A stretch of DNA of 64,000 nt from Bryobacterales bacterium (GTDB lineage: Bacteria; Acidobacteriota; Terriglobia; Bryobacterales; Bryobacteraceae): positions 62,001 through 126,000 of the forward strand of contig PLRS01000162.1 of assembly GCA_003164035.1 (NCBI GenBank), read 5' to 3'. The translations under genes were made by a program, and so were the position numbers. Positions 1 through 64,000 of this stretch are shown here, in pieces. The notes under the pieces are model-generated. The model was not told where the DNA came from and ran no database searches. It saw only the letters and a program-made list of their open reading frames with translations. The first letter of the stretch is position 1. Each line of letters starts with the position of its first letter.

Positions 1-104
1 TCTTGTGGGGAGGTCCCGTTCCAAGAATCCGCCGCCACTGGTGCGGCTGGGAAGCGCGAACCGGCTTCGCAATGGAAACTCTGAAGTAGTATAAATGAGG
101 CGCA
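1..104. other. Window edge, no gene assigned
   Basis: These bases precede the permease gene. One forward frame stays open from position 3 to a TAG at 87-89 and could be the last 28 codons of an upstream gene, but the residues match no family I recognise. A GAGG at about 97-100 probably serves as the ribosome binding site for the GTG start at 105. Confidence 0.3.
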
Positions 105-840
105 GTGGCTCACACAGAAACGATAATAGAGAGACCTCAAGTAGAGGCGCGAGAACACCGTCGAAGCGGCCGGGCCAACATCCTCATCCTGGGCTTGTTC
201 GCAGTCCTCGCCGCGCTCATGATCGGTTCGCTCACCCTCGGCCGTTATCCCGTCCCGGTGGGCCAGATTATCCACATCTTGCTCACTACGTCACCGCTGC
301 ACGCGACTCGGTCGTACGCAGACCAACCCTGGGTGGTGGTGGAAATCATCCGTCTGCCGAGCATTCTGGTAGTGACCCTGGCGGGCATGGGACTGGCGCT
401 CTCCGGCGCGGCGATGCAGGGCGTATTCCGTAATCCGCTGGTGGGGCCGGAGGTCGCGGGCGTTTCTTCCGGGGCGGCCTGCGGCGGAGTCCTGGCGATT
501 ATGCTCTCGCTGCCCATGCTAGGAGTGGTCGCGCTGGCCTTTGGATTTGGTCTGCTGGCCCTGACCGCGGCACTCGGCTTGGCCAAGCTTTCCGGCACGG
601 GCAGCATGCTCGCGCTGGTGCTCTCCGGCGTAATCGTCGGCTCTCTCTTCTCGGCGGCGGTCGGGCTGATGGAAACGCTCGCGGATCCATCGTCGAAGTT
701 GCCTACCATCCTGTTTTGGCTGCTGGGCAGCTTTGCCGGCGCCACTTATGAAAAAGTGGCGATCATTTCGGGCGTGACTCTGGTTGCCGGGACGCTCCTG
801 TTTTTGGAAGACACAGGGCAGGGGGTGGAAGCGTGAGTGA
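105..840 (+). pseudogene. FecCD-family ABC importer permease, internally deleted and frameshifted
   Basis: The first 230 residues are a typical FecCD/BtuC-family permease of siderophore, haem or cobalamin importers: a first membrane helix at about 24-44, then the family signature with ALSGAAMQGVFRNPL at about 98-112 and the helices up to ISGVTLVAGTLL. Family members run to about 330-350 residues; this frame stops after 243. From position 802 the next frame reads FWKTQGRGWKRE and stops at 838-840, which is what a normal FecCD C-terminus looks like. So about 90-100 codons (the last four or so helices) are missing and the two ends are joined out of frame near a TTTTT run at 801-805. The start is GTG at 105 with GAGG just upstream. 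The ATPase gene overlaps the original end, as in an intact operon. A functional importer is unlikely unless another permease substitutes. Confidence 0.85.
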
Positions 841-1618
841 TGCGGCGATTCGTTTCGACGCGCTCGGGCATGCCTATCGCCCCGCCCATTGGCTATTCCG
901 AAATTACAGCGCTGTGGTAAAGCGGGGGAGCGTTTTCGCGCTGCTTAGCCCGAATGGATGTGGTAAGACCACGCTGCTGAGGATTCTGCTGGGAGCGCTC
1001 AAGCCGGCCGAGGGGTCCTTCTCCATCCACGGCAAGACGGCTTTCGTCCCTCAGCTTTTTCAAGTCAGCTTCGACTACACGGTCCTGGACATGGTGCTGA
1101 TGGGACGCGCCAAACACGTCGGTCTGTTTTCCCAGCCATCGACCAGGGACGAGGACGCTGCCCTGGCCGTACTCGACCGCTTCGGAATTTCGGACTTCGC
1201 GGCACGGCCATTCCACGAGTTATCCGGCGGCGAGCGGCAGTTGGTGATTCTTGCCCGTGCGGTGGTTTCCGACGCCGTTACCCTGATCCTTGACGAACCA
1301 ACTTCCGCACTGGATCTTAAGAATCAGATGCTGATTCTCGACTGGATCGGCCGGCTGTCTCACCAGGATGGATTGACCGTAGTCTTCACCACGCATCACC
1401 CGCACCACGCCTTGGCCGTGGCGGACAACGCGTTATTAATGCTTGGCGGCAGCGAGGTTACTTGCGGTCCGGTCGACGAAGTATTGAACGAGCCCAATCT
1501 CCATCGCTTGTATGGCGTGGACATCAAGCGTCTCTCCTTCGAATACAAGCGGCGGACGATCGAGACACTGGTGCCGGTGTATGCGAAGACCCATTCGCCG
1601 CGCGGGAGTGCGCCATAA
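833..1618 (+). CDS. ABC transporter ATP-binding protein, FecE/BtuD type
   Basis: This is the cytoplasmic ATPase partner of the FecCD permease, 261 residues, normal for the family. The ABC signature LSGGERQ is at about 130-136, Walker B LILDEPTSALD at about 151-161 and the switch histidine follows in TTHHPHH. The P-loop reads SPNGCGKTT at about 39-47: the first glycine of the usual GPNGCGKTT is serine, explicable by one G-to-A transition (AGC). It starts with GTG at 833, overlapping the end of the permease, so translation was coupled. Because the permease is broken, the serine may be early decay; it could also be tolerated. The substrate (iron chelate, haem or cobalamin) cannot be told from the sequence. 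Confidence 0.88.
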   Translation: MSDAAIRFDALGHAYRPAHWLFRNYSAVVKRGSVFALLSPNGCGKTTLLRILLGALKPAEGSFSIHGKTAFVPQLFQVSFDYTVLDMVLMGRAKHVGLFSQPSTRDEDAALAVLDRFGISDFAARPFHELSGGERQLVILARAVVSDAVTLILDEPTSALDLKNQMLILDWIGRLSHQDGLTVVFTTHHPHHALAVADNALLMLGGSEVTCGPVDEVLNEPNLHRLYGVDIKRLSFEYKRRTIETLVPVYAKTHSPRGSAP

Positions 1619-1661
1619 GCCAGGCGTTCCTAGTACCGTGGCGCGCGCGCTCCCCATACGA

Positions 1662-1700
1662 GCTGCGGGGCGGGCAATTCTGCCCACAGCCGGCCGGGCT
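1662..1700. repeat. REP-like palindromic intergenic repeat
   Basis: The core GCGGGCAATTCTGCCCACAG can fold on itself (GGGCA...TGCCC). A close relative occurs at 14179-14226, immediately after the frameshifted HTH/SEC-C gene. Both lie between genes. Short extragenic palindromes of this kind are usually dispersed through a genome, but only these two clear copies are visible here. Confidence 0.55.
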
Positions 1701-1781
1701 CACGCCAACGCGGTGCCCTGGAACGCCGCGGCCCTTCTCACTGCATTCGCTGGTATGATCAAAGTCAAAGAGCCAAACTCC

Positions 1782-2003
1782 ATGCGCTATACTGTCGTCC
1801 TCGAACGGGAAAATGACGGGGGATACGTCGCCATCGTGCCCGCACTGCCCGGCTGCGTATCCCAAGGCGACACTCATGATGAGGTCTTGAGGAACATCCG
1901 CGAAGCCGCGGATCTATACATCGAGGACTGTATCGCCGCTGGCGACCCGGTCCCGTCCGAAGCTGGCAGAGAATACTTCGAGATCAAGACCGGCACGCGG
2001 TGA
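1782..2003 (+). CDS. hicB: HicB-family antitoxin
   Basis: This 73-residue protein has the HicB fold signature: MRYTVVLERENDGGYVAIVP, then LPGCVSQGDTHDEVLRNIREA. HicB proteins neutralise the HicA mRNA interferase. It is directly followed by hicA with a GTGA overlap (2000-2003), the usual arrangement. There is no long C-terminal DNA-binding domain, so any autoregulation is not evident. The start at 1782 fits the family; an in-frame ATG at 1755 would add nine residues. Together with the hicBA pair at 32.7-33.1 kb it makes two such modules in the window. Confidence 0.85.
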   Translation: MRYTVVLERENDGGYVAIVPALPGCVSQGDTHDEVLRNIREAADLYIEDCIAAGDPVPSEAGREYFEIKTGTR

Positions 2004-2221
2004 AGTTGCCCACGGACCTTTCCGGTCAGGAACTGGTGAAGGCGCTTCTGCGGGTGGGATTTGTCGTTAACCGCCAAAGAGGGAGCCACATCGTCCTAAG
2101 GCGCGCCGACCCGTATGCCCGTGTCGTCGTTCCGGATCACAAGCAGGTCCGTCCTGGGACTCTGCGCCAAATTCTGAACGAAGCGGGGATCACCGTCGAG
2201 CAACTGCTGCAACTGCGTTGA
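2000..2221 (+). CDS. hicA: HicA-family mRNA interferase toxin
   Basis: This small (73 residues) double-stranded-RNA-binding-like fold protein has the family core: SGQELVKALLRVGF near the N-terminus and GSHIVLRR, whose histidine is the catalytic residue in HicA enzymes, then VVPDHKQVRPGTLRQILNEAGI. HicA toxins cleave mRNA. The GTG start at 2000 overlaps the hicB stop. The order antitoxin-toxin is less common than hicA-hicB but well known for the family. All key residues appear present, so it should be active if expressed. Confidence 0.87.
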   Translation: MKLPTDLSGQELVKALLRVGFVVNRQRGSHIVLRRADPYARVVVPDHKQVRPGTLRQILNEAGITVEQLLQLR

Positions 2222-2289
2222 GCACTCCGCCAAACCGTGTGGCTGGCTTGCTGGCCCGCCGCCCGCCCTGCCTGTTAGATGATGGAAGT

Positions 2290-3711
2290 ATGACCCCTGA
2301 AGAATTTCGCCAGGCCGCGCACCGGCTGGTGGATTGGATTGCCGATTACCGGGCTCACACGGATCGTTTTCCGGTGATGGCGCAAACCGCACCGGGCCAG
2401 GTGCGCGCTCAGCTTCCGGCCGTGCCGCCGTCTGATCCCGAGCCGTTCGAGGCTATGATGGGCGATCTGGAGCGTATCGTCCTGCCCGGCCTTTCTCACT
2501 GGCAGCATCCCCGCTTCTTCGGTTACTTCCCCTCCAATGGCCTGCTTGGGAGCGTGCTCGGGGATTTCGCCAGCACCGGCCTGGGCGTGCTGGGCCTGTC
2601 CTGGCAATCCAGCCCGGCGCTTACCGAGGTGGAGGAAGTCGCCACCGATTGGGTGCGCCAGATGGTCGGCCTGTCGCCGGCCTGGAGCGGCGTGATTCAA
2701 GACACCGCGTCCACTTCCACCCTGGTAGCCCTGCTGTGCGCGCGCGAACGGGCCACCGATTTCGGCTCCACGCGCGGCGGCCTGGCGGCCGAAAAAAGCC
2801 CGCTGGTCGTCTACACTTCCGCGCACAGCCACAGCTCGGTATCGAAGGCGGCGCTATTGGCCGGTTACGGCCGCGACAACCTTCGCCTGGTGGATCACGA
2901 TGCCGCCTACGCCATGCGCCCGGAAGCTCTGGAGGCCGCCATCCGCCGCGACCTTGAGGAGGGCCGCAAGCCCTGCGCCGTGGCCGCCACCGTCGGCACC
3001 ACCACCTCCACCGCCCTCGACCCGCTGGAGGCGATCGCCGCCATCGCCGCCCGCTGTAAGATATGGATGCACGTGGACGCCGCCCTGGCCGGCTCCGCCA
3101 TGATTCTTCCCGAGTGCCGCTCCATGTGGCAGGGGGTGGAAGGCGCCGATTCGCTGGTCCTGAACGTCCACAAATGGCTGGGCGTGGCGTTCGATTGTTC
3201 GCTCTACTACGTGCGCTCTCCCGAGCACCTGGTCCGCGTCATGTCGAGCAACCCCAGCTATCTGCAAACCGCCGCCGATGCCGAAGTCAAGAACCTGCGC
3301 GACTGGGGCCTGCCGCTGGGGCGGCGTTTCCGCGCGCTGAAGCTGTGGTTCGCGATTCGGTCGGAAGGGGTAGCCGGCCTCCAGGCTCGCCTGCGCCGCG
3401 ACCTGGCCAATGCCCGCTGGCTGGCCGGCGAAATCTCGAAAACCCCCGGCTGGCGGCTGCTGGCGCCGGTGCCCCTGCAAACCCTTTGCATCCGCCACGA
3501 GCCCGAAGGCCTGAGCGAGGCCGATCTGGACCGGCACACCCTCGCCTGGGCGAATCGAATCAACCGCGGCGGCCAGGCGTATCTCACTCCCGCGATTCTC
3601 GACGACCGCTGGATGGTCAGGATCTCGATCGGCGCCCTGCCCACCGAACGGGAGCACGTCGAAGCGCTCTGGCGGCTGCTCCGGCAGGAGGCCGAAAAGG
3701 CGGACGAATAG
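2290..3711 (+). CDS. PLP-dependent aromatic-L-amino-acid decarboxylase family protein
   Basis: The protein (473 residues) belongs to the group II PLP decarboxylases (DOPA/tryptophan/tyrosine decarboxylase family), which turn an aromatic amino acid into its amine and CO2 in the cytoplasm. The PLP lysine is K295 in NVHKWLGVAF. Other family marks are HPRFFGYFP near residue 75, DTASTSTLVALLCARERAT around 138 and HVDAALAGSAM before the lysine. I start at ATG 2290, where homology begins (MTPEEFRQAAH); the open frame extends upstream to the hicA stop but without family sequence. The substrate is not predictable from these residues. It stands alone between a toxin pair and an ABC gene, so the context gives no pathway. 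Confidence 0.88.
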   Translation: MTPEEFRQAAHRLVDWIADYRAHTDRFPVMAQTAPGQVRAQLPAVPPSDPEPFEAMMGDLERIVLPGLSHWQHPRFFGYFPSNGLLGSVLGDFASTGLGVLGLSWQSSPALTEVEEVATDWVRQMVGLSPAWSGVIQDTASTSTLVALLCARERATDFGSTRGGLAAEKSPLVVYTSAHSHSSVSKAALLAGYGRDNLRLVDHDAAYAMRPEALEAAIRRDLEEGRKPCAVAATVGTTTSTALDPLEAIAAIAARCKIWMHVDAALAGSAMILPECRSMWQGVEGADSLVLNVHKWLGVAFDCSLYYVRSPEHLVRVMSSNPSYLQTAADAEVKNLRDWGLPLGRRFRALKLWFAIRSEGVAGLQARLRRDLANARWLAGEISKTPGWRLLAPVPLQTLCIRHEPEGLSEADLDRHTLAWANRINRGGQAYLTPAILDDRWMVRISIGALPTEREHVEALWRLLRQEAEKADE

Positions 3712-3849
3712 GGCCGATGTGCAAAGTGCACAAAAATGCACAATCGCGCACAAAACGATAAACGCAGATAAGTACTTTTCAGGCTCCCTTTGGCCCGCCG
3801 CGGGAACTTTTTCGGCCCGGCCAGGGTCCAAACTCCGAGGGGGCACAGG

Positions 3850-4614
3850 ATGCTTGAGCTGCGTCATGTCACCAAGCGCTATACCGGCACCGTCGCGGTT
3901 AAAGATGTCAGTTTCGTGGCGCGGGCCGGGGAAGTCACTGGCTACCTGGGGCCGAACGGCTCCGGCAAATCGACCACTCTCAAGATGATCGTGGGGTTGA
4001 TCGAGCCCACCGAAGGCGAGATTCTGTTTCACGGCGAGCCGATCGAACGGGACCCCATCGCCTACCGCCAGCGCCTCGGTTACGTGCCCGAAGAGCCGCA
4101 GCTTTATCCGCACCTGACGGGCGCCGAGTACCTGGAGATGGTGGGGCAATTGCGCGGATTGCCGGCTGCGCGCCTGGCGGAGAAAGTCGACGGTTTCCTG
4201 CAGTTGCTCTCGCTCCACGGCGACCGGCACGTGCCGATTTCCTCCTATTCGAAGGGGATGCGCCAGAAGATCCTGCTGGCGGCCGCGCTGTTGCACAATC
4301 CGGAACTGGTGCTGCTGGACGAGCCGTTCTCCGGGTTGGACGTGAATTCCGCCCTGGTGCTGCGCGGCCTGATCGGCGAGCTCGCCGCCCACGGCAAGGT
4401 GGTGCTGTTCAGCTCGCACGAGCTGGACACGGTGGAGCGGGTTTGTTCGCGGGTGGTGATTCTGCACAAAGGGCGCGTGGTGGCGAACGATTCGATCGCC
4501 GAACTGCGGTCCTTGATGGCGCTGCCCACTCTCGAAGGCATCTTTTCGCAATTGGCCGTGGAGCAGGATACCGCGGCCGTTACCAGGCAAATCGTACAGG
4601 TGATGGAGGGGTAA
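3850..4614 (+). CDS. ABC transporter ATP-binding protein (ABC-2 export type)
   Basis: This ATPase (254 residues) has Walker A GPNGSGKST at 34-42, a relaxed signature YSKGMRQKILLAAAL and Walker B LVLLDEPFSGLD, typical of CcmA/DrrA-like ATPases that drive ABC-2 exporters or act in membrane assembly. The gene starts at ATG 3850, three bases before the end of an AGGATG context. Its stop lies three bases before the GTG start of the 1383-residue fusion permease, so the two are almost certainly co-translated partners. The cargo is unknown. Confidence 0.9.
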   Translation: MLELRHVTKRYTGTVAVKDVSFVARAGEVTGYLGPNGSGKSTTLKMIVGLIEPTEGEILFHGEPIERDPIAYRQRLGYVPEEPQLYPHLTGAEYLEMVGQLRGLPAARLAEKVDGFLQLLSLHGDRHVPISSYSKGMRQKILLAAALLHNPELVLLDEPFSGLDVNSALVLRGLIGELAAHGKVVLFSSHELDTVERVCSRVVILHKGRVVANDSIAELRSLMALPTLEGIFSQLAVEQDTAAVTRQIVQVMEG

Positions 4615-4617
4615 GCC

Positions 4618-7600
4618 GTGCCCGGCGAAACCCGCCAGTTCCGCATCCTGTATCGCGATTTTCTGACGCGCCTGGTGGATCTGGAAGCGTTTTCTTCGCG
4701 CGGCGAGATCCAGAAACTGCTGGTCCAGTTCGTCAGCATGCAGGCCGCGTTCAGCTTCACCTTCGCGGTGGAGACGGTGAGCAAGTACGTGGCATCGCCG
4801 CTGCCGCGGGCGGCGCTTATGAAAGCCGCGCGCGTGGACCAAGAATTTCTGCTGGCCAGCACCATGGCGATCGCCGGGCTGTTTTCCATCCTGGCGTGGA
4901 ACGCCATGTTTCCGGACCGGCGCGATTGCCTGGTGCTCGGTTTGCTGCCAGTACGCGCCCGCACCATCTTCCTGGCCAAGGCGGGGGCGATGGCGAGCGC
5001 GCTGGGCATCAGTATCGTCGCCACTAACTGTTTCACCGGGCTGATGTTTCCGTTTCTGTTTGGCGGCTTGGGGTCGTTTGCGGCGTACTGGCTGAGGATG
5101 TTGGCGGCGGGCCTGTTTGTGGGGTGCGCGATGGTGGCGCTGCAGGGGCTGGCGGCGCAACTGTTGAGCTACCGGCTATTCTTGCGGGCTTCCAGCTTTC
5201 TGCAGCTCGGCGCGTTTTTCGTCACCCTGGGCGCTTATTTTCTGAAACCGCCGCTCGCCCGCGCAAGGGAATTTCCGTGGTTCCCGTCTTTCTGGTTTAT
5301 GGATTTCGGCCGGACCGCGCTCTACGCCCTGGCGGCGGCGATTTCGCTGGCCGCGGTCACCTTTGCGCTGGCCTACGGCGGAAACCTGCGCCGCATTGTG
5401 GAACAGCCGGACATCGCGCCGGCCGACCGGTCGCGCCCGGCGGCGCGAATCGGCGCATACCTGACGGCGAGGCTGCTGGCGAGGCCGATCGACCGCGCCA
5501 TCGTGCTGTTCACCGCCCGCACCATCGCGCGCAGCCGGCAGCACCGCCTCCTGCTGGCGGCCTACATGGGCATCGGCCTCGCCATCGCGCTGGCGTATTC
5601 GCGCGAGCTGATTTACGGCGGCGATCCACTCGAGAGCGAGTTCTGGAAAGTGCCGTGGAACCAACCCAACGTGCCGTTTCTGGTGGCCGGCCTGGTGCTG
5701 CTGTTCTTCGCCGCGATCGGCGCGCGCGCCGTCTTCGCGCTTCCCATTGCCCTGCGGGCCAACTGGATTTTCGAAATCACGGCGGTCGAAAGTCCGGCGG
5801 CTTATTTCGGAGCGGTGCGGAAGGCGCTGTACGCCGTCACCGCGGCGCCGGTGTGGATGGCTTCCGCGGCGATCTATTTTTCGATCTGGCCGGCGGTGGG
5901 GGCGGCCGAACATGTGGCGCTTCTAGGGGTGGTAGCAGTTCTGGTGGTGGAGACTTCGCTGCGCCGTTTCCGCAAGATCCCCTTCGCCTGCGCGTATCTG
6001 CCGGGTAAGTCGAATATCCATGTGCGGCTGGGCTGTTACGGCATCGGGTTTCTGTTTGCGGCCAGCCAGGGGGTGCATCTCGAATACTGGAGTATGCACG
6101 GCGCGATGCGATTCGTCGTGCTGCTGGGGGCGCTCGGCATTCTGGCGATCTGGGCGCGGAAGCGCACCACGCGAGCCGCGGCATCGCCCGGCAACCGCTT
6201 GCAGTTCGAGGATCTGCCGGAGGCGGAAATCGAAGCGCTGGATCTGCACGGCGGCGCCAGCAGGATTCCCGCTTATGTGGATTTCAGCGAGCCTCGCGAT
6301 GGAGTCGCGCTGGGGACGCATCTCGAACAAACGCTCCGCGACCTGCGCTACGGCGCGCGCATTCTTACGCGGTCGCCCGGATTCAGTGCCGCCGCGGTGG
6401 CGCTGATCGCCATCGGAGTGGGCGGCAATACCACGATCTATTCGATTATCCACGGCGTTCTGACCAAGCCCGCGCCGGGGGTTCACGCGAGCCGCCTGGT
6501 TTCGCTGGGGGTGGTCAACGACGGACGCGGCCGCGATCCCTATGGCGGTGCGGACAGCTACCTGAACTACCTGGATTACGCCGCCGAAACAAAGAGCATG
6601 CGGCACCTGGCCGCCGCCGCCCCCGACCGCTATACGGCGGGCATCCACGGAACCACCTGGGAGGTGCGCGGGCAACTCGTGAGCCCCAACTATTTTCGGA
6701 CGCTCGGGGTTTCGATCGTGAAAGGACGCGAGTTCACCGTCGAAGAAGCGTCCGGTTTGGGACCGTCGGCCGCCATTATCGCCTGGCATGTGTGGCAGAA
6801 CCAGTTCGAGGGCGCGGCTGACGTCATCGGACAGAGCATCACGCTAAATGGGCGGCCGGCCACAGTCGTTGGCGTCACCCAGCCGGATTTTCACGGCGCC
6901 GGCTTCGTGCCCTATTTCGAAGTGGGCGTGCCACTCTCACCCCATTCCGTGCGGCGGGGCATGGCGTTGAACGAGCGCGCCGAGCGCGGCGTGAGCATCA
7001 TCGGACAGCTCGCACCGGGGGCGTCGCTTTCTGGGGCGCAGGCCGAATTCGACACGTTCGCGCGGCGGATTGCGGGCGCCTATCCCGAAATCGCCAAGGG
7101 CCGGCGCATCGTGCTCCAGCCGTATTCCGCCACCGCGTTCGGCATTTATCAGAGCGGGCAGGCGCGCTTCTTCATGGCCATCCTCACCATGGTGGCGCTA
7201 CTGACCCTGCTGATCGTGTGTGCGAACGTGGCCACCCTGATGCTGGCACGGGCCGCCATGCGCCAGCGGGAAATGGCCGTGCGGCAATCGATCGGCGCCT
7301 CGCGCGCGCGCATTCTCCGCATTCAATTGGCGGAAGGCCTGGCGCTGTCGCTGGCGGCATGGGCGGCGGCTTGCCTGTTTGCGCAATGGGCCTGCGGCGC
7401 GATCGTCAAGTTCGTTCCACCGCTCGAATCCGGTGCGCGCCTGGCGCCGGACCTCACGCCGGATTGGCGCGTCACGCTGTACGCGCTACTGCTGGCGGTA
7501 TGCGCCACGGTGGCGTTTACGGTGGCGCCGGCGGTGCGCGGCTGGCGTCAGGAATTGCTGCCTTTTCTAAAAGCCGGAGAGCACTGCGTCATCCAGGGCC

Positions 7601-8769
7601 GTTCCCGGTTGGCGAACGTGCTGGTGGTGGCGCAGCTCGCGCTTTGCGTCTTGTTGCTGACCAGCGCCGGCCTGGCCTGGCGCTCGGCGCGGCTGATGGA
7701 CGCTACCGGACTTTCCTTCGACAAGAACCGCCTGTTGCTGGCGAGCGTGGATACCAGCGGGGCTGCCGCTACCGGAGAGCAGAATCTCGCTGTGCTGGAG
7801 CGCCTGCGCCAGCGCCTTCTGGCCGTGCCTGGCCTGGTCTCGGTTTCTTATGCGCAGAACGCGCCGCCGCGAGCCTGGACGGGGCTGCCGGTGATGGCCG
7901 CCGGTTCGCATGAGCCGCTTTCGACGGACGGCAACTTCGTGGGGCCGGATTATCTGCGGACGTTGGGCGTACCCATAGTGGCGGGCCGCGGGCTGGGCGG
8001 AGACGAAGCGCCGGGCGCGGTCGTCAATCAGAAGCTGGCCCAGGCGCTGTGGCGCGGCCAATCCGCGGTGGGGCGCACGCTGCGGATTGGGCGCGCCGAG
8101 GTCGCGGTGGTCGGCGTGGTCCCCAATGGCGCCTTTTCGGCGATTGGCCCGGGCGGCGCCATCAGCCTGCGGCAGGAGGATCGGGGCAACTTCGTATTTC
8201 TACCGCTGCGCCATAGCCCTGCCGCGCCGGGACGGTACGTGCTTCACTTACGCTATGCCGGTAACCTGGGCACGGTGGCCCCGTCGATTCGCGCCGCCTT
8301 GCGGGGAGCCGAGCCGCGCGCCGCCGTGTTTGGCCTGGAGACGATGGACGACGCGTGGGACGAGTTTCTGGGGCCGGTGCATTTCATCGCGGACTTGCTC
8401 GGATTGTTCGGCGCCGGTTCGCTGCTGGTCGCCGCCATCGGGCTTTACGCCGTGGCGGCGTTCTATACGGCGCGCCGAACGCGCGAGTTCGGCATCCGGA
8501 TGGCGCTGGGCTCCTCGCCGCGGCAGACAGTGGAAGAGGTATTGAAGGATGGCCTGCTGCTGACGAGTATCGGAGTCGGCGTCGGTCTCGTTCTCAGCGC
8601 CGCCGCGGGCAGAGTGTTCGGCAGTTTCCTGTTCGGCGTGACCCCCACGGATACGGCGGCGTACCTGGCAGTCACTGGCCTGCTGGCGGTGGTGTCGCTA
8701 GCGGCATGTTACCTGCCGGCGCGGCGGGCGTCCAAGGCGGACCCGATGCTCGCGTTGCGGGCGGATTAG
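4618..8769 (+). CDS. Fusion of an ABC-2-type membrane protein with an Acidobacterial duplicated orphan permease (FtsX/MacB)
   Basis: One uninterrupted frame of 1383 residues has two parts. Residues 1 to about 560 form a polytopic membrane module with many hydrophobic helices and no MacB features; this is the expected partner of the ATPase just upstream. From about residue 575 (DLRYGARILTRSPGFSAAAV) the protein is a complete orphan permease of the Acidobacterial ADOP type: a first FtsX helix, a periplasmic MacB_PCD domain, three FtsX helices around QREMAVRQSIGASRARI, then a second degenerate PCD and a last FtsX block with TREFGIRMALGSSPRQT and the ending LPARRASKADPMLALRAD. ADOPs are normally separate genes of about 800-880 residues. 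No stop or frameshift marks the junction. The start is GTG at 4618, coupled to the ATPase. Roles of ADOPs are not established; export or envelope stress functions are guesses. Confidence 0.85.
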   Translation: MPGETRQFRILYRDFLTRLVDLEAFSSRGEIQKLLVQFVSMQAAFSFTFAVETVSKYVASPLPRAALMKAARVDQEFLLASTMAIAGLFSILAWNAMFPDRRDCLVLGLLPVRARTIFLAKAGAMASALGISIVATNCFTGLMFPFLFGGLGSFAAYWLRMLAAGLFVGCAMVALQGLAAQLLSYRLFLRASSFLQLGAFFVTLGAYFLKPPLARAREFPWFPSFWFMDFGRTALYALAAAISLAAVTFALAYGGNLRRIVEQPDIAPADRSRPAARIGAYLTARLLARPIDRAIVLFTARTIARSRQHRLLLAAYMGIGLAIALAYSRELIYGGDPLESEFWKVPWNQPNVPFLVAGLVLLFFAAIGARAVFALPIALRANWIFEITAVESPAAYFGAVRKALYAVTAAPVWMASAAIYFSIWPAVGAAEHVALLGVVAVLVVETSLRRFRKIPFACAYLPGKSNIHVRLGCYGIGFLFAASQGVHLEYWSMHGAMRFVVLLGALGILAIWARKRTTRAAASPGNRLQFEDLPEAEIEALDLHGGASRIPAYVDFSEPRDGVALGTHLEQTLRDLRYGARILTRSPGFSAAAVALIAIGVGGNTTIYSIIHGVLTKPAPGVHASRLVSLGVVNDGRGRDPYGGADSYLNYLDYAAETKSMRHLAAAAPDRYTAGIHGTTWEVRGQLVSPNYFRTLGVSIVKGREFTVEEASGLGPSAAIIAWHVWQNQFEGAADVIGQSITLNGRPATVVGVTQPDFHGAGFVPYFEVGVPLSPHSVRRGMALNERAERGVSIIGQLAPGASLSGAQAEFDTFARRIAGAYPEIAKGRRIVLQPYSATAFGIYQSGQARFFMAILTMVALLTLLIVCANVATLMLARAAMRQREMAVRQSIGASRARILRIQLAEGLALSLAAWAAACLFAQWACGAIVKFVPPLESGARLAPDLTPDWRVTLYALLLAVCATVAFTVAPAVRGWRQELLPFLKAGEHCVIQGRSRLANVLVVAQLALCVLLLTSAGLAWRSARLMDATGLSFDKNRLLLASVDTSGAAATGEQNLAVLERLRQRLLAVPGLVSVSYAQNAPPRAWTGLPVMAAGSHEPLSTDGNFVGPDYLRTLGVPIVAGRGLGGDEAPGAVVNQKLAQALWRGQSAVGRTLRIGRAEVAVVGVVPNGAFSAIGPGGAISLRQEDRGNFVFLPLRHSPAAPGRYVLHLRYAGNLGTVAPSIRAALRGAEPRAAVFGLETMDDAWDEFLGPVHFIADLLGLFGAGSLLVAAIGLYAVAAFYTARRTREFGIRMALGSSPRQTVEEVLKDGLLLTSIGVGVGLVLSAAAGRVFGSFLFGVTPTDTAAYLAVTGLLAVVSLAACYLPARRASKADPMLALRAD

Positions 8770-8799
8770 GGACAGGTGGAAGAGCCGCGTTGCGCAGTC

Positions 8800-9429
8800 C
8801 TATCGCGCTGGAAACCAAGCCCGGAGTATCTCTACCAAGCGGCCAAAGGTCTCGCTGGCGCTCCATTTCGCCAAGTTGGCGGAGGAACCCAGCATCCTAA
8901 AATCCTCTGGCAGGGGCTTTCGTCGCCTATTATAATAAAGGACACCCTCGAAAAGCTCCTTCGGTTTCTCGCGACAACAGGGCTCTCGTGAAAGGTCTAG
9001 TTCGGCTGCAACGCGGGCTGTCAGCGTGTCGAGATCAGCCGCGCTTACCCCGAGATGTCGGGCAACGCTTGCCGGACAGTGCCACAGCCACTCCTCCAGC
9101 TCCGGCACAATTACAACGGCCGCCGAACGGTCGGTCCACGTCACCCCATCCAGCCGTTGCTGAATCCGAGTTACCGCCTGCTCTGGCACCACGCGTTCCC
9201 AACCGCTGCCATCGTGGTCCCAAATCAGGATCAGGCGCGAGTACTCTGTTTTCTTTACCTTGGCGCGCGCAATCTCCGGCCCCTCTTTCACCATCCCCGA
9301 GTCGCGGCTGAAGAGCCTGTCGACGTCGAAGGAAATTGGATGGATCTGGAGATCGCGATGGCGCTGCAGCACCGCTCGAATGAGGGCTTGCGCATCGGAG
9401 TCGGCCGTCCAGACGAAAAGGTCCTTCAT
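8800..9429 (-). CDS. Small partner of the AAA ATPase, TOPRIM-like acidic motifs, function unknown
   Basis: This 209-residue protein is translationally coupled to the AAA ATPase by an ATGA overlap (9426-9429), so the pair forms one unit. It begins MKDLFVWTADSD. Visible conserved-looking motifs are RLILIWDHDGSGWE (an aspartate pair in a hydrophobic strand context, as in TOPRIM-like or DUF4276-like nucleases) and VVIVPELEEWLW. I do not recognise a named family with confidence. ATPase plus TOPRIM-like partner is the layout of several phage defence systems (for example OLD/Gabija-like and PARIS), so a nuclease or effector role is plausible but inferred. A longer upstream start inside the ATPase gene is possible but is not supported by residue quality. 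Confidence 0.7.
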   Translation of the reverse strand: MKDLFVWTADSDAQALIRAVLQRHRDLQIHPISFDVDRLFSRDSGMVKEGPEIARAKVKKTEYSRLILIWDHDGSGWERVVPEQAVTRIQQRLDGVTWTDRSAAVVIVPELEEWLWHCPASVARHLGVSAADLDTLTARVAAELDLSREPCCREKPKELFEGVLYYNRRRKPLPEDFRMLGSSANLAKWSASETFGRLVEILRAWFPAR

Positions 9430-10673
9430 CCAAGCACCCGGGAAGCGAAGATCGATGCAAGATCCGGGCTCCCCTGCCAATCCTTCAGGGCCTGGTGGTT
9501 CTCGCCGTGAACGATCCGGACACCTGCCTTCTCGTCTCGCGTGAAGCACAGCAACGGCTTCGCGCCGACCTGCTGCACGACTAGCGGCGAATGCGTCGCA
9601 ACGAAAACCTGGGCGCCGGGTATGGCGGCCAGGGCCTTAACGATGATTTCGAGCGCATGGGGATGAACTCCATTCTCAGGTTCCTCCACCATGTACAAGC
9701 TCGGTGGACCGGACAGGAACGCGGGCAAGGTCAAGGCCAGCATCCGCAACGTGCCGTCGCTTAACAGCCAGCTTGGGCACTCCAGCCCTCCTGCAAATTT
9801 CAGTATGAGGTACTCGGCATTATCCGGCGCGCGCGCCCCCCATCCAATCGACTCCAAGTCCTCCAGCGCGTAGCGGAGGTGTTCGGTCCAACGCGCAACG
9901 GCGGCTTGGCCCTCGGAAGGGGTCGCCAGCATCACGTCCGGGGCAGGCCTAACGCCGTTTCTGAGAAGGCGCCCGACGACTCTCGCCAGGTTTGAACCAT
10001 CCAATTCCAGCTCCGTGGGACGCGTCGCTGGCGTAGGCTGGCGCATCGCCACGCTGTTGAGTTGAACGTACCGAACCCCTTGCGAGAGGAAGTTCCTGAC
10101 AATGTTACCGGTCGGGTACTTCTGAGTGTCCGCAGGGGTTTGTGATAACGCCAGCTTGCCGGGTCCGAACTGGAACGAGTCCGTATAGGTCCCCGATTCG
10201 CGGCGGTAAAAATCGCTGCCGGTTTTCGTCTTTCCCAGAAGGCGGGTTGCTGCGCGGGGCCTAGTCCCCGGCGGGGTTATGGTCTGGCCGAAGAGGCCAA
10301 CTCTGGTCGGTCTTGGGACCACGTTCAGCCACTCTCCGCTTACTCGGACGCCCAGCCGTTCGTCGGGCGCTACGGCCAGACGGTAATGCAGCGTTCCCAG
10401 GGCGTCCCCTGGCGGTTCGAAGAAGCGGAGACGGAGGTCGAATTCTATCGGTCCGCCCTGGCGCAGGAACGTGAGGTCGCGATATTCCGGAGCGCGCTGC
10501 TCAACGGCCGCAACCGGCCCGTCTAGCAGGCACGACTTTACAAACTCGATGGCATCGAGAAAGGTGCTTTTGCCGCTTCCATTCGGCCCGACAAGAACAT
10601 GGAAAGGATCGAGGCTGAGCCAGGGCATCACCTTGATGCCCTTGTAGTTCCCGATCTTGATTGCGACGATCAT
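9426..10673 (-). CDS. AAA family ATPase (OLD/RecF-like, ABC-type P-loop)
   Basis: The protein (415 residues) starts MIVAIKIGNYKGIKVM and has Walker A GPNGSGKST at 29-37, a long insertion, then the SMC/OLD-type Walker B region YMVEEPENGVHPHALE and VFVATHSPLVVQQV, as in AAA_21/RecF-like ATPases. Such stand-alone ATPases usually power a nuclease or toxin partner. It is followed by the small acidic-motif gene with an ATGA overlap; together they look like a two-gene accessory module. There is no integrase or transposase next to them. Start at ATG 10673 gives the canonical N-terminal strand just before the P-loop. Confidence 0.85.
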   Translation of the reverse strand: MIVAIKIGNYKGIKVMPWLSLDPFHVLVGPNGSGKSTFLDAIEFVKSCLLDGPVAAVEQRAPEYRDLTFLRQGGPIEFDLRLRFFEPPGDALGTLHYRLAVAPDERLGVRVSGEWLNVVPRPTRVGLFGQTITPPGTRPRAATRLLGKTKTGSDFYRRESGTYTDSFQFGPGKLALSQTPADTQKYPTGNIVRNFLSQGVRYVQLNSVAMRQPTPATRPTELELDGSNLARVVGRLLRNGVRPAPDVMLATPSEGQAAVARWTEHLRYALEDLESIGWGARAPDNAEYLILKFAGGLECPSWLLSDGTLRMLALTLPAFLSGPPSLYMVEEPENGVHPHALEIIVKALAAIPGAQVFVATHSPLVVQQVGAKPLLCFTRDEKAGVRIVHGENHQALKDWQGSPDLASIFASRVLG

Positions 10674-10729
10674 TGGCTCCAGCCCCGCACTGTACCACGA
10701 AGGGTGCTGGCTCGGCGCGGGGCAGCCCG

Positions 10730-10825
10730 GAGGGTGGGACAGACGATTTTTCCGTCTGTCTTGCTGGCGGATTAGAGCCTGGCGAGGGCCCGACAGACCA
10801 CGAAGCGATGGTCTGTCCCACCCTC
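10730..10825. repeat. Inverted repeat between the AAA module and the orphan permease
   Basis: GAGGGTGGGACAGAC at 10730-10744 is exactly complementary to GTCTGTCCCACCCTC at 10811-10825. Additional internal pairs (GACAGAC/GTCTGTC) allow smaller nested hairpins. It sits between two minus-strand genes and may work as a terminator or be another dispersed palindromic element. Confidence 0.6.
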
Positions 10826-10898
10826 TCGCCGCCGAAACTGGCTCAGCCCAAATTCCAGGACATCAGGTTCGGAAACTCCGCTCCACGAAAAAGTCGTC

Positions 10899-13364
10899 TT
10901 ACTGCTCGCGCAGCACGGTCACCGGGTCCACGCGGGTAGCCCGCCGGGCGGGCAGCGCGCATGCCGCCAGGCCGACCGCGGCCAAGGTCAGGACCACCGC
11001 CGACATCACCACCGGGTCGAGCGGTTTCACGCCGTAGAGCTGGCCGGCAACTACCGAGCGCAGCGCTACCGAACCTGCCACGCCAAGCAGCAGTCCGGCG
11101 CCCAGCAGCCACACAGCTTCGCCTAACACCAGCTTTACCACCCCGCTGGCAGTGCAGCCTAGCGCGGCGCGGATGCCGATCTCGCGCTGGCGCTGCGTCA
11201 CCAGGTAGGCCAACACGCCGTAGATGCCTACGCCCGAAAGGAACAGAGCCAGGCAGCCGAAGAACATGGCGAGCGTCAGCGATGCCCGCCGCGACGCCAG
11301 CGCCAGGTCGCCGCGCTCCTCCATGGTGTGTACGTCGAACAGAGCCAGGTTCGGTGCGATAGCCGCGAACCGCGCACGCACCGCGCGCAGGATCGGGCCG
11401 GTATCGCCCGTGGTCCTGATCGCCAGCGCGTACCCCCGCTGGACATTCTGCGCGTAGGGCAGGTAATAGGCGCCCACCGGATTGCCGCTGCCTTCCACGT
11501 CCGTCGTGTGCACGGGACGAACCACCCCGGCCACGGTCATCCAATGCGTGTGCTCGTCGGTCTTCAGGAGATTGTGGATGTCCTGCGGAAGATACATGCG
11601 CCGGCCGATGGGGTTGCGGCCCGGCCAGAAGTGGCGCGCCAGCGGCTCGTCCACGAGGATGGCACCGGGGGCGGATTCGCCGTCGCGCCTGTCGAACGGC
11701 CGCCCGGCTACCATGGCGATGCGCATGGCCTCGAAGTAGCCGGGCGTCACTGTCACCTGTTCGGGCGAGATCACTGATTCTCCCGGTTTCATAATGTAGC
11801 CTTCGGCCAGGATCACGCTGTCGTTATGGTCGCCGCCCCAGGGAATGGTACTGGTGGCGCCGGCCGCCGTCACACCCGGAATAGCGCGGATGGCGTCGAG
11901 CGTGCGGTCCATCAGCGCCCGCGCGTCGACGTCTTTGGGGTAGAGCGACTGGGGCACGCTGGTGGCAGCCGTCACCACGCCTTTGACGTCGAATCCGGGG
12001 TCGACGTGGAGCAACTGGCGGAAACTCGCCAGCACCAATCCCGCGCCAGCCAGCAGCACGAACGCCAGCCCAACCTGCGCCACTACAAGAATCCGCCGCA
12101 CGCGCCTCGCCCGCCGCCCGCCGGTGCCCGAGCGGCTCTCTTCGCGAAGCACGTCGTTGACCCGCGCCCGCACCACCTGCACCGACGGGATCAGCCCGAT
12201 CACAATGCCGACCAGCGCGGCGGTCCCGAGCATCGCCAGCACCACCAACCCATCCACGCGAATCTCACCGGCGCGCGGCAGCGTTTCGATCCCGCCGTGC
12301 GCCAGAGCGGCCAACAATCCGGCGCCCAGCGCGGCCCCCAGCGCGCCTCCCGCCAGCGCCGCCAGAATGCTCTCGGTCACCAACTGCCGTATCAAACGTC
12401 CGGCCCCGGCGCCCAGGGCCAGGCGGGTGGCAAGCTCCTTGCGCCGCACCGTGGTTCGCGCCAGCACCAGGTTCGCCACGTTCACCGCGCCGATCAGCAG
12501 CACGAACGCCGCCCCGCCCCAGAGCAGGTAAAGCGCGCCCCGGACCTGCTTCACCAGCATGTCCGCCAGCGGCACCACCACGGTATGAAAACCGGCGTTG
12601 ATCAGGAGATCCTTGAAGCTCGGAAACCGGTCGAGGTTGGCGCGGTTGAGGGCGTCCACCTGGGATTGCGCCTGCTCCAGGGTCGCCCCCGGCTTGAGCC
12701 GCCCGACGCTCTGCCAGTTATTGGAGTGGCGCACCTCCCGCTGCTCTGCGGTGAACGCCGCCGGCACCCAGAGGCGCACCTCCGGATCGATGAAGTTGAA
12801 GCCGGCCGGCATCACCCCCACCACGGTGTAGGGCTGGCCGCCGATGCGAACGTCGCGGCCGAGCGCCGCCCGCGGGGTCGAAAAAAGCTGCCGGCTCAGA
12901 CCATCGCTCAGAATGGTCTCATGGTTGGCGCCCGGTTCGCCCTCGGCGTCGGTAAACGCGCGCCCGTAAGCCGGCGGTACGCGCAGCAGCCGGAACAGCG
13001 AAGGCGTGGCCTGCATGCCGGTGACCCGCTCCGGCGTGTCCCGCATCTGCAGCGTTTGGCCGGTGGTGCGGAAGAGCGCCTGCTCGGAGAAAACGTGCAC
13101 GTCGCGAAGCCGGTCGTAGTAATCGCCCGAGGCGCTGTCATAGCCGACGTCGGCGCCCGCTTTCGGGTATCGATTGGCCATCAGCAGAATGGAGCCGGCG
13201 TCGGGCACCGGCAGCGGCCGCAGCAACACCGAATTCACCACCGCGAAAGTGGCCGTGTTGGCGGCGATACAGACGGCGACGGTCAGAACCACCGTCAGGG
13301 TGAACCCCTTATCGCCGAGGAGCGAGCGGACGGCAAGCCGAAGATTGCGGAAAGCGGATACCAT
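10899..13364 (-). CDS. Acidobacterial duplicated orphan permease (MacB_PCD-FtsX, two halves)
   Basis: The protein is 821 residues, the usual ADOP length. It opens with RNLRLAVRSLLGDKGFTLTV and a first helix, then periplasmic domain 1 (to about 270), three FtsX helices with RRKELATRLALGAGAGRLI, a second half starting RVRRILVVAQVGLAF, periplasmic domain 2, and the last FtsX block with QREIGIRAALGCTASGV and the ending LPARRATRVDPVTVLREQ. No ATPase gene is adjacent, which is why such genes are called orphan. Members are strongly expanded in Solibacter-type Acidobacteria; their substrates are unknown. It starts at ATG 13364 and has no close partner gene. Confidence 0.9.
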   Translation of the reverse strand: MVSAFRNLRLAVRSLLGDKGFTLTVVLTVAVCIAANTATFAVVNSVLLRPLPVPDAGSILLMANRYPKAGADVGYDSASGDYYDRLRDVHVFSEQALFRTTGQTLQMRDTPERVTGMQATPSLFRLLRVPPAYGRAFTDAEGEPGANHETILSDGLSRQLFSTPRAALGRDVRIGGQPYTVVGVMPAGFNFIDPEVRLWVPAAFTAEQREVRHSNNWQSVGRLKPGATLEQAQSQVDALNRANLDRFPSFKDLLINAGFHTVVVPLADMLVKQVRGALYLLWGGAAFVLLIGAVNVANLVLARTTVRRKELATRLALGAGAGRLIRQLVTESILAALAGGALGAALGAGLLAALAHGGIETLPRAGEIRVDGLVVLAMLGTAALVGIVIGLIPSVQVVRARVNDVLREESRSGTGGRRARRVRRILVVAQVGLAFVLLAGAGLVLASFRQLLHVDPGFDVKGVVTAATSVPQSLYPKDVDARALMDRTLDAIRAIPGVTAAGATSTIPWGGDHNDSVILAEGYIMKPGESVISPEQVTVTPGYFEAMRIAMVAGRPFDRRDGESAPGAILVDEPLARHFWPGRNPIGRRMYLPQDIHNLLKTDEHTHWMTVAGVVRPVHTTDVEGSGNPVGAYYLPYAQNVQRGYALAIRTTGDTGPILRAVRARFAAIAPNLALFDVHTMEERGDLALASRRASLTLAMFFGCLALFLSGVGIYGVLAYLVTQRQREIGIRAALGCTASGVVKLVLGEAVWLLGAGLLLGVAGSVALRSVVAGQLYGVKPLDPVVMSAVVLTLAAVGLAACALPARRATRVDPVTVLREQ

Positions 13365-13439
13365 AACAGCTTATACGCAACCCGCACGCACTTGTTTGGC
13401 AAGACTTTTGGGCCTCCAGGGTGGGGCACGCGCTTTCGC

Positions 13440-13565
13440 CCGATGTCACGGATTTCGAAAATATTTATTACCCCTTCCCCCTCATCGTCTTACCGCCAAT
13501 CCGCGCCCCCTCCCACCCCTCGTTTTTCCCCGCTCGCCCGCTATCGTGTAGCCGAAAGGGACCCC
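13440..13565 (+). repeat. Conserved upstream segment of HTH/SEC-C gene, copy 1
   Basis: This segment matches 43290-43410 in the same position before the second HTH/SEC-C gene. Shared blocks include AAAATATTT...TTACCCCTTCCC, CTTACCGCCAAT, CCACCCCTCGTTTTTCCCCG and CGCTATCGTG. The matching leader means the gene was copied with its upstream DNA, so promoter or recognition sequences probably lie here. Confidence 0.75.
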
Positions 13566-14116
13566 ATGCTTTACCTCACTCCCCAACAGCTCAAAGTCGT
13601 CGACGCCCTGTCTAATGGCGCCACCCTCACCGACGCCGCCGCCCAAGCCGGCATCCACCGCAACACCATCGCCAACTGGCGCAACTCGCCCGATTTCCGC
13701 GAGGCATTAGCCATCGCCCACCACGACCGCGCCGTCCTCTACCGCGACCGCGCCGTCGATCTCGCCTTCGAAGCCATCCGCGCCGTCCTCACCGATCCCA
13801 ATTCCTCCCCCTCCACCCGCCTCCGCGCCGCCATCTTCATCGTCGACAAAGTCGCCACCCCGCCCAAGTTCGAAAAGGAAAAGCCCGCCAGCATGGCCGA
13901 CCTGTTAGCTGCCATGGAGGGTGCCACCGGCATGCAGCCAGCCGAATCGCCCGCCGATGCACAAAATTGCACAACCGTGCCCAACGAACTAGGCTTCGAC
14001 ATGCACAATCCTGCACAAAAGCCCGAAAGATCGGCCGTAACGACATGTGTCCCTGTGGCAGCGGCAGGAAATACAAATACTGCTGCCTCGGCAAGTCCTC
14101 AGCCGCAGCAGCCTAA
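13566..14116 (+). pseudogene. HTH plus SEC-C gene, copy 1, frameshifted before the SEC-C motif
   Basis: The first about 150 codons are a close paralogue of the gene at 43411-43998: a helix-turn-helix ([20 protein letters not shown]), then a conserved alpha-helical region [20 protein letters not shown]. Copy 2 continues into a zinc-binding SEC-C motif. Here about 22-23 bases present in copy 2 are missing at about 14028, and the SEC-C motif [19 protein letters not shown] is encoded in a different frame (14030 to a TAA at 14114-14116). The in-register frame instead reads through to 14219 with meaningless sequence. So the zinc motif has been lost from the protein although its DNA is still nearly perfect, which points to a recent frameshift. 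The role of the family is unknown; the HTH resembles those of transposases and terminase small subunits. Confidence 0.82.
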
Positions 14117-14178
14117 AGTCGTGGAGCAGACTCTCAGTCCAATGCCGCATACTTTTCCAGCCAACGCCCGCCTGCGTA

Positions 14179-14226
14179 AGTCGTGGGGTGGGCAATTTTG
14201 CCCGCAGCCGCCTTTCTAGGCGGCTC
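14179..14226. repeat. REP-like palindromic repeat after HTH/SEC-C copy 1
   Basis: GTGGGGTGGGCAATTTTGCC followed by CGCAGCCGCC and a small GCCGCC...GGCGGC hairpin. It is the second copy of the element at 1662-1700 (shared core GGGCAATT[T/C]TGCCC[G/A]CAGCCG). Confidence 0.55.
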
Positions 14227-14325
14227 TTTCGAGGTGCAGCGAGTCTTCCTGCCCGGCAAGAGCCGGCCCAAATATGTATTCATCGGGAACGTGTTAAACT
14301 GGAGGCTTCCCCTACTGAGGTTTTT

Positions 14326-15027
14326 GTGGATAGAGTCACGCGTAAAGAGTTAAAAACGGATAAGTTCGCCCTCGAAGTCGGACACACGGTGAGCCTGTTC
14401 GAGGAGCACCAGAAGGAAGTCATCCGTTACGGGGCAATCGGCCTGGTGGCGATTGCGCTGGGCTTGGGCTATTGGGTTTATCGCGGGCGTGAGCACCGGG
14501 CGCTCGAGCAGCAACTGGCGGCTGCGATTCTGGCGCAGGAAGCTCCGGCCGGACAGGGCGCATCGGCGACGGGCGGATTGGTGTTTCCGTCCGAGGAAGC
14601 TAAGCTAACGGCGGTCACCAAGGACTTTACCGAGATTCGAACCCAGCACCCGGGGACCGGCGAAGCCGCCATCGCCGGGTATTATCTGGGCGCGAGCCAG
14701 GCCGACGCCGGCAATCTGTCCCAAGCCGAGAAGACGTTTCAAGAGGTGGCGGATCACGGGGATAAGCAGTATGCCTCGCTAGCCAACTTGTCGCTGGCGC
14801 AGATTTATTTTTCGACCGGCCGGGACGCGCAGGGCGAGAAGATTCTGCGCGACCTGATGGATCACCCGACCTTGTTCGTTTCCAAGGCGCAGGCGACCAT
14901 GAGCCTGGCCCGCTATCTGGCCAAGAAGAACCCAGCCGAAGCGCGAAAACTATTGCAGCCGCTCGTGCCTCAACCCGGGGTGAGCGAGGAAGCGCTTACC
15001 TTGCTGGGCCAGATTGGGACGCAGTAG
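14326..15027 (+). CDS. Membrane-anchored tetratricopeptide protein (YfgM/TPR_21-like)
   Basis: The protein (233 residues) has a cytoplasmic N-terminus, one membrane helix at about 33-53 (VIRYGAIGLVAIALGLGYWV) and an alpha-helical repeat domain outside (EAAIAGYYLGASQADAGN, SLANLSLAQIYFSTGR). This is the layout of YfgM, an ancillary factor at the Sec translocon, and of related TPR proteins. The start is GTG 14326 with GAGG five bases upstream; no in-frame ATG exists nearby. The dGTPase gene follows 13 bases downstream, so they may share a transcript. The function is inferred from the fold only. Confidence 0.75.
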   Translation: MDRVTRKELKTDKFALEVGHTVSLFEEHQKEVIRYGAIGLVAIALGLGYWVYRGREHRALEQQLAAAILAQEAPAGQGASATGGLVFPSEEAKLTAVTKDFTEIRTQHPGTGEAAIAGYYLGASQADAGNLSQAEKTFQEVADHGDKQYASLANLSLAQIYFSTGRDAQGEKILRDLMDHPTLFVSKAQATMSLARYLAKKNPAEARKLLQPLVPQPGVSEEALTLLGQIGTQ

Positions 15028-15040
15028 GCGCCGCTCCGCC

Positions 15041-16156
15041 ATGCTGGAGCGCCTCAGGTTTCCGGTGGAACGGAGCCGGGGCCGGCGCTATCCGGAGCCG
15101 TCTCACCCCTACCGCAACGCTTTCCAGCGGGACCGCGACCGGGTGATTCATTCGCGTGCGTTTCGCCGCCTGGAGGCCAAGACCCAGGTTTTCACGCCAG
15201 CCCTCTCCGACCACTTTCGCAATCGCCTGACTCACACCATCGAAGTGGCCCAGATTGCGCGCACGGTGGCCAACACGTTGGGCCTGAACGAGGACCTGAC
15301 CGAAGCGCTGGCGCTGGCGCACGACGTGGGGCATCCGCCGTTCGCCCACGCGGGGGAAACGGCGCTGGACCGCCAGATGCGGCGCTTCGGAGAGCGGTTC
15401 GACCACAACTGGCACGGACTGCGCGTGGTGGAGAGCTTCGAGCACCGCTACGCGGCATTTCCGGGCCTGAACCTTACCTTCGAATTGCGCGAGGGAATGG
15501 TGAAGCACTCGCGCGATTTCGGCCCGGGGGAATCGGTCGAGATGGACGAATACCTGCCGGGAATGCGGCCGCCGCTCGAAGCCCAGTTGATCGACCTGGC
15601 GGATGAAGTCGCCTACACGGCGGCCGATCTGGACGACGCTTACGCGGCCGGAATCCTGACGCCGGACGCGGTGGCATCGGAGTCCGGGCCGTGCGCGGCC
15701 ATTCTGGAACAGATTCGCTCCCGATATCCGGCCGCCACCGAGCGCGAGTGGGTGTGGGAATCGGTGCGACAACTGATCGACCGGCTGGTGACGGGGCTGA
15801 TCGACGGCACCCGGGAAGCGGCGCGGGATGCCGGGTTGGAGGACTTCGAAGCGGTGCGCGCCTATCCCGAGCGGGTGGCGCGTTTCACCCCCGATACCGG
15901 AGCGCTGACGCGCGCGCTGAAACAGTTGCTGTACGCGCGCGTGTATTGCTCCGAACCGCTGGCGCAGGACCGGCTGCGTTCGATGGCAAGGATCGGCGAG
16001 CTATTCGAGTTCTTTCTGGCGTCGCCGGAATCGCTCCCTCCCGGATATCGCGAACGGGCCGAAACCGCGTCCGTCCACCGCGTGATCTGCGACTACCTGG
16101 CCGGCATGACCGACGGATACTTCAATCGCATTTACGGGCAAACGGTAGGGGAGTAG
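15041..16156 (+). CDS. dgt: Deoxyguanosinetriphosphate triphosphohydrolase-like protein (HD domain)
   Basis: The protein is 371 residues and belongs to the dGTPase/SAMHD1-like HD hydrolases, which convert dNTPs to nucleosides and triphosphate and help set the dNTP pool. The HD metal ligands are visible: H65 in RLTHTIEVAQIA and H94-D95 in ALAHDVGHPPFAH; the family opening YRNAFQRDRDRVIHSRAFRRL is at about 24-44, and VKHSRDFGPG follows later. Length fits the short bacterial type-2 dGTPase-like group rather than the 500-residue E. coli enzyme. Start ATG 15041. It follows the TPR gene closely. Confidence 0.92.
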   Translation: MLERLRFPVERSRGRRYPEPSHPYRNAFQRDRDRVIHSRAFRRLEAKTQVFTPALSDHFRNRLTHTIEVAQIARTVANTLGLNEDLTEALALAHDVGHPPFAHAGETALDRQMRRFGERFDHNWHGLRVVESFEHRYAAFPGLNLTFELREGMVKHSRDFGPGESVEMDEYLPGMRPPLEAQLIDLADEVAYTAADLDDAYAAGILTPDAVASESGPCAAILEQIRSRYPAATEREWVWESVRQLIDRLVTGLIDGTREAARDAGLEDFEAVRAYPERVARFTPDTGALTRALKQLLYARVYCSEPLAQDRLRSMARIGELFEFFLASPESLPPGYRERAETASVHRVICDYLAGMTDGYFNRIYGQTVGE

Positions 16157-16218
16157 GGCGGGGCCAAGCCGGGCATAAGTGTTAGAGCGGGCTGCCGCAT
16201 CGCCTCGCGGGATCGGGA

Positions 16219-16623
16219 CTAATCATCGTACCGACTTAGGTAGATTAGCCGCTCGTAATCGACGAGACCCAGTCGGACCTGAAGTAACCAGCCTTGCCTA
16301 CCCAGCAAGCTTCTGCGGATGTCGGGATCCAGTGGGAAATATGCGACAAGGGAAAAATCGAAACCGAGCACTCGCAAGGAGACTTCGTGCCCAAAAGCGA
16401 CAAAGGTGCTGTTGGCGGTGTGCAGTTCCTTTCTTTCACCGGCCTCGACCTCGATGCCTAGCGCCTCGCCAAAACCTCGCTGAAAAAGGCAGAACTCGGC
16501 CCCTGTGTCGACCTTCGCGGTGAGCTTTACGCGGTTCGGCCCGTAGCCGAGTTCTATCGGAACAGTGATCCCCAATGGTTCGCTGCTGCAGTCGTGCTGG
16601 GCTTGAAACTCGATGCTATGCAT
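16219..16623 (-). CDS. Retropepsin-like aspartic protease domain protein
   Basis: This 134-residue protein has one aspartic protease half-domain: AKVDTGAEFCLF with D39 in the D-T-G triad, as in clan AA retropepsins that work as dimers, and later a hydrophobic HEVSLRVLGFDFSLVAYFP segment. Bacterial single-domain retropepsins of this kind are often next to DUF5678 genes, and here the gene starts five bases after the stop of a DUF5678 gene, last in a three-gene minus-strand unit. No signal peptide is seen, so it is probably cytoplasmic. Substrate unknown. Confidence 0.75.
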   Translation of the reverse strand: MHSIEFQAQHDCSSEPLGITVPIELGYGPNRVKLTAKVDTGAEFCLFQRGFGEALGIEVEAGERKELHTANSTFVAFGHEVSLRVLGFDFSLVAYFPLDPDIRRSLLGRQGWLLQVRLGLVDYERLIYLSRYDD

Positions 16624-16628
16624 GGAAC

Positions 16629-17177
16629 CTACCAGCCCGCAAATGGCAAATGATCGTCAGGGTCAATGTATGCCACGAAAGGCACGGCAACATCCAGTGC
16701 GCGAGCTTTGGCGTAAACCTCCGAGGCATTCGAGCCAACGGCTAGCAGTCGGTTACCGGAGAGAGCCACCCACTTTCCGACGTACATTAAACGATTGGCC
16801 GTTAGCCAATGCTGCTCGGACTGCTGAATGGCTTCGCGTTCAGGCATTTTGCCGCGCTGAGAGCCACTGGGACGCAAAAAAACAATGTCATCCGGACCGC
16901 GTGGACCGGGCTGAGCGACGAAGCGGAAGTCCGGCGATTGAACAAACATGGCCCTCGGCCCGAAGACGCCCTCTCCACTGCCCACTACGTGATCCCCCCT
17001 CGGAGAGTACGCCGGGGGCCAGCGTTGCTCCTGTGGGATTGTCGATTGGAGCGGGGACGAATCGCGCCGCAGCGGGATCTCTTGCGCCGTCCCGAGGCCC
17101 TGAGGTTGCGGGTACAAGAGCATTGGTGCCTGAAAACCGGGCGTTAGGGAGTTGTTTAGCGCGGGCGGCCCGTTCAT
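16629..17177 (-). CDS. DUF5678-like protein with a Pro-rich N-terminal extension
   Basis: The last 60 residues look like a DUF5678 domain: MYVGKWVALSGNRLLAVGSN, then ASEVYAKARALDVAVPFVAY. Residues 1 to about 110 are proline-rich and of low complexity. The ATG at 17177 overlaps the stop of the gene before it (ATGA at 17174-17177), which favours the long form of 182 residues; a shorter start at 16847 would give just the domain. DUF5678 proteins have no established function, but often accompany aspartic protease genes, as here. Confidence 0.6.
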   Translation of the reverse strand: MNGPPALNNSLTPGFQAPMLLYPQPQGLGTAQEIPLRRDSSPLQSTIPQEQRWPPAYSPRGDHVVGSGEGVFGPRAMFVQSPDFRFVAQPGPRGPDDIVFLRPSGSQRGKMPEREAIQQSEQHWLTANRLMYVGKWVALSGNRLLAVGSNASEVYAKARALDVAVPFVAYIDPDDHLPFAGW

Positions 17178-17857
17178 TTCTGCCCCTCGCCCTTGGTCTC
17201 CACCAAACCAAGCAGCGCAAGCCTCTTGTAGTAGTCGATTCGCATCTCTTTGACTGTGTCCGACGTGATCTGGGGATTAGCGTACTCGGCGACGTAATCG
17301 ACAAACACCGATCCTGCGAATATTGCGGAAACGGCGATAACGATCCGTCCCTGCTTCCGAATCACGTCTCCACCGGAAATCACATTGAAAGCAAATGCAT
17401 CCGGCCGGTAGGATTCATCCCCGCCCGTCAAGTGTTCACTAAGATAAACCTCCGGGTCTAAAGACTCGAGCCGAAGGTGCGCGACAGATTGAACGACAAG
17501 GTCACCCTTCCCCACGCCGGGATCCAAAAGGGCCAAGGCCTGTAGGGTGGTGTTGATGATGTCGGGCAGAGAGTCCTCATGCCCTTGGACCAATGCCGGG
17601 ACTACCAACTCAAGCCACTCGTACTGGACTCGCAGCGTAACCGCCTCTTGGAGGAGCGCTACGGTGACCCGAACGTCGGAGAGTTTAGCAGATGGCGTTT
17701 CGAGGCTGAACTTTTCAGCGCTAAAGCCAAATCTCTTCAGGTCGCGACAAAGCTGCGCAAACGCCGGTGTGCCCGGCACGGGCAAGCCAGGCAAAATGTT
17801 GTGGAACGTGAACCTGCACGTGAGGGCCGATTGCATCGCCTGAGAACTGGCGCACAA
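17174..17857 (-). CDS. Hypothetical protein, first gene of the retropepsin cassette
   Basis: The protein has 227 residues and no family I can name. It contains the stretches FTFHNILPGLPVPGTPAF, VALLQEAVTLRVQYEWLELV and ISGGDVIRKQGRIVIAVSAIFAGSVFVDYV, the last with a hydrophobic core that may be a membrane or buried helix. It is coupled by ATGA overlap to the DUF5678 gene and thus to the protease gene. Start could be 17857 or the ATG at 17836. Confidence 0.55.
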   Translation of the reverse strand: MCASSQAMQSALTCRFTFHNILPGLPVPGTPAFAQLCRDLKRFGFSAEKFSLETPSAKLSDVRVTVALLQEAVTLRVQYEWLELVVPALVQGHEDSLPDIINTTLQALALLDPGVGKGDLVVQSVAHLRLESLDPEVYLSEHLTGGDESYRPDAFAFNVISGGDVIRKQGRIVIAVSAIFAGSVFVDYVAEYANPQITSDTVKEMRIDYYKRLALLGLVETKGEGQK

Positions 17858-17962
17858 CTCAAGCTTACGCCGTCTCGACGGAGGGCGCCACTCGCCGGGT
17901 ACATGCCTCCCTCCCTGCGGGCGCAGCGTGGGACGCGGGGGCTAGCGCGGGCTAGCGCGCCG

Positions 17963-18229
17963 TCAGGGCCGAATGCCGAGGCTCTGGAGAAAGCGGCGGT
18001 CGAAATCCCGCTCGGCGACGGTGGTGGCTACGGCGGCGTCCTCGCCACTCATACGGACCATGGCTCGCTCGCGGGCCAACTCCAGGTCCTTCACCACGTA
18101 CATCGTTTTGCGGCACGCCAGGCAACGCCAATGGATCACCAGTTGGCCGCTCGGGGAGAACCCCACGTTGTGGATCCGAATGGGCGGACAGCCGCACTCG
18201 CAATGCAACGGAATCGGGTCGAATTTCAT
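17963..18229 (-). CDS. Small zinc-ribbon-like protein
   Basis: The protein (88 residues) has CECGCPPIRI near the N-terminus and WRCLACRKTMYVVKDLELA about 22 residues on; the Cys pairs could bind zinc. The C-terminal half is helical and charged. I place the start at ATG 18229 (MKFDPIPLHC), because the open frame upstream is proline/arginine noise. It is a single gene pointing away from the secreted NTR-like protein gene. Function unknown. Confidence 0.5.
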   Translation of the reverse strand: MKFDPIPLHCECGCPPIRIHNVGFSPSGQLVIHWRCLACRKTMYVVKDLELARERAMVRMSGEDAAVATTVAERDFDRRFLQSLGIRP

Positions 18230-18378
18230 GAGGTGTCGCGAGCCTTCCGTAACTTCGGTTATCGCACGGCGACCGGGCGCGATCCCAGTACCAATTCGCG
18301 GCGCAAGTACCGTGGACGGGCTAATAGACCCATGGGGAAGGCTCCGGATGGCCGCTGGTGGATGGTAGGATGGGAGGC

Positions 18379-19341
18379 ATGATGCGGGTGCTGGCGGCGG
18401 CGTGTCTGTGCGTGCCCGCACTGGTTGGCTGCGACTGCCAGTTGTCGCTTTCGGCCTGCCGGGAGGCGGCGGCGAGCGACGTGGTTTTCATCGGCACGGT
18501 GGAATCGATGGACCCCGCCGCGTTCAGCCGCTGGAATCCGGCCCAGCGGGCATCGCTCGAATCGCTCAATCGCGGCTACGACCAGGCGCGCGCGAGCGGC
18601 GCACTGGGCGCGCTGGAGGAGCTGAAGCGGTCCTACCTCAAAGTATTTCCAGACTTGCCCGACGACCGGAAGAAGGCGATTGGCGCGGCTGCCAGCGCCA
18701 ACGAACTCGCCGCGCTTTTCTACTGGGTGATGGACCACGGCAAGCACGTGCGGCTGAGAGTGCTGGAGCAGTTCCGTGGCGACACCGACGACGACGCCCA
18801 GCGGACCGGCGCCGGCAAGGACGAAGGCGAACCGCGCTATATCGACCTGTGGACCCCGTTCGGCGATTGCGGTTTCGACTTTCAAGCGGGCGAGACGTAC
18901 CTGGTGTATGCCGATGACGACGAGGAGTCGAACATCGTCTCCACCGGCAGTTGCTCGCGCACGCGCCGGGTGGCGGACGCCGGAGACGACCTGGCTCACC
19001 TGATGCTGCTGGGCCACGCGCCCGAACAGGCGGGGCGCCTGGAAGGGTTCGTGACTACCAACCAGCTATACCAGGTGGAGATGGACAAAACCCGCGACCC
19101 GGAGCGCATCTCGCAGCCGGTTGCCGGCGTGGTGGTGGAACTGGCCGGGCCCGGCGGCACGCGCTACCTCGAAAGCGACCGCGCGGGGCGATTCGTGTTC
19201 GACGGGTTGAAGGCGGGCGACTACACGGTGACAGGTTACGGGCCGGGCTATCCGCGCCAGGTCCGCGCGCTGGGCGCCGCCAAGCGGGTGCGCGTAGGCG
19301 AAAAGGATTGCGCCGTGGCCGTGCTGCTGGTGGCGAAGTAA
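18379..19341 (+). CDS. Secreted NTR/TIMP-like protein with C-terminal carboxypeptidase-regulatory-like domain
   Basis: The 320-residue product starts with a signal peptide (MMRVLAAACLCVPALVGC). The mature start CDCQLSLSAC and SDVVFIGTVESMD match the N-terminal Cys-x-Cys pattern of NTR/TIMP-like domains; the first cysteine could instead be a lipoprotein cysteine (VGC lipobox). A cysteine in FGDCGFDFQAGETYLVYA and a later SCSRTRR fit the disulfide set of that domain. The last about 75 residues (VAGVVVELAGPGGTRYL, FDGLKAGDYTVTG) are a carboxypeptidase-regulatory-like beta-sandwich. Start choices are ATG 18370, 18379 or 18382; 18379 gives the best signal peptide. Acidobacteria have many such proteins of unknown role. 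Confidence 0.7.
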   Translation: MMRVLAAACLCVPALVGCDCQLSLSACREAAASDVVFIGTVESMDPAAFSRWNPAQRASLESLNRGYDQARASGALGALEELKRSYLKVFPDLPDDRKKAIGAAASANELAALFYWVMDHGKHVRLRVLEQFRGDTDDDAQRTGAGKDEGEPRYIDLWTPFGDCGFDFQAGETYLVYADDDEESNIVSTGSCSRTRRVADAGDDLAHLMLLGHAPEQAGRLEGFVTTNQLYQVEMDKTRDPERISQPVAGVVVELAGPGGTRYLESDRAGRFVFDGLKAGDYTVTGYGPGYPRQVRALGAAKRVRVGEKDCAVAVLLVAK

Positions 19342-19436
19342 GCAGTCTGTCGGGAAATCGGCATGCCATTCCAGCCCGATCGCTCCAGGCGCGGCGGCCG
19401 TTCGAAACGCCCCGCATCGGTTACGATCAGTACGAC

Positions 19437-21050
19437 ATGGCCATCCGATCTGTTTCCGTCCTCGCGCTGTTCATTCCCGCCGCGCTGCCGCTTGCCGGAC
19501 AGGAGCCCGCCGGCTTTCCTCCGTCGCGGCCTTACCGGGCCCAACTGGAGGAACGCGGGCCCGTGCGTGACATCGGCCTTCACGATGCCATCGCAATCGC
19601 CCTGGCGCACAATCTCGAAATCGAGATCGAGAACGATGCCAGCGAGCTGTCTCAGGCCGGCACCCTCGGTGCTCTCTCCTACTACGATCCGGTGGCCGGA
19701 TTCAGCGGTTCGGCGATGTCGAGCGATCTGCCGGTAACCAACATTCTCCAGACGGGTGCGCTCGGCAGCCAGATCACCAAATCCTGGTCGGTGGCGCCGA
19801 ATATTCAGCAAAATCTCCCCGGCGGCGGAACCGCGACGCTCACGACGAATCTCACCCGAAGCTCCACCAACAGCGATTATGCCCTCCTCAACCCGATGTA
19901 CGGCGCCACCATGGGACTCACCGTCACCCAGCCCCTCTGGCGTGGATTTCGGCGCACCGCTGCCGAGCGGCAGATCGTCGTCGCGCAGCTCAACGAGCGG
20001 TTGACCGAGAGCCAGTTCCGGCAGAAAGTCGCCAGCGTCGTCGAGCAGGTCATCGACGCCTACTGGAGACTGGCGGTCACGGTCGAATACTACGAGGCGC
20101 AGCGGCAGGCGCGGGACGTGGCCGTATTCCAGTACGAGCAGACCCAAAAGCGGCTGCAGCAGGGACAGGAAACGCCCTTGGCATTGGGCACGCAGCGCTC
20201 CGATGTCGCATCGCACGACCAGACCCTGACGGAAGCGGCCGTGCAGATCGTTCAGTCCTCCAACGCTCTGAAACGGCTGCTCGCGCGCAGCGTGATGGAT
20301 CCGCTCTGGAATGTGGGGCTCATCGCTTCCGATCGTCCCGGCTCTCCGGCTCCACGCATCGGGCTGGAAGCAGCCGTCAAAACGGCCCTTCAACGCCGCC
20401 CTGAACTCGAGCAGCTACGCTTGCAGCTCAAGCAGGCGGATGCCGACATCCGCTTCGACCGGCGGGAAACCAAGCCCGCCGTCAATCTCCGCCTGGAAGC
20501 CCTGTCGACCGGCAACGCCGGCGCGGTGTACGCGGCATCGGCGGTCCAGGTGGTGGGTCCGGTGCTCGATCCGTCCAACCCCGCGTTCGGCGGCGCCGGC
20601 AAGTCTTACAGTCAGGCCGCCAGGTTCCAGCACCCGAGCCTCGCCGCGGGGTTGGAGATCAAGCTTCCGCTGCGCAACCGTGCCGCCATCTCGCAGCTCA
20701 CCACCGCCGTCGTCGGCGCGCGGAAGCTACAGTCTCAGTTCGAAGCCGCTCAGGAGGACATTCTGGTCGAGGTACGCAACGCCTGGGAATCCATCGCGGC
20801 GCAAGAGAAGAATGTCGAGGCGGTGGGTCTCTCCCGCCGGCTGGCCGAGGAGCGGCTCGCCGCCGACACCGCCAAGGGCGGAAGCGATCCCCAGAGCCTC
20901 GAGACTCTGGGCGATCGTCGGGATCTGGCGGATGCGCGTGTCCGTGAACTGCAGGCGCTCATCGACTATCGGCTTTCCCACGTCTCTCTCGAGAAAGCCA
21001 TGAATACCCTGGTCGACGAACAGGAGATTGTGCTGGCCCGCCGAAAATAG
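19437..21050 (+). CDS. TolC-family outer membrane efflux protein
   Basis: The protein (537 residues) has a signal peptide (ALFIPAALPLAGQ) and two outer membrane efflux protein repeats: the first begins around IGLHDAIAIALAHNLEIEIE, the second around LEAAVKTALQRRPELEQLRL. Long heptad-like helices and QPLWRGFRRTAAERQIVVAQ between them fit the TolC trimeric channel through the outer membrane. No inner-membrane pump or adaptor gene is next to it, so the partner is elsewhere. Start is ATG 19437; the upstream open frame covers the previous gene and is not coding. Confidence 0.88.
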   Translation: MAIRSVSVLALFIPAALPLAGQEPAGFPPSRPYRAQLEERGPVRDIGLHDAIAIALAHNLEIEIENDASELSQAGTLGALSYYDPVAGFSGSAMSSDLPVTNILQTGALGSQITKSWSVAPNIQQNLPGGGTATLTTNLTRSSTNSDYALLNPMYGATMGLTVTQPLWRGFRRTAAERQIVVAQLNERLTESQFRQKVASVVEQVIDAYWRLAVTVEYYEAQRQARDVAVFQYEQTQKRLQQGQETPLALGTQRSDVASHDQTLTEAAVQIVQSSNALKRLLARSVMDPLWNVGLIASDRPGSPAPRIGLEAAVKTALQRRPELEQLRLQLKQADADIRFDRRETKPAVNLRLEALSTGNAGAVYAASAVQVVGPVLDPSNPAFGGAGKSYSQAARFQHPSLAAGLEIKLPLRNRAAISQLTTAVVGARKLQSQFEAAQEDILVEVRNAWESIAAQEKNVEAVGLSRRLAEERLAADTAKGGSDPQSLETLGDRRDLADARVRELQALIDYRLSHVSLEKAMNTLVDEQEIVLARRK

Positions 21051-21108
21051 GTAATCTGTTGAGATTCGCCAACGCAACTATGGAAGCTTCCCGCTTGGCG
21101 GCTCTAAC

Positions 21109-22749
21109 ATGCAACAATCCAAGCAACGGTACTCACCGGCGGCCCAGGACGCGGCCCATGCCGGACTTCCCGAGTCCTTCGATCTGAACGCGGCTCTGCG
21201 GATACTGCAAGAAGTCGATCCGTCTTCGGCGCTATACCGGCGCACCCGTGAACTGCTGGATGAATCTGTTGAGGTCCAGCCTGAGATTCCCAAAGCCACC
21301 GCGCGCGGAGAGAGCAAGTTTCTGACGATCGGAATGGCGACCCGCGACGATTACGATGGCTGCTATTTTACGATCCAGGCCATCCGGCTCTACCATCCCG
21401 AGATATTAGATGACGTCGAGTTCCTGGTAATTGACAATAACCCGGCCGGTCCTTGTGCCAAAGCCCTAAAAGCCCATGAGTACTGGGACCGCAGCTACCG
21501 CTATGTTCCGTATCGTTCGCACCAGGGCACCGCGGTGCGCGATCTGATCTTTCGGGAGGCTGCGGGCGACTTCGTCCTTTGCATCGACAGTCACGTGTTC
21601 TTTCCCGCCGGTGCGCTCGCGAGACTCATCGCATACTGCCGCAGTCATCCCCAGAGCAACGACCTGCTGCAAGGCCCTCTCCTCGGCGACGATTTCAAGC
21701 CGATGGGAATGTGCTTCCAACCGGTATGGTCTTACGCCATGTACGGCGTCTGGGGACTGGACGAGCGCGGAAACGATATCGACTCGCCGCCGTTCGAGAT
21801 CGAGATGCAAGGCCTCGGCGCGTTCGCCTGCCGTCGTGAGGCATGGCCGGGCTTCAATCCGCGCCTCAGCGGATTCGGCGGCGAGGAGGGTTACATTCAC
21901 GAGAAAATCCGGCGCGCGGGAGGGCGCAATCTCTGCCTGCCGTTCCTCGGCTGGATACACCGCTTCGAACGTCCCATGGGCGCCGGTTATAGCAGCGGCT
22001 ACGGAGACCGGGTTCGGAACTACCTGCTGATTTACGATGAACTGGGGCTCGATCCGGCGCCCGTGATCCGTCACTTTGAAGAGTTCATCGGCCAGGCGGA
22101 GACCGGGCCTCTGGTTCAATCGGCTCGGGCCGAGCTGGCCAGTCCCCTGCACTTTTTCGACGCCCTCTATTGCATGAACCTGGACCGTCAACCGGAACGT
22201 TGGGAGGCCATCGAGCGGCGTTTCCGGAGGCTGGGAATCGAGCGCGGCGTTCGCCGTTTCTCCGCCGCCGATACGCCGTTGAACCACGATATCGGCCGTG
22301 CGCTCTCGCATCGCAGGATCGTCGCCGAAGCCAAGCTGCAGCAATTGCAAACCGTGCTGGTGATCGAGGATGACGTCCGCTTTTCACCCGATGCCGCCGG
22401 CGTTTTCGCCCGCAGTCTACAGGAGATCGAGGGGCGCGACTGGCAGCTTTTGTACCTCGGCGGCTATCGCTCCGCCAATTCGCCCGGAAACAAGCCGGGA
22501 TGCCGCCCGCTTTCGATTTCGCCCCTGGTTCCGGGCACCCATGCCATCGCCTACCATCGCTCCGTCTACGATGCCATTCTCGATGCCCTGCCGGACAACG
22601 CGGTCGACATGGCCTTATGGCTTCTAACCCACTCGGGGCTCGACGATTTTTATGCCAAGAGCTTGCAGGCCTCGGCCTATCTCACCTTTCCTGCGATTGC
22701 CACCAGCGGGCGCATCCTGCTCGAACAACAGGGCGCGTTCGACGAGTGA
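21109..22749 (+). CDS. Double glycosyltransferase: GT2-like plus GT25-like domains, copy 1
   Basis: This 546-residue protein contains two transferases. Residues about 70-300 are a GT-A fold of the family 2 type (FLTIGMATRDDYDGCYFTIQ; acidic LCIDSHVFF near 158; GGEEGYIHEKIRRAGG in the acceptor region). Residues about 345-546 are a GT25 (LPS or collagen-type galactosyltransferase) domain: MNLDRQPERWEAIERRFRRL, SHRRIVAEAKLQQLQTVLVI and the EDD at 420-422. The gene is followed 53 bases later by a paralogue with the same layout and very similar sequence. No membrane helices, so it works in the cytosol on nucleotide sugars. The acceptor is unknown; the Thr-rich secreted protein just downstream is a candidate. 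Confidence 0.85.
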   Translation: MQQSKQRYSPAAQDAAHAGLPESFDLNAALRILQEVDPSSALYRRTRELLDESVEVQPEIPKATARGESKFLTIGMATRDDYDGCYFTIQAIRLYHPEILDDVEFLVIDNNPAGPCAKALKAHEYWDRSYRYVPYRSHQGTAVRDLIFREAAGDFVLCIDSHVFFPAGALARLIAYCRSHPQSNDLLQGPLLGDDFKPMGMCFQPVWSYAMYGVWGLDERGNDIDSPPFEIEMQGLGAFACRREAWPGFNPRLSGFGGEEGYIHEKIRRAGGRNLCLPFLGWIHRFERPMGAGYSSGYGDRVRNYLLIYDELGLDPAPVIRHFEEFIGQAETGPLVQSARAELASPLHFFDALYCMNLDRQPERWEAIERRFRRLGIERGVRRFSAADTPLNHDIGRALSHRRIVAEAKLQQLQTVLVIEDDVRFSPDAAGVFARSLQEIEGRDWQLLYLGGYRSANSPGNKPGCRPLSISPLVPGTHAIAYHRSVYDAILDALPDNAVDMALWLLTHSGLDDFYAKSLQASAYLTFPAIATSGRILLEQQGAFDE

Positions 22750-22802
22750 GTATCCCGCGCCGGATTGACTTTACCGCTTTGAACCGGGAACAATACTCAG
22801 CT

Positions 22803-24413
22803 ATGCCCCAGGACGCCACCACGGACCGACCGCCCGATCCTCTCGACATGAATAAGGCTCTCGATATCCTGCAAGAGGTCGATCCATCCTCGGCGCTGTA
22901 CCGTTGCACCCGTCAGTTCCTGGATGATTCTCTCGAGGTCCGGCCTTCCATTCCCCAGGCTACCGCCCGCGGGGAGCGCAAATTCTTGACCATCGGAATG
23001 GCAACCCACAACGATTACGACGGCTGCTATTTCACCATCCAGGCCATCCGGCTCTACCACACCGAGATTTTGCGCGACGTCGAGTTTCTGGTGGTCGATA
23101 ACAACCCGGCCGGACCTTGCGCCAAAGCCTTGAAAGCCTTCGAGCACTGGGCCCCGAATTACCGCTATCTTCCGTGCCGTTCGCGTCAAGGTACCGCAGT
23201 CCGCGATCTGATCTTTCGGGAAGCCGCCGGCGACTTCGTGCTTTGCGTGGACAGTCACGTGCTTTTTCCCCCCGGCGCCCTGGCCAGGTTGATGGAGTAC
23301 TGCCGGCGCCATCCCGACAGCAACGATCTGCTGCAAGGCCCTCTCCTCTGGGACGACATGAAGCTGTCCACTCACCTGGAACCGAGATGGTGGCCAGGTG
23401 AGTTATTCTACGGTTACTGGGCCATGGACGACCGGGGAGCGGATATCGAATCGCCCCCGTTCGAAATCGCCATGCATGGGCTCGGCGTATTCGCGTGCCG
23501 CCGCGAGGCTTGGCCTGGTTTCAATCCGCGGCTCAATGGATTCGGCGGTGAAGAGGGGTACATTCATGAGAAAATCCGGCGCGCGGGAGGGCGGACTCTT
23601 TGCCTGCCTTTCCTTCGTTGGAGGCACCGTTTCGACCGTCCCATGGGTGTTCCCTATACCTGTACCTATGAAGACCGTGTCCGGAACTACCTGCTCATTT
23701 ATGATGAGTTAGGCTCCGATCCAACCCCTGCCATCGGTCACTTTGAAGAGTGCATCGGTAAAGAAGCGGCACAGGTCATGGTTCAGTCGGTTCGGGCCGA
23801 GTTGGCTGGTCCCTTTCACTTCTTCGACGGCATTTATTGCATCAACCTCGACCGTCAGCCGGATCGATGGGAAGCTATGGGGCGGCGATTCCGAAGGCTG
23901 GGAATCGAGCGCAAGGTTCGCCGTTTCCCCGCCGTCGAAACGCCTTGGAACCACCACATCGGTTGCGCGCTCTCGCATCGCAGAATTGTCGCCGAAGCCA
24001 AACTGCAGCAACTGGAGACGGTCCTGGTGTTCGAGGATGACGCCCGGTTCTCCCCCGATGCCGCCGAAGTCCTCGCCTGCAGTCTCCGGGAACTGGAAGG
24101 CCGCGAGTGGCAACTCTTGTACCTGGGTGGATACCGGTCCGCGACCTTCCGGACTGTACCGGAGTGCCGGCACCTCGTCATTCCCGACTCGATCACCTGC
24201 ACCCACGCCATCGCCTACCATCACACCGTTTACGATGCCATTCTGAACGCCGTGCCCGCCAACGCCACCGATGTCGCCTTGTGGGCTCGCACGCACCTGG
24301 CCATCGATCAGTTCTACACTTACAGCCTGCGGGCTTCGTCCTACCTTACGTGGCCGGTAATATCGACACAAAGTAGCATCCTAGGTTCGGAGGAACGAGT
24401 GTTTGACGACTGA
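22803..24413 (+). CDS. Double glycosyltransferase: GT2-like plus GT25-like domains, copy 2
   Basis: The protein (536 residues) is a tandem duplicate of the gene just before it, with the same domain order and long identical stretches (IREAAGDFVLC, GGEEGYIHEKIRRAGG). The GT25 part keeps INLDRQPDRWEAMGRRFRRL and VFEDDARFS. The main differences are around GPLLWDDMKLSTHLEPRWWP, where the acceptor side of the GT2 domain has diverged, so the two copies may use different acceptors or positions. ATG 22803 aligns with the start of copy 1. Confidence 0.85.
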   Translation: MPQDATTDRPPDPLDMNKALDILQEVDPSSALYRCTRQFLDDSLEVRPSIPQATARGERKFLTIGMATHNDYDGCYFTIQAIRLYHTEILRDVEFLVVDNNPAGPCAKALKAFEHWAPNYRYLPCRSRQGTAVRDLIFREAAGDFVLCVDSHVLFPPGALARLMEYCRRHPDSNDLLQGPLLWDDMKLSTHLEPRWWPGELFYGYWAMDDRGADIESPPFEIAMHGLGVFACRREAWPGFNPRLNGFGGEEGYIHEKIRRAGGRTLCLPFLRWRHRFDRPMGVPYTCTYEDRVRNYLLIYDELGSDPTPAIGHFEECIGKEAAQVMVQSVRAELAGPFHFFDGIYCINLDRQPDRWEAMGRRFRRLGIERKVRRFPAVETPWNHHIGCALSHRRIVAEAKLQQLETVLVFEDDARFSPDAAEVLACSLRELEGREWQLLYLGGYRSATFRTVPECRHLVIPDSITCTHAIAYHHTVYDAILNAVPANATDVALWARTHLAIDQFYTYSLRASSYLTWPVISTQSSILGSEERVFDD

Positions 24414-24474
24414 GCGCTCTTGATATCTGGTACCGGGACTTATAGTTCTTCTAGTACCGTCACGAATTCCGGCA

Positions 24475-24750
24475 TCAGCTTACGATTCCCGCTTCCCGAA
24501 GAGTGTCGAGGCATCCGGTGACTTCGCTAAGCGGGACGCTGGCGAGCCCGTAAGCTTCCCGCACCAGCGCGGCGATCTCGGCCGCGGAGTGACTCCCGTC
24601 GCAGAGTTCCAGCACTAACGCCGCGGTCGGGTTCATGTAATGGATACGATTGGTACCGGCTCCGTAGACGACGATCTGGTCGGCAACCGTGTGCATCTCG
24701 AGCCCCTCGGTTTTTCGTGGATGATCGCCCATTCCGATCTCGTTTTCCAT
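24475..24750 (-). CDS. PqqD-family protein (possible RiPP recognition element)
   Basis: The protein (91 residues) shows the PqqD winged-helix fold: VADQIVVYGAGTNRIHYMNP, LVLELCDGSHSAAEIAALVR, LSEVTGCLDTLREAGIVS. PqqD-like domains bind leader peptides of ribosomally made peptides, but stand-alone members also occur in polysaccharide and peptidyl-modification loci. It is divergent from the Thr-rich secreted protein gene at 24924 and convergent with the double glycosyltransferases. No radical SAM enzyme or peptidase is in the neighbourhood. Start ATG 24750; ATG 24732 is an alternative. Confidence 0.75.
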   Translation of the reverse strand: MENEIGMGDHPRKTEGLEMHTVADQIVVYGAGTNRIHYMNPTAALVLELCDGSHSAAEIAALVREAYGLASVPLSEVTGCLDTLREAGIVS

Positions 24751-24923
24751 AGCAGGTATGATACTATGCCGCGAAGCGCGGATTCCATGGGGCCGCTGAA
24801 ACAATTTCGATCATTTACGGTTTTTCCCATTGACGATCGGGAACCAAAAAAGATATAGTTCGTAGAACTGCAAACGCTCGGCCGTTCCGAGTGTGTCTGC
24901 AACTTAAGAGAGGGAAATGGACG

Positions 24924-25532
24924 ATGGCTGAATCTGTGGACGATTTCCTGGACAAGTTACCGCCGGACAGGCGCAGTTTTGTGCGGCGCATTCTCGGGAT
25001 GGCGGGCTTCGCGGCCCCAGCCGCCCGTTCCTTCGTGATGGCGTCCGCCGCCATGGTTACGGCCAAGTCGGTGCTCGCGGCGCCCGGCACGACTGGCGGA
25101 TCTAGCACGACTTCCACGCCCACGACACCCGCTACCTCGCCCGCTACCACGCCCGGCACCACGCCCGCTACCACCAGGCCTACGACCACAACAACGACAC
25201 CGACCACCACCAGGCCTACGACCACAACGACGACGCCCACCACCACCACCAGGCCTACGACCACAACCACGACGCCTACCACCACTACCAGGCCTACGAC
25301 CACAACGACGACGCCTACCACCACTACTAGGCCTACGACCACAACGACGACGCCTACCACCACCACCAGGCCTACGACGACAACAACGACGCCGAGAACG
25401 ACCACGACACTAAGAACCACTACACTTAGGACCACCACGCCAAGAACCACCCCGCCCAGAACGACACCGTGCCGCCCGCACGATGAGTCGCTCCTTCCGC
25501 GGCAGCCGGCGCTTGGCCGCAAGAAGAGGTGA
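24924..25532 (+). CDS. Secreted Thr/Pro-repeat (mucin-like) protein with Tat-like leader
   Basis: The first 52 residues look like a leader: a charged segment MAESVDDFLDKLPPDRRSF, the twin arginines in RRSFVRRILG and a weakly hydrophobic stretch ending KSVLAAP. Everything after about residue 60 is almost only Thr, Pro and Arg, built from a 13-residue unit RPTTTTTTPTTTT repeated about five times, then degenerate PRTTT/LRTTT units and a short basic tail. Such Thr/Pro tracts are typical O-glycosylation targets. No catalytic domain is present. Start ATG 24924 with GAGAGGGA upstream. It faces the PqqD-like gene across about 170 bases and follows two double glycosyltransferases, so modification of this protein by them is a reasonable but untested idea. 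Confidence 0.75.
   Translation: MAESVDDFLDKLPPDRRSFVRRILGMAGFAAPAARSFVMASAAMVTAKSVLAAPGTTGGSSTTSTPTTPATSPATTPGTTPATTRPTTTTTTPTTTRPTTTTTTPTTTTRPTTTTTTPTTTTRPTTTTTTPTTTTRPTTTTTTPTTTTRPTTTTTTPRTTTTLRTTTLRTTTPRTTPPRTTPCRPHDESLLPRQPALGRKKR
25176..25406 (+). repeat. 39-bp in-frame minisatellite coding RPTTTTTTPTTTT
   Basis: Units begin at the AGGCCTACGAC motif at 25176, 25212, 25251, 25290, 25329 and 25368; the first spacing is 36 bases and the rest are 39, all multiples of three. Units differ only at a few silent positions. Such arrays change copy number by slippage without breaking the frame. Confidence 0.92.
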
Positions 25533-25816
25533 GCCCCGCGATCATGCCCAACTCAAGCCCCGGTGGTAAAGCTCACACTCCATCGCATAGGTGGCTGAAC
25601 CCTGGGGTTGTCTCAACGTTTCTGACTGCGGCCGTCGCCGCGCTGCTCGCTCGCGAAACCGCCGCGTTCATGGAACCCCAGTTGAAGGATGTCCCGGACT
25701 ACTGGCGCGGGCATGGCGTCAGAATCATTATCCGGAAGCGCGGAAAGGACTTGCGGGCGTTGACGAGCCGCCGGGACGTCAATGGCTCGATGACGCCAGC
25801 ACTTCACGAACCTTAG
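25529..25816 (+). CDS. Hypothetical small protein with one hydrophobic helix
   Basis: The frame begins at a GTG at 25529 that overlaps the stop of the Thr-repeat gene (GTGA); an ATG at 25544 is another choice. The 95-residue product has a short hydrophobic stretch, VVSTFLTAAVAALLARETAA, and a basic end. Its last 38 bases overlap the end of the convergent sensor gene. The coupling supports a real gene in the same transcript, but no family is recognised and the sequence could be non-coding. Confidence 0.35.
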   Translation: MSPAIMPNSSPGGKAHTPSHRWLNPGVVSTFLTAAVAALLARETAAFMEPQLKDVPDYWRGHGVRIIIRKRGKDLRALTSRRDVNGSMTPALHEP

Positions 25817-27380
25817 CGGCCAGCTCGTCCGGCGTGTACGGCTTCGCAATATAAGGCACGTCGGGATCCAGCGCGCCCCGGTGCGCGATCACATTGTAAG
25901 TGTAGCCGGAAGTGTACAGCACTCTGACATCCGGGCGCAGTTTGTTGAAGTCGTGGGCCACGCCGCCCGCCAGCCTTCCAATGCTCTCCAGCTTCTGTGC
26001 CTGGCGGTACCGCTCCTGCGACTCTCGCAATGCTTCTTCAGCCAATTTCCGCTCGGTGATATCGCGGTTGCTGCCTTGCACTCCAATCTGGCGGCCGGCG
26101 TCGTCCAGAATCGGCCCCCAACTGGCAGCCACCCATTTCACCCGCCCGTCTTTCGCGATCAGTCTGAATTCCTCGTCCTGTATGGAACTTCCCTGGAATA
26201 AGGCTTGCCTGTGGCCGGTCATGCGGGACTGATCGTCCGGGTGGCACCAATCGAACAGGCTTGTCTTTTCGAGATCGGCCACCGTGTAACCAGTCAACGT
26301 CTCGACCGAGGCGTTCACATAGATCAGCTTGCGGTTCATGTCATAAGCCAGCACCGTTTCTTTCAGGTTGTTTGCCATGAACCGTAGCTTCTGTTCCGCC
26401 TCCCGCAGGAATCGCTCGGCTTTCTTGGTGCGGTTCTTTTCGCGGGTAATGCGCGCCGCCTCCCAACAGGCCACCACAAAAAGCAAGGCAAACAGCCCGG
26501 CCGCCGCTGCCAGGCGGTTCTCCCGCCGCCTTGCCGTCAGAGTCGCTTCCATGGATTCCAGGTGCTGTCCCGCCAGGTAACCCCATCGCCCAATGATCGG
26601 AGCCAGTTTGCCTTCCGCCGCCATGGAGCCGATCTCTTCCCGGATGGCATCGGCAACGGCGCGGTTTTCGAACGTCGCACCCACGCCCAGTCGCGACCGC
26701 ACCTCCGGAACGGCAATCCAGCGAAGCGGACGACCCGCGCACGCGCCTCCTTCCAACAGGGCTGAAATCGCCGTATAAGAGTCCATGAAGGCGGCATCCG
26801 TGCGCTTCTGGCATACGTCTTCCATGACGCTTTGCAGTAAGGGCCGCGCCAGTGGCCGTGCGGCGGGCAAACGGCGCCGCAGTTGCCAAACGTCGATGGA
26901 GGGGTTGGCGAGCCCGATCGCGGCCGTCGAGAAATCCTGAACTGTCCTGTACGAACTGTCGGTGCGGACCAGCAGGCTATACTCCGACTCCAGGTATGGC
27001 TCGGAGATGTAAAAGGTCTTCCGGCGTTCGGGGGTAATGGTGATCAGCGGCCATAAATCCACAGCCTTTTTCCGCAGCGCGGACTCCGAGCTATCGTGCC
27101 AGAAGACCCACTGCAGATCGATCCCCCGGCGCCGCGCAGCCTCGCGTACCAAGTCGACGGAAAGACCGCCCGGCTTGCCATCGTCGCCGCGTAGCTGAAA
27201 TGGCGGAGATATCATCCAGCCGATTCTGTAGACCCGGTTGCCCCAAAAAGGTTGTCGCAACCGCAGCCACCCCAGAGTAGCCGCGCAGAGGATCGCGGCA
27301 AGGGCGGCACCATATTCGACCTTCTGAAAACGCGTCGGTTTCACCACGTTGCTCTCAAGATTAACAACCGGCAATCTCAT
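25779..27380 (-). pseudogene. Hybrid sensor kinase with SBP_bac_3 and PAS domains, kinase core deleted
   Basis: The 533-residue frame has a membrane helix at about 20-40, a periplasmic SBP_bac_3-like domain (IGWMISPPFQLRGDDGKPGG to about 265), a second helix near 290-312 (LFALLFVVACWEAARITRE), and a PAS/PAC domain (LIYVNASVETLTGYTVADLE ... GSNRDITERKLAEE). Then comes the HisKA H-box, LESIGRLAGGVAHDFN with H476. The next residue jumps straight into the last half of a receiver domain (KLRPDVRVLYTSGYT ... YIAKPYTPDELAAKVREVL). The rest of HisKA, the whole ATPase domain and the receiver's phospho-aspartate are absent. The join lies at about 25940-25946 and is in frame. It cannot autophosphorylate. 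It may be decaying, or work as a ligand sensor that pairs with another kinase. Start ATG 27380; the longer upstream frame is noise. Confidence 0.82.
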
Positions 27381-27474
27381 TTGGAAGAGCGAGGTCCGGA
27401 TACGAGATGTGGGGAACCCGGCATTCGGCGCAGTGCCATTTCGTTCATCGGCACTGCTCCGTAAGAGCGCCCCT

Positions 27475-28902
27475 TCACGCCAGCTTCCGTCCCACCAGCG
27501 CGTAATCGAGCGCCCCGAAAAACTGCTCGCGAAAATCCTCGGGCAGCGAGGCCAACGCGGGCATGGATTCCACCGCGGGCGCCAGGCGCAGCAACTCGAT
27601 GCGGCCAATGCCGGCCTCTTCCAGGTAGAAGCGCAGTAGCGGGTGCGGGACAGGGCGGGTGTGGGTGGGATCGAGATAGAAGTGCGTGGCGAAGATGGCC
27701 AGGCATTCCGGGTTCGGCGTTTCGATGGCGATCAGGCCATTCGGTTCCAGCCGCGACGCCGCCAGGCGAATCATTTCCGGCAGCCACGCCGGCTCCAGAT
27801 GCTCCACCACCTGGCTGCAGAAAAGGCCGTCGAGCGTAGCCTCGGGAACCGACGAGAGGTACTGGAACAGGTCGGCGGTTTCCGCGTCCAGTCCTTTAGC
27901 GCGGCAGACCGCGACCGATTCCGGGCTCAGATCGATGCCGCGCGCGGGGACGCCGGCCTCGCGCATGTGCTCCAGAAATTCGCCGCGCCCGCAGCCGATG
28001 TCGAGCACCGCGCGGCGGCCGGCGAAATAGGGCAGGTACACTTTCTGGCCGGTCTTGACGTATTCCTCCGATCCGCGGAAGCGCTCGGCGAAGCGGGCGT
28101 AATCGAGGCCCATCGGCTCGGCGGCAGCAGCGAGGGGCAACGGCATGGGAGCCGGAGCTGCTGCCGGCGGCCCAACGGCGGCGCGCTGGCGAATCAGGCG
28201 CAGTTCGTCGTGGATGAGGTGCTCGAAATCCGCGCGCACGCGATCGAAATCGCCGCGCATGCGCTCCAGGTCGCTCCACAGGCGATGTTGAATCTCCGCC
28301 GAGTTGCGTTCCAGCGCGGCGGCAAAATCGCTGTGCTGCAGGCGCAGGCTCTCGCGGAAATTGGCGTCCATCCGGTCGGAATGGTGCTGCGCCGCCGCCT
28401 GAAATTCCGCCACCGAGCGCAGAAAGCGGATCTCCGTCTGCGACAGTTTTTGTTCCCAGCCGGCGCGCCATTCGCTCCAATGGCGGCGCAGGTCTTCGGT
28501 CTGGCGCTCCACCTCATCGACCGCCGCCAGCCTGGCGTTCACTTCCCCAAGCCGCCGGCCGAATTCGATCAGCGCGCGGTTCACATCGTTGATGGCCTCG
28601 ATGGAGGCGTCCACCGCGCCCACGGCGTGCCGGTTGAACTCCACCTGCTCCCGCACGTGCCAGTCGAGCACGCGCGCCACCAGCTTCTTCCACCCCTGCA
28701 CCAGTGCGTTCAGCGGGCCGCCGCGGCGTGGGTTCACGGTGCCGATGGCGGCCACTTTCCCCAGGGCGGCGTCGCGCGCATGCACCAGCGGCATCAAATC
28801 CGCCAGCGGCACCTCCACCCCGCCGGCCCCGGTCTCCGGGTGGCGCGCGCGCACCCGGTCGCGCACGGCACGCAAGATGGAGATCAGCTCAGCGCTTTCC
28901 AC
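27475..28902 (-). CDS. SAM-dependent methyltransferase with long N-terminal coiled coil
   Basis: The protein (475 residues) has a helical N-terminal region of about 260 residues rich in charged heptads (VDEVERQTEDLRRHWSEWR, LERMRGDFDRVRADFEHLI), then a class I methyltransferase domain from about 290: VLDIGCGRGEFLEHM is the SAM-binding motif I, followed by GIDLSPESVAVCR and FCSQVVEHLEPAW. This layout occurs in polysaccharide-chain-terminating or cell-surface methyltransferases, where the coiled coil sets length or docks a partner. Its start overlaps the end of queF by 14 bases, so it is the last gene of a minus-strand operon. Acceptor unknown. Confidence 0.8.
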   Translation of the reverse strand: MESAELISILRAVRDRVRARHPETGAGGVEVPLADLMPLVHARDAALGKVAAIGTVNPRRGGPLNALVQGWKKLVARVLDWHVREQVEFNRHAVGAVDASIEAINDVNRALIEFGRRLGEVNARLAAVDEVERQTEDLRRHWSEWRAGWEQKLSQTEIRFLRSVAEFQAAAQHHSDRMDANFRESLRLQHSDFAAALERNSAEIQHRLWSDLERMRGDFDRVRADFEHLIHDELRLIRQRAAVGPPAAAPAPMPLPLAAAAEPMGLDYARFAERFRGSEEYVKTGQKVYLPYFAGRRAVLDIGCGRGEFLEHMREAGVPARGIDLSPESVAVCRAKGLDAETADLFQYLSSVPEATLDGLFCSQVVEHLEPAWLPEMIRLAASRLEPNGLIAIETPNPECLAIFATHFYLDPTHTRPVPHPLLRFYLEEAGIGRIELLRLAPAVESMPALASLPEDFREQFFGALDYALVGRKLA

Positions 28903-29290
28903 GTTTCCGGCTCCAGGTCGCCGTCACGACGGTGCTCAAACCGCCGCGCGGGGTAAAATCGCCCACCACCGTGGCGCATACCGGCCGCGCCGCCCGCACC
29001 ACGTCGCGCAGCACCCGGTTCACCACGTTTTCCTGAAAAATGCCCAGCTCCCGGTAAGCCAGCAGGTACATCTTGTAGGATTTCAGCTCCAGGCAAAGCC
29101 GGTCCGGCACGTAGCGCAGCACGACCTTGCCGAAATCCGGCAGCCCGGTTTTGGGGCAAACGGAGGTGAATTCCGGCATCGCGATCTCGATTTCATACGG
29201 CTCGCGAAACTGGTTCGGCCAGGTCTCGATTTCCGGCAGCGGCGCCTCGACTCCGCTGGCGGCGTGTTCATCCGTATAAGCCCGTTTCAT
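28889..29290 (-). CDS. queF: NADPH-dependent 7-cyano-7-deazaguanine reductase
   Basis: The protein (133 residues) is a unimodular QueF, reducing preQ0 to preQ1 in queuosine synthesis. The active-site cysteine C45 and aspartate D52 are in TSVCPKTGLPDFG, and the NADPH/substrate motif LELKSYKMYLLAYRE follows. The start at 29290 overlaps the stop of the TIGR00300 gene (ATGA), so it is translated with it. No other queuosine genes (queC, queD, queE) are in the window. All expected residues are present. Confidence 0.95.
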   Translation of the reverse strand: MKRAYTDEHAASGVEAPLPEIETWPNQFREPYEIEIAMPEFTSVCPKTGLPDFGKVVLRYVPDRLCLELKSYKMYLLAYRELGIFQENVVNRVLRDVVRAARPVCATVVGDFTPRGGLSTVVTATWSRKRGKR

Positions 29291-30495
29291 ACCATCGCCT
29301 TCGACAAAAGTTGCAGGAAGAGGCCCACGTCGGTGACCACTCCCACCGCCTGGCCGGTGCCGCGGTCGCTGACCTTGGTGGCCACCGCCGGGTTGATATC
29401 CACGCACACGATCCGCACCCAGCTCGGCAGCATGTTGCCGGTGGCGATCGAATGCAGCATCGAGCCCAGGCACAGTACCAGGCCGGCGCCCTTCAATTCG
29501 GCGGCGTAAGCGTCCTGGGCGGCGTTCATGTCGGTGATGGTATCGGGCAGGGGGCCGTCGTCGCGCAGGCTTCCGGCCAGCACGAACGGCACTCCGGCCT
29601 GAACGCATTCATAAAGGATGCCCGATTGCAAGCGGCCGGACCGCACCGCTTCAGTCACCGAACCGGCGCGATAAACGGCGTTGATGGCGCGCATGTGGTT
29701 GCGGTGCCCGTGCTCCTCCTGGCGCCCGTCGGAAAGCCGCACGCCGAGCGAGGTGCCGAACAGCGAGGCTTCGATATCGTGTACGCCCAGGGCGTTGCCG
29801 CTCAGCACGGCGTGAACCCAGCGGCCGCGGACGAGCGAGCTCAGTCCCTTCACTCCACCCGTATGCACCACCACCGGGCCGGCCACCACCACCACCTTCA
29901 GCTTCTGTTCCACCGTCTGCCGCACCAGCGCGGCGGTCTGCCGCACGGCCGTATCCACCTGGCGTTCGGAGGAGATGCCGTTCGCCATGAACGCGAACGC
30001 CAGGCGGCCGCGCTCCTTGGACTCCGGCACCACCCGAATCCCGCGCAGCCCCACCACAATCCGGTCTCCCCGGCGCAGATCGCGCAGCCGCCGGCACCAC
30101 GCCTGCCCCTCGCGCACCACGATCATGGCGTCCATGCGCTGATCGGCTACCTCGACCCATTTGTTGCCGTTGCGGACGAAAGTGTGGTGGTTGGTGCTGG
30201 AATAAAAATCTTCCGGCGCACAGCGGTCCCGCTCCACTTCGCGCAGCACCGCGTCGGTGGCGTCCACCGGAGCGCACCCCAGCTCCAGCAGCGCTTCGAG
30301 CAGCCGTTCGAGCGACGATTCCTCTTCGACCGATACCTTCAAGCGAAGATGGGAAGGCTCGCTATTGGTGCGCCCAATACTGAACTGCTCCACTTCGAAC
30401 CGGCCGCCGTGCTCGACGACCTTGTCGAAGATGTTCTCCATGATATGGGAATCGATGAGGTGGCCTTCCGCTTCGACCACTTCCTGAAATGGCAT
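29287..30495 (-). CDS. TIGR00300 family protein (LOR/SDH domain, archaeal-type ornithine cyclodeaminase-like)
   Basis: The protein (402 residues) matches the LOR/SDH conserved-domain family (TIGR00300), of which an archaeal member was shown to turn ornithine into proline and ammonia. Marks are the start MPFQEVVEAEGHLIDSHIME, SHLRLKVSVEEE, and the NAD-binding C-terminal half with VVVVAGPVVVHTGGVK and DDGPLPDTITDMNAAQ. It begins at ATG 30495 and overlaps queF by four bases. The pairing of an amino acid enzyme with queF is not explained by a known pathway. Whether ornithine or another amino acid is the substrate here is inferred only. Confidence 0.8.
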   Translation of the reverse strand: MPFQEVVEAEGHLIDSHIMENIFDKVVEHGGRFEVEQFSIGRTNSEPSHLRLKVSVEEESSLERLLEALLELGCAPVDATDAVLREVERDRCAPEDFYSSTNHHTFVRNGNKWVEVADQRMDAMIVVREGQAWCRRLRDLRRGDRIVVGLRGIRVVPESKERGRLAFAFMANGISSERQVDTAVRQTAALVRQTVEQKLKVVVVAGPVVVHTGGVKGLSSLVRGRWVHAVLSGNALGVHDIEASLFGTSLGVRLSDGRQEEHGHRNHMRAINAVYRAGSVTEAVRSGRLQSGILYECVQAGVPFVLAGSLRDDGPLPDTITDMNAAQDAYAAELKGAGLVLCLGSMLHSIATGNMLPSWVRIVCVDINPAVATKVSDRGTGQAVGVVTDVGLFLQLLSKAMV

Positions 30496-30717
30496 AGAAG
30501 CCTATTGTAGCGGGCGGCGGGGGCGAATCCGTCCGCGCGCTTTCAGCCGGTTGGCCTGGGCCAGAGTCCGAGATGACGACGATACGGCCAAGTGGAGTGG
30601 ATTAACGGCTGCAAGCGCGTTTGTCGTTCTTAATCGCCGAACTTCCTGAACCGGGATTCGGATGTGTCAACTTCCGGTACCATGGGCTTGCAATCGAACC
30701 CGCGCAAGGGCAGCCCT

Positions 30718-31539
30718 CTATCGCTCACTGAAATTCCTGCGAAACTCGGCTGGGGTGAGGCCGTAAGCCGATTTGAAGCAACGATGAAAATGGCTAAGGT
30801 TTGAGAAGCCACAGTCCATCGCCGCACGTGCGATGCTTTCGTCCGCTGCCGATGTGAGAAGGACGGCAGCCCTCTCCAGTCTCCTGGTATTCAAGTATTC
30901 GACAATGCTCATCCCGGTATGCCTTCGGAATGACCTGGTGAGCAGGCTTCTCGACAGCGCGAACGTGGACGCTATGTCGTCCAGGTTGATCTCTTCAGGA
31001 AGATGGTTCAGAAGCCACTCGCAAATCCGAACCATCTTCTCCTCGCGTCGACCGTGCGGTTTGCCGGTCGCTGAGGCATCGCAGATATCGGCTTGCGAGG
31101 CCAGAACTAATCCTACGATTCCCCAAGCCATCAGCACCTTCTGGCGATCACCGACGACGGTCCCTTCAGGGATCGAATTCACGAGTTGTCTCACAATCGG
31201 TTCGCCCGCGGGGCCATCGCTGAACGCGCAACCGCTCGATCGCAGACCGTCCAGCATCCCGACCTGAACTGGCGACAAGTACATTGCCTGATCCTGAGAC
31301 GTCATACAGACAATCTTCAGACTTGCGGATTGACTCTCTTCGAAGAGAAAACGGTGTCGAGTTTCAGGAGCGATAAAGACCAGTCTGTTGGGCCGAAGGT
31401 CGATGGGCCTGTCTCCGACCAATACCGAGCCGGCGCCAGACGTGCAGTACACCAGTTCAAGAACCTCGTGGGAATGCCACTCCGTCGATTTGCTAAGCTC
31501 CAGGCGCGCGCTCCAGAACATCTGTACCCGATTGTACAC
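30718..31539 (-). CDS. AraC-family transcriptional regulator with cupin sensor domain
   Basis: The protein (273 residues) has an N-terminal cupin (HSHEVLELVYCTSGAGSVLV, LVFIAPETRHRFLFE) and a C-terminal pair of AraC helix-turn-helix motifs: NLDDIASTFALSRSLLTRSF and AAMDCGFSNLSHFHRCFKSA, with the family ending YGLTPAEFRRNF. It is divergent from the cupin gene at 31629 with 89 bases between, the usual layout for a local regulator. Start is GTG 31539 or ATG 31521. The effector is unknown. Confidence 0.88.
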   Translation of the reverse strand: MYNRVQMFWSARLELSKSTEWHSHEVLELVYCTSGAGSVLVGDRPIDLRPNRLVFIAPETRHRFLFEESQSASLKIVCMTSQDQAMYLSPVQVGMLDGLRSSGCAFSDGPAGEPIVRQLVNSIPEGTVVGDRQKVLMAWGIVGLVLASQADICDASATGKPHGRREEKMVRICEWLLNHLPEEINLDDIASTFALSRSLLTRSFRRHTGMSIVEYLNTRRLERAAVLLTSAADESIARAAMDCGFSNLSHFHRCFKSAYGLTPAEFRRNFSER

Positions 31540-31544
31540 ACAAT
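31531..31544. promoter_or_regulatory. Possible operator between AraC regulator and cupin gene
   Basis: ATTGTACACACAAT is an inverted repeat (ATTGT, 4-base spacer, ACAAT) covering the GTG start of the regulator in the divergent intergenic region. It could be an autoregulatory site; a single short palindrome is weak evidence. Confidence 0.25.
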
Positions 31545-31628
31545 TTCCCCGTCAGAGCAAGACCGGCCATAGACGGCCACGTAAGCTTGAATCAGCGGCG
31601 CATCCGGCGCCCCAATAAGGAAAAACCA

Positions 31629-32003
31629 ATGTCAAACAGCACTTTCCCCGCCGAAATAACGGCGCTCCCGAGGGTTGAGGTTCCAGGGGGAGTAACGATT
31701 TACCTCTCTAAGGCCGAGTCGCACACGGTCTACTATCTGACCGCCGCGGAAGATCTGGAATATCCCTGTCACAGGCATGCCGCACAATTTGGCGTTGTCC
31801 TGGAGGGAAGGTTGGATATCACAACGAAAGACGGGACGTGCTCCTTCCGCAAGGGAGATCGGTATTTCCTGCCCGACGGAACCGAACACAGCGTGAAACT
31901 GTATGCCGGTTTCGCGGAGATGTCCTATCTCGCCGATCCGAAGTACTTCGACCAGTGCTGCCCCTGCGTGGAGGACGCCGCGAGTTGCTCGCCCGTTTGG
32001 TAA
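31629..32003 (+). CDS. Small single-domain cupin protein
   Basis: The protein (124 residues) has the cupin metal motif: H48 and H50 in CHRHAAQFGVVLEG, and DRYFLPDGTEHSVKLY. Two cysteine-rich turns, QCCPCVEDAASCS, end the protein. Small cupins bind a metal or a small ligand; no reaction can be assigned. It is regulated presumably by the divergent AraC protein, which also has a cupin sensor. The next gene starts seven bases downstream. Confidence 0.75.
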   Translation: MSNSTFPAEITALPRVEVPGGVTIYLSKAESHTVYYLTAAEDLEYPCHRHAAQFGVVLEGRLDITTKDGTCSFRKGDRYFLPDGTEHSVKLYAGFAEMSYLADPKYFDQCCPCVEDAASCSPVW

Positions 32004-32010
32004 AAACGCC

Positions 32011-32349
32011 ATGTTGACCATCGCAATTGTCCTCCTGACCCTCGCCGCCATGATCGGCATTTCACTGGCGAGTGATACCTTCAAAGCCGTCCCTTCACCG
32101 CTCGGATTGCGGATCTTGCATGCCGGCCTGTCTTGCACCGGTGCCGTCTTGGTGATTATCACAGCCTACACAGGCGATGCTCGCCTGTGGATCAATGTTG
32201 GCTTGGCGCTCTTGTTCATCCCGCTCGGATGCATGTTGGGCTACAAGCGCTCAAGGGGAATCCACTCAAAGAGTCTGGCCACCGCTCACGGAGGTCTGGC
32301 GGTGGTCTGCTTTGCGATCCTGCTTTACAACGCCTACGGTCCGCGGTAA
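32011..32349 (+). CDS. Small membrane protein, four predicted helices
   Basis: The 112-residue protein is almost all membrane: helices at about 3-20, 34-52, 58-74 and 90-108, with a short basic loop YKRSRGIHSKS. It starts seven bases after the cupin stop and belongs to the same transcript. No family is recognised. A role in a transport or membrane-sensing step together with the cupin is possible. Confidence 0.6.
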   Translation: MLTIAIVLLTLAAMIGISLASDTFKAVPSPLGLRILHAGLSCTGAVLVIITAYTGDARLWINVGLALLFIPLGCMLGYKRSRGIHSKSLATAHGGLAVVCFAILLYNAYGPR

Positions 32350-32376
32350 GGCGCGCCGTGGAGAAACGCCGCTCAG

Positions 32377-32595
32377 ATGAAAGCACTCTATGAGGCGCAA
32401 GGGACCGCAGCCGGCGGACGCACTGGACACGTCTCCGCCGACGGCGGCGTGCTCGACCTGGGCTTGTCGATTCCGAAGGGACTGGGTGAGCCTGGAAAGT
32501 GCCTTGCCAACCCGATGCTTGCATTAGGTACGACAGTATCGACAAACCCCGAACTCGCCGGCAAGCCGGCAGCGGGCTTGGATCAGGAACGATAA
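32377..32595 (+). pseudogene. ohr: Remnant of an Ohr/OsmC organic hydroperoxide resistance gene
   Basis: The first about 48 codons match the Ohr N-terminus (LYEAQGTAAGGRTGHVSADG, GVLDLGLSIPKGLGEPGK, ANPMLALG, compare the family's LYTA..A.GGR.G...S.DG.LD..L..P..LGG...TNPEQLFA.GY). Ohr is about 140 residues with two redox cysteines; both are absent here and the frame ends after 72 codons. In the TNPEQ region bases are lost, and a one-base shift after ALG would restore GYDS. So it is a truncated, decayed gene. It lies in the 304-base gap between the small membrane protein and the second hicA gene, and is the only thing recognised there. Confidence 0.6.
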
Positions 32596-32653
32596 GTCAG
32601 CTTGTCGCCGATAATGCAGGCCGTCACTTGACGTGTAACGCCCAAGGATGATT

Positions 32654-32845
32654 TTAGCCGGGAGGATCCGGAATCGACAGACGGCGGCAAATCTTCTTCG
32701 CGAGCAGGTTGGCGATTTCGGCGTGCCGGGGAACCGCTTCCACATGACCGGTTTGTGGATTCTCCCAAAGAGTATGCTCTTCGCCCTCGCGGCGGAGTAC
32801 ACAACCGTGGCGGCGAAGATGTCGGAGAAGCCCCTCGCGCCTCAT
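32654..32845 (-). CDS. hicA: HicA-family mRNA interferase toxin, second module
   Basis: The 63-residue protein reads MRREGLLRHLRRHGCVLRRE, GEEHTLWENPQTGHVEAVPR and ends with LLAKKICRRLSIP; the histidine in EEHTLW is at the catalytic position of HicA toxins. It overlaps the hicB stop by ATGA at 32842-32845. It is shorter and unlike the hicA at 2000, so the two modules are of separate origin. Confidence 0.8.
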   Translation of the reverse strand: MRREGLLRHLRRHGCVLRREGEEHTLWENPQTGHVEAVPRHAEIANLLAKKICRRLSIPDPPG

Positions 32846-33057
32846 CCAACAATCACGGGTTCCTGCCTCGCGTCGGGAGGTAAGGCACGCAGAGATTCTT
32901 CGCGCCTGTGTTCCAGGATCAGCGCAATCGCCTCGCGCAGGTTCGCCAGGCATTCCTCTTGTGTTTTTCCTTGTCCGTTCGCGCCCGGCACCTCGGCGCA
33001 ATATGCCACGAACCAAGGTCCATCGGGCTCGACGATTGCGGTGAACTCGTTGCGCAT
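32842..33057 (-). CDS. hicB: HicB-family antitoxin, second module
   Basis: The 71-residue protein shows the HicB pattern (FTAIVEPDGPWFVAYCAEVP, GANGQGKTQEECLANLREAI). It lies first in the minus-strand pair, with hicA translated from the overlapping ATG. As in the first module, no DNA-binding extension is present. Start ATG 33057. Confidence 0.85.
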   Translation of the reverse strand: MRNEFTAIVEPDGPWFVAYCAEVPGANGQGKTQEECLANLREAIALILEHRREESLRALPPDARQEPVIVG

Positions 33058-33157
33058 GACTGTATTTTACATGACTGCCGGTCGGACACTCCGCGGGGCG
33101 CTTGACCCTTCGATCCAGTCCACTTCCCCGTATCACGCCCGGACTGGGGAGCGCGGT

Positions 33158-33808
33158 CTACTTCACTGCCAGCCAGGCCACGAACAGGCCGTCGGGAGCC
33201 ACGTCTTCCCAATACGAAACCGGGCGGCTGGCCGCCTGGCGGCAATGCTGCCGCAGCAGTCGCTCCAACTCCGCGGGGCGAAACCAGCGCTCCCATTCCG
33301 GCGTCTTCAGGCGCCCCCAATGCTCGGCGTTTTTATCGATGATCGCGATCCGCCCGCCGGGTTTCACCACCCGGCAGATCTCCGCCACGGCTCGCTCGAT
33401 TTCCACCGCGTGTTCGAGCGATTCGGTGGCGTAGGCCGCATCGAAAAAACCGTCCTCGAACGGTAGTTCGGTCATGGAACCGGCGCGCGTGTGGATTCCG
33501 GCCGGCACGTAGCGCAGCATTTCCTCGGAAAGATCCAGGCCCCAGAACTCGGCCTCCGGCTCCAACTCGCGCAGCACTCGCGCAAAGCGGCCCTTGCCGC
33601 AGCCCACGTCCAGCACCCGCTTGCCCGCCAGCGGCGCCAGGTGCTGGTGGATCAGCTTGACGTGGTAGATGCGCGGATCGATGGTGGAGGGAAAGTTTTC
33701 TTCGTCGGCGGAGGCTTCGTCGAAGGAAGCGCGAATGCGCTCCCGCAGCTCACCGGTGAGCGCCGGCGGCGCTTGCCGCTTGCGTCGAAATAGAAGGCTC
33801 AGGTCCAT
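33158..33808 (-). CDS. Class I SAM-dependent methyltransferase
   Basis: The protein (216 residues) has a Methyltransf_11-type core: VLDVGCGKGRFARVLREL is SAM motif I, WGLDLSEEMLRYV motif II, and LPFEDGFFDAAYATESLEHA the motif around the active site; VKPGGRIAIIDKNAEHWG follows. It resembles UbiE/UbiG-like small-molecule methyltransferases. It is preceded by the heptamer/repeat region 33815-33959 and is not in an operon. Substrate unknown. Confidence 0.85.
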   Translation of the reverse strand: MDLSLLFRRKRQAPPALTGELRERIRASFDEASADEENFPSTIDPRIYHVKLIHQHLAPLAGKRVLDVGCGKGRFARVLRELEPEAEFWGLDLSEEMLRYVPAGIHTRAGSMTELPFEDGFFDAAYATESLEHAVEIERAVAEICRVVKPGGRIAIIDKNAEHWGRLKTPEWERWFRPAELERLLRQHCRQAASRPVSYWEDVAPDGLFVAWLAVK

Positions 33809-33814
33809 AAGCTT

Positions 33815-33959
33815 TCAGCAATCAGCGGTCAGCAGTCAGCTAAAACAGCTGGCGATTCTCTCGGTTCGGCAACCGCTCCCTTACGGTCGCGGCTCGGACT
33901 CGGACCACCGATTTCATGGCGCAGCAACCGCCGGCTGAAAGCTGAACGCTGACCGTTGA
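33815..33959. repeat. Paired inverted TCAGCNN heptamer arrays (145-bp MITE-like unit without gene)
   Basis: Forward units TCAGCAA, TCAGCGG, TCAGCAG and TCAGCTA fill 33815-33842 without gaps. The opposite-strand units (CGGCTGA, AAGCTGA, ACGCTGA, CCGTTGA) fill 33932-33959. The two arrays face each other over 89 bases that hold one copy of the ACCGCTCCCT dispersed repeat and no gene. The same two-array design surrounds the four-helix-bundle gene at 63.1-63.6 kb. Confidence 0.85.
33868..33903. repeat. Dispersed ACCGCTCCCT...CGGTCGCGGCTCGG repeat, single unit
   Basis: CAACCGCTCCCTTACGGTCG followed by CGGCTCGGACTCGG. It is one of six copies in the window and lies inside the heptamer-bounded unit. 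Confidence 0.8.
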
Positions 33960-33970
33960 CAGCTAGGAAG

Positions 33971-35155
33971 CTAGCTTCTCGTCAGAAAAATCGGCAGGCC
34001 CAGCTTGCGATCGTAGGTGGGCCGGTAGCGGTCGGTGTTGTACATGGTCGCGATCTCCACCCGGCGCGGCCCCAGCTTCGGGTCGGGAATGGCGACCAGC
34101 GCGTAGCGCCCTTCGTTGATGGCGGTCATCAGGCCGTGTTTGCCGTCTTCAATGGCGTCCATGGCCATACCGGCAAAGGTCGAGCCCACCATGCGGTCGA
34201 CGAAATCGGCGCTGCCCGAGCGAAGGTCGTAGGTCAAGTCGCTGACGATGGTCTCGTCGCCGGTCTTGGTCTTGATCTCGTTGCTCAGGTCCTCGGCCAC
34301 GCTCATCTTTTTGCGGTGCCCGAAAGCATCCGCCTCGCCGTATTCTTTCACCTGGTAGCCTTCCCACTCCGCGCCCTCCGACAAAATGCAGAGCGCGTAA
34401 TTGCTGGGATTATTGCGCTTGTCGGTGACCAGCAGGTCGATCAGGTGCGGCAGGCTCACCTTATATTCCGGGATGCAGCAGCGCACGCTGGTGACGTAGG
34501 CGGTGTAGAGCGCCGTATAGCCGGCATCGCGTCCGAAGACGCGGAACAGGCCGATGCGCTCGTGCGAGCCGACCGTGGTGCGCTGGCGCTCGATGGCGTC
34601 CATGGCGCGGGTGATGGCGGTGGAAAAGCCGATGCAATACTCGGTATTCCGCACGTCGTTGTCCATGGTCTTCGGTACGGCCATGACCTGCACGCCGCGG
34701 CGATCGAGCTCGGCCGCGTAGCTTAGCGTGTCGTCGCCGCCGATGGCCACCAGGTAGTCCAGCCCCAGCACCTCGATATTGGCAAGCACCGCCGGCGTCA
34801 CGTCGAAAACCTTGCTGGTGACGCCTTTCTTGGTGCTTTGCTTGACCTCGAAAGTCTGCCCTTCCAGAACCGGGGGCAACTTCCCCATTTTGGACGGATT
34901 GGTCCGCGAACTGTGCAGATACGTGCCGCCGGTGCGGTCGATGGTGCGCGTGTTCTCCGTGTTGAGCGGCAGAATATAGCGCGCGCGGCTGGCGGGATCC
35001 TGCAGATTGACGTGCGTCAGGCCCTCCCATCCGCGGCGGATTCCGACGACTTCGTATCCGATCGCGACCGACCGGTATACCACCGATTTGATGACCGAAT
35101 TCAGGCCGGGAACGTCGCCGCCGCCGGTAAGAATGCCGATACGCTTCGCAGGCAT
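33971..35155 (-). CDS. 6-phosphofructokinase, pyrophosphate-dependent type by motif
   Basis: The protein (394 residues) phosphorylates fructose 6-phosphate in glycolysis. It keeps the PFK motifs: GILTGGGDVPGLN at 8-20, GGDDT at 139-143 and PKTMDND at 161-167. In ATP enzymes these read GGDGS/T and PGTIDND; the second aspartate of GGDD and the lysine of PKT are the residues known to favour pyrophosphate as phosphoryl donor. So PPi use is likely, and then the step would be reversible. Length and insertions fit the long bacterial PFK group. It is a single gene, starting at ATG 35155. Confidence 0.88.
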   Translation of the reverse strand: MPAKRIGILTGGGDVPGLNSVIKSVVYRSVAIGYEVVGIRRGWEGLTHVNLQDPASRARYILPLNTENTRTIDRTGGTYLHSSRTNPSKMGKLPPVLEGQTFEVKQSTKKGVTSKVFDVTPAVLANIEVLGLDYLVAIGGDDTLSYAAELDRRGVQVMAVPKTMDNDVRNTEYCIGFSTAITRAMDAIERQRTTVGSHERIGLFRVFGRDAGYTALYTAYVTSVRCCIPEYKVSLPHLIDLLVTDKRNNPSNYALCILSEGAEWEGYQVKEYGEADAFGHRKKMSVAEDLSNEIKTKTGDETIVSDLTYDLRSGSADFVDRMVGSTFAGMAMDAIEDGKHGLMTAINEGRYALVAIPDPKLGPRRVEIATMYNTDRYRPTYDRKLGLPIFLTRS

Positions 35156-35281
35156 GAGTGCTCCTCTAAATTAGGGAAAGTGGTCTTTCTCTCTGAAACA
35201 TCTCATTATATTTGATGGCGCGGCGCTTGGTACTCCTGCTGCCCTGGAATTTTCCCTCCGTGGAAAGATGGCGCGGCCGTT

Positions 35282-35695
35282 TCATGGAATCAGGCGTAGC
35301 TTTTTCCCATGGGCCAGACGGAGTACGCCAAAGTCGCGCCGGTCCAGGGTGAACATCGTTTCAATCCCGTCACGGTTTGCCAGGTGCGCCAACGATGCGT
35401 CGGCAAACTGTATTCCCAAGCTTTCATACTTGGCGAGTATCGCCGTAATGCCGGGAAGATCCGTCTCGCCCAGGGGAACAAGCTCAAACGGTTGGCGATG
35501 GAAGGAAGATAGGAGTTTCCGGATCGCCTGGGGGTATGCGCGCAACAGCCATGCCGCCTCGGTAATCACGGGCCAACAAGTCAGCAAAGGCCCCCTGATG
35601 CGATGAAGTTGCCCGACACACGCCTCATGGTGTTCGTCGGATTCGAGCAGTATGGCCACGATCGGGCCGGTATCGACCAGCACCTGGCCGGTCAA
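35282..35695 (-). CDS. PIN-domain ribonuclease toxin (VapC type)
   Basis: The 137-residue PIN domain has the acidic residues for metal binding: D8 in VLVDTGPIVAIL, the glutamate in TEAAWLL, the aspartate in QFADASLAHLA and the last in FTLDRRDF. VapC toxins cut tRNA or rRNA. It follows the ribbon-helix-helix antitoxin gene with an ATGA overlap (35692-35695). All catalytic positions look intact. Confidence 0.88.
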   Translation of the reverse strand: MTGQVLVDTGPIVAILLESDEHHEACVGQLHRIRGPLLTCWPVITEAAWLLRAYPQAIRKLLSSFHRQPFELVPLGETDLPGITAILAKYESLGIQFADASLAHLANRDGIETMFTLDRRDFGVLRLAHGKKLRLIP

Positions 35696-35943
35696 GAGCC
35701 ACCGAATCCCTCAAAGTACTTTGGGTTCGTGCTGAGGTCCCGGATTGTTCCCTTCACCGCCCCAATCAATCCAGCCTTTTTCGCATGTTCGTACGCGGTA
35801 AGGGAAGCCTCCTCGGCTGCGAGTTGGAACTCCACCGCGCCGCGAACCAGATCGGACTCGCGCGTTCCACCACGCCGCGCAGCGGCCTTAAGGCGACTGC
35901 GCATCTCAGGGGAAAACCGCACCGTAATCCGCTGGTCTTTCAT
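35692..35943 (-). CDS. Ribbon-helix-helix antitoxin of the PIN toxin
   Basis: The protein (83 residues) begins with an RHH motif, QRITVRFSPEMRSRLKAAAR, and TRESDLVRGAVEFQL, followed by a toxin-binding tail. Such antitoxins bind their own promoter, so autoregulation is likely. It starts at ATG 35943. Confidence 0.8.
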   Translation of the reverse strand: MKDQRITVRFSPEMRSRLKAAARRGGTRESDLVRGAVEFQLAAEEASLTAYEHAKKAGLIGAVKGTIRDLSTNPKYFEGFGGS

Positions 35944-36046
35944 ATGTGCCTGTCCGACATTCTATCAGATCTGTCCGACGTCAATGTGCTTCGCGGCTGT
36001 ACCTGGCCGGTGGCCGTAGGCGCTTTGCAGGCTAGGCGCGCCAACC

Positions 36047-37459
36047 CTACCGCTTTTCGCGCGCGCCGATCAGCTCTTCGATGTTCACCAGTTCGGTGGG
36101 ATAATCGCCGGTGTAACAGGCGTAGCAATACTCGTGGCGCTCGTCGGCCACGGCCCGGCGCAGGGAGGCTAGGGAGAGATAGCCCAGGCTGTCGGCTTCC
36201 ACGAAGCGACGGATTTCCTCGGGAGTGTGGTTGGAGGCGATCAGCTCGCCGCGGTTGGGCGTATCGACGCCGTAGAAGCAGGGCGAAATGGTGGGCGGGC
36301 AGGAGATGCGCAGGTGTACTTCGCGGGCACCGGCCTGGCGCACCATGCGCACGATCTTGCGGCTGGTTGTGCCGCGCACGATGGAATCGTCCACCAGCAC
36401 CACGCGCTTGCCCTGGAGCAGATGCCGTACCGGATTGAGCTTGAGCTTGACCCCGAAATCGCGGATCGCCTGGGAAGGTTCGATGAAGGTTCGCCCGATG
36501 TAGTGGTTGCGGATGAGCGCCTGGCGATACGGCAACCCGCTTTCCGAGGCGTAGCCGATGGCCGCGGCCACGCCGGAATCGGGCACCGGTACGACCAGGT
36601 CGGCATCGGCGGGCCATTCGCGCGCCAGCAGCCGGCCGAGCTGCTCGCGCGATTCGGCCACGGCGCGGCCGAATACGATCGAATCCGGGCGGGCGAAATA
36701 CACGTGCTCGAAGACGCACTGCGCCCGCGGCTGCTCCGGCGCCCAACGTTCCCGCGTCAGACCCTCCGGACCGACGCTCACCATTTCGCCCGGTTCGACT
36801 TCGTGCAGATAGACCGCGCCGATCAGGTCGAACGCGCACGTCTCGGAGGCGAAGACGTAGCAATTGCGGTGGCCGGAAACTTCCATTTCGCCCACCGCGA
36901 GGGGCCGGAAACCATGCGGATCGCGGGCCACAATCACCCGGTTCTCGGCAAGAAATACCAGCGAAAACGCCCCTTCCAGTTGGAGCAGCGCATCCCGCAG
37001 GGCGCCGGTCATCGTGCGCTCGGAGGAGTGCGCCATCAGGTGCAGAATCACTTCGGTATCGCTGGACGCCTGAAAAATGGACCCGCGCCGCCCCAACTCC
37101 GTCCGCAACTCGCCCGCGTTGGTGATGTTGCCGTTGTGGGCCACCGCAATTTTGCCCTTGTTGCACACCACCGAAAACGGCTGCGCGTTCAGCAGCACCG
37201 TATCGCCGGCGGTGGAATAGCGGGTGTGGCCGATGGCCGCTTCGCCCGGCAGCGATTTCAGCACCGGGCTGGTGAAGATATCGGCTACGTGCCCCATCGA
37301 CTTATGGGTGAATATCTGCCCGTTGTGGGCAGTGCAGATGCCGGCGCTTTCCTGGCCGCGGTGCTGCAGCGCGTACAGCCCCAGATAGGCCATCTTGGAA
37401 GCTTCCGGATGGCCGTAGATGGCCACTACCCCGCATTCGTCGTGAAACTTATCGAGCAT
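36047..37459 (-). CDS. purF: Amidophosphoribosyltransferase
   Basis: The enzyme catalyses the first step of purine synthesis, PRPP plus glutamine to phosphoribosylamine. The N-terminal nucleophile cysteine is C9 in [16 protein letters not shown], so a short propeptide must be removed, as in the B. subtilis-type enzyme. The glutaminase domain is about 9-240, and the PRPP-binding loop [13 protein letters not shown] is in the C-terminal half; cysteines in [17 protein letters not shown] fit the iron-sulfur ligand region. The start at 37459 comes one base after the purL stop; ATG 37471 (four residues more) is possible. It is the last gene of purQ-purL-purF. Confidence 0.94.
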
Positions 37460-37460
37460 C

Positions 37461-39671
37461 TTAGCCCACATATTTGCCGAGTCCGCCGGCGTGCGCCGCT
37501 TGAAGTTCGGCCAGGTCCCAGCAGCCCAGCGTCATCCCGCGCTGCCGGATTTCGAGCTCCGATTCCATGGTGACGCCCACCACCGGCGCGGGCACTCCGT
37601 GTGCCGACGCAATCGTCGCCACCGCCGCCGGTTGCGCCGTGGAGAGCAGAATCCGCGAAGGAGCTTCGTGAAACGCCAGCATCTCCGGTCGCAGGTCGCT
37701 ATCGAGATCCACCTGCGCGCCGACACCCTCCGGCCCGAGGCAGCACTCCGCCAGCGCCACCGCCAGGCCGCCATCGCTGATGTCGTGCGCCGATTCGGCC
37801 AGTCCCGCCGCGGCGACCTCCCGCATCGCCGCCTGCACCCGCTTTTCCAGCTCCATGTCGAGCGCCGGCGGCAGGCCCCACAAATCGCCGGCGATCTCCT
37901 TTACAAATTGCGAGCTGCCGAAGCGCACCTCGTCGCACACGCCCGGTCCGCCCAGCAGCACCACGACGCGGCCGGGATTGCGGAAGGCAATCCCAAGCGG
38001 CTGCGCGGTCGGCATCAGTCCCACGATCCCGAGTACCGGGGTGGGATAAATGCCCTCGCCCAAAGTTTCGTTGTACAGGCTGACATTGCCGCCGGTAATC
38101 GGCGTCTCGAAGAACTGGCACGCCTCGGCAATTCCTTCTATCGCTTCCACAAGCTGGGCCATGATTTCGGGCCGTTCCGGATTGCCGAAATTCAGGCAAT
38201 TGGTGGCGGCCACCGGCAGCGCGCCCACGGTGGACAGGTTGCGGCAGCTCTCGGCCACCGCGAGGCGGGCGCCTTCGCGCGGGGAAAGGTAGGTGTAACG
38301 GCCATTGCCATCGAGCGAAATCGCCACCGAACGGCCGGTCTCTTTGATGCGAACGATGGCCGCATCCGCTCGCTCCGGCCCGGCAATCGTATTGGTGCGC
38401 ACCTGGTAATCGTACTGCTGCCAGATCCAAAGCTTGGAACAAAGGTCGGGCGCCGCCAGGAGCGCCGGCAGAGATTTCTGCACGTTAGGCTCGGTCGGCA
38501 GCTCCGGCCGCCGCGTGACCTCGGGCGGAGCGGTGTGCGGGCGGTCGTAGAGCGGCGCTTCGTCGGCCAGCTCGCGGTTGGGAATCTCGGCCACCGTGGC
38601 TCCGTGCTCCCTCACTCGCAGCTTGCCATCGCCGGTGACGGTGCCAATCTCGACCGCTTCCAATCCCCACTTGCGGAACACCCGGTAGACTTCGTCTTCG
38701 CGGCCGCTCTCGGCCACCAGCAGCATCCGCTCCTGGCTCTCCGAAAGCATGATTTCGTACGGCGTCATGCCGGTTTCGCGCTGCGGCACGCGGTCCAGCT
38801 CGATCTCGATGCCCACCTCGCCGCGGCTGCCCATCTCGCACGTCGAGCACGTCAAACCCGCCGCGCCCATGTCCTGAATGCCCACGATGGCGCCGGTCCG
38901 CATGGCTTCGAGACAGGCTTCCAGCAGCAGCTTCTCGAGAAACGGATCGCCCACTTGCACGTTAGGCCGTTTCTGCTTCGATTCCTCGGTGAATTCCGCG
39001 CTGGCCATGGAGGCGCCGTGGATGCCGTCGCGGCCCGTGCGCGCGCCCACGTAAATTACCGGATTGCCCACCCCCGCCGCCTTGGCGTAAAACACGTCCT
39101 CTTTACGGCACACCCCCAGCGCAAATACGTTCACCAGCGGATTGCCGTCGTAGCAAGGCTCGAAAATGCATTCGCCGCCCACCGTGGGAACACCGAAACA
39201 ATTGCCGTAATGCGCGATTCCCGCCACCACCCCGCCCAGGATTCTGCGGTTGCGTGCCCCGGTCGAGGGCGAATCGAGGCGTCCGAAACGCAGCGAATCC
39301 AGCACCGCGATGGGCCGCGCGCCCATGGTGAATATGTCGCGCAGAATGCCGCCCACCCCGGTGGCCGCGCCCTGGAACGGCTCGATGAAGCTGGGGTGAT
39401 TGTGGGATTCGATCTTGAAGGCGATCACGTATCCCGAGCCGATATCGATAATGCCGGCATTTTCGCCCGGTCCCTGCACCACCAGCTTGCCGCGCGTCGG
39501 CAGCTTCTTCAGGTGCAGCCGCGAGCTCTTGTAGGAGCAATGCTCGCTCCACATCACACTGAAGATGCCGAGTTCGGTGTAGCTGGGCTCGCGCCCCAGA
39601 ATGGCGACGATTTTTTCGTACTCGGCGGCCGTGAGCTGGTGCTGGACGATCAGATCCGCGGTGATCGTCAC
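37461..39671 (-). CDS. purL: Phosphoribosylformylglycinamidine synthase, large subunit
   Basis: This is the small-type PurL (736 residues) of the PurL-PurQ-PurS complex, turning FGAR, ATP and ammonia into FGAM. Family sequence is clear: [20 protein letters not shown] at the start, the ATP-binding [22 protein letters not shown]-like region beginning near residue 90, and [20 protein letters not shown]. The start is GTG 39671 overlapping the purQ stop (GTGA); the longer open frame upstream lies inside purQ. The ammonia comes from PurQ, which is next to it. Confidence 0.95.
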
Positions 39672-40342
39672 GCCGCCACCGCCTGTCCCGCGCGCAGCAT
39701 CGATTGGAATACGGCGAGGCCGTCGGAAGACCCCATCAGCGGCTCGGTGGCGCGCTCCGGGTGCGGCATCATCCCCATCACGTTGCGCTCGCGGTTGAGC
39801 ACGCCGGCGATATCGCGCAACGAGCCGTTGGGGTTGTCCAGGTAGCGGAAAGCAACCCGGTCTTCGGCTTCCAGTTCGTCCAGCGTACGCTCGTCGGCGT
39901 AGTAGCGGCCTTCCCCGTGCGCGATGGGCAGCCGGAGACGCCGGCCGCGCTCGGCCGCGCAGGTGAACGGCGAATTGGCCGTCTCCACCCGCAGCGTCAC
40001 CGGCCGGCAGATGAATTTCAACCCGCGATTGCGCACCAGCGCGCCCGGCAGCAGCCCAGCTTCCACCAGAATCTGGAATCCGTTGCACACGCCCAGCACC
40101 AGCCCGCCCGCGGCCGCGAACTTCTTCACCGCGTTCATCACCGGCGAAAACTTGGCGATGGCGCCGCAGCGCAGGTAATCGCCGTAAGCAAAACCGCCCG
40201 GCAGAATGACTGCGTCCAGATTGCCGAGCGACGACTCATCGTGCCAGATATATTCAACCGGCTGCCCAAGGTTTTGACCCACCGCGTAAAACGCGTCGTG
40301 GTCGCAGTTGCTGCCGGGAAAAACAATGACTCCGAATCTCAT
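39668..40342 (-). CDS. purQ: Phosphoribosylformylglycinamidine synthase, glutaminase subunit
   Basis: The 224-residue class I glutaminase feeds ammonia to PurL. The nucleophile is C86 in LGVCNGFQ and the other triad residues are H194 and E196 in [26 protein letters not shown] opens the protein. It is the first gene of the purine operon; no purS gene, the third subunit of this PurL type, lies directly before it (the 216 bases upstream hold a palindromic repeat and then a gene on the other strand). Confidence 0.95.
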
Positions 40343-40407
40343 GATGACTAACGGGGGATGGCCTTTTTAGTGTAGCAAAGAAGAGCGGGACGACACACCG
40401 CCGTTCC

Positions 40408-40471
40408 GGGCAACCGCTCCCTCGCGGCACTCGTAACCGAGCCGCGACCGTGAGGGAGCGGTTGCCGCGGC
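40408..40471. repeat. Dispersed ACCGCTCCCT repeat, inverted pair
   Basis: GGCAACCGCTCCCTCGCGG faces GAGCCGCGACCGTGAGGGAG and CGGTTGCC on the other side, so the pair folds into a long hairpin upstream of purQ. It could end transcription, but its relatives elsewhere suggest a mobile or structural repeat. Confidence 0.85.
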
Positions 40472-40549
40472 TATACCGCGAAATCCCCAAATCGGTTAAC
40501 GAGGCGTCGGCTGCTTGCCTTATAGAGGTGGCAACGCACCGCGAGGTAG

Positions 40550-41154
<605 letters not shown>

Positions 41155-41298
41155 GGGGCCGGCCACCCGGACGCGAAGGGAGCGGCGTTCAGGGGAGGAA
41201 TCGCTGGGAGCCGTTGGGGAGAAATCCATCCAACAATCTGGCCGGGGGGGGACCGTTCCCGGTTCCTCCCAGCTAAGGTTCCGACCTACGATAAAGGA

Positions 41299-41982
41299 AT
41301 GGCACGTACCCGGACTCTGCTCGTCAACATCCGAAAACTCGATCGTCAGGGCGGGGTAGGTCTGATTGTGCTGCGCCTGATGATGGCCTGCAACGACCTC
41401 ACGACGGCCAACCAAGCCCTTGGAGCCTGCCTTGAGGACAAGTGCGAAAAGACCGCCTGCATCCGGCGTGGCGCCACGATGTACTTCGTGCGCCTGCAGA
41501 TGGCACATCTCCATGAAGCTCTCAAAATCGTGGCCGAGATCCGTGGCTATCAGAGTCTGCTGGGGCTAATTGACGATTGCCCCGGCGGAACGTCTGACCG
41601 CTTCGCCCAACTGCTGTCCTTCGCAGACGGAGGCGCGCTCCGGGGCGATTTCAAGAAGTACGTTAAGCTGGTCCGGGACAAGGTTACCTTTCACTACGAC
41701 AGGGAGAAGATTCAGGCAGCTCTGAGTGACCGCGCTCGGCGAAGAGGCGACGCGCCCCACCTGATGACAGTAGCGGACGACATTCGTCGGGCTCGCTTCC
41801 AGGTCGCGGATGACGCCGTTGACACGCTCGTATGTCACCATGTCTGGGGGATTGCACCGGGTGCTGATACGCATATTGAAGCTGACCGAATAGCAAACTT
41901 CGGCTTCAGGATCTACAAAATTTTCCTTGAATTTGCTTCGACCTTCATCGAGCGTTACGTCGAGAAGAACGCAGCTTCCTGA
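41299..41982 (+). CDS. Hypothetical protein, possibly HEPN-like
   Basis: The 227-residue protein is helical and soluble, without a recognised family. KLVRDKVTFHYDREKI contains an R-x5-H arrangement like the catalytic motif of HEPN ribonucleases (Rx4-6H), placed between predicted helices as in HEPN proteins. The start at 41299 is close to an AAAGGA; later starts are possible. It follows the DUF433/DUF5615 toxin pair by 144 bases, which suits a toxin-like role, but the motif alone is weak. Confidence 0.45.
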   Translation: MARTRTLLVNIRKLDRQGGVGLIVLRLMMACNDLTTANQALGACLEDKCEKTACIRRGATMYFVRLQMAHLHEALKIVAEIRGYQSLLGLIDDCPGGTSDRFAQLLSFADGGALRGDFKKYVKLVRDKVTFHYDREKIQAALSDRARRRGDAPHLMTVADDIRRARFQVADDAVDTLVCHHVWGIAPGADTHIEADRIANFGFRIYKIFLEFASTFIERYVEKNAAS

Positions 41983-42065
41983 ATAGACCGGTGATTCGGA
42001 GGCCGGTCTCGCCGCACTGAGATGGATTCGTGAGGACGACCCCGATCCGGCGGCCGGGGGAACGT

Positions 42066-42121
42066 GGGGACGGAACGTTTTCAGCGATACGAAGCTCTTA
42101 GAAAACGCTCCGTCCGTCCCC
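42066..42121. repeat. Imperfect inverted repeat, possible terminator
   Basis: GGGGACGGAACGTTTTC at 42066-42082 pairs with GAAAACGCTCCGTCCGTCCC ending at 42121, leaving an 18-base loop. It lies between the convergent HEPN-like and dienelactone hydrolase genes, the expected place for a bidirectional terminator. Confidence 0.6.
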
Positions 42122-42180
42122 AACTTCACCCGGCGGGGACTGCGGAAACCGTCGCGGCACAAGCTCGGATGAGTCGGTAT

Positions 42181-43044
42181 TCACCCCAGAGCTTTTTCGT
42201 ACAGCACGAGCAGCCGGCTCCATGCCTTCTCTGCCTGTGGCTCGTTGTAGACCTGCGAATCCGGAGGGCACCAGCCATGCGCGGCGCCGGCGTACACCTC
42301 GATTTCCGCGGGCAGGTTCGCCTTCTCGAACGTCTCTTTCAGGACGGTCTTGTCGTTGGGCGCCCGCGCGTCGTCATTGGCCGCTATCGCTATCAGGAAC
42401 TGCGCCTTGCTCTTGGCGGCCTGAAGGTGCGGGCTGTTTGGCTGATCGGTCACCAGTCCGCCGCCATGGAATGAGGCAACTGCTCCGACGCGATCCGGCA
42501 CCGCGGCCGCGGTGCGAAACGCAATCGGGCCGCCCATGCAATAGCCCTGTGTGCCGATCTTCCGATTTCTCGCAACGGACGATTGCCCGTCCAGCCACCC
42601 GACGAACGCTTTCGCATCCGTCATGTGCGTGGTCTCGTTCAGACCTCGCGCCAGCGGCATCAACTCCTGGATTGGAGTGGCGCCGCCGGCTGCCGCGGTC
42701 GGAGCTTTCTTCACCCGGTAGAAAGGATTCACCACCAGCACCGAATAGCCCGATTCGGCCAGCCGTTTCCCCATATTGCGGAACGCCGGCCGCAGCCCGA
42801 AGATGTCCGGCCACATCAGCACGCCCGGAGCCGTGCCGCTCGCCGGATGCGCGAAGTAGCAGTCCGCGGTGCCGTCCGGCGTGGTTACGTTCACGTCCGA
42901 TTCGGTCACCGTAACCGCGTTGGCGGCTCGCGGCAGCATCATGGCGACGCCCGCTCCCAACAGGACGCCGAATTGCTTCCGTGTCACCAGACCGCGACCC
43001 TCGTACTCCTGCCGGTCCTGTTCAAAATGATCCTGATCGCACAT
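42181..43044 (-). CDS. Dienelactone hydrolase family protein, exported (Tat-like signal)
   Basis: The protein (287 residues) is an alpha/beta hydrolase of the DLH family. Its catalytic triad is C169 in GTQGYCMGG, the aspartate in AANDDARAP near 224-225 and H256 in YAGAAHGWCPP. A twin-arginine-like stretch before a hydrophobic segment, RGLVTRKQFGVLLGAGVAMM, ends in AANA at about 43, so export is likely. Substrates of exported DLH proteins are mostly unknown. Single gene. Confidence 0.85.
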   Translation of the reverse strand: MCDQDHFEQDRQEYEGRGLVTRKQFGVLLGAGVAMMLPRAANAVTVTESDVNVTTPDGTADCYFAHPASGTAPGVLMWPDIFGLRPAFRNMGKRLAESGYSVLVVNPFYRVKKAPTAAAGGATPIQELMPLARGLNETTHMTDAKAFVGWLDGQSSVARNRKIGTQGYCMGGPIAFRTAAAVPDRVGAVASFHGGGLVTDQPNSPHLQAAKSKAQFLIAIAANDDARAPNDKTVLKETFEKANLPAEIEVYAGAAHGWCPPDSQVYNEPQAEKAWSRLLVLYEKALG

Positions 43045-43289
43045 ATTCCCTCCTCATCGCCGCGTGGTTGCCTATCGCGCTATTATACATACTCGTTCGC
43101 GGCGTCCGAGATTCCTTGCCCGCGCCGCATAAGAGAGTTGGCTGCCAGGCGGAGCCGCCCATAGACGCTACTATGGATGGATTTCGTTGGGCTTTCTATT
43201 TCCATGTTGCCAAACTCGTCAAGGGGCGCCCGTGCCACCGGTGCCCCTTTTCATTCGTCCCGGTGGGCGCGCGCCGGCGCGCCGGAGTG

Positions 43290-43410
43290 AGTCACATACT
43301 TTCAAAATATTTCTTACCCCTTCCCTCCCAGCCCCTTACCGCCAATTCGTGCCTTTGCCACCCCTCGTTTTTCCCCGCTCCGCCGCTATCGTGGAATCGC
43401 AAGCATCCTT
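43290..43410 (+). repeat. Conserved upstream segment of HTH/SEC-C gene, copy 2
   Basis: The segment matches 13440-13565 (CAAAATATTTCTTACCCCTT, CCTTACCGCCAATTCGTGCC, CCACCCCTCGTTTTTCCCCG, CGCTATCGTG). In the rest of the 366-base gap from 43045 I see no gene, only a GC-rich palindromic stretch at about 43260-43280. Confidence 0.75.
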
Positions 43411-43998
43411 ATGTTTATTCTGAATCCCCCACAACTCAAGGTCATCGACGCCCTGTCCAATGGCGCCTCTCTGACCGACGCCGCCGCCCAAGCCGGCATC
43501 CATCGCAATACCATCTCCCACTGGCGCCGCAATTCCCCCGATTTCCGCGAGGCATTAGCCATCACCCGCTACGACCGTGCCCTCCTCTACCGCGACCGCG
43601 CCGTCGAACTGGCCGATCTCGCCTTCGAAACCCTCCGCGCCGTCCTCACCGATCCAAAATCCTCCCCCTCCACCCGCCTCCGCGCCGCCATCTTCATCAT
43701 CGACAAAGTCTCCACCCCGCCCAAGTTCGAAAAGGAAGAACCCGCCAACCTGGACGACATGGTCGCCGCCATGGAGGAGGCCGCCGAAGCCGCCTCTGCC
43801 CAGCAATCGCCCGCCGATGCACAAAATTGCACAACCGTGCCCAACGAACCCGTCTCCCAGATGCACAATTCTGCACAAAAGCCCGAAACCTACCGCCGTC
43901 CCGAACCCAAAATCGGCCGTAACGAGCCCTGCCCCTGTGGCAGCGGCAGGAAATACAAACATTGCTGTCTCGGCAAGTCCTCAGCCGCTGCCGCCTGA
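43411..43998 (+). CDS. HTH and SEC-C zinc motif protein, copy 2 (intact)
   Basis: The 195-residue protein has an N-terminal helix-turn-helix ([20 protein letters not shown]), a conserved helical middle ([39 protein letters not shown]), a variable linker with [20 protein letters not shown], and a C-terminal SEC-C motif, [18 protein letters not shown], which binds zinc through three cysteines and a histidine/cysteine as in SecA. The HTH is of the homeodomain-like type found in transposases and phage terminase small subunits. A frameshifted paralogue with matching upstream DNA is at 13566, so it is a multi-copy family. Start ATG 43411. Function unknown; a DNA-binding role is inferred. Confidence 0.75.
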
Positions 43999-44230
43999 CA
44001 GCCGTATTTCTCCCGGTTCCGCAGCCTCGGGAGAGTTCGGCGATTCGTCTCGGCGCCCGCTTTCGTTCGATTGGGAGACTCCCTTTTGTGACGCGATTCT
44101 CTGTTCGCCGACGCCGCGCGACATACCCGGTCCGAGCGCAAGCGTCCCGGCCCACCGTCCCCGCGGCGCCGAGCGCAACCCGCTCCACAACTGCAATCCG
44201 AACCGGGCAATTGCTATAGTCGGAGAAAGC

Positions 44231-45673
44231 TTGCGCAAGACGACTTTGTTTTTTCTGCTGGCCGCGGCGCTGGCGGCTTCGCGGCTCTGTCACATTGGCA
44301 TCTTGTGGGAGGGCGATGCCTATCCTCTGGCGGCGGCCGGGCAATGGTTGGACGGGCACACGCTATACCGCGAGCTATGGTTCGACAAACCGCCTCTGCT
44401 GGCGGCGGTGTACCTGCTGACTGGCGCTCGGGCGGGCGGGCCGCTGCGCCTGTTCGATGCGGCCTACGGTCTGCTCTGTTGCTGGCTGGCGTACCGGCTG
44501 GCGCGCGAGCTGTGGAGCGAGCGCGAGGGTCTTGCGGCCGCGGCGCTGCTCGGGTTCTTCCTGGTCTTCGATCTTCCCTCCTCGGCGATTCCCGTGGCCA
44601 GCGACCAGTTGATGCTGGCGCCGCACCTGGCCGCGGTCTGGCTGGCGGTTCGCAACAAGGGTTTTGCGAGCGGCGTGGCGGCCGGCGTGGCCTTCTGGAT
44701 CAACCCCAAGGGAGCGCTGGTGGCCGCCGTCTGCCTGCTGTGGAACCCGGCGGGGGCGGCGTGGCTCGCGGCCGGTTTCTGCGCGGTTGGGGCCGCGATG
44801 GTGCTGGGGTTGGCGGGCATGGGCGCACTGGCTGCCTGCTGGGAGCAGGTTTGGCGCTGGGGACGGCTTTACGCCGCAGCCCCGTTGCCTGGCAACCCGC
44901 TGGTCAACGGGTTGGTGCGCACGCTCGATTGGGCCGGGTTTCATGCCGGGGCGGTGCTGGCGGCGGTGGTGGGGTGGCTGATGTGGCGTGGCGAAAGTCC
45001 CCAGGCACCGCTCCCTGACGGTCGCGGCTCGGTTGCTTCAGCCAGGGGCGCCATGCAGTGGCTAGGCTGGCTCCTGATCGCCATGGCCGGAGTGTGTGCC
45101 GGTCTTCGCTTTTTTCCACGCTATTACTTTCTGGTGCTGGCGCCGGTGGCTCTCTTGGCCGCGCGCGGTTGGGTGCTGTGCGGACCGAAGCTCCGAATCG
45201 CGGTTCTGCTCCTGTTGGCCATCCCCATGGTCCGCTTCGGCCCCAGCTATGCCAGAGCCATCGGCGATTCCACCTGGCGCGATTCGGCTATGGACCGCGA
45301 CAGCCGCGCCGCCGCCCAACTGGTCCGCCAGCGGGCGCGCCCCGGCGACACCCTTTTCGTATGGGGATACCGGCCCGAGCTATACGTTTACACCGGCCTC
45401 GGCGCGGCCACTATGTACCTGGATTCGCAACCGCTGAACGGCGTGCCGGCCGATCGCCATTTGACCAGTTCGATGCCGGTTGAAACCGCCCAAGCCGCCA
45501 AACGCCGGGCCGCGCTTGCCCTTTCCACGCCGACCTTCGTGGTGGACGGCCTGGGCCCGTATAATCCGCGCCTCGCCATCGGCGGCTACGCCGATCTGGC
45601 CGGTTGGCTGGCGCATTATCGCGAGGTCGCGCGCACCGGCGGCGCGGTCATTTGGCGGCGCCTGCCGAACTGA
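44231..45673 (+). CDS. ArnT/PMT-like membrane glycosyltransferase (GT39/GT83 group)
   Basis: The protein (480 residues) has about ten membrane helices and the loop pattern of lipid-linked-sugar transferases of the ArnT/PMT family: EGDAYPLAAAGQWLDGHTLY after the first helix, with the acidic residue normally used in catalysis, then ELWFDKPPLLAAVYL. The C-terminal part is a soluble periplasmic domain with GDTLFVWGYRPELYVYTG. The start is TTG 44231 with GGAGA five bases before. Residues 258-268 (QAPLPDGRGSV) are encoded by a copy of the dispersed ACCGCTCCCT repeat, so an insertion into a loop has been tolerated. Acceptor and sugar unknown. Confidence 0.78.
   Translation: MRKTTLFFLLAAALAASRLCHIGILWEGDAYPLAAAGQWLDGHTLYRELWFDKPPLLAAVYLLTGARAGGPLRLFDAAYGLLCCWLAYRLARELWSEREGLAAAALLGFFLVFDLPSSAIPVASDQLMLAPHLAAVWLAVRNKGFASGVAAGVAFWINPKGALVAAVCLLWNPAGAAWLAAGFCAVGAAMVLGLAGMGALAACWEQVWRWGRLYAAAPLPGNPLVNGLVRTLDWAGFHAGAVLAAVVGWLMWRGESPQAPLPDGRGSVASARGAMQWLGWLLIAMAGVCAGLRFFPRYYFLVLAPVALLAARGWVLCGPKLRIAVLLLLAIPMVRFGPSYARAIGDSTWRDSAMDRDSRAAAQLVRQRARPGDTLFVWGYRPELYVYTGLGAATMYLDSQPLNGVPADRHLTSSMPVETAQAAKRRAALALSTPTFVVDGLGPYNPRLAIGGYADLAGWLAHYREVARTGGAVIWRRLPN
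45005..45036 (+). repeat. Dispersed repeat unit inside the glycosyltransferase gene
   Basis: GCACCGCTCCCTGACGGTCG followed by CGGCTCGGTTGC, read in frame as APLPDGRGSV. It is the only one of the six copies inside a gene. Confidence 0.85.
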
Positions 45674-45790
45674 GCGAGTACCACCTGGATCCTAGTTCTT
45701 AAACGTTAAAGTGCCCCCCGGAACGATTGACATCGAGCGCGCCGGTTGATAGAGTAACGCATCTATTCAGACTGTTGGCGAGAGGTCACG

Positions 45791-46018
45791 ATGGCGGAAC
45801 ACGCAAAGATGATTCCCATCTGGTTTTTCATCGGTTTGCTGCTGTTGGTTTACGGCGTTCTGATCCTGGGCGCAGGCATCTGGGACGTATACTCACCGCC
45901 GGTGCACGCGGTAGTGCTGAATGAGCTGCACGCCGGCATATGGTGGGGCGCGCTGTTGATCGGAATCGGCGTGGTTTACTGCGTCAAGTTCCGGCCAGGC
46001 ATGGAGAAGAGAGGATAG
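45791..46018 (+). CDS. Small membrane protein with two helices
   Basis: The 75-residue protein has two membrane helices at about 9-28 (PIWFFIGLLLLVYGVLILGA) and 49-66 (WWGALLIGIGVVYCVKF). It is followed six bases later by the isomerase gene, so it is probably co-transcribed with it. No family is recognised. Start ATG 45791 with GAGAGGT upstream. Confidence 0.65.
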   Translation: MAEHAKMIPIWFFIGLLLLVYGVLILGAGIWDVYSPPVHAVVLNELHAGIWWGALLIGIGVVYCVKFRPGMEKRG

Positions 46019-46024
46019 CGGTCC

Positions 46025-47632
46025 GTGGCGGAAACCATCTATTTGATCGCGAGCGGCGACTTGCGTCTGTCGGCCAATCGCATGTGCTGGGCGGCACAGG
46101 AAAAAGCGGAAGCGGCGGTGATGGACGCGGTGCGCCGCGAGGGCGGCACGGTGGTGCGGGGCCACGCCTACGAACCTGGTCTGGGGCATGGGTTTATCGA
46201 TAGCCAGAAGCACGGCAACCAGGTTTTCCGTTCGCTTCCCCCCGATGCGCCGCTGATCGTGTGCGAAGCGGTGTGGCAGTATAGCCACCACGTGCTGGCC
46301 GGGCTGGTGGGCCACCGCGGGCCCATCCTCACGGTCGCCAACTGGAGCGGCGAGTGGCCGGGGCTGGTGGGGATGTTGAATCTGAACGCCTGCCTCACCA
46401 AGGCGGGCGTGCCCTACGACTCGCTCTGGAGCCAGGATTTCGCGGACGAACCGTTTCGCAAGGGTCTGCGACAGTGGCTGGGCGGCCAAAAAGTGGAGCA
46501 CGACCTGAGCCACGTACATGCGCTCGAGTCGTTGCGGCTGCCGGCCGCGGCTGCCGCCGCGGGGGCCGAGTTGGCCGCCGGACTGCTCCGGGATCGCGCC
46601 ATCATGGGCATCTTCGACGAGGGCTGCATGGGCATGTACAATGCCATCGTTCCCGACGAAAACCTGATGCCGCTGGGAGTTTTCAAGGAGCGGCTCAGCC
46701 AGTCCACCCTCTATGCCGCCATGCGCGAAGTCCCCGAGGACGAAGCCCGCGCGGTGCGCTCCTGGCTCGACGCGAAAGGGATGAAGTTCCACGTGGGCGC
46801 CGATCCGGAGACGGAGCTGACCGACGCCCAGATTCTCGACCAGTGCCGCATGTACATCGCCGTTCTGCGCATTGCCGACGATTTCGGCTGCGATGTGGTC
46901 GGCATTCAGTACCAGCAGGGACTGAAGGATCTGGCGCCGGCTTCGGACCTGGCCGAGGGTCTGCTGAACAATGTCGACCGGCCGCCGGTGAAGGCCGCCG
47001 GCAACGGCCGCGTGCTGTACGAAGGGCGGGCGCTGCCCCACTTCAACGAAGTGGATGAATGCGCCGGCCTGGATGCGCTGGTGACCAACCGGGTGTGGAC
47101 GCGGCTCAGGTACGATCCCGAAACCACTCTCCACGACGTCCGCTACGGCGAAGCTTACGGCGGCGAGTTCGTGTGGGCATTTCAGATTTCCGGTTCGGTG
47201 CCGCCGCAACACCTGGTGGGTGGGTACGCCGGCGCGGTGAGCGAGCGCCAGCCGCCCATGTATTTCCGGTTGGGCGGAGGCACCATCAAAGGCGTCTCCA
47301 AGCCGGGAGAGATCGTCTGGAGCCGGATCTACCTCGAAGGCGGCAAACTGCACGCGGACCTCGGCCGCGCCAAGTCGGTCGAGCTTCCCGCCGAAGAGAC
47401 CGAGCGCCGCTGGCGGATGACGACCGAGCAGTGGCCCATCATGCACGCGGTTCTCTACGGTGTTTCGCGCGACCAACTGATGGCCAAGCACAAGGCCAAC
47501 CATATCCAGGTGGCCTACGGCGCCGACTCGGAGAGCGCCAACCGCGCGCTGGCGGTGAAGGCCGCTGCACTCCGCGAGATGGGAGTCGCCGTCAACATCT
47601 GCGGCGATTGCCACGGCTTGGCGGGGGCGTAG
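46025..47632 (+). CDS. L-fucose/L-arabinose isomerase-fold protein
   Basis: The protein (535 residues) belongs to the FucI/AraA isomerase superfamily, which converts aldoses to ketoses with a divalent metal. FDEGCMGMYNAIVPDENLMP and LGGQKVEHDLSHVHALESL lie in the two Rossmann-like domains, and TEQWPIMHAVLYGVSRDQLM plus the ending GVAVNICGDCHGL match the C-terminal region. The start is GTG 46025 with GAGAGGA upstream. It stands at the head of a sugar catabolism and polysaccharide island. Whether fucose, arabinose or another sugar is used cannot be read from the sequence. Confidence 0.75.
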   Translation: MAETIYLIASGDLRLSANRMCWAAQEKAEAAVMDAVRREGGTVVRGHAYEPGLGHGFIDSQKHGNQVFRSLPPDAPLIVCEAVWQYSHHVLAGLVGHRGPILTVANWSGEWPGLVGMLNLNACLTKAGVPYDSLWSQDFADEPFRKGLRQWLGGQKVEHDLSHVHALESLRLPAAAAAAGAELAAGLLRDRAIMGIFDEGCMGMYNAIVPDENLMPLGVFKERLSQSTLYAAMREVPEDEARAVRSWLDAKGMKFHVGADPETELTDAQILDQCRMYIAVLRIADDFGCDVVGIQYQQGLKDLAPASDLAEGLLNNVDRPPVKAAGNGRVLYEGRALPHFNEVDECAGLDALVTNRVWTRLRYDPETTLHDVRYGEAYGGEFVWAFQISGSVPPQHLVGGYAGAVSERQPPMYFRLGGGTIKGVSKPGEIVWSRIYLEGGKLHADLGRAKSVELPAEETERRWRMTTEQWPIMHAVLYGVSRDQLMAKHKANHIQVAYGADSESANRALAVKAAALREMGVAVNICGDCHGLAGA

Positions 47633-47647
47633 CTGAAGAAACAAAGA

Positions 47648-47712
47648 TTAGCCACGGATAAACACGGATGAACGACCTTTCTTGTTCTTTATCCGTGTTT
47701 ATCCGTGGCTAA
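47648..47712. repeat. Perfect 22-bp inverted repeat (TTAGCCACGGATAAACACGGAT family)
   Basis: TTAGCCACGGATAAACACGG plus AT at 47648-47669 is the exact complement of 47691-47712, with a 21-base loop. It falls between the isomerase stop and the aldo-keto reductase start, where it can end or attenuate transcription. The same sequence type is seen as a dispersed repeat in many environmental bacteria. Confidence 0.9.
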
Positions 47713-47729
47713 AATCTTAGCTGAAGACT

Positions 47730-48713
47730 ATGAATACTCGTGTGCTGGGCCGAACCGGATGGAAGGTTTCGGAGATCAGTTTTGGCGCCTGGGCCATCGG
47801 CGGGGCGTGGGGCGACGTGAGCGACTCGGAATCGCTGGCGGCTCTGGAGAAGGCCGTCGATTGCGGCGTGAATTTCATCGACACGGCGGACGTCTACGGC
47901 ATGGGCCGCAGCGAGCGGCTGGTGGCGCAGTTGAAACGCTCCCGCAAAGAGCAGATCGTGGTGGCCACCAAGGCCGGCCGGCGCCTGCCGGCGCAAACAG
48001 CCGACGGTTACAACCGGCAGAACCTGACCGGCTTCGTGGAAGACAGCCTGCGCAACCTTTCCACCGATTGCCTGGACCTGCTGCAGCTCCATTGCCCGCC
48101 CACCGACGTATATTACCGCCCCGAAGTTTTCGGCGAGCTCGACCGGCTGGTGGAAGCCGGCAAGATCCGCTACTACGGCGTCAGTGTGGAGCGCGTGGAA
48201 GAAGCGCTCAAGGCCATCGAGTATCCCAACCTGCAGACGGTGCAGATCATCTTCAACTGCTTCCGCCAGCGCCCGGCCGAGTTGTTCTTTGCCGAAGCCG
48301 CGCGCAAACGGGTTGGAATTCTGACGCGGGTGCCGCTGGCGAGCGGCCTGCTTACCGGCAAGATGACGCGGGAATCCAGCTTCGCCGCCGACGATCACCG
48401 CCATTTCAACCGGCACGGGGAAGCCTTCGACGTGGGCGAAACGTTTTCCGGCGTTGACTTCGAAACCGGCCTGGAAGCGGTGGAAGAGTTGCGCCGGCTG
48501 GTGCCGCCCGGCGCCAGTTTGGCCCAATTCGCGCTGCGCTGGATTCTGATGTTCGATGCCGTCACCTGCGCCATCCCCGGCGCCAAACGCCCGGACCAGG
48601 CGGAACAGAACTGCCGCGCAGCCGATCTTGCGTCGCTTTCGAAGGAAACCATGGCCGCCGTCAAGGCCGTGTACGACGCCAAAATCCGCGGGCAGGCCCA
48701 TCAGCGCTGGTAG
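47730..48713 (+). CDS. Aldo/keto reductase
   Basis: The 327-residue NADPH-dependent reductase has the full catalytic tetrad: D51 and Y56 in FIDTADVYG, K81 in VVATKAG and H121 in LLQLHCPP. The phosphate-binding PGAKRPDQAEQN loop is near the C-terminus. The family reduces sugar or other aldehydes. It lies after the isomerase and before the hydrolases, fitting sugar metabolism. Start ATG 47730. Confidence 0.93.
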   Translation: MNTRVLGRTGWKVSEISFGAWAIGGAWGDVSDSESLAALEKAVDCGVNFIDTADVYGMGRSERLVAQLKRSRKEQIVVATKAGRRLPAQTADGYNRQNLTGFVEDSLRNLSTDCLDLLQLHCPPTDVYYRPEVFGELDRLVEAGKIRYYGVSVERVEEALKAIEYPNLQTVQIIFNCFRQRPAELFFAEAARKRVGILTRVPLASGLLTGKMTRESSFAADDHRHFNRHGEAFDVGETFSGVDFETGLEAVEELRRLVPPGASLAQFALRWILMFDAVTCAIPGAKRPDQAEQNCRAADLASLSKETMAAVKAVYDAKIRGQAHQRW

Positions 48714-48728
48714 GGAATTCGGCTCCCG

Positions 48729-50288
48729 CTAATTCAACTGCAGCGTCAGCACCGTCAGCGAGTGCTTCGGAAAAGTGTAGGCGAAGGCACCACCCCCGGC
48801 GGCGGGCTGGAATGTCCTGGTGACGGGGCGCACTACTTTGTCGTTGCCGAAAGAGTGAGTGGCTTTCAAATCGGCATGATTCAGCTCCCACACGTTCACC
48901 GAGCCGGTCACGGCGCCGGATACGCTGCTGATTTGGGCGGCGATGTCCTGCTTTTCGCCGCGGTTCAGGACGTTGAGGAAAACACGGCGGGTTTTGGGAT
49001 CGTAAGTCGAAGAGACGTCCAGATAACTGAGCGCGCGGCCGCTGTCGGGGCGATATTCCGGCGCCCGCACCAACACGTCGAGAGACTCGAAACCGCGCTC
49101 GGTACCGTACTCGGCCAAGGGGAAATAAATGGTCTGCAGGAACAGTCCTTGTTTATTGGTGAAGATGGGCGCAATCACGTTCACTAACTGGGCCAGGTTA
49201 GCCATCTTGACCACGTCGGCATGGCGGATAAAAGAATTGAGGAACATGCCCATGGCCAGGGCGTCCTCGAAATTGTATTTCTCCTCCAGGCCGGTGCGTC
49301 CGATCGCGAATTCGCCGGAAACCATGGTGCGGTACCAGACATTCCACTCGTCGAAGGCGATATGAATAGGGCGCGCATTCGGATTGCCGACGCGGGCGGC
49401 TTCGATCTGGCCTTTGACCACCGCGATGCGGTCCTCGATATCGCGCGACGCCGCCAGGAATTGTTCGAAGTTATTGTCGCGGTTTCCGATGTAAGTGTGG
49501 AGCGAGATGTAATCGATCTCCGACTTCAGGCGATCGAGAACGGTGCGGTTCCAGCCCACCCAATCGGAATCGGGTCCGAAGTTGGAGGAGCCGGATGCGA
49601 TCAACTGGATCGAGTCGTCGGCGCGCCGCATGGCTTTGGCGGCTTCGAGGGCAAAGGTGGCATAGTCGGCGGCGTTCTTGTGCCCGAGTTGCCAGGGGCC
49701 GTCGACTTCATTCCCCAGCCCCCAGTACTTGACGCCCCATGGCTTGTCGCGGCCATTCTTACGCCGCTGCCGGGCCAGATAGGTGTCGCCCGGTTCGTTG
49801 CAGTACTCCACCCATTTACGTGCCTCGTCGACCGATCCCAAGCCGGCATTGATGCAGAGATAGGGCTCGGCGCCCACGCGCTGGCAGTATTTGAGGAACT
49901 CGTCGGTGCCGAAGCGATTCGATTCAAGCGCGCCCCAGGCATCGTCGCGGCGCGCCGGACGCTGGTCGCGCGGGCCGATGCCATCCATCCAGTTATAGCC
50001 CGAAGCGAAGTTTCCGCCCGGCCAGCGCAAGACGGTGACTCCCAGTCCGTGCACGGCCTCCAATACGTCTTTACGAAAGCCGTTCTCGTCCGCCAGGGGA
50101 CTCGCTTCTTCGAATATGCCGCCATAAATGCAGCGGCCGAGGTGCTCGGTGAAGTTACCGAACAGATGGGGATCGACCTCCCCGATCACGCGGTCGGTGT
50201 CGATCTTGATCACCGCCTGTGCTCCCAGGAATGCCGGCGAAACCTGGAACAGCAGCAGCGGAGGTAGAAGGCGAAGGAAGCGTTTCAT
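48729..50288 (-). CDS. Alpha-L-arabinofuranosidase, GH51, secreted
   Basis: The 519-residue enzyme has a signal peptide ([19 protein letters not shown]) and a GH51 catalytic domain: acid/base E194 in [10 protein letters not shown] and nucleophile E314 in [24 protein letters not shown] forms the substrate-binding entrance, and the C-terminal beta-sandwich follows. It removes arabinose from arabinan or arabinoxylan. It faces the aldo-keto reductase gene and is followed by a secreted GH39. Confidence 0.92.
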
Positions 50289-50370
50289 TGTTTATGGCCG
50301 ATATCGAGACCGAATCCTATTCTAACCGCAGCGGGATGGGGGCGGCGGAGAGACTGGGTGCTTAACGCTT

Positions 50371-50410
50371 CCGGCAACCGCTCCCTCACGGTCGCGGCTC
50401 GGACTCGCGG
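50371..50410. repeat. Dispersed ACCGCTCCCT repeat, single unit
   Basis: CCGGCAACCGCTCCCTCACG followed by GTCGCGGCTCGGACTCGCGG, between the GH51 and GH39 genes. Confidence 0.85.
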
Positions 50411-50425
50411 CATTACAGTTATCGC

Positions 50426-52099
50426 CTACCAGGTCAGTTGGATCAGCGAGACACCGTGGAGGGGGAGGGAGAAACCCACCTTGGCTTTCCCATCCCGGGC
50501 GGTGAGAGATGACGGCGCGGACACAGTCTGCAACTGACCGGAGCGCTCCAGTTCGGAATACTGAGCGGGAGTTGGCGCCTGGGGAGAGCCCATCGTCTTC
50601 CAATGCTCGTAGGAATTACTAAACCGGTCATCCACGCGGTAATGATGTAGGGTGAGAGGGCCCGACGGCAGTCCGGCGATGATCAGCTCGATCTGCGCTG
50701 CCGGGCCGGGCTTTTCGGAATCCTGGTAATTGGAGACAAGCACCGCGACCGAGCGCGTATCGCGGCTGGCGAAGGTATAGACGTCGGGTTGGTTGCGAAC
50801 ACCATCGGCCACGATCCGGTCCAGTGGAATGGCGGTGGAGTTCCGGACGGCCACGCGGTCTCCGGTCATCTTGCCGAGCATCCGAAAAACGTTGAGCACC
50901 GGTTTATCGATGCCGTTGGTGGCAAGGTCGCGGAACCCGTCGAAATAAGGCTGGTCTTCAAACTCAAAGGCCCAGGTGACGGCCCCGGTCAGATTGACCT
51001 GGTGTTTGGCGGCCAGATCGAGGTGCCGCGGCATGACAGCAGCCATGTAACTGGCATACATGATGCCGTTGCGGTAGCCGTTTTGGGGATTGAAGCGCGC
51101 CGAACACGCGGCGCAGCCCTCGGGGTCTGATTCGCCGATGATGACCGGGCGGTCTTTCAGCTCCGGGAAGGAGGAGACGATCTCAAAGCCTTTGTCGAGG
51201 CTTTGCAACTGGTTTCGGATGCCCATCACCACCGAGCCATCGACGAACTGCGGGCTTCCCTTGGCGTGGAAGCCGACATAGTCGAGAGGCGAACCGGTCT
51301 TGCCTGTGGCGTAGTTCTTGGCGTGCAGCACGTGTTCCAGAAAAGCGGTCAGGAATTGGGCGGCCTTCGGGCCGGCCGGGCCGGTGATGTGAGGGCCGCC
51401 GATGCGCGCGGTGGGCAGGGCGCGCTTCAGCGCGTCGGCGGTGTAATCGTACAACTTCTGGTACTCTTCGGGAGTTCCTTTCCAATAGCCGCCGTCGGGC
51501 TCGTTCCAAACTTCCCACCACCACGTTTCCACCTGCTGCCGGCCATAGCGTTCGACCGAATGCTTCACCCACTGGTAGATCAGCTCGGCCCATTTGCCAT
51601 AGTCTTTCGGTGGATACGCGGCGCCCACTCCGGTCCAGAGATTCTGTGGCGGACGGCTGGTGCGATAGGGCTCCGGCTGGCTGGACAAGGCTTCGGGCAT
51701 GAAGCCGATCTCGACCAGCGGTTTCATTTTCCGCTCCAGGTAAGTATCGAAAATCCGGTCGACGATGGTCCAGTCGTAGCGCGGATTGCCGGAGGCGTCT
51801 TCGGTGTAGGCGTTGGTGGAGCTCCACTTTAACCCCGGAGTGCCATCGCCGGTGGCCAGCAGGAAGTGAGTACGCACATAGACGGGGACCGGGCTAAGAG
51901 CGGCCAGCTCGGAGAGTAACTTCCTGCCGTCCTTCATGTAAGTGTAGTTAGCTTCGTCGTAGCCGAAGAAACTCCAGATGGGGCGTAGCGGGCCCAGCCT
52001 GGTTTGGGTGTCCACCTGGATGGAGACAGGCTGGGCGTCGAGCGCGCCGGGAGTCATGGCACTGCCAATCGCCAGCAAGATAAGAATGGGCCGTGTCAT
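50426..52099 (-). CDS. GH39-family glycoside hydrolase, secreted
   Basis: The 557-residue protein has a signal peptide (ILLAIGSAMTPGALDAQ) and a GH39-type barrel: acid/base E200 in VWNEPDGGYW and nucleophile E323 in PVIIGESDPEGCA, with WSFFGYDEANYTY near the start. GH39 enzymes include beta-xylosidases and alpha-L-iduronidases; with a GH51 arabinofuranosidase next door, xylan breakdown is likely. A C-terminal beta-sandwich ends the protein. It lies 104 bases before the GH51 stretch and 21 bases after the hydroxypyruvate isomerase gene's end on the same strand. Confidence 0.88.
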   Translation of the reverse strand: MTRPILILLAIGSAMTPGALDAQPVSIQVDTQTRLGPLRPIWSFFGYDEANYTYMKDGRKLLSELAALSPVPVYVRTHFLLATGDGTPGLKWSSTNAYTEDASGNPRYDWTIVDRIFDTYLERKMKPLVEIGFMPEALSSQPEPYRTSRPPQNLWTGVGAAYPPKDYGKWAELIYQWVKHSVERYGRQQVETWWWEVWNEPDGGYWKGTPEEYQKLYDYTADALKRALPTARIGGPHITGPAGPKAAQFLTAFLEHVLHAKNYATGKTGSPLDYVGFHAKGSPQFVDGSVVMGIRNQLQSLDKGFEIVSSFPELKDRPVIIGESDPEGCAACSARFNPQNGYRNGIMYASYMAAVMPRHLDLAAKHQVNLTGAVTWAFEFEDQPYFDGFRDLATNGIDKPVLNVFRMLGKMTGDRVAVRNSTAIPLDRIVADGVRNQPDVYTFASRDTRSVAVLVSNYQDSEKPGPAAQIELIIAGLPSGPLTLHHYRVDDRFSNSYEHWKTMGSPQAPTPAQYSELERSGQLQTVSAPSSLTARDGKAKVGFSLPLHGVSLIQLTW

Positions 52100-52120
52100 C
52101 TTCCGGATCGCTTGCTATGG

Positions 52121-52912
52121 CTAAGAGCCGGCGGCGGCGGCATAAGGCCGGAACCAGCCCAGCCCGGCGACAGTGGCTTTGGCGGGGCGGTACTCGCAGC
52201 CGATCCAGCCATCGTATCCGATGTCGTCGAGGAGCTGGAAAATATACTCGTAGCGGACCTCGCCGGTGTCGGGTTCGTGGCGCTCGGGGACTCCGGCAAT
52301 CTGGATGTGGCCGCACTGCGGCGCGTAGCGCTTCAACTTGATGGCGAGATCGCCCTCCATGATCTGCATGTGGTAGCAGTCCATCTGCATTTTGAGATTG
52401 GGAGCATCCACGGCGGCCCAGACGGCAAAGGAATCGGCCTGGGTGGAGACAAAAAAGCCGGGCATGTCGCGGGTATTGATGGCTTCGAGGAGCAGGGTGA
52501 TGTTGTGGGGCGCCAGTTGGGCGGCGGCGAACTTGAGGTTCTCGATCAAGGTGGCGCGGCAGGCCGCCGGATCGGCGCCGGCGGGAGGTATGCCGGCCAT
52601 GGCGTGCAACCGCTTAACGCCCAGCGCGGGGGCGTAGGCAAGCGCTTTGGCAACGCCGGCGCGGAACTCGTCTTCGCGGCCGGGAATGCTGGCGATGCCG
52701 CGCTCGCCGGCGGACCAGTTGCCGGGGGGCATGTTGTAGACGACGTTTTCCAGATGGTTGTCGCGCAGTTTCCCGGCCACCACCTCCGGCTCGTAATCGT
52801 AAGGGAAGAGGTACTCGACGGCCTCAAACCCGGCTTCGCGGGCGGCCGCAAAACGGTCGAGGAATGGCACCTCATTGAACATCATGGACAGATTCGCTGC
52901 AAATTTCGGCAT
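52121..52912 (-). CDS. hyi: Hydroxypyruvate isomerase (TIM barrel)
   Basis: The 263-residue protein has the Hyi/OtnI barrel: MPKFAANLSMMFNEVPFLDR, EAINTRDMPGFFVSTQADS and MQMDCYHMQIMEGDLA with the metal-binding glutamate, aspartate and histidine positions, ending with IGCEYRPA. It converts hydroxypyruvate to tartronate semialdehyde, or a related carbohydrate acid. I start at ATG 52912; upstream frame codons are not family-like. It leads the minus-strand unit with the GH39 gene. Confidence 0.88.
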   Translation of the reverse strand: MPKFAANLSMMFNEVPFLDRFAAAREAGFEAVEYLFPYDYEPEVVAGKLRDNHLENVVYNMPPGNWSAGERGIASIPGREDEFRAGVAKALAYAPALGVKRLHAMAGIPPAGADPAACRATLIENLKFAAAQLAPHNITLLLEAINTRDMPGFFVSTQADSFAVWAAVDAPNLKMQMDCYHMQIMEGDLAIKLKRYAPQCGHIQIAGVPERHEPDTGEVRYEYIFQLLDDIGYDGWIGCEYRPAKATVAGLGWFRPYAAAAGS

Positions 52913-53054
52913 CCCTATGCACTCGCTTTCGTTTTGGCAGGTTGCCCGACGGACAGGCACGGTGCGCCAATACCGTATATAACATGGTGCGGAGGTGCCG
53001 GCGCCCGCCACGGGGTGCTTAACCGAATTGGGGGATTTCGCAATTAAAGGTGCA

Positions 53055-53141
53055 GCAACCGCTCCCTCGCGGTCGCGGCTCGGTTACGGGCGCCGCGTGT
53101 TTTCAGTCACTACCGAGCCGCGACCGCGAGGGAGCGGTTGC
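53055..53141. repeat. Dispersed ACCGCTCCCT repeat, perfect inverted pair
   Basis: The 30-base arm at 53055-53084 (GCAACCGCTCCCTCGCGGTC then GCGGCTCGGT) is exactly complementary to 53112-53141, with a 27-base loop. It is the best-preserved palindromic form of the family and lies upstream of the sedolisin gene. Confidence 0.92.
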
Positions 53142-53203
53142 CGGGAACGGGCTTCCCCAGATCGATTAAGCACCCCCCGCCCCCCGGTTATATTGGTAGG
53201 ACA

Positions 53204-56200
53204 ATGCAAGCCGGGCATAAACTGTACGCGTGGATAATGGCCCTGACCGGATTGTGCCTTCCGGTTGGCCTCGAAGCAGCGGCCGACCGCATCCTGCTTC
53301 CACTCGACCCGGCCAGGCGGGTGAGCCTGCCGGGAAACGTGCATCCGCTGGCGCAGGCCCGCTTCGACCGCGGCCCGGCCGATCGGGCCATGCCGATTGG
53401 CTACGCCACGCTTCTGCTTGCGCCCGCACCCGGGCTCGAGGACTTCCTCACCCGATTGCAACAGCCCGGCCCCGGCTTTCGCCGCTGGCTGACGCCGGCG
53501 CAGTTCGGCCAGCGTTTCGGGCTGAGCCGGAACGATCTGGACAAGTTGCGGGCGTGGCTCGAATCGGAAGGTTTGCAAGTGGAAGACGAGGGGCGCGGCG
53601 GCGGCTGGATCGCGTTCAGCGGCACCGCCGGCGCCGCCGGGCGCGCGTTTGGAACCGAGATTCATCGCTACCTGGTGAACGGCGAAGCGCACTACGCCAA
53701 TTCCACCGCGCCCTCGATACCCGCGGCCTTTGCGGCGGTGGTCACGGCCGTACGCGGTCTGAACGATTTTCGCCCGCGGGCGCAGGTGCGGATGGCCGCG
53801 CCGGACTATACCTCCGGCGGCGCGCATTACCTGGCGCCCGGGGATTTCGCCACCATCTACAACCTCACCCCGCTCTACGCCGCCGGCTGGAACGGCGCCG
53901 GACAAAGCATCGCCGTCGCGGGCCAGAGCGGCATCGGATTGCGCGACATCGCCAGCTTTCGGGCGGCTTACGGTCTGCCAGCCAATGTTCCTCAAGTGGT
54001 GCTGGTGGGCTCAGACCCGGGCGTGAATTCCGATCAGATCGAAGCCGATCTGGACATTGAATGGAGCGGGGCGGTGGCGCGCCAAGCCTCCATCGTCTAC
54101 GTCTACGCCAGCGATGTTTTCGTGGCGGCGCAGTACGCCGTGGACCGGAACCTGGCGCCCGTTCTCAGCCTCAGCTACAGTGCTTGCGAATATTACGAAA
54201 CGGCGGCATGGCGCGCGGTGGCGCAGCAGGCGGCGGCCGAGGGCATCAGTTGGATCGCCGCTTCGGGAGACGCCGGCGCGGCCGAGTGCGATGCCCGCAG
54301 CACGCCCATCGTGCAGGCGTCCAAGGGGCCAACCGGCAGCTTCCCGGCCACCATTCCGGAGATCACCGCGGTGGGAGGAACCGAATTGGACGACGCCGGA
54401 GGCTCGTACTGGGCGAGATCGAACTCGGCCAACGGCGGCTCGGCGCTGTCCTATATCCCGGAGATTGCGTGGAACGATTCGGCGGCGCGGAACGGCTTTT
54501 CCGCCACCGGCGGCGCGCCCAGCGCTTACTACGCCAAGCCCGCCTGGCAGACCGGAGCGGGAGTGCCGGCCGATGGCGCGCGCGACGTTCCCGACGTTGC
54601 GCTGGCCGCCTCGCCGGTCCGATATCCCTACTTCATCGTCAGCAGCGGCGCAACCGAACTGGTGGGCGGCACCTCGGTTTCGACGCAGGCATTTGCGGGC
54701 ATGGTGGCGCTGTTAAATCAGTACCTGGTGGCCAACGGCTCGTTGCCGCAAGCCGGGTTGGGCAATTTGAACCCGAACTTGTACCGGCTGGCGCAATCCA
54801 CCAGCGGCGTCTTTCATGACGTCACCGCCGGAAACAACTATCTGCCGTGCTTGCAGGGCAGCCCCGGCTGCACGGCTCTCGGCTTGGGCTACGCCGCCGG
54901 CGCCGGTTACGATCTCACCACCGGCCTGGGTTCGGTCGACGCCAACCAGTTGGTTACCCAATGGAGCGTGGGGCCGGCGCCGGCCATGACGTTAACCGCT
55001 TCACCCTCGACGGCGGCGCCGACCGATACGGTGCAGTTGACCGCCACGGTGACCGGCTCGGGCCCGGCGCCCACCGGCTCGGTAACCTTCGTCAGCAACG
55101 ATGCCGTCCTGGGTACGGTTGCGCTGTCGTCGCCCGGCCAGATCGGCCTTTCGGTAGCGGGCGCCGCTCTGGAAGCGGCGGCGGGGTTGGTTACGGCGGT
55201 CTATAGCGGCGATGCGGTGTACGGCGGCGCCGAGGCCTCGACCCAGGTGGCGCTCGTAATCGGCGCCACGCCGGGCCAGTCGTTCGTGGTCCCGTTCGTC
55301 ACACCCAATCCCGTGCCGCTCGATGGCTTCACATGGAGCTACACGGTGGGCTTGACGGAGCTCAACGGGGTGGCCACCACGCTGACCGGGTTCACCATCA
55401 ATGGAGTGAGCCAGAATCTTTCTTATTGGACTTCCACCCAGCTTCCCGCCAACGGAAAAATCTTCGCCTCACTGGACCCAAGCGGCCTGACGGTACCGTT
55501 GAACCGGGTGTTTGCTTTTACCGGCTCGGATGCCGGCGGCCACGCCTGGAGCCACGTACTGACGGTGCCGTTCGTGAGCGCGCAGGGCGCCAACGTGTCG
55601 CCGGGCATGCTGCTCTCCAGCTCGCCGGCGATTGTGCAGCAGAATCCGCGGGCGGCTTCGGGCTGCCAGTGGGAGCAGACCCTCACACTGCAGGAAACCG
55701 GCGGATTCCTGGTGGAATTGAACGGTTTCACGGAGGGCGTGAGCAACCTGTCCGGGCAGATTCAGCAATACTTCGGTACCACCCGGCTGGCGCCGTTCGG
55801 CCAGCTTCAGGCGGATGTTTGCGTGGCGGGGATTTCGCCGCCCGAAACCCAGAACGTTGCGGTCTCCGGAACCAGCGAGGTAGGGACAACGGTGGCGGCA
55901 TCATTGAACGTTTCCTACGCTGCCGCGGCGGCGGCGCCCGCCACGTTTTCGGTTTCTCCTTCGGCGGTGACGATTCCGGCCTCGGGCGGACCGGCGGCGA
56001 TCGGCCTGAGTTTCAGCTCTGGCGCACCGGCCTGGACCGCTTCGGTGTTACCGGCGAATCTTACTTCTACCTGGCTGGCCTTGAGCGCCATGAGCGGAGC
56101 CGGCGCGGGCCAGATCGCGCTGACGGCTTCGGCCACCGGCCTCGCGCCTGGCGTCTACAACGCGGTCGTGGATATTCAGGCGGCGAACTGCCTGCCGCAG

Positions 56201-56923
56201 TCCATCCAGGTGCCGGTAGTGCTGGCGGTAGGCGCGGCGCCCGCGGCGATTTCGATCGGCGGCGTCGGCTCGAACGCCTCGGGCCTCACCACCCTGGCGC
56301 CCGGGATGCAGGCGGCGGTCTATGGAACCGGACTGGCGTTGTCGACCGGCTCGGCCGCGAGTTTGCCTTTGCCGCTCACCCTGGCCGGAGTTTCCGCCAC
56401 CGTGAATGGGGTGAGCGCGCCGCTCTACTTCGTTTCGCCGAACCAAATCGACTTGCAGATTCCCTATGAGACCGGCCGCGGTACGGCCATCCTGGCGGTC
56501 GATAATGCCGGCTTGGTGGCGTATTTTCCGGTTCAGGTCGCGGTCGCCGCGCCGGGCATCTTCAACGTGTTTTACGACGCTTCCACCCAGCAGTACAATG
56601 CCGCCGCCCCAGGCGACGCGGTGGAGATGTTCATCACCGGCGATGGCGACGTCTCCCCTTCGCTCGCCACCGGCGCCACGCCGCCGGCAATCACCGCGGC
56701 CGAAAACCTGCCCGCCCCGCGCCAGCCGGTTTCCCTCACCGTGGGCGGGGTTGCCGTCACCCCTTTGTTCGTCGGGATTCCGAGTGGCCTGGCTGGAGTT
56801 ACGCAGATCAACTTCACCGTTCCGGCGGGCCTCGCGGCCGGCGCCCAGCCGGTGGTGGTCACAGTAGGCGGCGTAGCCAGCCCAGCCGTGAACCTGAAGA
56901 TCGTGGCGGCTACGGCACCGTAA
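53204..56923 (+). CDS. Secreted sedolisin (peptidase S53) with Ig-like and TIGR03437 C-terminal domains
   Basis: The 1239-residue protein has a signal peptide (IMALTGLCLPVGLEAAA), a Pro-kumamolisin activation domain (to about 200), and an S53 catalytic domain to about 560 with the serine-carboxyl tetrad: E280 and D284 in IEADLDIEW, D356 in ASGDAGA and S491 in GGTSVST. The calcium site VTAGNNYLP ... TGLGSVD is near its end. A Big_3_5 Ig-like domain starts at about 589 (LTASPSTAAPTDTVQLTATV), more beta domains follow, and residues about 1012-1237 are the Solibacter TIGR03437 domain (APGMQAAVYGTGLAL, FVSPNQIDLQIPYE, FITGDGDVSPS). Sedolisins are acid proteases. The TIGR03437 end is thought to serve surface or secretion, unproven. 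ATG 53204. Confidence 0.9.
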   Translation: MQAGHKLYAWIMALTGLCLPVGLEAAADRILLPLDPARRVSLPGNVHPLAQARFDRGPADRAMPIGYATLLLAPAPGLEDFLTRLQQPGPGFRRWLTPAQFGQRFGLSRNDLDKLRAWLESEGLQVEDEGRGGGWIAFSGTAGAAGRAFGTEIHRYLVNGEAHYANSTAPSIPAAFAAVVTAVRGLNDFRPRAQVRMAAPDYTSGGAHYLAPGDFATIYNLTPLYAAGWNGAGQSIAVAGQSGIGLRDIASFRAAYGLPANVPQVVLVGSDPGVNSDQIEADLDIEWSGAVARQASIVYVYASDVFVAAQYAVDRNLAPVLSLSYSACEYYETAAWRAVAQQAAAEGISWIAASGDAGAAECDARSTPIVQASKGPTGSFPATIPEITAVGGTELDDAGGSYWARSNSANGGSALSYIPEIAWNDSAARNGFSATGGAPSAYYAKPAWQTGAGVPADGARDVPDVALAASPVRYPYFIVSSGATELVGGTSVSTQAFAGMVALLNQYLVANGSLPQAGLGNLNPNLYRLAQSTSGVFHDVTAGNNYLPCLQGSPGCTALGLGYAAGAGYDLTTGLGSVDANQLVTQWSVGPAPAMTLTASPSTAAPTDTVQLTATVTGSGPAPTGSVTFVSNDAVLGTVALSSPGQIGLSVAGAALEAAAGLVTAVYSGDAVYGGAEASTQVALVIGATPGQSFVVPFVTPNPVPLDGFTWSYTVGLTELNGVATTLTGFTINGVSQNLSYWTSTQLPANGKIFASLDPSGLTVPLNRVFAFTGSDAGGHAWSHVLTVPFVSAQGANVSPGMLLSSSPAIVQQNPRAASGCQWEQTLTLQETGGFLVELNGFTEGVSNLSGQIQQYFGTTRLAPFGQLQADVCVAGISPPETQNVAVSGTSEVGTTVAASLNVSYAAAAAAPATFSVSPSAVTIPASGGPAAIGLSFSSGAPAWTASVLPANLTSTWLALSAMSGAGAGQIALTASATGLAPGVYNAVVDIQAANCLPQSIQVPVVLAVGAAPAAISIGGVGSNASGLTTLAPGMQAAVYGTGLALSTGSAASLPLPLTLAGVSATVNGVSAPLYFVSPNQIDLQIPYETGRGTAILAVDNAGLVAYFPVQVAVAAPGIFNVFYDASTQQYNAAAPGDAVEMFITGDGDVSPSLATGATPPAITAAENLPAPRQPVSLTVGGVAVTPLFVGIPSGLAGVTQINFTVPAGLAAGAQPVVVTVGGVASPAVNLKIVAATAP

Positions 56924-56937
56924 TGCTTACGCTCCTG

Positions 56938-57885
56938 CTAATACTTCATGATCTCTTCGAAATCCACGTTGCCGCCGGAGAGGACCACGCCCACGGAGCC
57001 AATCTCCGCTGGCAGTCTTCCAAAGAAAACCGCGGCGGCGGAGACGGCGCCGCTTGGTTCTACTACCAGCTTCCATTCGAGCAGCAGGCGCCGGGCTGCC
57101 GCGCGGATCTCTTCTTCGCTCACCAGAAGTATGGCTTCCACCAGGCGCTGAATCACCGGGAAAGTCAGTTGGCCGGGCGTCGGCGAGCGCAGGCCGTCGG
57201 CGATGGTGTCGGGCTCGACGCGGACGCGCCGGCCGGCGGCGAGCGACAGAAACGTGTCCTTGGCGTTGGCCGGTTCGGCGCCGAAGACCCGAATGGCCGG
57301 GTCGATGGCCTTGGCGATCGTGGCGCAGCCGGCCAGCAGGCCGCCGCCGCCGACGGGTGCGATCAGCGCGTCCAGCGGGCCTGAGTCGGTCAGCAGTTCC
57401 AAGGCGGCGGTGCCCTGTCCGGCCATAATCATCGGATGGTCGAAGGGTGGCGCCAGCGTGCCGCCGGTTTCGTTCAGAATGCCGGCCGCGATCTCTTCCC
57501 GGTTTTGGGTGAAGCGGTTGTACGTCACAATGCGGGCGCCGTATTTGCGGGTCGATTCGATCTTGATGCGCGGCGCGTCTTCCGGCATCACGATGGTCGC
57601 CTGCGCACCTACGTGCGCGGCGGCGATGGCTACCGCCTGAGCGTGGTTGCCGGACGAGTAGGTCACGATGCCGCGGCGGAGTTGCTCGGGCGCGAGCGAC
57701 AGAATCAGGTTCGAGGCGCCGCGGAGCTTGAATGCCCCGCCGCGCTGCAGGTTCTCGCACTTGAAGAAGACGCGCCGTTCGTCCACCACGTCGAATAGCA
57801 CCGGGGTGCGGCGGATGAGCGGGGCAATCCGGGCGGCGGCCTCGCGAACGTCGGCGGGTTGTATGGCAAATTCCATCGTTTCCAT
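56938..57885 (-). CDS. Threonine/serine dehydratase
   Basis: The 315-residue PLP enzyme keeps the PLP lysine K53 in GGAFKLRGAS, SGNHAQAVA, and the phosphate-binding glycine loop PVGGGGLLAG; the end reads GVVLSGGNVDFE, as in the catabolic or short biosynthetic L-threonine ammonia-lyases. There is no C-terminal regulatory ACT domain, so no isoleucine feedback is expected. Product from threonine would be 2-oxobutyrate, a substrate for the ferredoxin oxidoreductase encoded across the intergenic gap. Start ATG 57885 or 57876. Confidence 0.92.
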   Translation of the reverse strand: METMEFAIQPADVREAAARIAPLIRRTPVLFDVVDERRVFFKCENLQRGGAFKLRGASNLILSLAPEQLRRGIVTYSSGNHAQAVAIAAAHVGAQATIVMPEDAPRIKIESTRKYGARIVTYNRFTQNREEIAAGILNETGGTLAPPFDHPMIMAGQGTAALELLTDSGPLDALIAPVGGGGLLAGCATIAKAIDPAIRVFGAEPANAKDTFLSLAAGRRVRVEPDTIADGLRSPTPGQLTFPVIQRLVEAILLVSEEEIRAAARRLLLEWKLVVEPSGAVSAAAVFFGRLPAEIGSVGVVLSGGNVDFEEIMKY

Positions 57886-57916
57886 ATCCCTATTAGTAGA
57901 CCATTTCGCGCCCGGA

Positions 57917-57943
57917 AACCGCTCCCTTGGCCAGGGAGCGGTT
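57917..57943. repeat. Short perfect hairpin from the ACCGCTCCCT family
   Basis: AACCGCTCCCTTGGCCAGGG plus AGCGGTT reads the same on both strands except for the central TTGGCCA, an 11-base stem. It lies between the divergent dehydratase and kor genes. Confidence 0.85.
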
Positions 57944-58032
57944 GTCGAAAAATAATGCGAATTATCAGGCCCGATTTACCTGTTTTGGCCACTCACGTGC
58001 AGCCCTTTCAGCGTCCTTAGAGGAGGGACTGC

Positions 58033-58251
58033 ATGGCCAAGGGCTTCGTTGCCATTAATGTGGAACGGTGCAAGGGATGCGGCTTCTGTGTCGAGTTTTG
58101 CCCCACGCGTGTTCTGACGCTTTCTTCCGCCTTTAATACCAAGGGCTATCACCCACCGAATGTGATGGCTGCAGAAAAATGCAGCGGTTGCGACCTCTGT
58201 GGAATGTACTGCCCGGATTTCGCCATTTTCGGAGCGCGCTATGCACGCTGA
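58033..58251 (+). CDS. korD: 2-oxoacid:ferredoxin oxidoreductase, ferredoxin (delta) subunit
   Basis: This 72-residue 2[4Fe-4S] protein has two cluster motifs: CKGCGFCVEFCP and CSGCDLCGMYCPD. It carries electrons inside the Kor complex. It is first of the korDABC operon; its last 11 bases overlap korA. GGAGG lies 8 bases before the ATG at 58033. Confidence 0.93.
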   Translation: MAKGFVAINVERCKGCGFCVEFCPTRVLTLSSAFNTKGYHPPNVMAAEKCSGCDLCGMYCPDFAIFGARYAR

Positions 58252-59398
58252 CCCTAAGGGTGTTCTTACAGGTGTTCATTTTCTCGACGGTGACCACGCT
58301 TGTTGTGAGGGAACACTCGCAGCAGGTGCGCGATTTGCCGCAGGTTATCCCATCACCCCGTCCACTGAAGTTGTTGAACGCTTTGCGTCGAGGATTCCAA
58401 CAGTCGGTGGCGTATTCATTCAAATGGAAGATGAACTGGCTGCTTCCATCACCATCCAAGGCGCGGTTTGGGGCGGCGCCAAAGCCTTCACGGTCACATC
58501 CGGGCCGGGTTTCTCGCTGATGATGGAACATATCGGCTACGCCGCCATGACGGAAACCCCCTGCGTGTTCGTCGACGTGCAGCGCGGCGGACCCTCCACC
58601 GGTCTTCCTACCCTGCCGGCCCAGGCCGACATGATGCAGGCCCGCTGGGGCTCCCACGGCGACTACGGCATCATCGCCCTTTGCCCCAACTCGCCGCAGG
58701 AGTGCTTCGACCTGGCCATCACGGCGTTTAACCTTTCCGAAGAATTCCGCGTTCCGGTGATGCTGATGCTGGACGAATGCGTGGGGCACATGACGGAGAA
58801 AGTCATCATTCCGGATGCCGCCGCGATCGACGTCTACCCGCGCCGCTTCACCCACCTCCCGCCGGGGGAATTCCGCCTCTTCGAACCGCGCGAGGACAAG
58901 GTGCCCGACATGGTGCGCGCCGGCGACGGCTACCGTTTCCATGTCACCGGGCTGACCCACGACGAGCGCGGTTACCCCAGCATGAATGTGGATACGCAGA
59001 GGAGCAGCGTGACCCGGTTGCTGGAAAAGCTGCAGCCGTTCACGGGCGAACGAGCCTTGTCGGAAACGGCGGATCTGGAAGACGCCGAAGTGGTGGTGGT
59101 GTCGTACGGGATTACCTCGCGGGTAGCCCAGCGCGCCATCGATCTGGCGCGGCAGAAAGGCGTGCGCGCCGGCAAGTTCCGCATCATCTCGGCCTGGCCT
59201 TTCCCGGAGAAGCACATCGCCGCGCTGGCACCGAAAGTCAAGGCGATGGTGGTTCCGGAGCTCAACCTGGGGCAGATGGTTCACGAGGTGGAGCGGGCGG
59301 CGGCCGGCAGATGCAAAGTGAGGCTGGTGCCCCACGCGGGCGGCACGGTTCACAATCCGGAAGCGATTCTGAAGGCTATCCTGGAGGCGGCCGAATGA
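58241..59398 (+). CDS. korA: 2-oxoacid:ferredoxin oxidoreductase, alpha subunit
   Basis: The 385-residue subunit carries the pyrimidine-binding side of the TPP site: GYPITPSTEVVERFA, QMEDELAASITIQGAVWGGA and TSGPGFSLMMEHIGYA. The enzyme decarboxylates 2-oxoglutarate or related 2-oxoacids with reduction of ferredoxin. Start ATG 58241 overlaps korD; the stop overlaps korB by ATGA at 59395-59398. The residues RGGPSTGLPT are typical of the KorA group rather than pyruvate enzymes, but branched-chain or 2-oxobutyrate use is not excluded. Confidence 0.92.
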   Translation: MHADPKGVLTGVHFLDGDHACCEGTLAAGARFAAGYPITPSTEVVERFASRIPTVGGVFIQMEDELAASITIQGAVWGGAKAFTVTSGPGFSLMMEHIGYAAMTETPCVFVDVQRGGPSTGLPTLPAQADMMQARWGSHGDYGIIALCPNSPQECFDLAITAFNLSEEFRVPVMLMLDECVGHMTEKVIIPDAAAIDVYPRRFTHLPPGEFRLFEPREDKVPDMVRAGDGYRFHVTGLTHDERGYPSMNVDTQRSSVTRLLEKLQPFTGERALSETADLEDAEVVVVSYGITSRVAQRAIDLARQKGVRAGKFRIISAWPFPEKHIAALAPKVKAMVVPELNLGQMVHEVERAAAGRCKVRLVPHAGGTVHNPEAILKAILEAAE

Positions 59399-60294
59399 GC
59401 GAGCAGACTCTCGAAATTCCCTGCAACATCCCGGCAGACGCGGTGAATCCGGTAGAGCCCTTCCTGCGCATGGACCGCATGCCGCATATCTGGTGCCCCG
59501 GTTGCGGCATTGGCACCACGGTGAATTGCTTTACCCGCGCGCTGATCGACTCCCACGCCAATCTCGACAAGGTGGCTATCGTCAGCGGCATCGGCTGTAC
59601 GGGCCGGGTGGCCGGCTATGCCAACCTGGATTCGTTCCACACCACTCACGGCCGCGCCATCCCCTTCGCCACGGGCTTGAAGCTGGCCAATCCGGAGCTG
59701 CAGGTGGTGGTGTATTCCGGCGACGGCGACCTGTTCGCCATCGGCGGCAATCACTTCATTCACGCCGCGCGCCGCAACATGGATTTGAAGGTCATCTGCG
59801 TCAATAACCTCACCTACGCCATGACGGGCGGACAAACCGCTCCCACCACCCCCAGCAAGGTAATCAGCGCCACGAACCCTTACGGCGTGTTCGAGCCGGC
59901 TTTCAACCTGGTGGCGCTGGCCGAAGCGGCGGGCGCATCTTACGTGGCGCGCTGGACCACCTTCCACGTCAAGCAGCTATCGCGCTCCATGGAAGAGGTC
60001 CTGCGCAAGAAGGGATTCTGCTTCATCGAAGTGATTTCGCCCTGTCCCACCCTCTACCAGCGCCGCAACAAAATGGGCGACGGCCTGGACACCATGAAGT
60101 ATTACAAGCAGGCCAGCAAGATTCGCCATGGCGCCCCGACCGCCGAATGCGACCTCACCAAGAGCGGCGAAATCGTAGTCGGGAAATTCGTCGACCGCGA
60201 CCGCCCCAGCTACTTCGAGATGCTGAATTCGCAGATGACCGAAACCCTGGGCGACCGCTACGCTGAACCCGAGGTGATGTGCGAGCAATGCTAA
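59395..60294 (+). CDS. korB: 2-oxoacid:ferredoxin oxidoreductase, beta subunit
   Basis: The 299-residue subunit binds TPP and one [4Fe-4S] cluster. The TPP motif is SGDGDLFAIGGNH, continued to VICVNN; cluster cysteines are in WCPGCGIGTTV and IGCTGRVAGY. HGRAIPFATGLKLANP is typical of KorB. It overlaps korA by four bases and korC by seven, so all four subunits are co-translated. Confidence 0.94.
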   Translation: MSEQTLEIPCNIPADAVNPVEPFLRMDRMPHIWCPGCGIGTTVNCFTRALIDSHANLDKVAIVSGIGCTGRVAGYANLDSFHTTHGRAIPFATGLKLANPELQVVVYSGDGDLFAIGGNHFIHAARRNMDLKVICVNNLTYAMTGGQTAPTTPSKVISATNPYGVFEPAFNLVALAEAAGASYVARWTTFHVKQLSRSMEEVLRKKGFCFIEVISPCPTLYQRRNKMGDGLDTMKYYKQASKIRHGAPTAECDLTKSGEIVVGKFVDRDRPSYFEMLNSQMTETLGDRYAEPEVMCEQC

Positions 60295-60884
60295 CCGAAA
60301 TTCGTATCGCCGGATTTGGCGGCCAGGGAGTGATTCTGGCGGCTGCCGTAATTGGCAAGGCCCGCGCCATCTTCGAGGGCGGCTACGCCACCATGACCCA
60401 GAGCTTCGGTCCGGAAGCCCGCGGCGGTTCCTCCAGCGCCCAGGTGATTCTGTCCTCCGAGCCCATCCTTTACCCCTACATCACCCGGCCCGACATTCTG
60501 ATCGTGATGTCACAGGAAGCCGGGGCGCGCTTCATTCCCGAGTTGAAACCGGGCGGCATCCTGATCACCGAACAGGAACTGGTGCGAGTCGATCACATGC
60601 CCGCCGGAACGCGCGCTTTCGGAGTGCCGGCAACGCGCCTGGCCGAAGAGCTGGGCCGCAAGATGGTGCTGAACATCGTGATGGTGGGTTTTTTCGGCGC
60701 CGTCACCAGCCTCATCGCCACCGAAGCGCTGCGCCAGGCCGTGGCTGATTCGGTGCCCCCGGCTTCTCAAAAGCTCAACCTGCAGGCGTTCGAGAAAGGC
60801 TACGAGTACGGCGCATCGCTGATCGAGAAGCTGCGCGAAGAAGGGGAGACGGAGATGGTGCTTTCCTTCGAGTCGGAATCGTAG
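60288..60884 (+). CDS. korC: 2-oxoacid:ferredoxin oxidoreductase, gamma subunit
   Basis: The 198-residue subunit has IRIAGFGGQGVILAAAVIGK at the start and QSFGPEARGGSSSAQVILS, both typical of KorC. It completes the four-subunit enzyme. ATG 60288 overlaps the korB stop; GTG 60279 would add three residues. Confidence 0.93.
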   Translation: MLTEIRIAGFGGQGVILAAAVIGKARAIFEGGYATMTQSFGPEARGGSSSAQVILSSEPILYPYITRPDILIVMSQEAGARFIPELKPGGILITEQELVRVDHMPAGTRAFGVPATRLAEELGRKMVLNIVMVGFFGAVTSLIATEALRQAVADSVPPASQKLNLQAFEKGYEYGASLIEKLREEGETEMVLSFESES

Positions 60885-60894
60885 GCAGACGGCC

Positions 60895-61059
60895 TCAGCA
60901 GCATTTTGCCCGGGCGTACTTGGCGGCCAGCCGAGTGTTGCTGAACCGCCGCCACTCCTCGGGCGAATGCGGAACGGCGCGGGCCTTCAGGTGCCGCGCG
61001 TATGCGTTCTCGTCCGCCAGCTCTCGCAGAAGCTGCAAGAGCAGCCTTCCCAGCCTCAC
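60895..61059 (-). CDS. YbdD/YjiX-family small protein
   Basis: The 54-residue protein has the family form: basic start RLGRLLLQLLRELADENAYA, then HSPEEWRRFSNTRLAAKYAR and the C-terminal double cysteine KCC. YbdD-type proteins are encoded with CstA pyruvate transporters and are needed for their activity in enterobacteria. It starts at GTG 61059, overlapping the cstA stop (GTGA), so the pair is translationally coupled. It converges on korC. Confidence 0.88.
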   Translation of the reverse strand: MRLGRLLLQLLRELADENAYARHLKARAVPHSPEEWRRFSNTRLAAKYARAKCC

Positions 61060-63104
61060 GATTCCTCCATTTGCAGTTGTGAAATCACGAACGGGGATTC
61101 CGCCACGGGGTCCTGGCGCGTGCCGCGTAGAATGCCGGCCCATACCCGCAACGAATCGGCCAGGATGGTCGCAACCAGCACCAGCAAAACACCGCAGAAT
61201 ACAGCGTCCAGGCGCGCGTTGAAAATCAGCGTGCCGGTGGCGGCCGAAGGATGCAGACGCATGGCCGCTTCCAGTTTGTCGGCCTGCGCCAGAAAACCGA
61301 TGGCCGGCAGCGGCGAAAAAATCTTCTGCCACGCCGCCGCGAAAGTCACCGTCACCAGCCAGGCGAGCGGCGCCGCGGTAATCCAAAGATATTTCATGCC
61401 GTGCATCTTCAGCAGCACGGTGGTGCCCACGCACAGTGCGATGGCGGCCAGCAACTGGTTGGCGATGCCGAACAGGGGCCACAACGAATTGATGCCGCCG
61501 AGCGGATCCCGCACTCCCTCAATCAGAAAATAGCCCCAGCCGGATACCACGACCGCGCTCGCTCCGATCACTCCCGGCATCCAGCTCGTGCGGCCCAGCG
61601 GCCTGGCCACATGCCCCAACAGGTCTTGCAGCATGAATCGGCCCACCCGCGTGCCGGCGTCGATAATCGTCAGGATAAACAGCGCCTCGAACATGATGGC
61701 GAAGTGATACCAGAAGCCGACCAGGGCGCGGCCCCCGCCGGTAGTGGCAAAAATGTGCGCCATGCCGAGGGCCAGCGAAGGCGCGCCCCCGGTACGGGAA
61801 AACAGAGTCCGTTCGCCAACGTCCTTTGCCAGCGACGCCATCTGCGCCGCGGTCACCGGGAATCCCCACGAGGTGATGGTGGCCACCGCCGCCGCCGGCG
61901 CGGCGCCTACGATGCCGGCCGGCGCGTTGACGGCGAAATATACGCCCGGCTGCAACACGCACGCCGCAATCATGGCCATGATGGCCACGAAGCTTTCGAG
62001 CAGCATGGAGCCGTAGCCCACCGAGCTGGCGTGGCTTTCCTTGGAGATCATTTTCGGAGTGGTGCCCGAGGAGATCAGCGAGTGGAATCCGGAGATGGCG
62101 CCGCAGGCGATGGTGATGAAGCAAAAAGGGAACACTTTGCCGGCGAAAATCGGCCCGGTGCCATCCACGAAGCGGGTGAGTGCGGGCAATTTCAGGTCCG
62201 GCCGGACGAACAGAATGCCCACCGCCAGCATCACCACCACGCCCAGCTTCACGAACGTGCTCAGATAATCGCGAGGCGCCAGCAGCAGCCAGACCGGCAG
62301 CGCGCTGGCCAGAAATCCGTAAACGATAATGGCAATCGCCAGGGCCATCGCGCCCAGGGTGAACAGCGGCGCCAACGCTGGCGATTCCGCCACCCACTGG
62401 CCGGCAACAATCGCCGCCAGCACCAGCACGAAGCCCACCGCGGAACACTCCAGCACCTTGCCCGGCCGCCAGTAGCGCAGATACAGGCCCATGATCACCG
62501 CGATGGGCATGGTGGCCGCGATGGTAAACGTCGCCCAGGCGCTTCCCTTCAGGGCGTTGACCACCACCAGCGCCACCACCGCCAGCAGGATCATCATGAT
62601 CAGCAGCACCGTCGCCAGGGCAGTGAAGCCGCCCACCGTGCCGATCTCCTCGCGCGCCATCTGGCCCAACGATTTGCCGTCCCGCCGCATGGACGCGAAT
62701 AGAATCAGGAAATCCTGCACCGCTCCGCCCAATACGGCGCCGATGATAATCCACAGCGTCCCTGGCAGGTAGCCGAACTGCGCCGCCAGCACCGGTCCCA
62801 CCAGCGGGCCGGGACCCGCAATGGCGGCGAAGTGGTGGCCGAAGACGATCCACTTGTCGGTCGGCTCGAAATCGTGCCCGTTCCGCAGACGCTCGGCCGG
62901 AGTGGCCCGGCGGTCGTTGAGCGCCATGACGCGGGCCGCAATGAAGCGCGCGTAAAACCGGTAGGCCGTGGCATAGCAGCAAGCCGCCGCCACGATCAGC
63001 CAGATACTATTGACCGGCTCATGGCGCCAGAGTGCAATCCCGCCAAGAGAAAATGCTCCGGCGCCCGCCACGACCGCCCAAACCAACACCCACAGCAATC
63101 CCAT
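61056..63104 (-). CDS. cstA: Carbon starvation protein A, pyruvate/peptide transporter
   Basis: The 682-residue membrane protein has about 16 helices and CstA motifs: GHDFEPTDKWIVFGHHFAAI, AGPGPLVGPVLAAQFGYLPG, and GAISGFHSLISSGTTPKMIS. CstA imports pyruvate (and in some bacteria peptides). It is followed by the YbdD gene with overlapping codons. Start ATG 63104. The kor operon on the other side can use the imported acid or products of it. Confidence 0.94.
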   Translation of the reverse strand: MGLLWVLVWAVVAGAGAFSLGGIALWRHEPVNSIWLIVAAACCYATAYRFYARFIAARVMALNDRRATPAERLRNGHDFEPTDKWIVFGHHFAAIAGPGPLVGPVLAAQFGYLPGTLWIIIGAVLGGAVQDFLILFASMRRDGKSLGQMAREEIGTVGGFTALATVLLIMMILLAVVALVVVNALKGSAWATFTIAATMPIAVIMGLYLRYWRPGKVLECSAVGFVLVLAAIVAGQWVAESPALAPLFTLGAMALAIAIIVYGFLASALPVWLLLAPRDYLSTFVKLGVVVMLAVGILFVRPDLKLPALTRFVDGTGPIFAGKVFPFCFITIACGAISGFHSLISSGTTPKMISKESHASSVGYGSMLLESFVAIMAMIAACVLQPGVYFAVNAPAGIVGAAPAAAVATITSWGFPVTAAQMASLAKDVGERTLFSRTGGAPSLALGMAHIFATTGGGRALVGFWYHFAIMFEALFILTIIDAGTRVGRFMLQDLLGHVARPLGRTSWMPGVIGASAVVVSGWGYFLIEGVRDPLGGINSLWPLFGIANQLLAAIALCVGTTVLLKMHGMKYLWITAAPLAWLVTVTFAAAWQKIFSPLPAIGFLAQADKLEAAMRLHPSAATGTLIFNARLDAVFCGVLLVLVATILADSLRVWAGILRGTRQDPVAESPFVISQLQMEES

Positions 63105-63130
63105 TGCCTTCGAGTGTACTAGAAAAGCTG

Positions 63131-63165
63131 TCAGCGTTCAGCTTTCAGCTCTCAGCTCTCAGCTT
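63131..63165. repeat. TCAGCNN heptamer array, five units
   Basis: TCAGCGT, TCAGCTT, TCAGCTC, TCAGCTC and TCAGCTT follow without gaps. The last codons and the stop of the four-helix-bundle gene (63145-63147 on the minus strand) lie inside the array. Confidence 0.9.
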
Positions 63166-63501
63166 TTGAAGCAGACCGGCGAGCATACGTTTCAGTTCGG
63201 TGGCCTGTTGGCTCAACTCTTCGTGGACCTGAGCCTCGATCAAGTTTAGGTCGCGCGCTAGCAGCAGGTGATACTCCAACTCGCTCGCCGATCCCATGGC
63301 GATAGAACAAAAGCGGGCGAACTCCGCATCGCCGCTCCGTCCGCAACCCTCGGCCAGATTGGCCGGGATCGAGGCACAGGAGCGCCGGAGTTGATTCGTC
63401 AACCCGTACAGTTCTTCGCGCGGGAATGTGGCGGTCGCTCGATAGACCGCCAGCGTCAACAGGTGCGCTTGCCAAACCTTCAGTTCACGAAAATCCTTCA
63501 C
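63145..63501 (-). CDS. Four-helix-bundle protein (TIGR02436, Avd/rRNA-intervening-sequence type)
   Basis: The 118-residue protein reads MKDFRELKVWQAHLLTLAVY, then LTNQLRRSCASIPANLAEGC and ARFCSIAMGSASELEYHLLL: the standard TIGR02436 four-helix bundle, related to Avd of diversity-generating retroelements and to proteins coded inside 23S rRNA intervening sequences. Basic surface residues suggest nucleic acid binding. No reverse transcriptase or variable repeat is in the window. The gene is bracketed by inverted TCAGCNN heptamer arrays (63131-63165 and 63534-63561), and its stop codon is part of one. Start ATG 63501. Confidence 0.93.
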   Translation of the reverse strand: MKDFRELKVWQAHLLTLAVYRATATFPREELYGLTNQLRRSCASIPANLAEGCGRSGDAEFARFCSIAMGSASELEYHLLLARDLNLIEAQVHEELSQQATELKRMLAGLLQKLRAES

Positions 63502-63533
63502 TGACGCCTCACCGCCGGAGTCTCCGAAGCGGA

Positions 63534-63561
63534 AAGCTGACCGCTGATAGCTGATAGCTGA
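63534..63561. repeat. TCAGCNN heptamer array, four units, opposite orientation
   Basis: On the minus strand the units read TCAGCTA, TCAGCTA, TCAGCGG and TCAGCTT; a fifth degenerate unit would cover 63562-63568, including the stop codon of the TIGR03437 gene. It mirrors the array at 63131. Confidence 0.88.
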
Positions 63562-63565
63562 CCGC

Positions 63566-64000
63566 TTATTTCACCGCGATAAACATGTGGTATCCCGAAT
63601 TGGCGTCGGTGTCGGGGACGCTGTTCTGCCACAGGAACAGAAGCGTCGAAGTGGAAGGCGCCACGCACATGGGGATTTGCACGTTGACCTGCCACACTCC
63701 AGGCAATCCGGGAGCCAGCCCGGAGTAGGTGATCCATTGGCCGCCAGTGGGGTCGCCCGGCTGCAGCGAGCAGGTCGGGTTGTTTGCGGTCACTTCATCC
63801 ACGAAGGTACCGTTGATTAAGACTCTGGTGGAACCCGCCGCCACGGTGTCGCTGGCGCCGGTGGCGCCCGTCCCATCCGGAGGGGCGTTGGCGATGAAGC
63901 CCTCGCCGGTGGCGTAGATCGAAATGATCGACCCTCGTTTGGCCGGGTTTGCGCTGGAGTTGACGGTATTGTCCGAATTCAAGACGCAAGCCTGACGGAG
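63566..64000 (-). CDS. TIGR03437-type C-terminal domain protein, 5' end outside the window
   Basis: Only the last 144 codons are present; the frame is open up to 64000, so the gene starts beyond the edge. The text QACVLNSDNTVNSSANPAKR, GSIISIYATGEGF and ANNPTCSLQPGD is the late part of the Solibacter TIGR03437 domain, related to the end of the sedolisin at 53204. The last residues LWQNSVPDTDANSGYHMFIA are less typical. It is likely a secreted surface protein. The stop at 63566-63568 abuts a heptamer array. Confidence 0.75.
   Translation of the reverse strand, partial: LRQACVLNSDNTVNSSANPAKRGSIISIYATGEGFIANAPPDGTGATGASDTVAAGSTRVLINGTFVDEVTANNPTCSLQPGDPTGGQWITYSGLAPGLPGVWQVNVQIPMCVAPSTSTLLFLWQNSVPDTDANSGYHMFIAVK

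Follow-up and report, generated by a model that had tools for sequence, protein, structure and literature searches.

A PqqD-like protein, a Thr/Pro-tract protein and paired GT2-GT25 glycosyltransferases as a candidate system for coating exported proteins with sugar

Gene content of the locus

The window, a stretch of 64,000 nucleotides from the 8.0 Mb genome of a Bryobacterales bacterium, carries within 4.4 kb (21109-25532) two GT2-GT25 double glycosyltransferase (GT) genes, a PqqD-like gene and the gene of a Thr/Pro protein led by an RR motif. The original prediction had pointed to the co-location of these genes, to the domains of their products and to the repeat, and all of these parts are found at the positions listed below, with PF00535, PF01755 and PF05402 all exceeding their Pfam cut-offs. 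A TolC-family gene precedes the GT pair by 58 bp on the same strand.

21109..22749, plus strand: GT2-GT25 double glycosyltransferase, first copy, 546 aa; PF00535 and PF01755 over the Pfam cut-offs
22803..24413, plus strand: GT2-GT25 double glycosyltransferase, second copy; its product has 536 aa when counted from the 22803 ATG
24475..24750, minus strand: PqqD-like protein of the RRE fold family; 91 aa if translation begins at the likely ATG; PF05402
24751..24923, no strand: region between the divergent pqqD-like and Thr-protein genes, 173 bp, read from the sequence
24924..25532, plus strand: Thr/Pro-tract protein with an RR-led export signal, 202 aa
24924..25079, plus strand: leader of the Thr/Pro protein, residues 1-52, with D-RR-SFVR (RR at 24969-24974) and the candidate cleavage site VLA-A, read from the sequence
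25008..25019, plus strand: F-A-A-P of the leader, corresponding to the aromatic-x-x-P motif of the family
25089..25472, plus strand: Thr/Pro tract (core)
25170..25393, plus strand: 39-bp minisatellite coding RPTTTTTTPTTTT, 5.8 copies

The first GT copy scores 26.1 bits on the Glycos_transf_2 family PF00535 (cut-off 23.3) and 25.2 bits on the Glyco_transf_25 family PF01755 (cut-off 24), and the second copy 37.9 and 42.6 bits, respectively. The two tandem enzymes are 71% identical, and a third GT2-GT25 gene in the same genome is 54% identical over the matched part. The frame of the PqqD-like gene is open on the minus strand from 24475 to 24804, where it begins with TTG, and the ATG at 24750 is the likely start. 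Its product carries a PqqD/RRE domain (PF05402, E 1.1e-10, 42.2 bits against a Pfam cut-off of 23.4) and reaches 28.9 bits on the NCBIfam model PqqD_rel_X (TIGR04353), below the cut-off of 35. As the sole query of a contig scan, this protein gave 378 pattern matches and no confirmed relatives.

The Thr/Pro protein starts at the ATG at 24924, behind the purine-rich AGAGAGGGAA, and its residues 56-201 comprise 83 Thr, 24 Pro and 14 Arg. It matches no Pfam family, and none of the Thr-tract bodies scanned, from the window and its relatives, exceeds the cut-off of any NCBIfam or Pfam family. Across six aligned units of the minisatellite the variable sites are distributed over codon positions 1, 2 and 3 as 0/2/8, and the array uses all four Thr codons. 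Hence, in this small sample, the array looks to be under constraint as a Thr/Pro protein, and the codon-position pattern speaks against a repeat expanding purely as DNA. In relatives, Thr proteins are often present as tandem copies, with three in L060 and L082 and two in L041 and L076. Repeats of other kinds were also seen: GGK repeats occur with a PqqD-methyltransferase-like protein in L023, and in L024 RPP repeats are accompanied by a kinase-like gene and a PqqD fusion.

Recurrence of the gene set and its fusions

A GT profile derived from six relatives was run against one genome per species (84,980 genomes), yielding 113 loci that encode a relative of the GT. The best 80 of these 113 were read, and every count out of 80 given here refers to them. 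Going by their record titles, the hosts belong to Acidobacteriota, Alpha-, Beta- and Gammaproteobacteria, desulfobacterial groups, Actinomycetota, Bacteroidota and one Fraserbacteria genome. Co-occurrence of the parts in other genomes had been set beforehand as the check on the predicted association, and it held up: of the best 80 of 113 loci, 50 have a PqqD-like ORF and 33 an RR-led Thr-tract ORF no more than 3 kb from the GT, and neither was found in 19 control regions from the window's order. At any distance, PqqD-like ORFs were detected in 51 loci with the refined profile and in 47 with the seed-only profile (46 within 3 kb; controls 0/19), and RR-led Thr-tract ORFs in 34; both partners lie no more than 5 kb away in 31 of the 80. 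The refined profile was built partly from matches within the test loci. The PqqD seeds number seven, one of which (L029) is the same record as L072. The control regions total 287 kb, some of them short, and all come from genomes of the window's order that lack the GT.

Among the 42 Tat-Thr ORFs in the test loci (best 80 of 113), 27 are less than 1 kb from the GT, 12 are at 1-3 kb and three lie beyond, one of the latter (L062 2-319) having been judged false on inspection by eye. The strict Tat-Thr filter, with a threshold of 1.3, misses the window protein itself, whose hydrophobic stretch scores 1.23, and strict filters overall miss true cases in the window, L037, L038, L053, L058, L061, L072, L075, L082, L092 and L115. 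A looser WxxP scan gave matches in 40 of the 80 loci, some of them chance frames, and in 2 of 19 controls, where both looked like chance on inspection; a scan for Thr tracts with no leader test, restricted to non-overlapping ORFs, gave 29 of 80 loci (27 within 3 kb) and none of 19 controls. The 80 loci are not independent, since five appear to repeat genomes (L036/G183, L040/G156, L069/G211, L072/G246 and L073/G247), L060 and L114 share a contig, and the pairs L050/L052 and L099/L109 have identical PqqD sequences. Few genomes of the window's order (6 of 257) have the GT, and the five besides the window's own all belong to the same family as the window; in G246 and its sister G247 a PqqD-like ORF adjoins the GT. 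The putative modifying enzymes and their putative precursor share the same 4.4 kb in the window, and their proximity recurs family-wide. Because the combination recurs beside homologous GTs in other phyla and is absent from the control regions, it appears to go beyond chance.

Gene fusions provide a further link. In the window's own genome, the ORF directly 5' of the third GT2-GT25 gene encodes 294 residues in which a PqqD-like domain is combined with a hydrophobic segment led by RR, an extended Thr tract and a C-terminal part. A second PqqD-RR-Thr fusion resides elsewhere in the genome, with no GT in the stretch read. The PqqD parts of both score 17.9 and 19.9 bits in Pfam, below the cut-off of 23.4; the first reaches E 1.5e-38 on our custom PqqD profile, which was seeded with both own-genome fusions. 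PqqD-like and Thr genes, associated in the window by proximity, are therefore a single gene twice in the same genome. Among the best 80 of 113 loci, 33 have PqqD as a separate gene, 15 as a fusion to the GT (11 with the seed-only profile) and six as a fusion to an RR-led Thr protein, two of these (L037 and L072) having been assigned manually; no PqqD was found in 29, and one locus may count in two classes. Fusion at the sequence level thus ties PqqD both to the Thr protein and to the GT. The AlphaFold2 model of one natural PqqD-RR-Thr fusion (L042) has a pLDDT of 50, too poor to judge docking. A weak own-genome match to the leader (L011, E 0.0058) was dropped, as it has no matching ORF of at least 100 aa.

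In 18 of the best 80 of 113 loci there is no PqqD, Tat-Thr or WxxP ORF, and seven more (L039, L087, L088, L091, L093, L094 and L102) rest on WxxP matches resembling chance frames, so that some 25 of the 80, many of them from Alphaproteobacteria, have neither partner. Contig ends do not explain these cases, since in 14 of the 25 the GT is flanked on either side by 3 kb of sequence or more. An alphaproteobacterial Tat-Thr query, which could miss distant relatives, matched at E no higher than 0.05 in 6 of 15 genomes, strongly in three (L082, L103 and L076) and weakly in three (0.03-0.04); the nine genomes with no match include Labrys, Devosia, Yoonia and Amylibacter, and eight of them are the genomes of partnerless loci. 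Four such loci (L089, L091, L094 and L108) encode instead a protein whose tail is rich in Thr/Ser and which carries no RR leader, and in L078 a frame of this kind continues across an unread base into the GT. The GT family can hence do without PqqD and the Tat-type leader, and its common denominator may be a GT together with a Thr-rich tail, for which PqqD and a leader of this type would be one way of delivery.

Leader motif and enzyme architecture

The window leader was read by the general Tat-motif and signal-peptidase rules. It fits RRxF[LV][KR] (D-RR-SFVR), followed by a weakly hydrophobic stretch (hydrophobicity 1.23), as in twin-arginine signals. The earlier description of the protein as Tat-led stands as regards the DRRSFVRR motif seen by eye, on which it rests, since the NCBIfam Tat-signal model TIGR01409 gives no match for the window Thr protein; the relative L076 scores 19.9 on that model against a cut-off of 16.7.

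Within these export signals there is a second motif. [WFY]xxP[VILA] is present in 33 of 38 unfused leaders, a count of ORFs (several per locus in places) from the best 80 of 113 loci that includes the window and leaves out L062 2-319; shuffling the same residues gives a mean of 2.0. The motif is absent from all eight PqqD-fused leaders (Fisher p 5e-6 against the unfused ones, with leaders that are not independent), as would suit a fused PqqD needing no motif to be read in trans. Its Pro is mostly located about 25 residues after the RR, and its typical form is W-x-[KR]-P-V; the window has FAAP at residues 29-32, aromatic-x-x-P with no Trp. Five leaders received no call (L055, L065, L066, L068 and L074), two of them because the script picked the wrong RR, the motifs WKKPV of L055 and FIAPV of L065 being visible; L068 has WSKPF, and the leaders of L066 and L074 have no aromatic residue. 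Seven more WxxP leaders (L053, L075, three in L082 and two in L115) were left uncounted, because the expression that retrieved them partly demands the motif. Shuffled leaders are the sole control for the motif, a single ordinary Tat signal having been found for comparison. According to PMC12710340, W/Y/LxxP/L/I is the recognition sequence of a broad RRE group including PqqD, FusE, McjB and StsC, with YxxP in the case of lasso peptides. The resemblance of the leader motif to the published one lends sequence support, short of proof, to the notion that the PqqD-like protein recognises aromatic-x-x-P in the leader.

The AlphaFold2 model of the second GT (residues 50-536, pLDDT 93.1, pTM 0.89) has COLGALT1 as its first-ranked Foldseek match across both halves (E 7.5e-21), followed mainly by polypeptide GalNAc-transferases. 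The global rmsd to COLGALT1 is about 20 over both halves, implying that the two domains are arranged differently. The modelled GT2 half shares the catalytic fold of polypeptide GalNAc-transferases (Z 19.0-21.8, rmsd 2.7-3.2 over 240-256 residues), the best structural row besides these and COLGALT1 having a Z of 17.5, and this resemblance suits the mucin-like label of the original prediction. In sequence, GALNT10 is the sole phmmer match of the GT2 half among PDB sequences (E 2.2e-4), with D-S-H aligned on D-S-H, and COLGALT1 is the top match of the GT25 half (E 6.4e-8). All 82 GTs compared, both window copies among them, have the Asp and His of DxH as well as a C-terminal His. Our locus search used two peptide patterns, one of them with EEGY, so the conservation of EE is built in, and that of DxH and the C-terminal His is not. 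The EDD columns of the GT25 half are gapped in 37 of the 82, partly through contig ends, and altered in others.

GT60 is a family of peptide HexNAc-transferases. Replacement of DxD by DxH is noted for GT27 and GT60 (PMC7185993), and a C-terminal ricin-type lectin domain is given as a feature of GT27 polypeptide GalNAc-transferases (PMC4202792). Neither window GT has a Pfam match to a lectin domain, and membership of the GT2 half in GT27 was rejected on this ground; its activity is a prediction. Further modules are fused to the GT in relatives: a sulfotransferase in L043, a weak fucosyltransferase N-terminal match below its cut-off in L064, a weaker methyltransferase-like match in L081, and GT4-type and other GT domains in L070.

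Proposed route, alternatives and known systems

The genes, their domains, the conserved neighbourhood, the fusions, the leader motif and the metal-site residues form the in silico basis of our interpretation, and they support the original prediction of the PqqD-like protein, the Thr protein and the GTs as a candidate system. In our main reading, to which we assign a probability of about 0.7, the PqqD-like element would bring the Thr-tract protein to cytoplasmic GTs for O-glycosylation before export. From this basis we infer binding, glycosylation, choice of sugars, export route and order of events as follows. The Thr protein would be synthesised with an RR-led signal that also bears the aromatic-x-x-P recognition motif. 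The cytoplasmic PqqD-like protein would bind this motif and present the disordered tract to the GT2-GT25 enzymes, whose GT2 half, resembling polypeptide HexNAc-transferases, would use a nucleotide sugar to place a first sugar on numerous Thr residues, and whose GT25 half, resembling collagen galactosyltransferase, would extend it. The bulky glycosylated protein would then leave by the twin-arginine route, which accepts pre-modified cargo, and signal peptidase would cut off the leader. The recurrence of the same gene set in unrelated bacteria makes it probable that this is a means of sugar-coating exported proteins that has yet to be described. The product may serve as a surface coat, a hydration layer, an adhesin or a secreted glycopeptide.

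Three other explanations were considered. If the GTs built a surface polysaccharide or lipid glycan, the Thr protein and the PqqD-like gene would be chance neighbours. Pfam indeed titles GT25 as an LPS biosynthesis family, the TolC-family gene lies just ahead of the GT pair, two relatives from the window's family carry the GT near eCIS genes, and the loci with neither partner amount to about 25 of the best 80 of 113. Against this stand the conserved neighbourhood, the two kinds of fusion, the 0/19 controls for either partner and the PqqD-Thr fusion adjoining the third GT of the same genome, and we therefore reject chance association as very improbable. A role of the PqqD-like protein mainly as a proofreading chaperone, masking the signal peptide until modification is done and recruiting no GT, is partly compatible with recruitment. 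It draws on the position of aromatic-x-x-P, which lies inside the export signal, so that PqqD binding there would cover that signal; yet the fusion of PqqD to the GT in 15 of the best 80 of 113 loci suits recruitment, and we consider masking as the main role unlikely.

Phospho-glycosylation of the pseudomycoidin kind finds room in the kinase-like and NTP_transf_5 neighbours of several loci. According to this explanation an HprK-like kinase would phosphorylate Ser/Thr and a nucleotidyltransferase-like enzyme or GT would add sugar to the phosphate, with the GT2 enzyme taking part in this chemistry and not acting on Thr directly, as in the PsmK/PsmN kinase and nucleotidyltransferase chemistry reported for the lasso peptide pseudomycoidin (PMC9266682). 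An HprK-related kinase A-like domain (TIGR04352, E 5.6e-24, 84.7 bits and thus below the cut-off of 200) is fused to GT2 in L103, the GTs of L081 and L086 have Hpr_kinase_C matches below cut-off, a cluster represented by NTP_transf_5 (PF14907) is present in 32 of 82 clustered loci at a median distance of 359 bp, and the window's own genome has, in a row, a kinase-like gene (by eye, with no Pfam match at 0.01), NTP_transf_5, the PqqD-Thr fusion and a GT. However, the nine window proteins scanned against Pfam, that is, the GT pair and its neighbours, include neither an HprK-like kinase nor NTP_transf_5, a separate HprK-like cluster occurs in just 8 of the 82 loci, and the DxH/C-terminal His metal site and the GalNAc-transferase-like fold would suit transfer to the Ser/Thr hydroxyl equally well or better. 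We judge such chemistry unlikely.

A broader version of the recruitment reading, tentative and held at somewhat less than even odds, would see in several phyla a cytoplasmic mucin-type O-glycosylation in which a GalNAc-transferase-like GT2 starts HexNAc-Thr, the GT25 half and other fused modules, such as those of L043, L064 and L081, extend it, and a PqqD-like contact at the aromatic-x-x-P of the Tat signal both recruits the substrate and delays export. This would be one branch of a wider class of PqqD with RR-led low-complexity proteins and different modifiers, for which the repeat proteins of L023 and L024 are cited as examples. If recruitment before export is true, RRE-glycosyltransferase fusions, so far unexplained, would gain a substrate and a route, and RiPP-like logic would apply to entire exported proteins whose export signal doubles as the leader. 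It would also provide a bacterial, cytoplasmic counterpart to mucin-type glycosylation, with a bearing on the origin of GalNAc-transferases, and mucin-like glycopolymers could be made in ordinary laboratory hosts.

The original prediction knew of no described system with this set, a statement that has to be qualified. RRE-glycosyltransferase fusions are already in print, classed by RRE-Finder as absent from known classes (PMC7470986), and a 2025 paper again noted fusions of RREs to PF00535 (PMC12710340); the portions of these two sources at hand name no substrate. The part that stands is that no description of this substrate or system was found in titles and abstract openings among the matches listed, a body of literature with most subscription journals outside it.

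Several known systems share parts of the proposed one. General bacterial O-glycosylation of the PglL/PglO type is periplasmic, en bloc and lipid-linked, and the likeness to it would be O-glycans on Ser/Thr of exported proteins, as proposed here. HPr-rel-A (TIGR04352/TIGR04353) is approached by the window PqqD with its sub-cut-off score on TIGR04353, and pseudomycoidin-type kinase/nucleotidyltransferase tailoring by the own-genome paralogue, with its NTP_transf_5 and, by eye, kinase-like neighbours; unlike in either, no such neighbour was identified at the window GT pair. COLGALT1 has two tandem GT domains with a GT25 second half and is the best Foldseek match over both halves, but its domains are arranged differently, and the solved enzymes are named for collagen hydroxylysine, whereas here the acceptor is likely Thr. 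Animal mucin-type O-glycosylation by GT27 enzymes has in common the DxH, the C-terminal His, the fold (Z up to 21.8) and, as predicted here, a Thr/Pro-tract acceptor; the window GTs differ in having no Pfam lectin domain, in an identity of 13-20%, in an expected cytoplasmic location and in being paired with GT25. In RRE-dependent RiPP biosynthesis (PqqD, lasso-peptide B1/FusE, StsC) there is likewise a stand-alone or enzyme-fused PqqD-like domain and a short precursor with leader and core, and aromatic-x-x-P resembles the published W/Y/LxxP/L/I (PMC12710340); in contrast, an RR-led export signal here takes the place of the leader and a Thr/Pro tract that of the core, and glycosyltransferases are the enzymes. 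By analogy, then, the candidate system would work in the manner of RRE-dependent RiPPs and resemble mucin-type glycosylation in its enzyme and acceptor.

Genes flanking the set in the window

Two further genes border the glycosyltransferase, PqqD-like and Thr/Pro-tract genes:

19431-21050, same strand as the first GT2-GT25 gene: TolC-family outer membrane protein
25779-27608, minus strand: SBP_bac_3-PAS sensor protein

The TolC-family gene ends 58 bp upstream of the first GT2-GT25 double glycosyltransferase gene, and may be either a part of the same operon or a chance neighbour. In the sensor protein, inspection by eye places a histidine-box-like segment (GGVAHDFN) directly against the apparent end of a receiver domain, and the kinase catalytic part seems, again by eye, to be missing.

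GT2-GT25 genes in other settings

Genes of a contractile injection system (eCIS_core) lie near the GT2-GT25 gene at two loci, L026 (G183:C526) and L027 (G156:C203), whose hosts are two family-level relatives of the window genome. At four alphaproteobacterial loci without PqqD (L089, L091, L094 and L108), a gene close to GT2-GT25 encodes a protein with a Thr/Ser-rich C-terminal tail, which has no twin-arginine-type (RR) leader and looks barrel-like by eye.

PqqD-like elements and RR leaders at further loci

The loci are:

L003 (G000:C158, the window's own genome), 1459-2292: PqqD-RR-Thr-tract fusion
L038, 2-904: frame with an NTP_transf_5-like part (by eye)
L024 (G012:C1), 7563-8024 and 8024-8896, minus strand: PqqD fusion and kinase-like gene
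L006/L022 (G143:C303), 7-297 and 317-589, minus strand: PqqD-like gene and RR-led protein
L023 (G023:C261), 3-1343 and 1397-1690, minus strand: PqqD-headed protein and RR-led protein

The L003 fusion stands behind a histidine-kinase-like gene, and the 3.2 kb read there contain no GT. In L038 the NTP_transf_5-like part is followed in frame by an RR-WTKP leader plus a Thr/Glu/Pro tract, which may be a fusion or an assembly effect. At L024, PqqD, the RR-led LWPVVTSL segment and a tail of (RPP)n repeats form a single protein, encoded immediately after the kinase-like gene (so judged by eye). The small RR-led protein of L006/L022 contains Pro/Cys and adjoins the PqqD-like gene, with glycosyltransferase-like genes (by eye) downstream of the pair. 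At L023, an N-terminal PqqD domain heads a protein resembling, by eye, a TPR-methyltransferase, and this adjoins an RR-led protein with a (GGK)n body; the locus possibly follows the same logic as the window system, with another modifier and another core in place.
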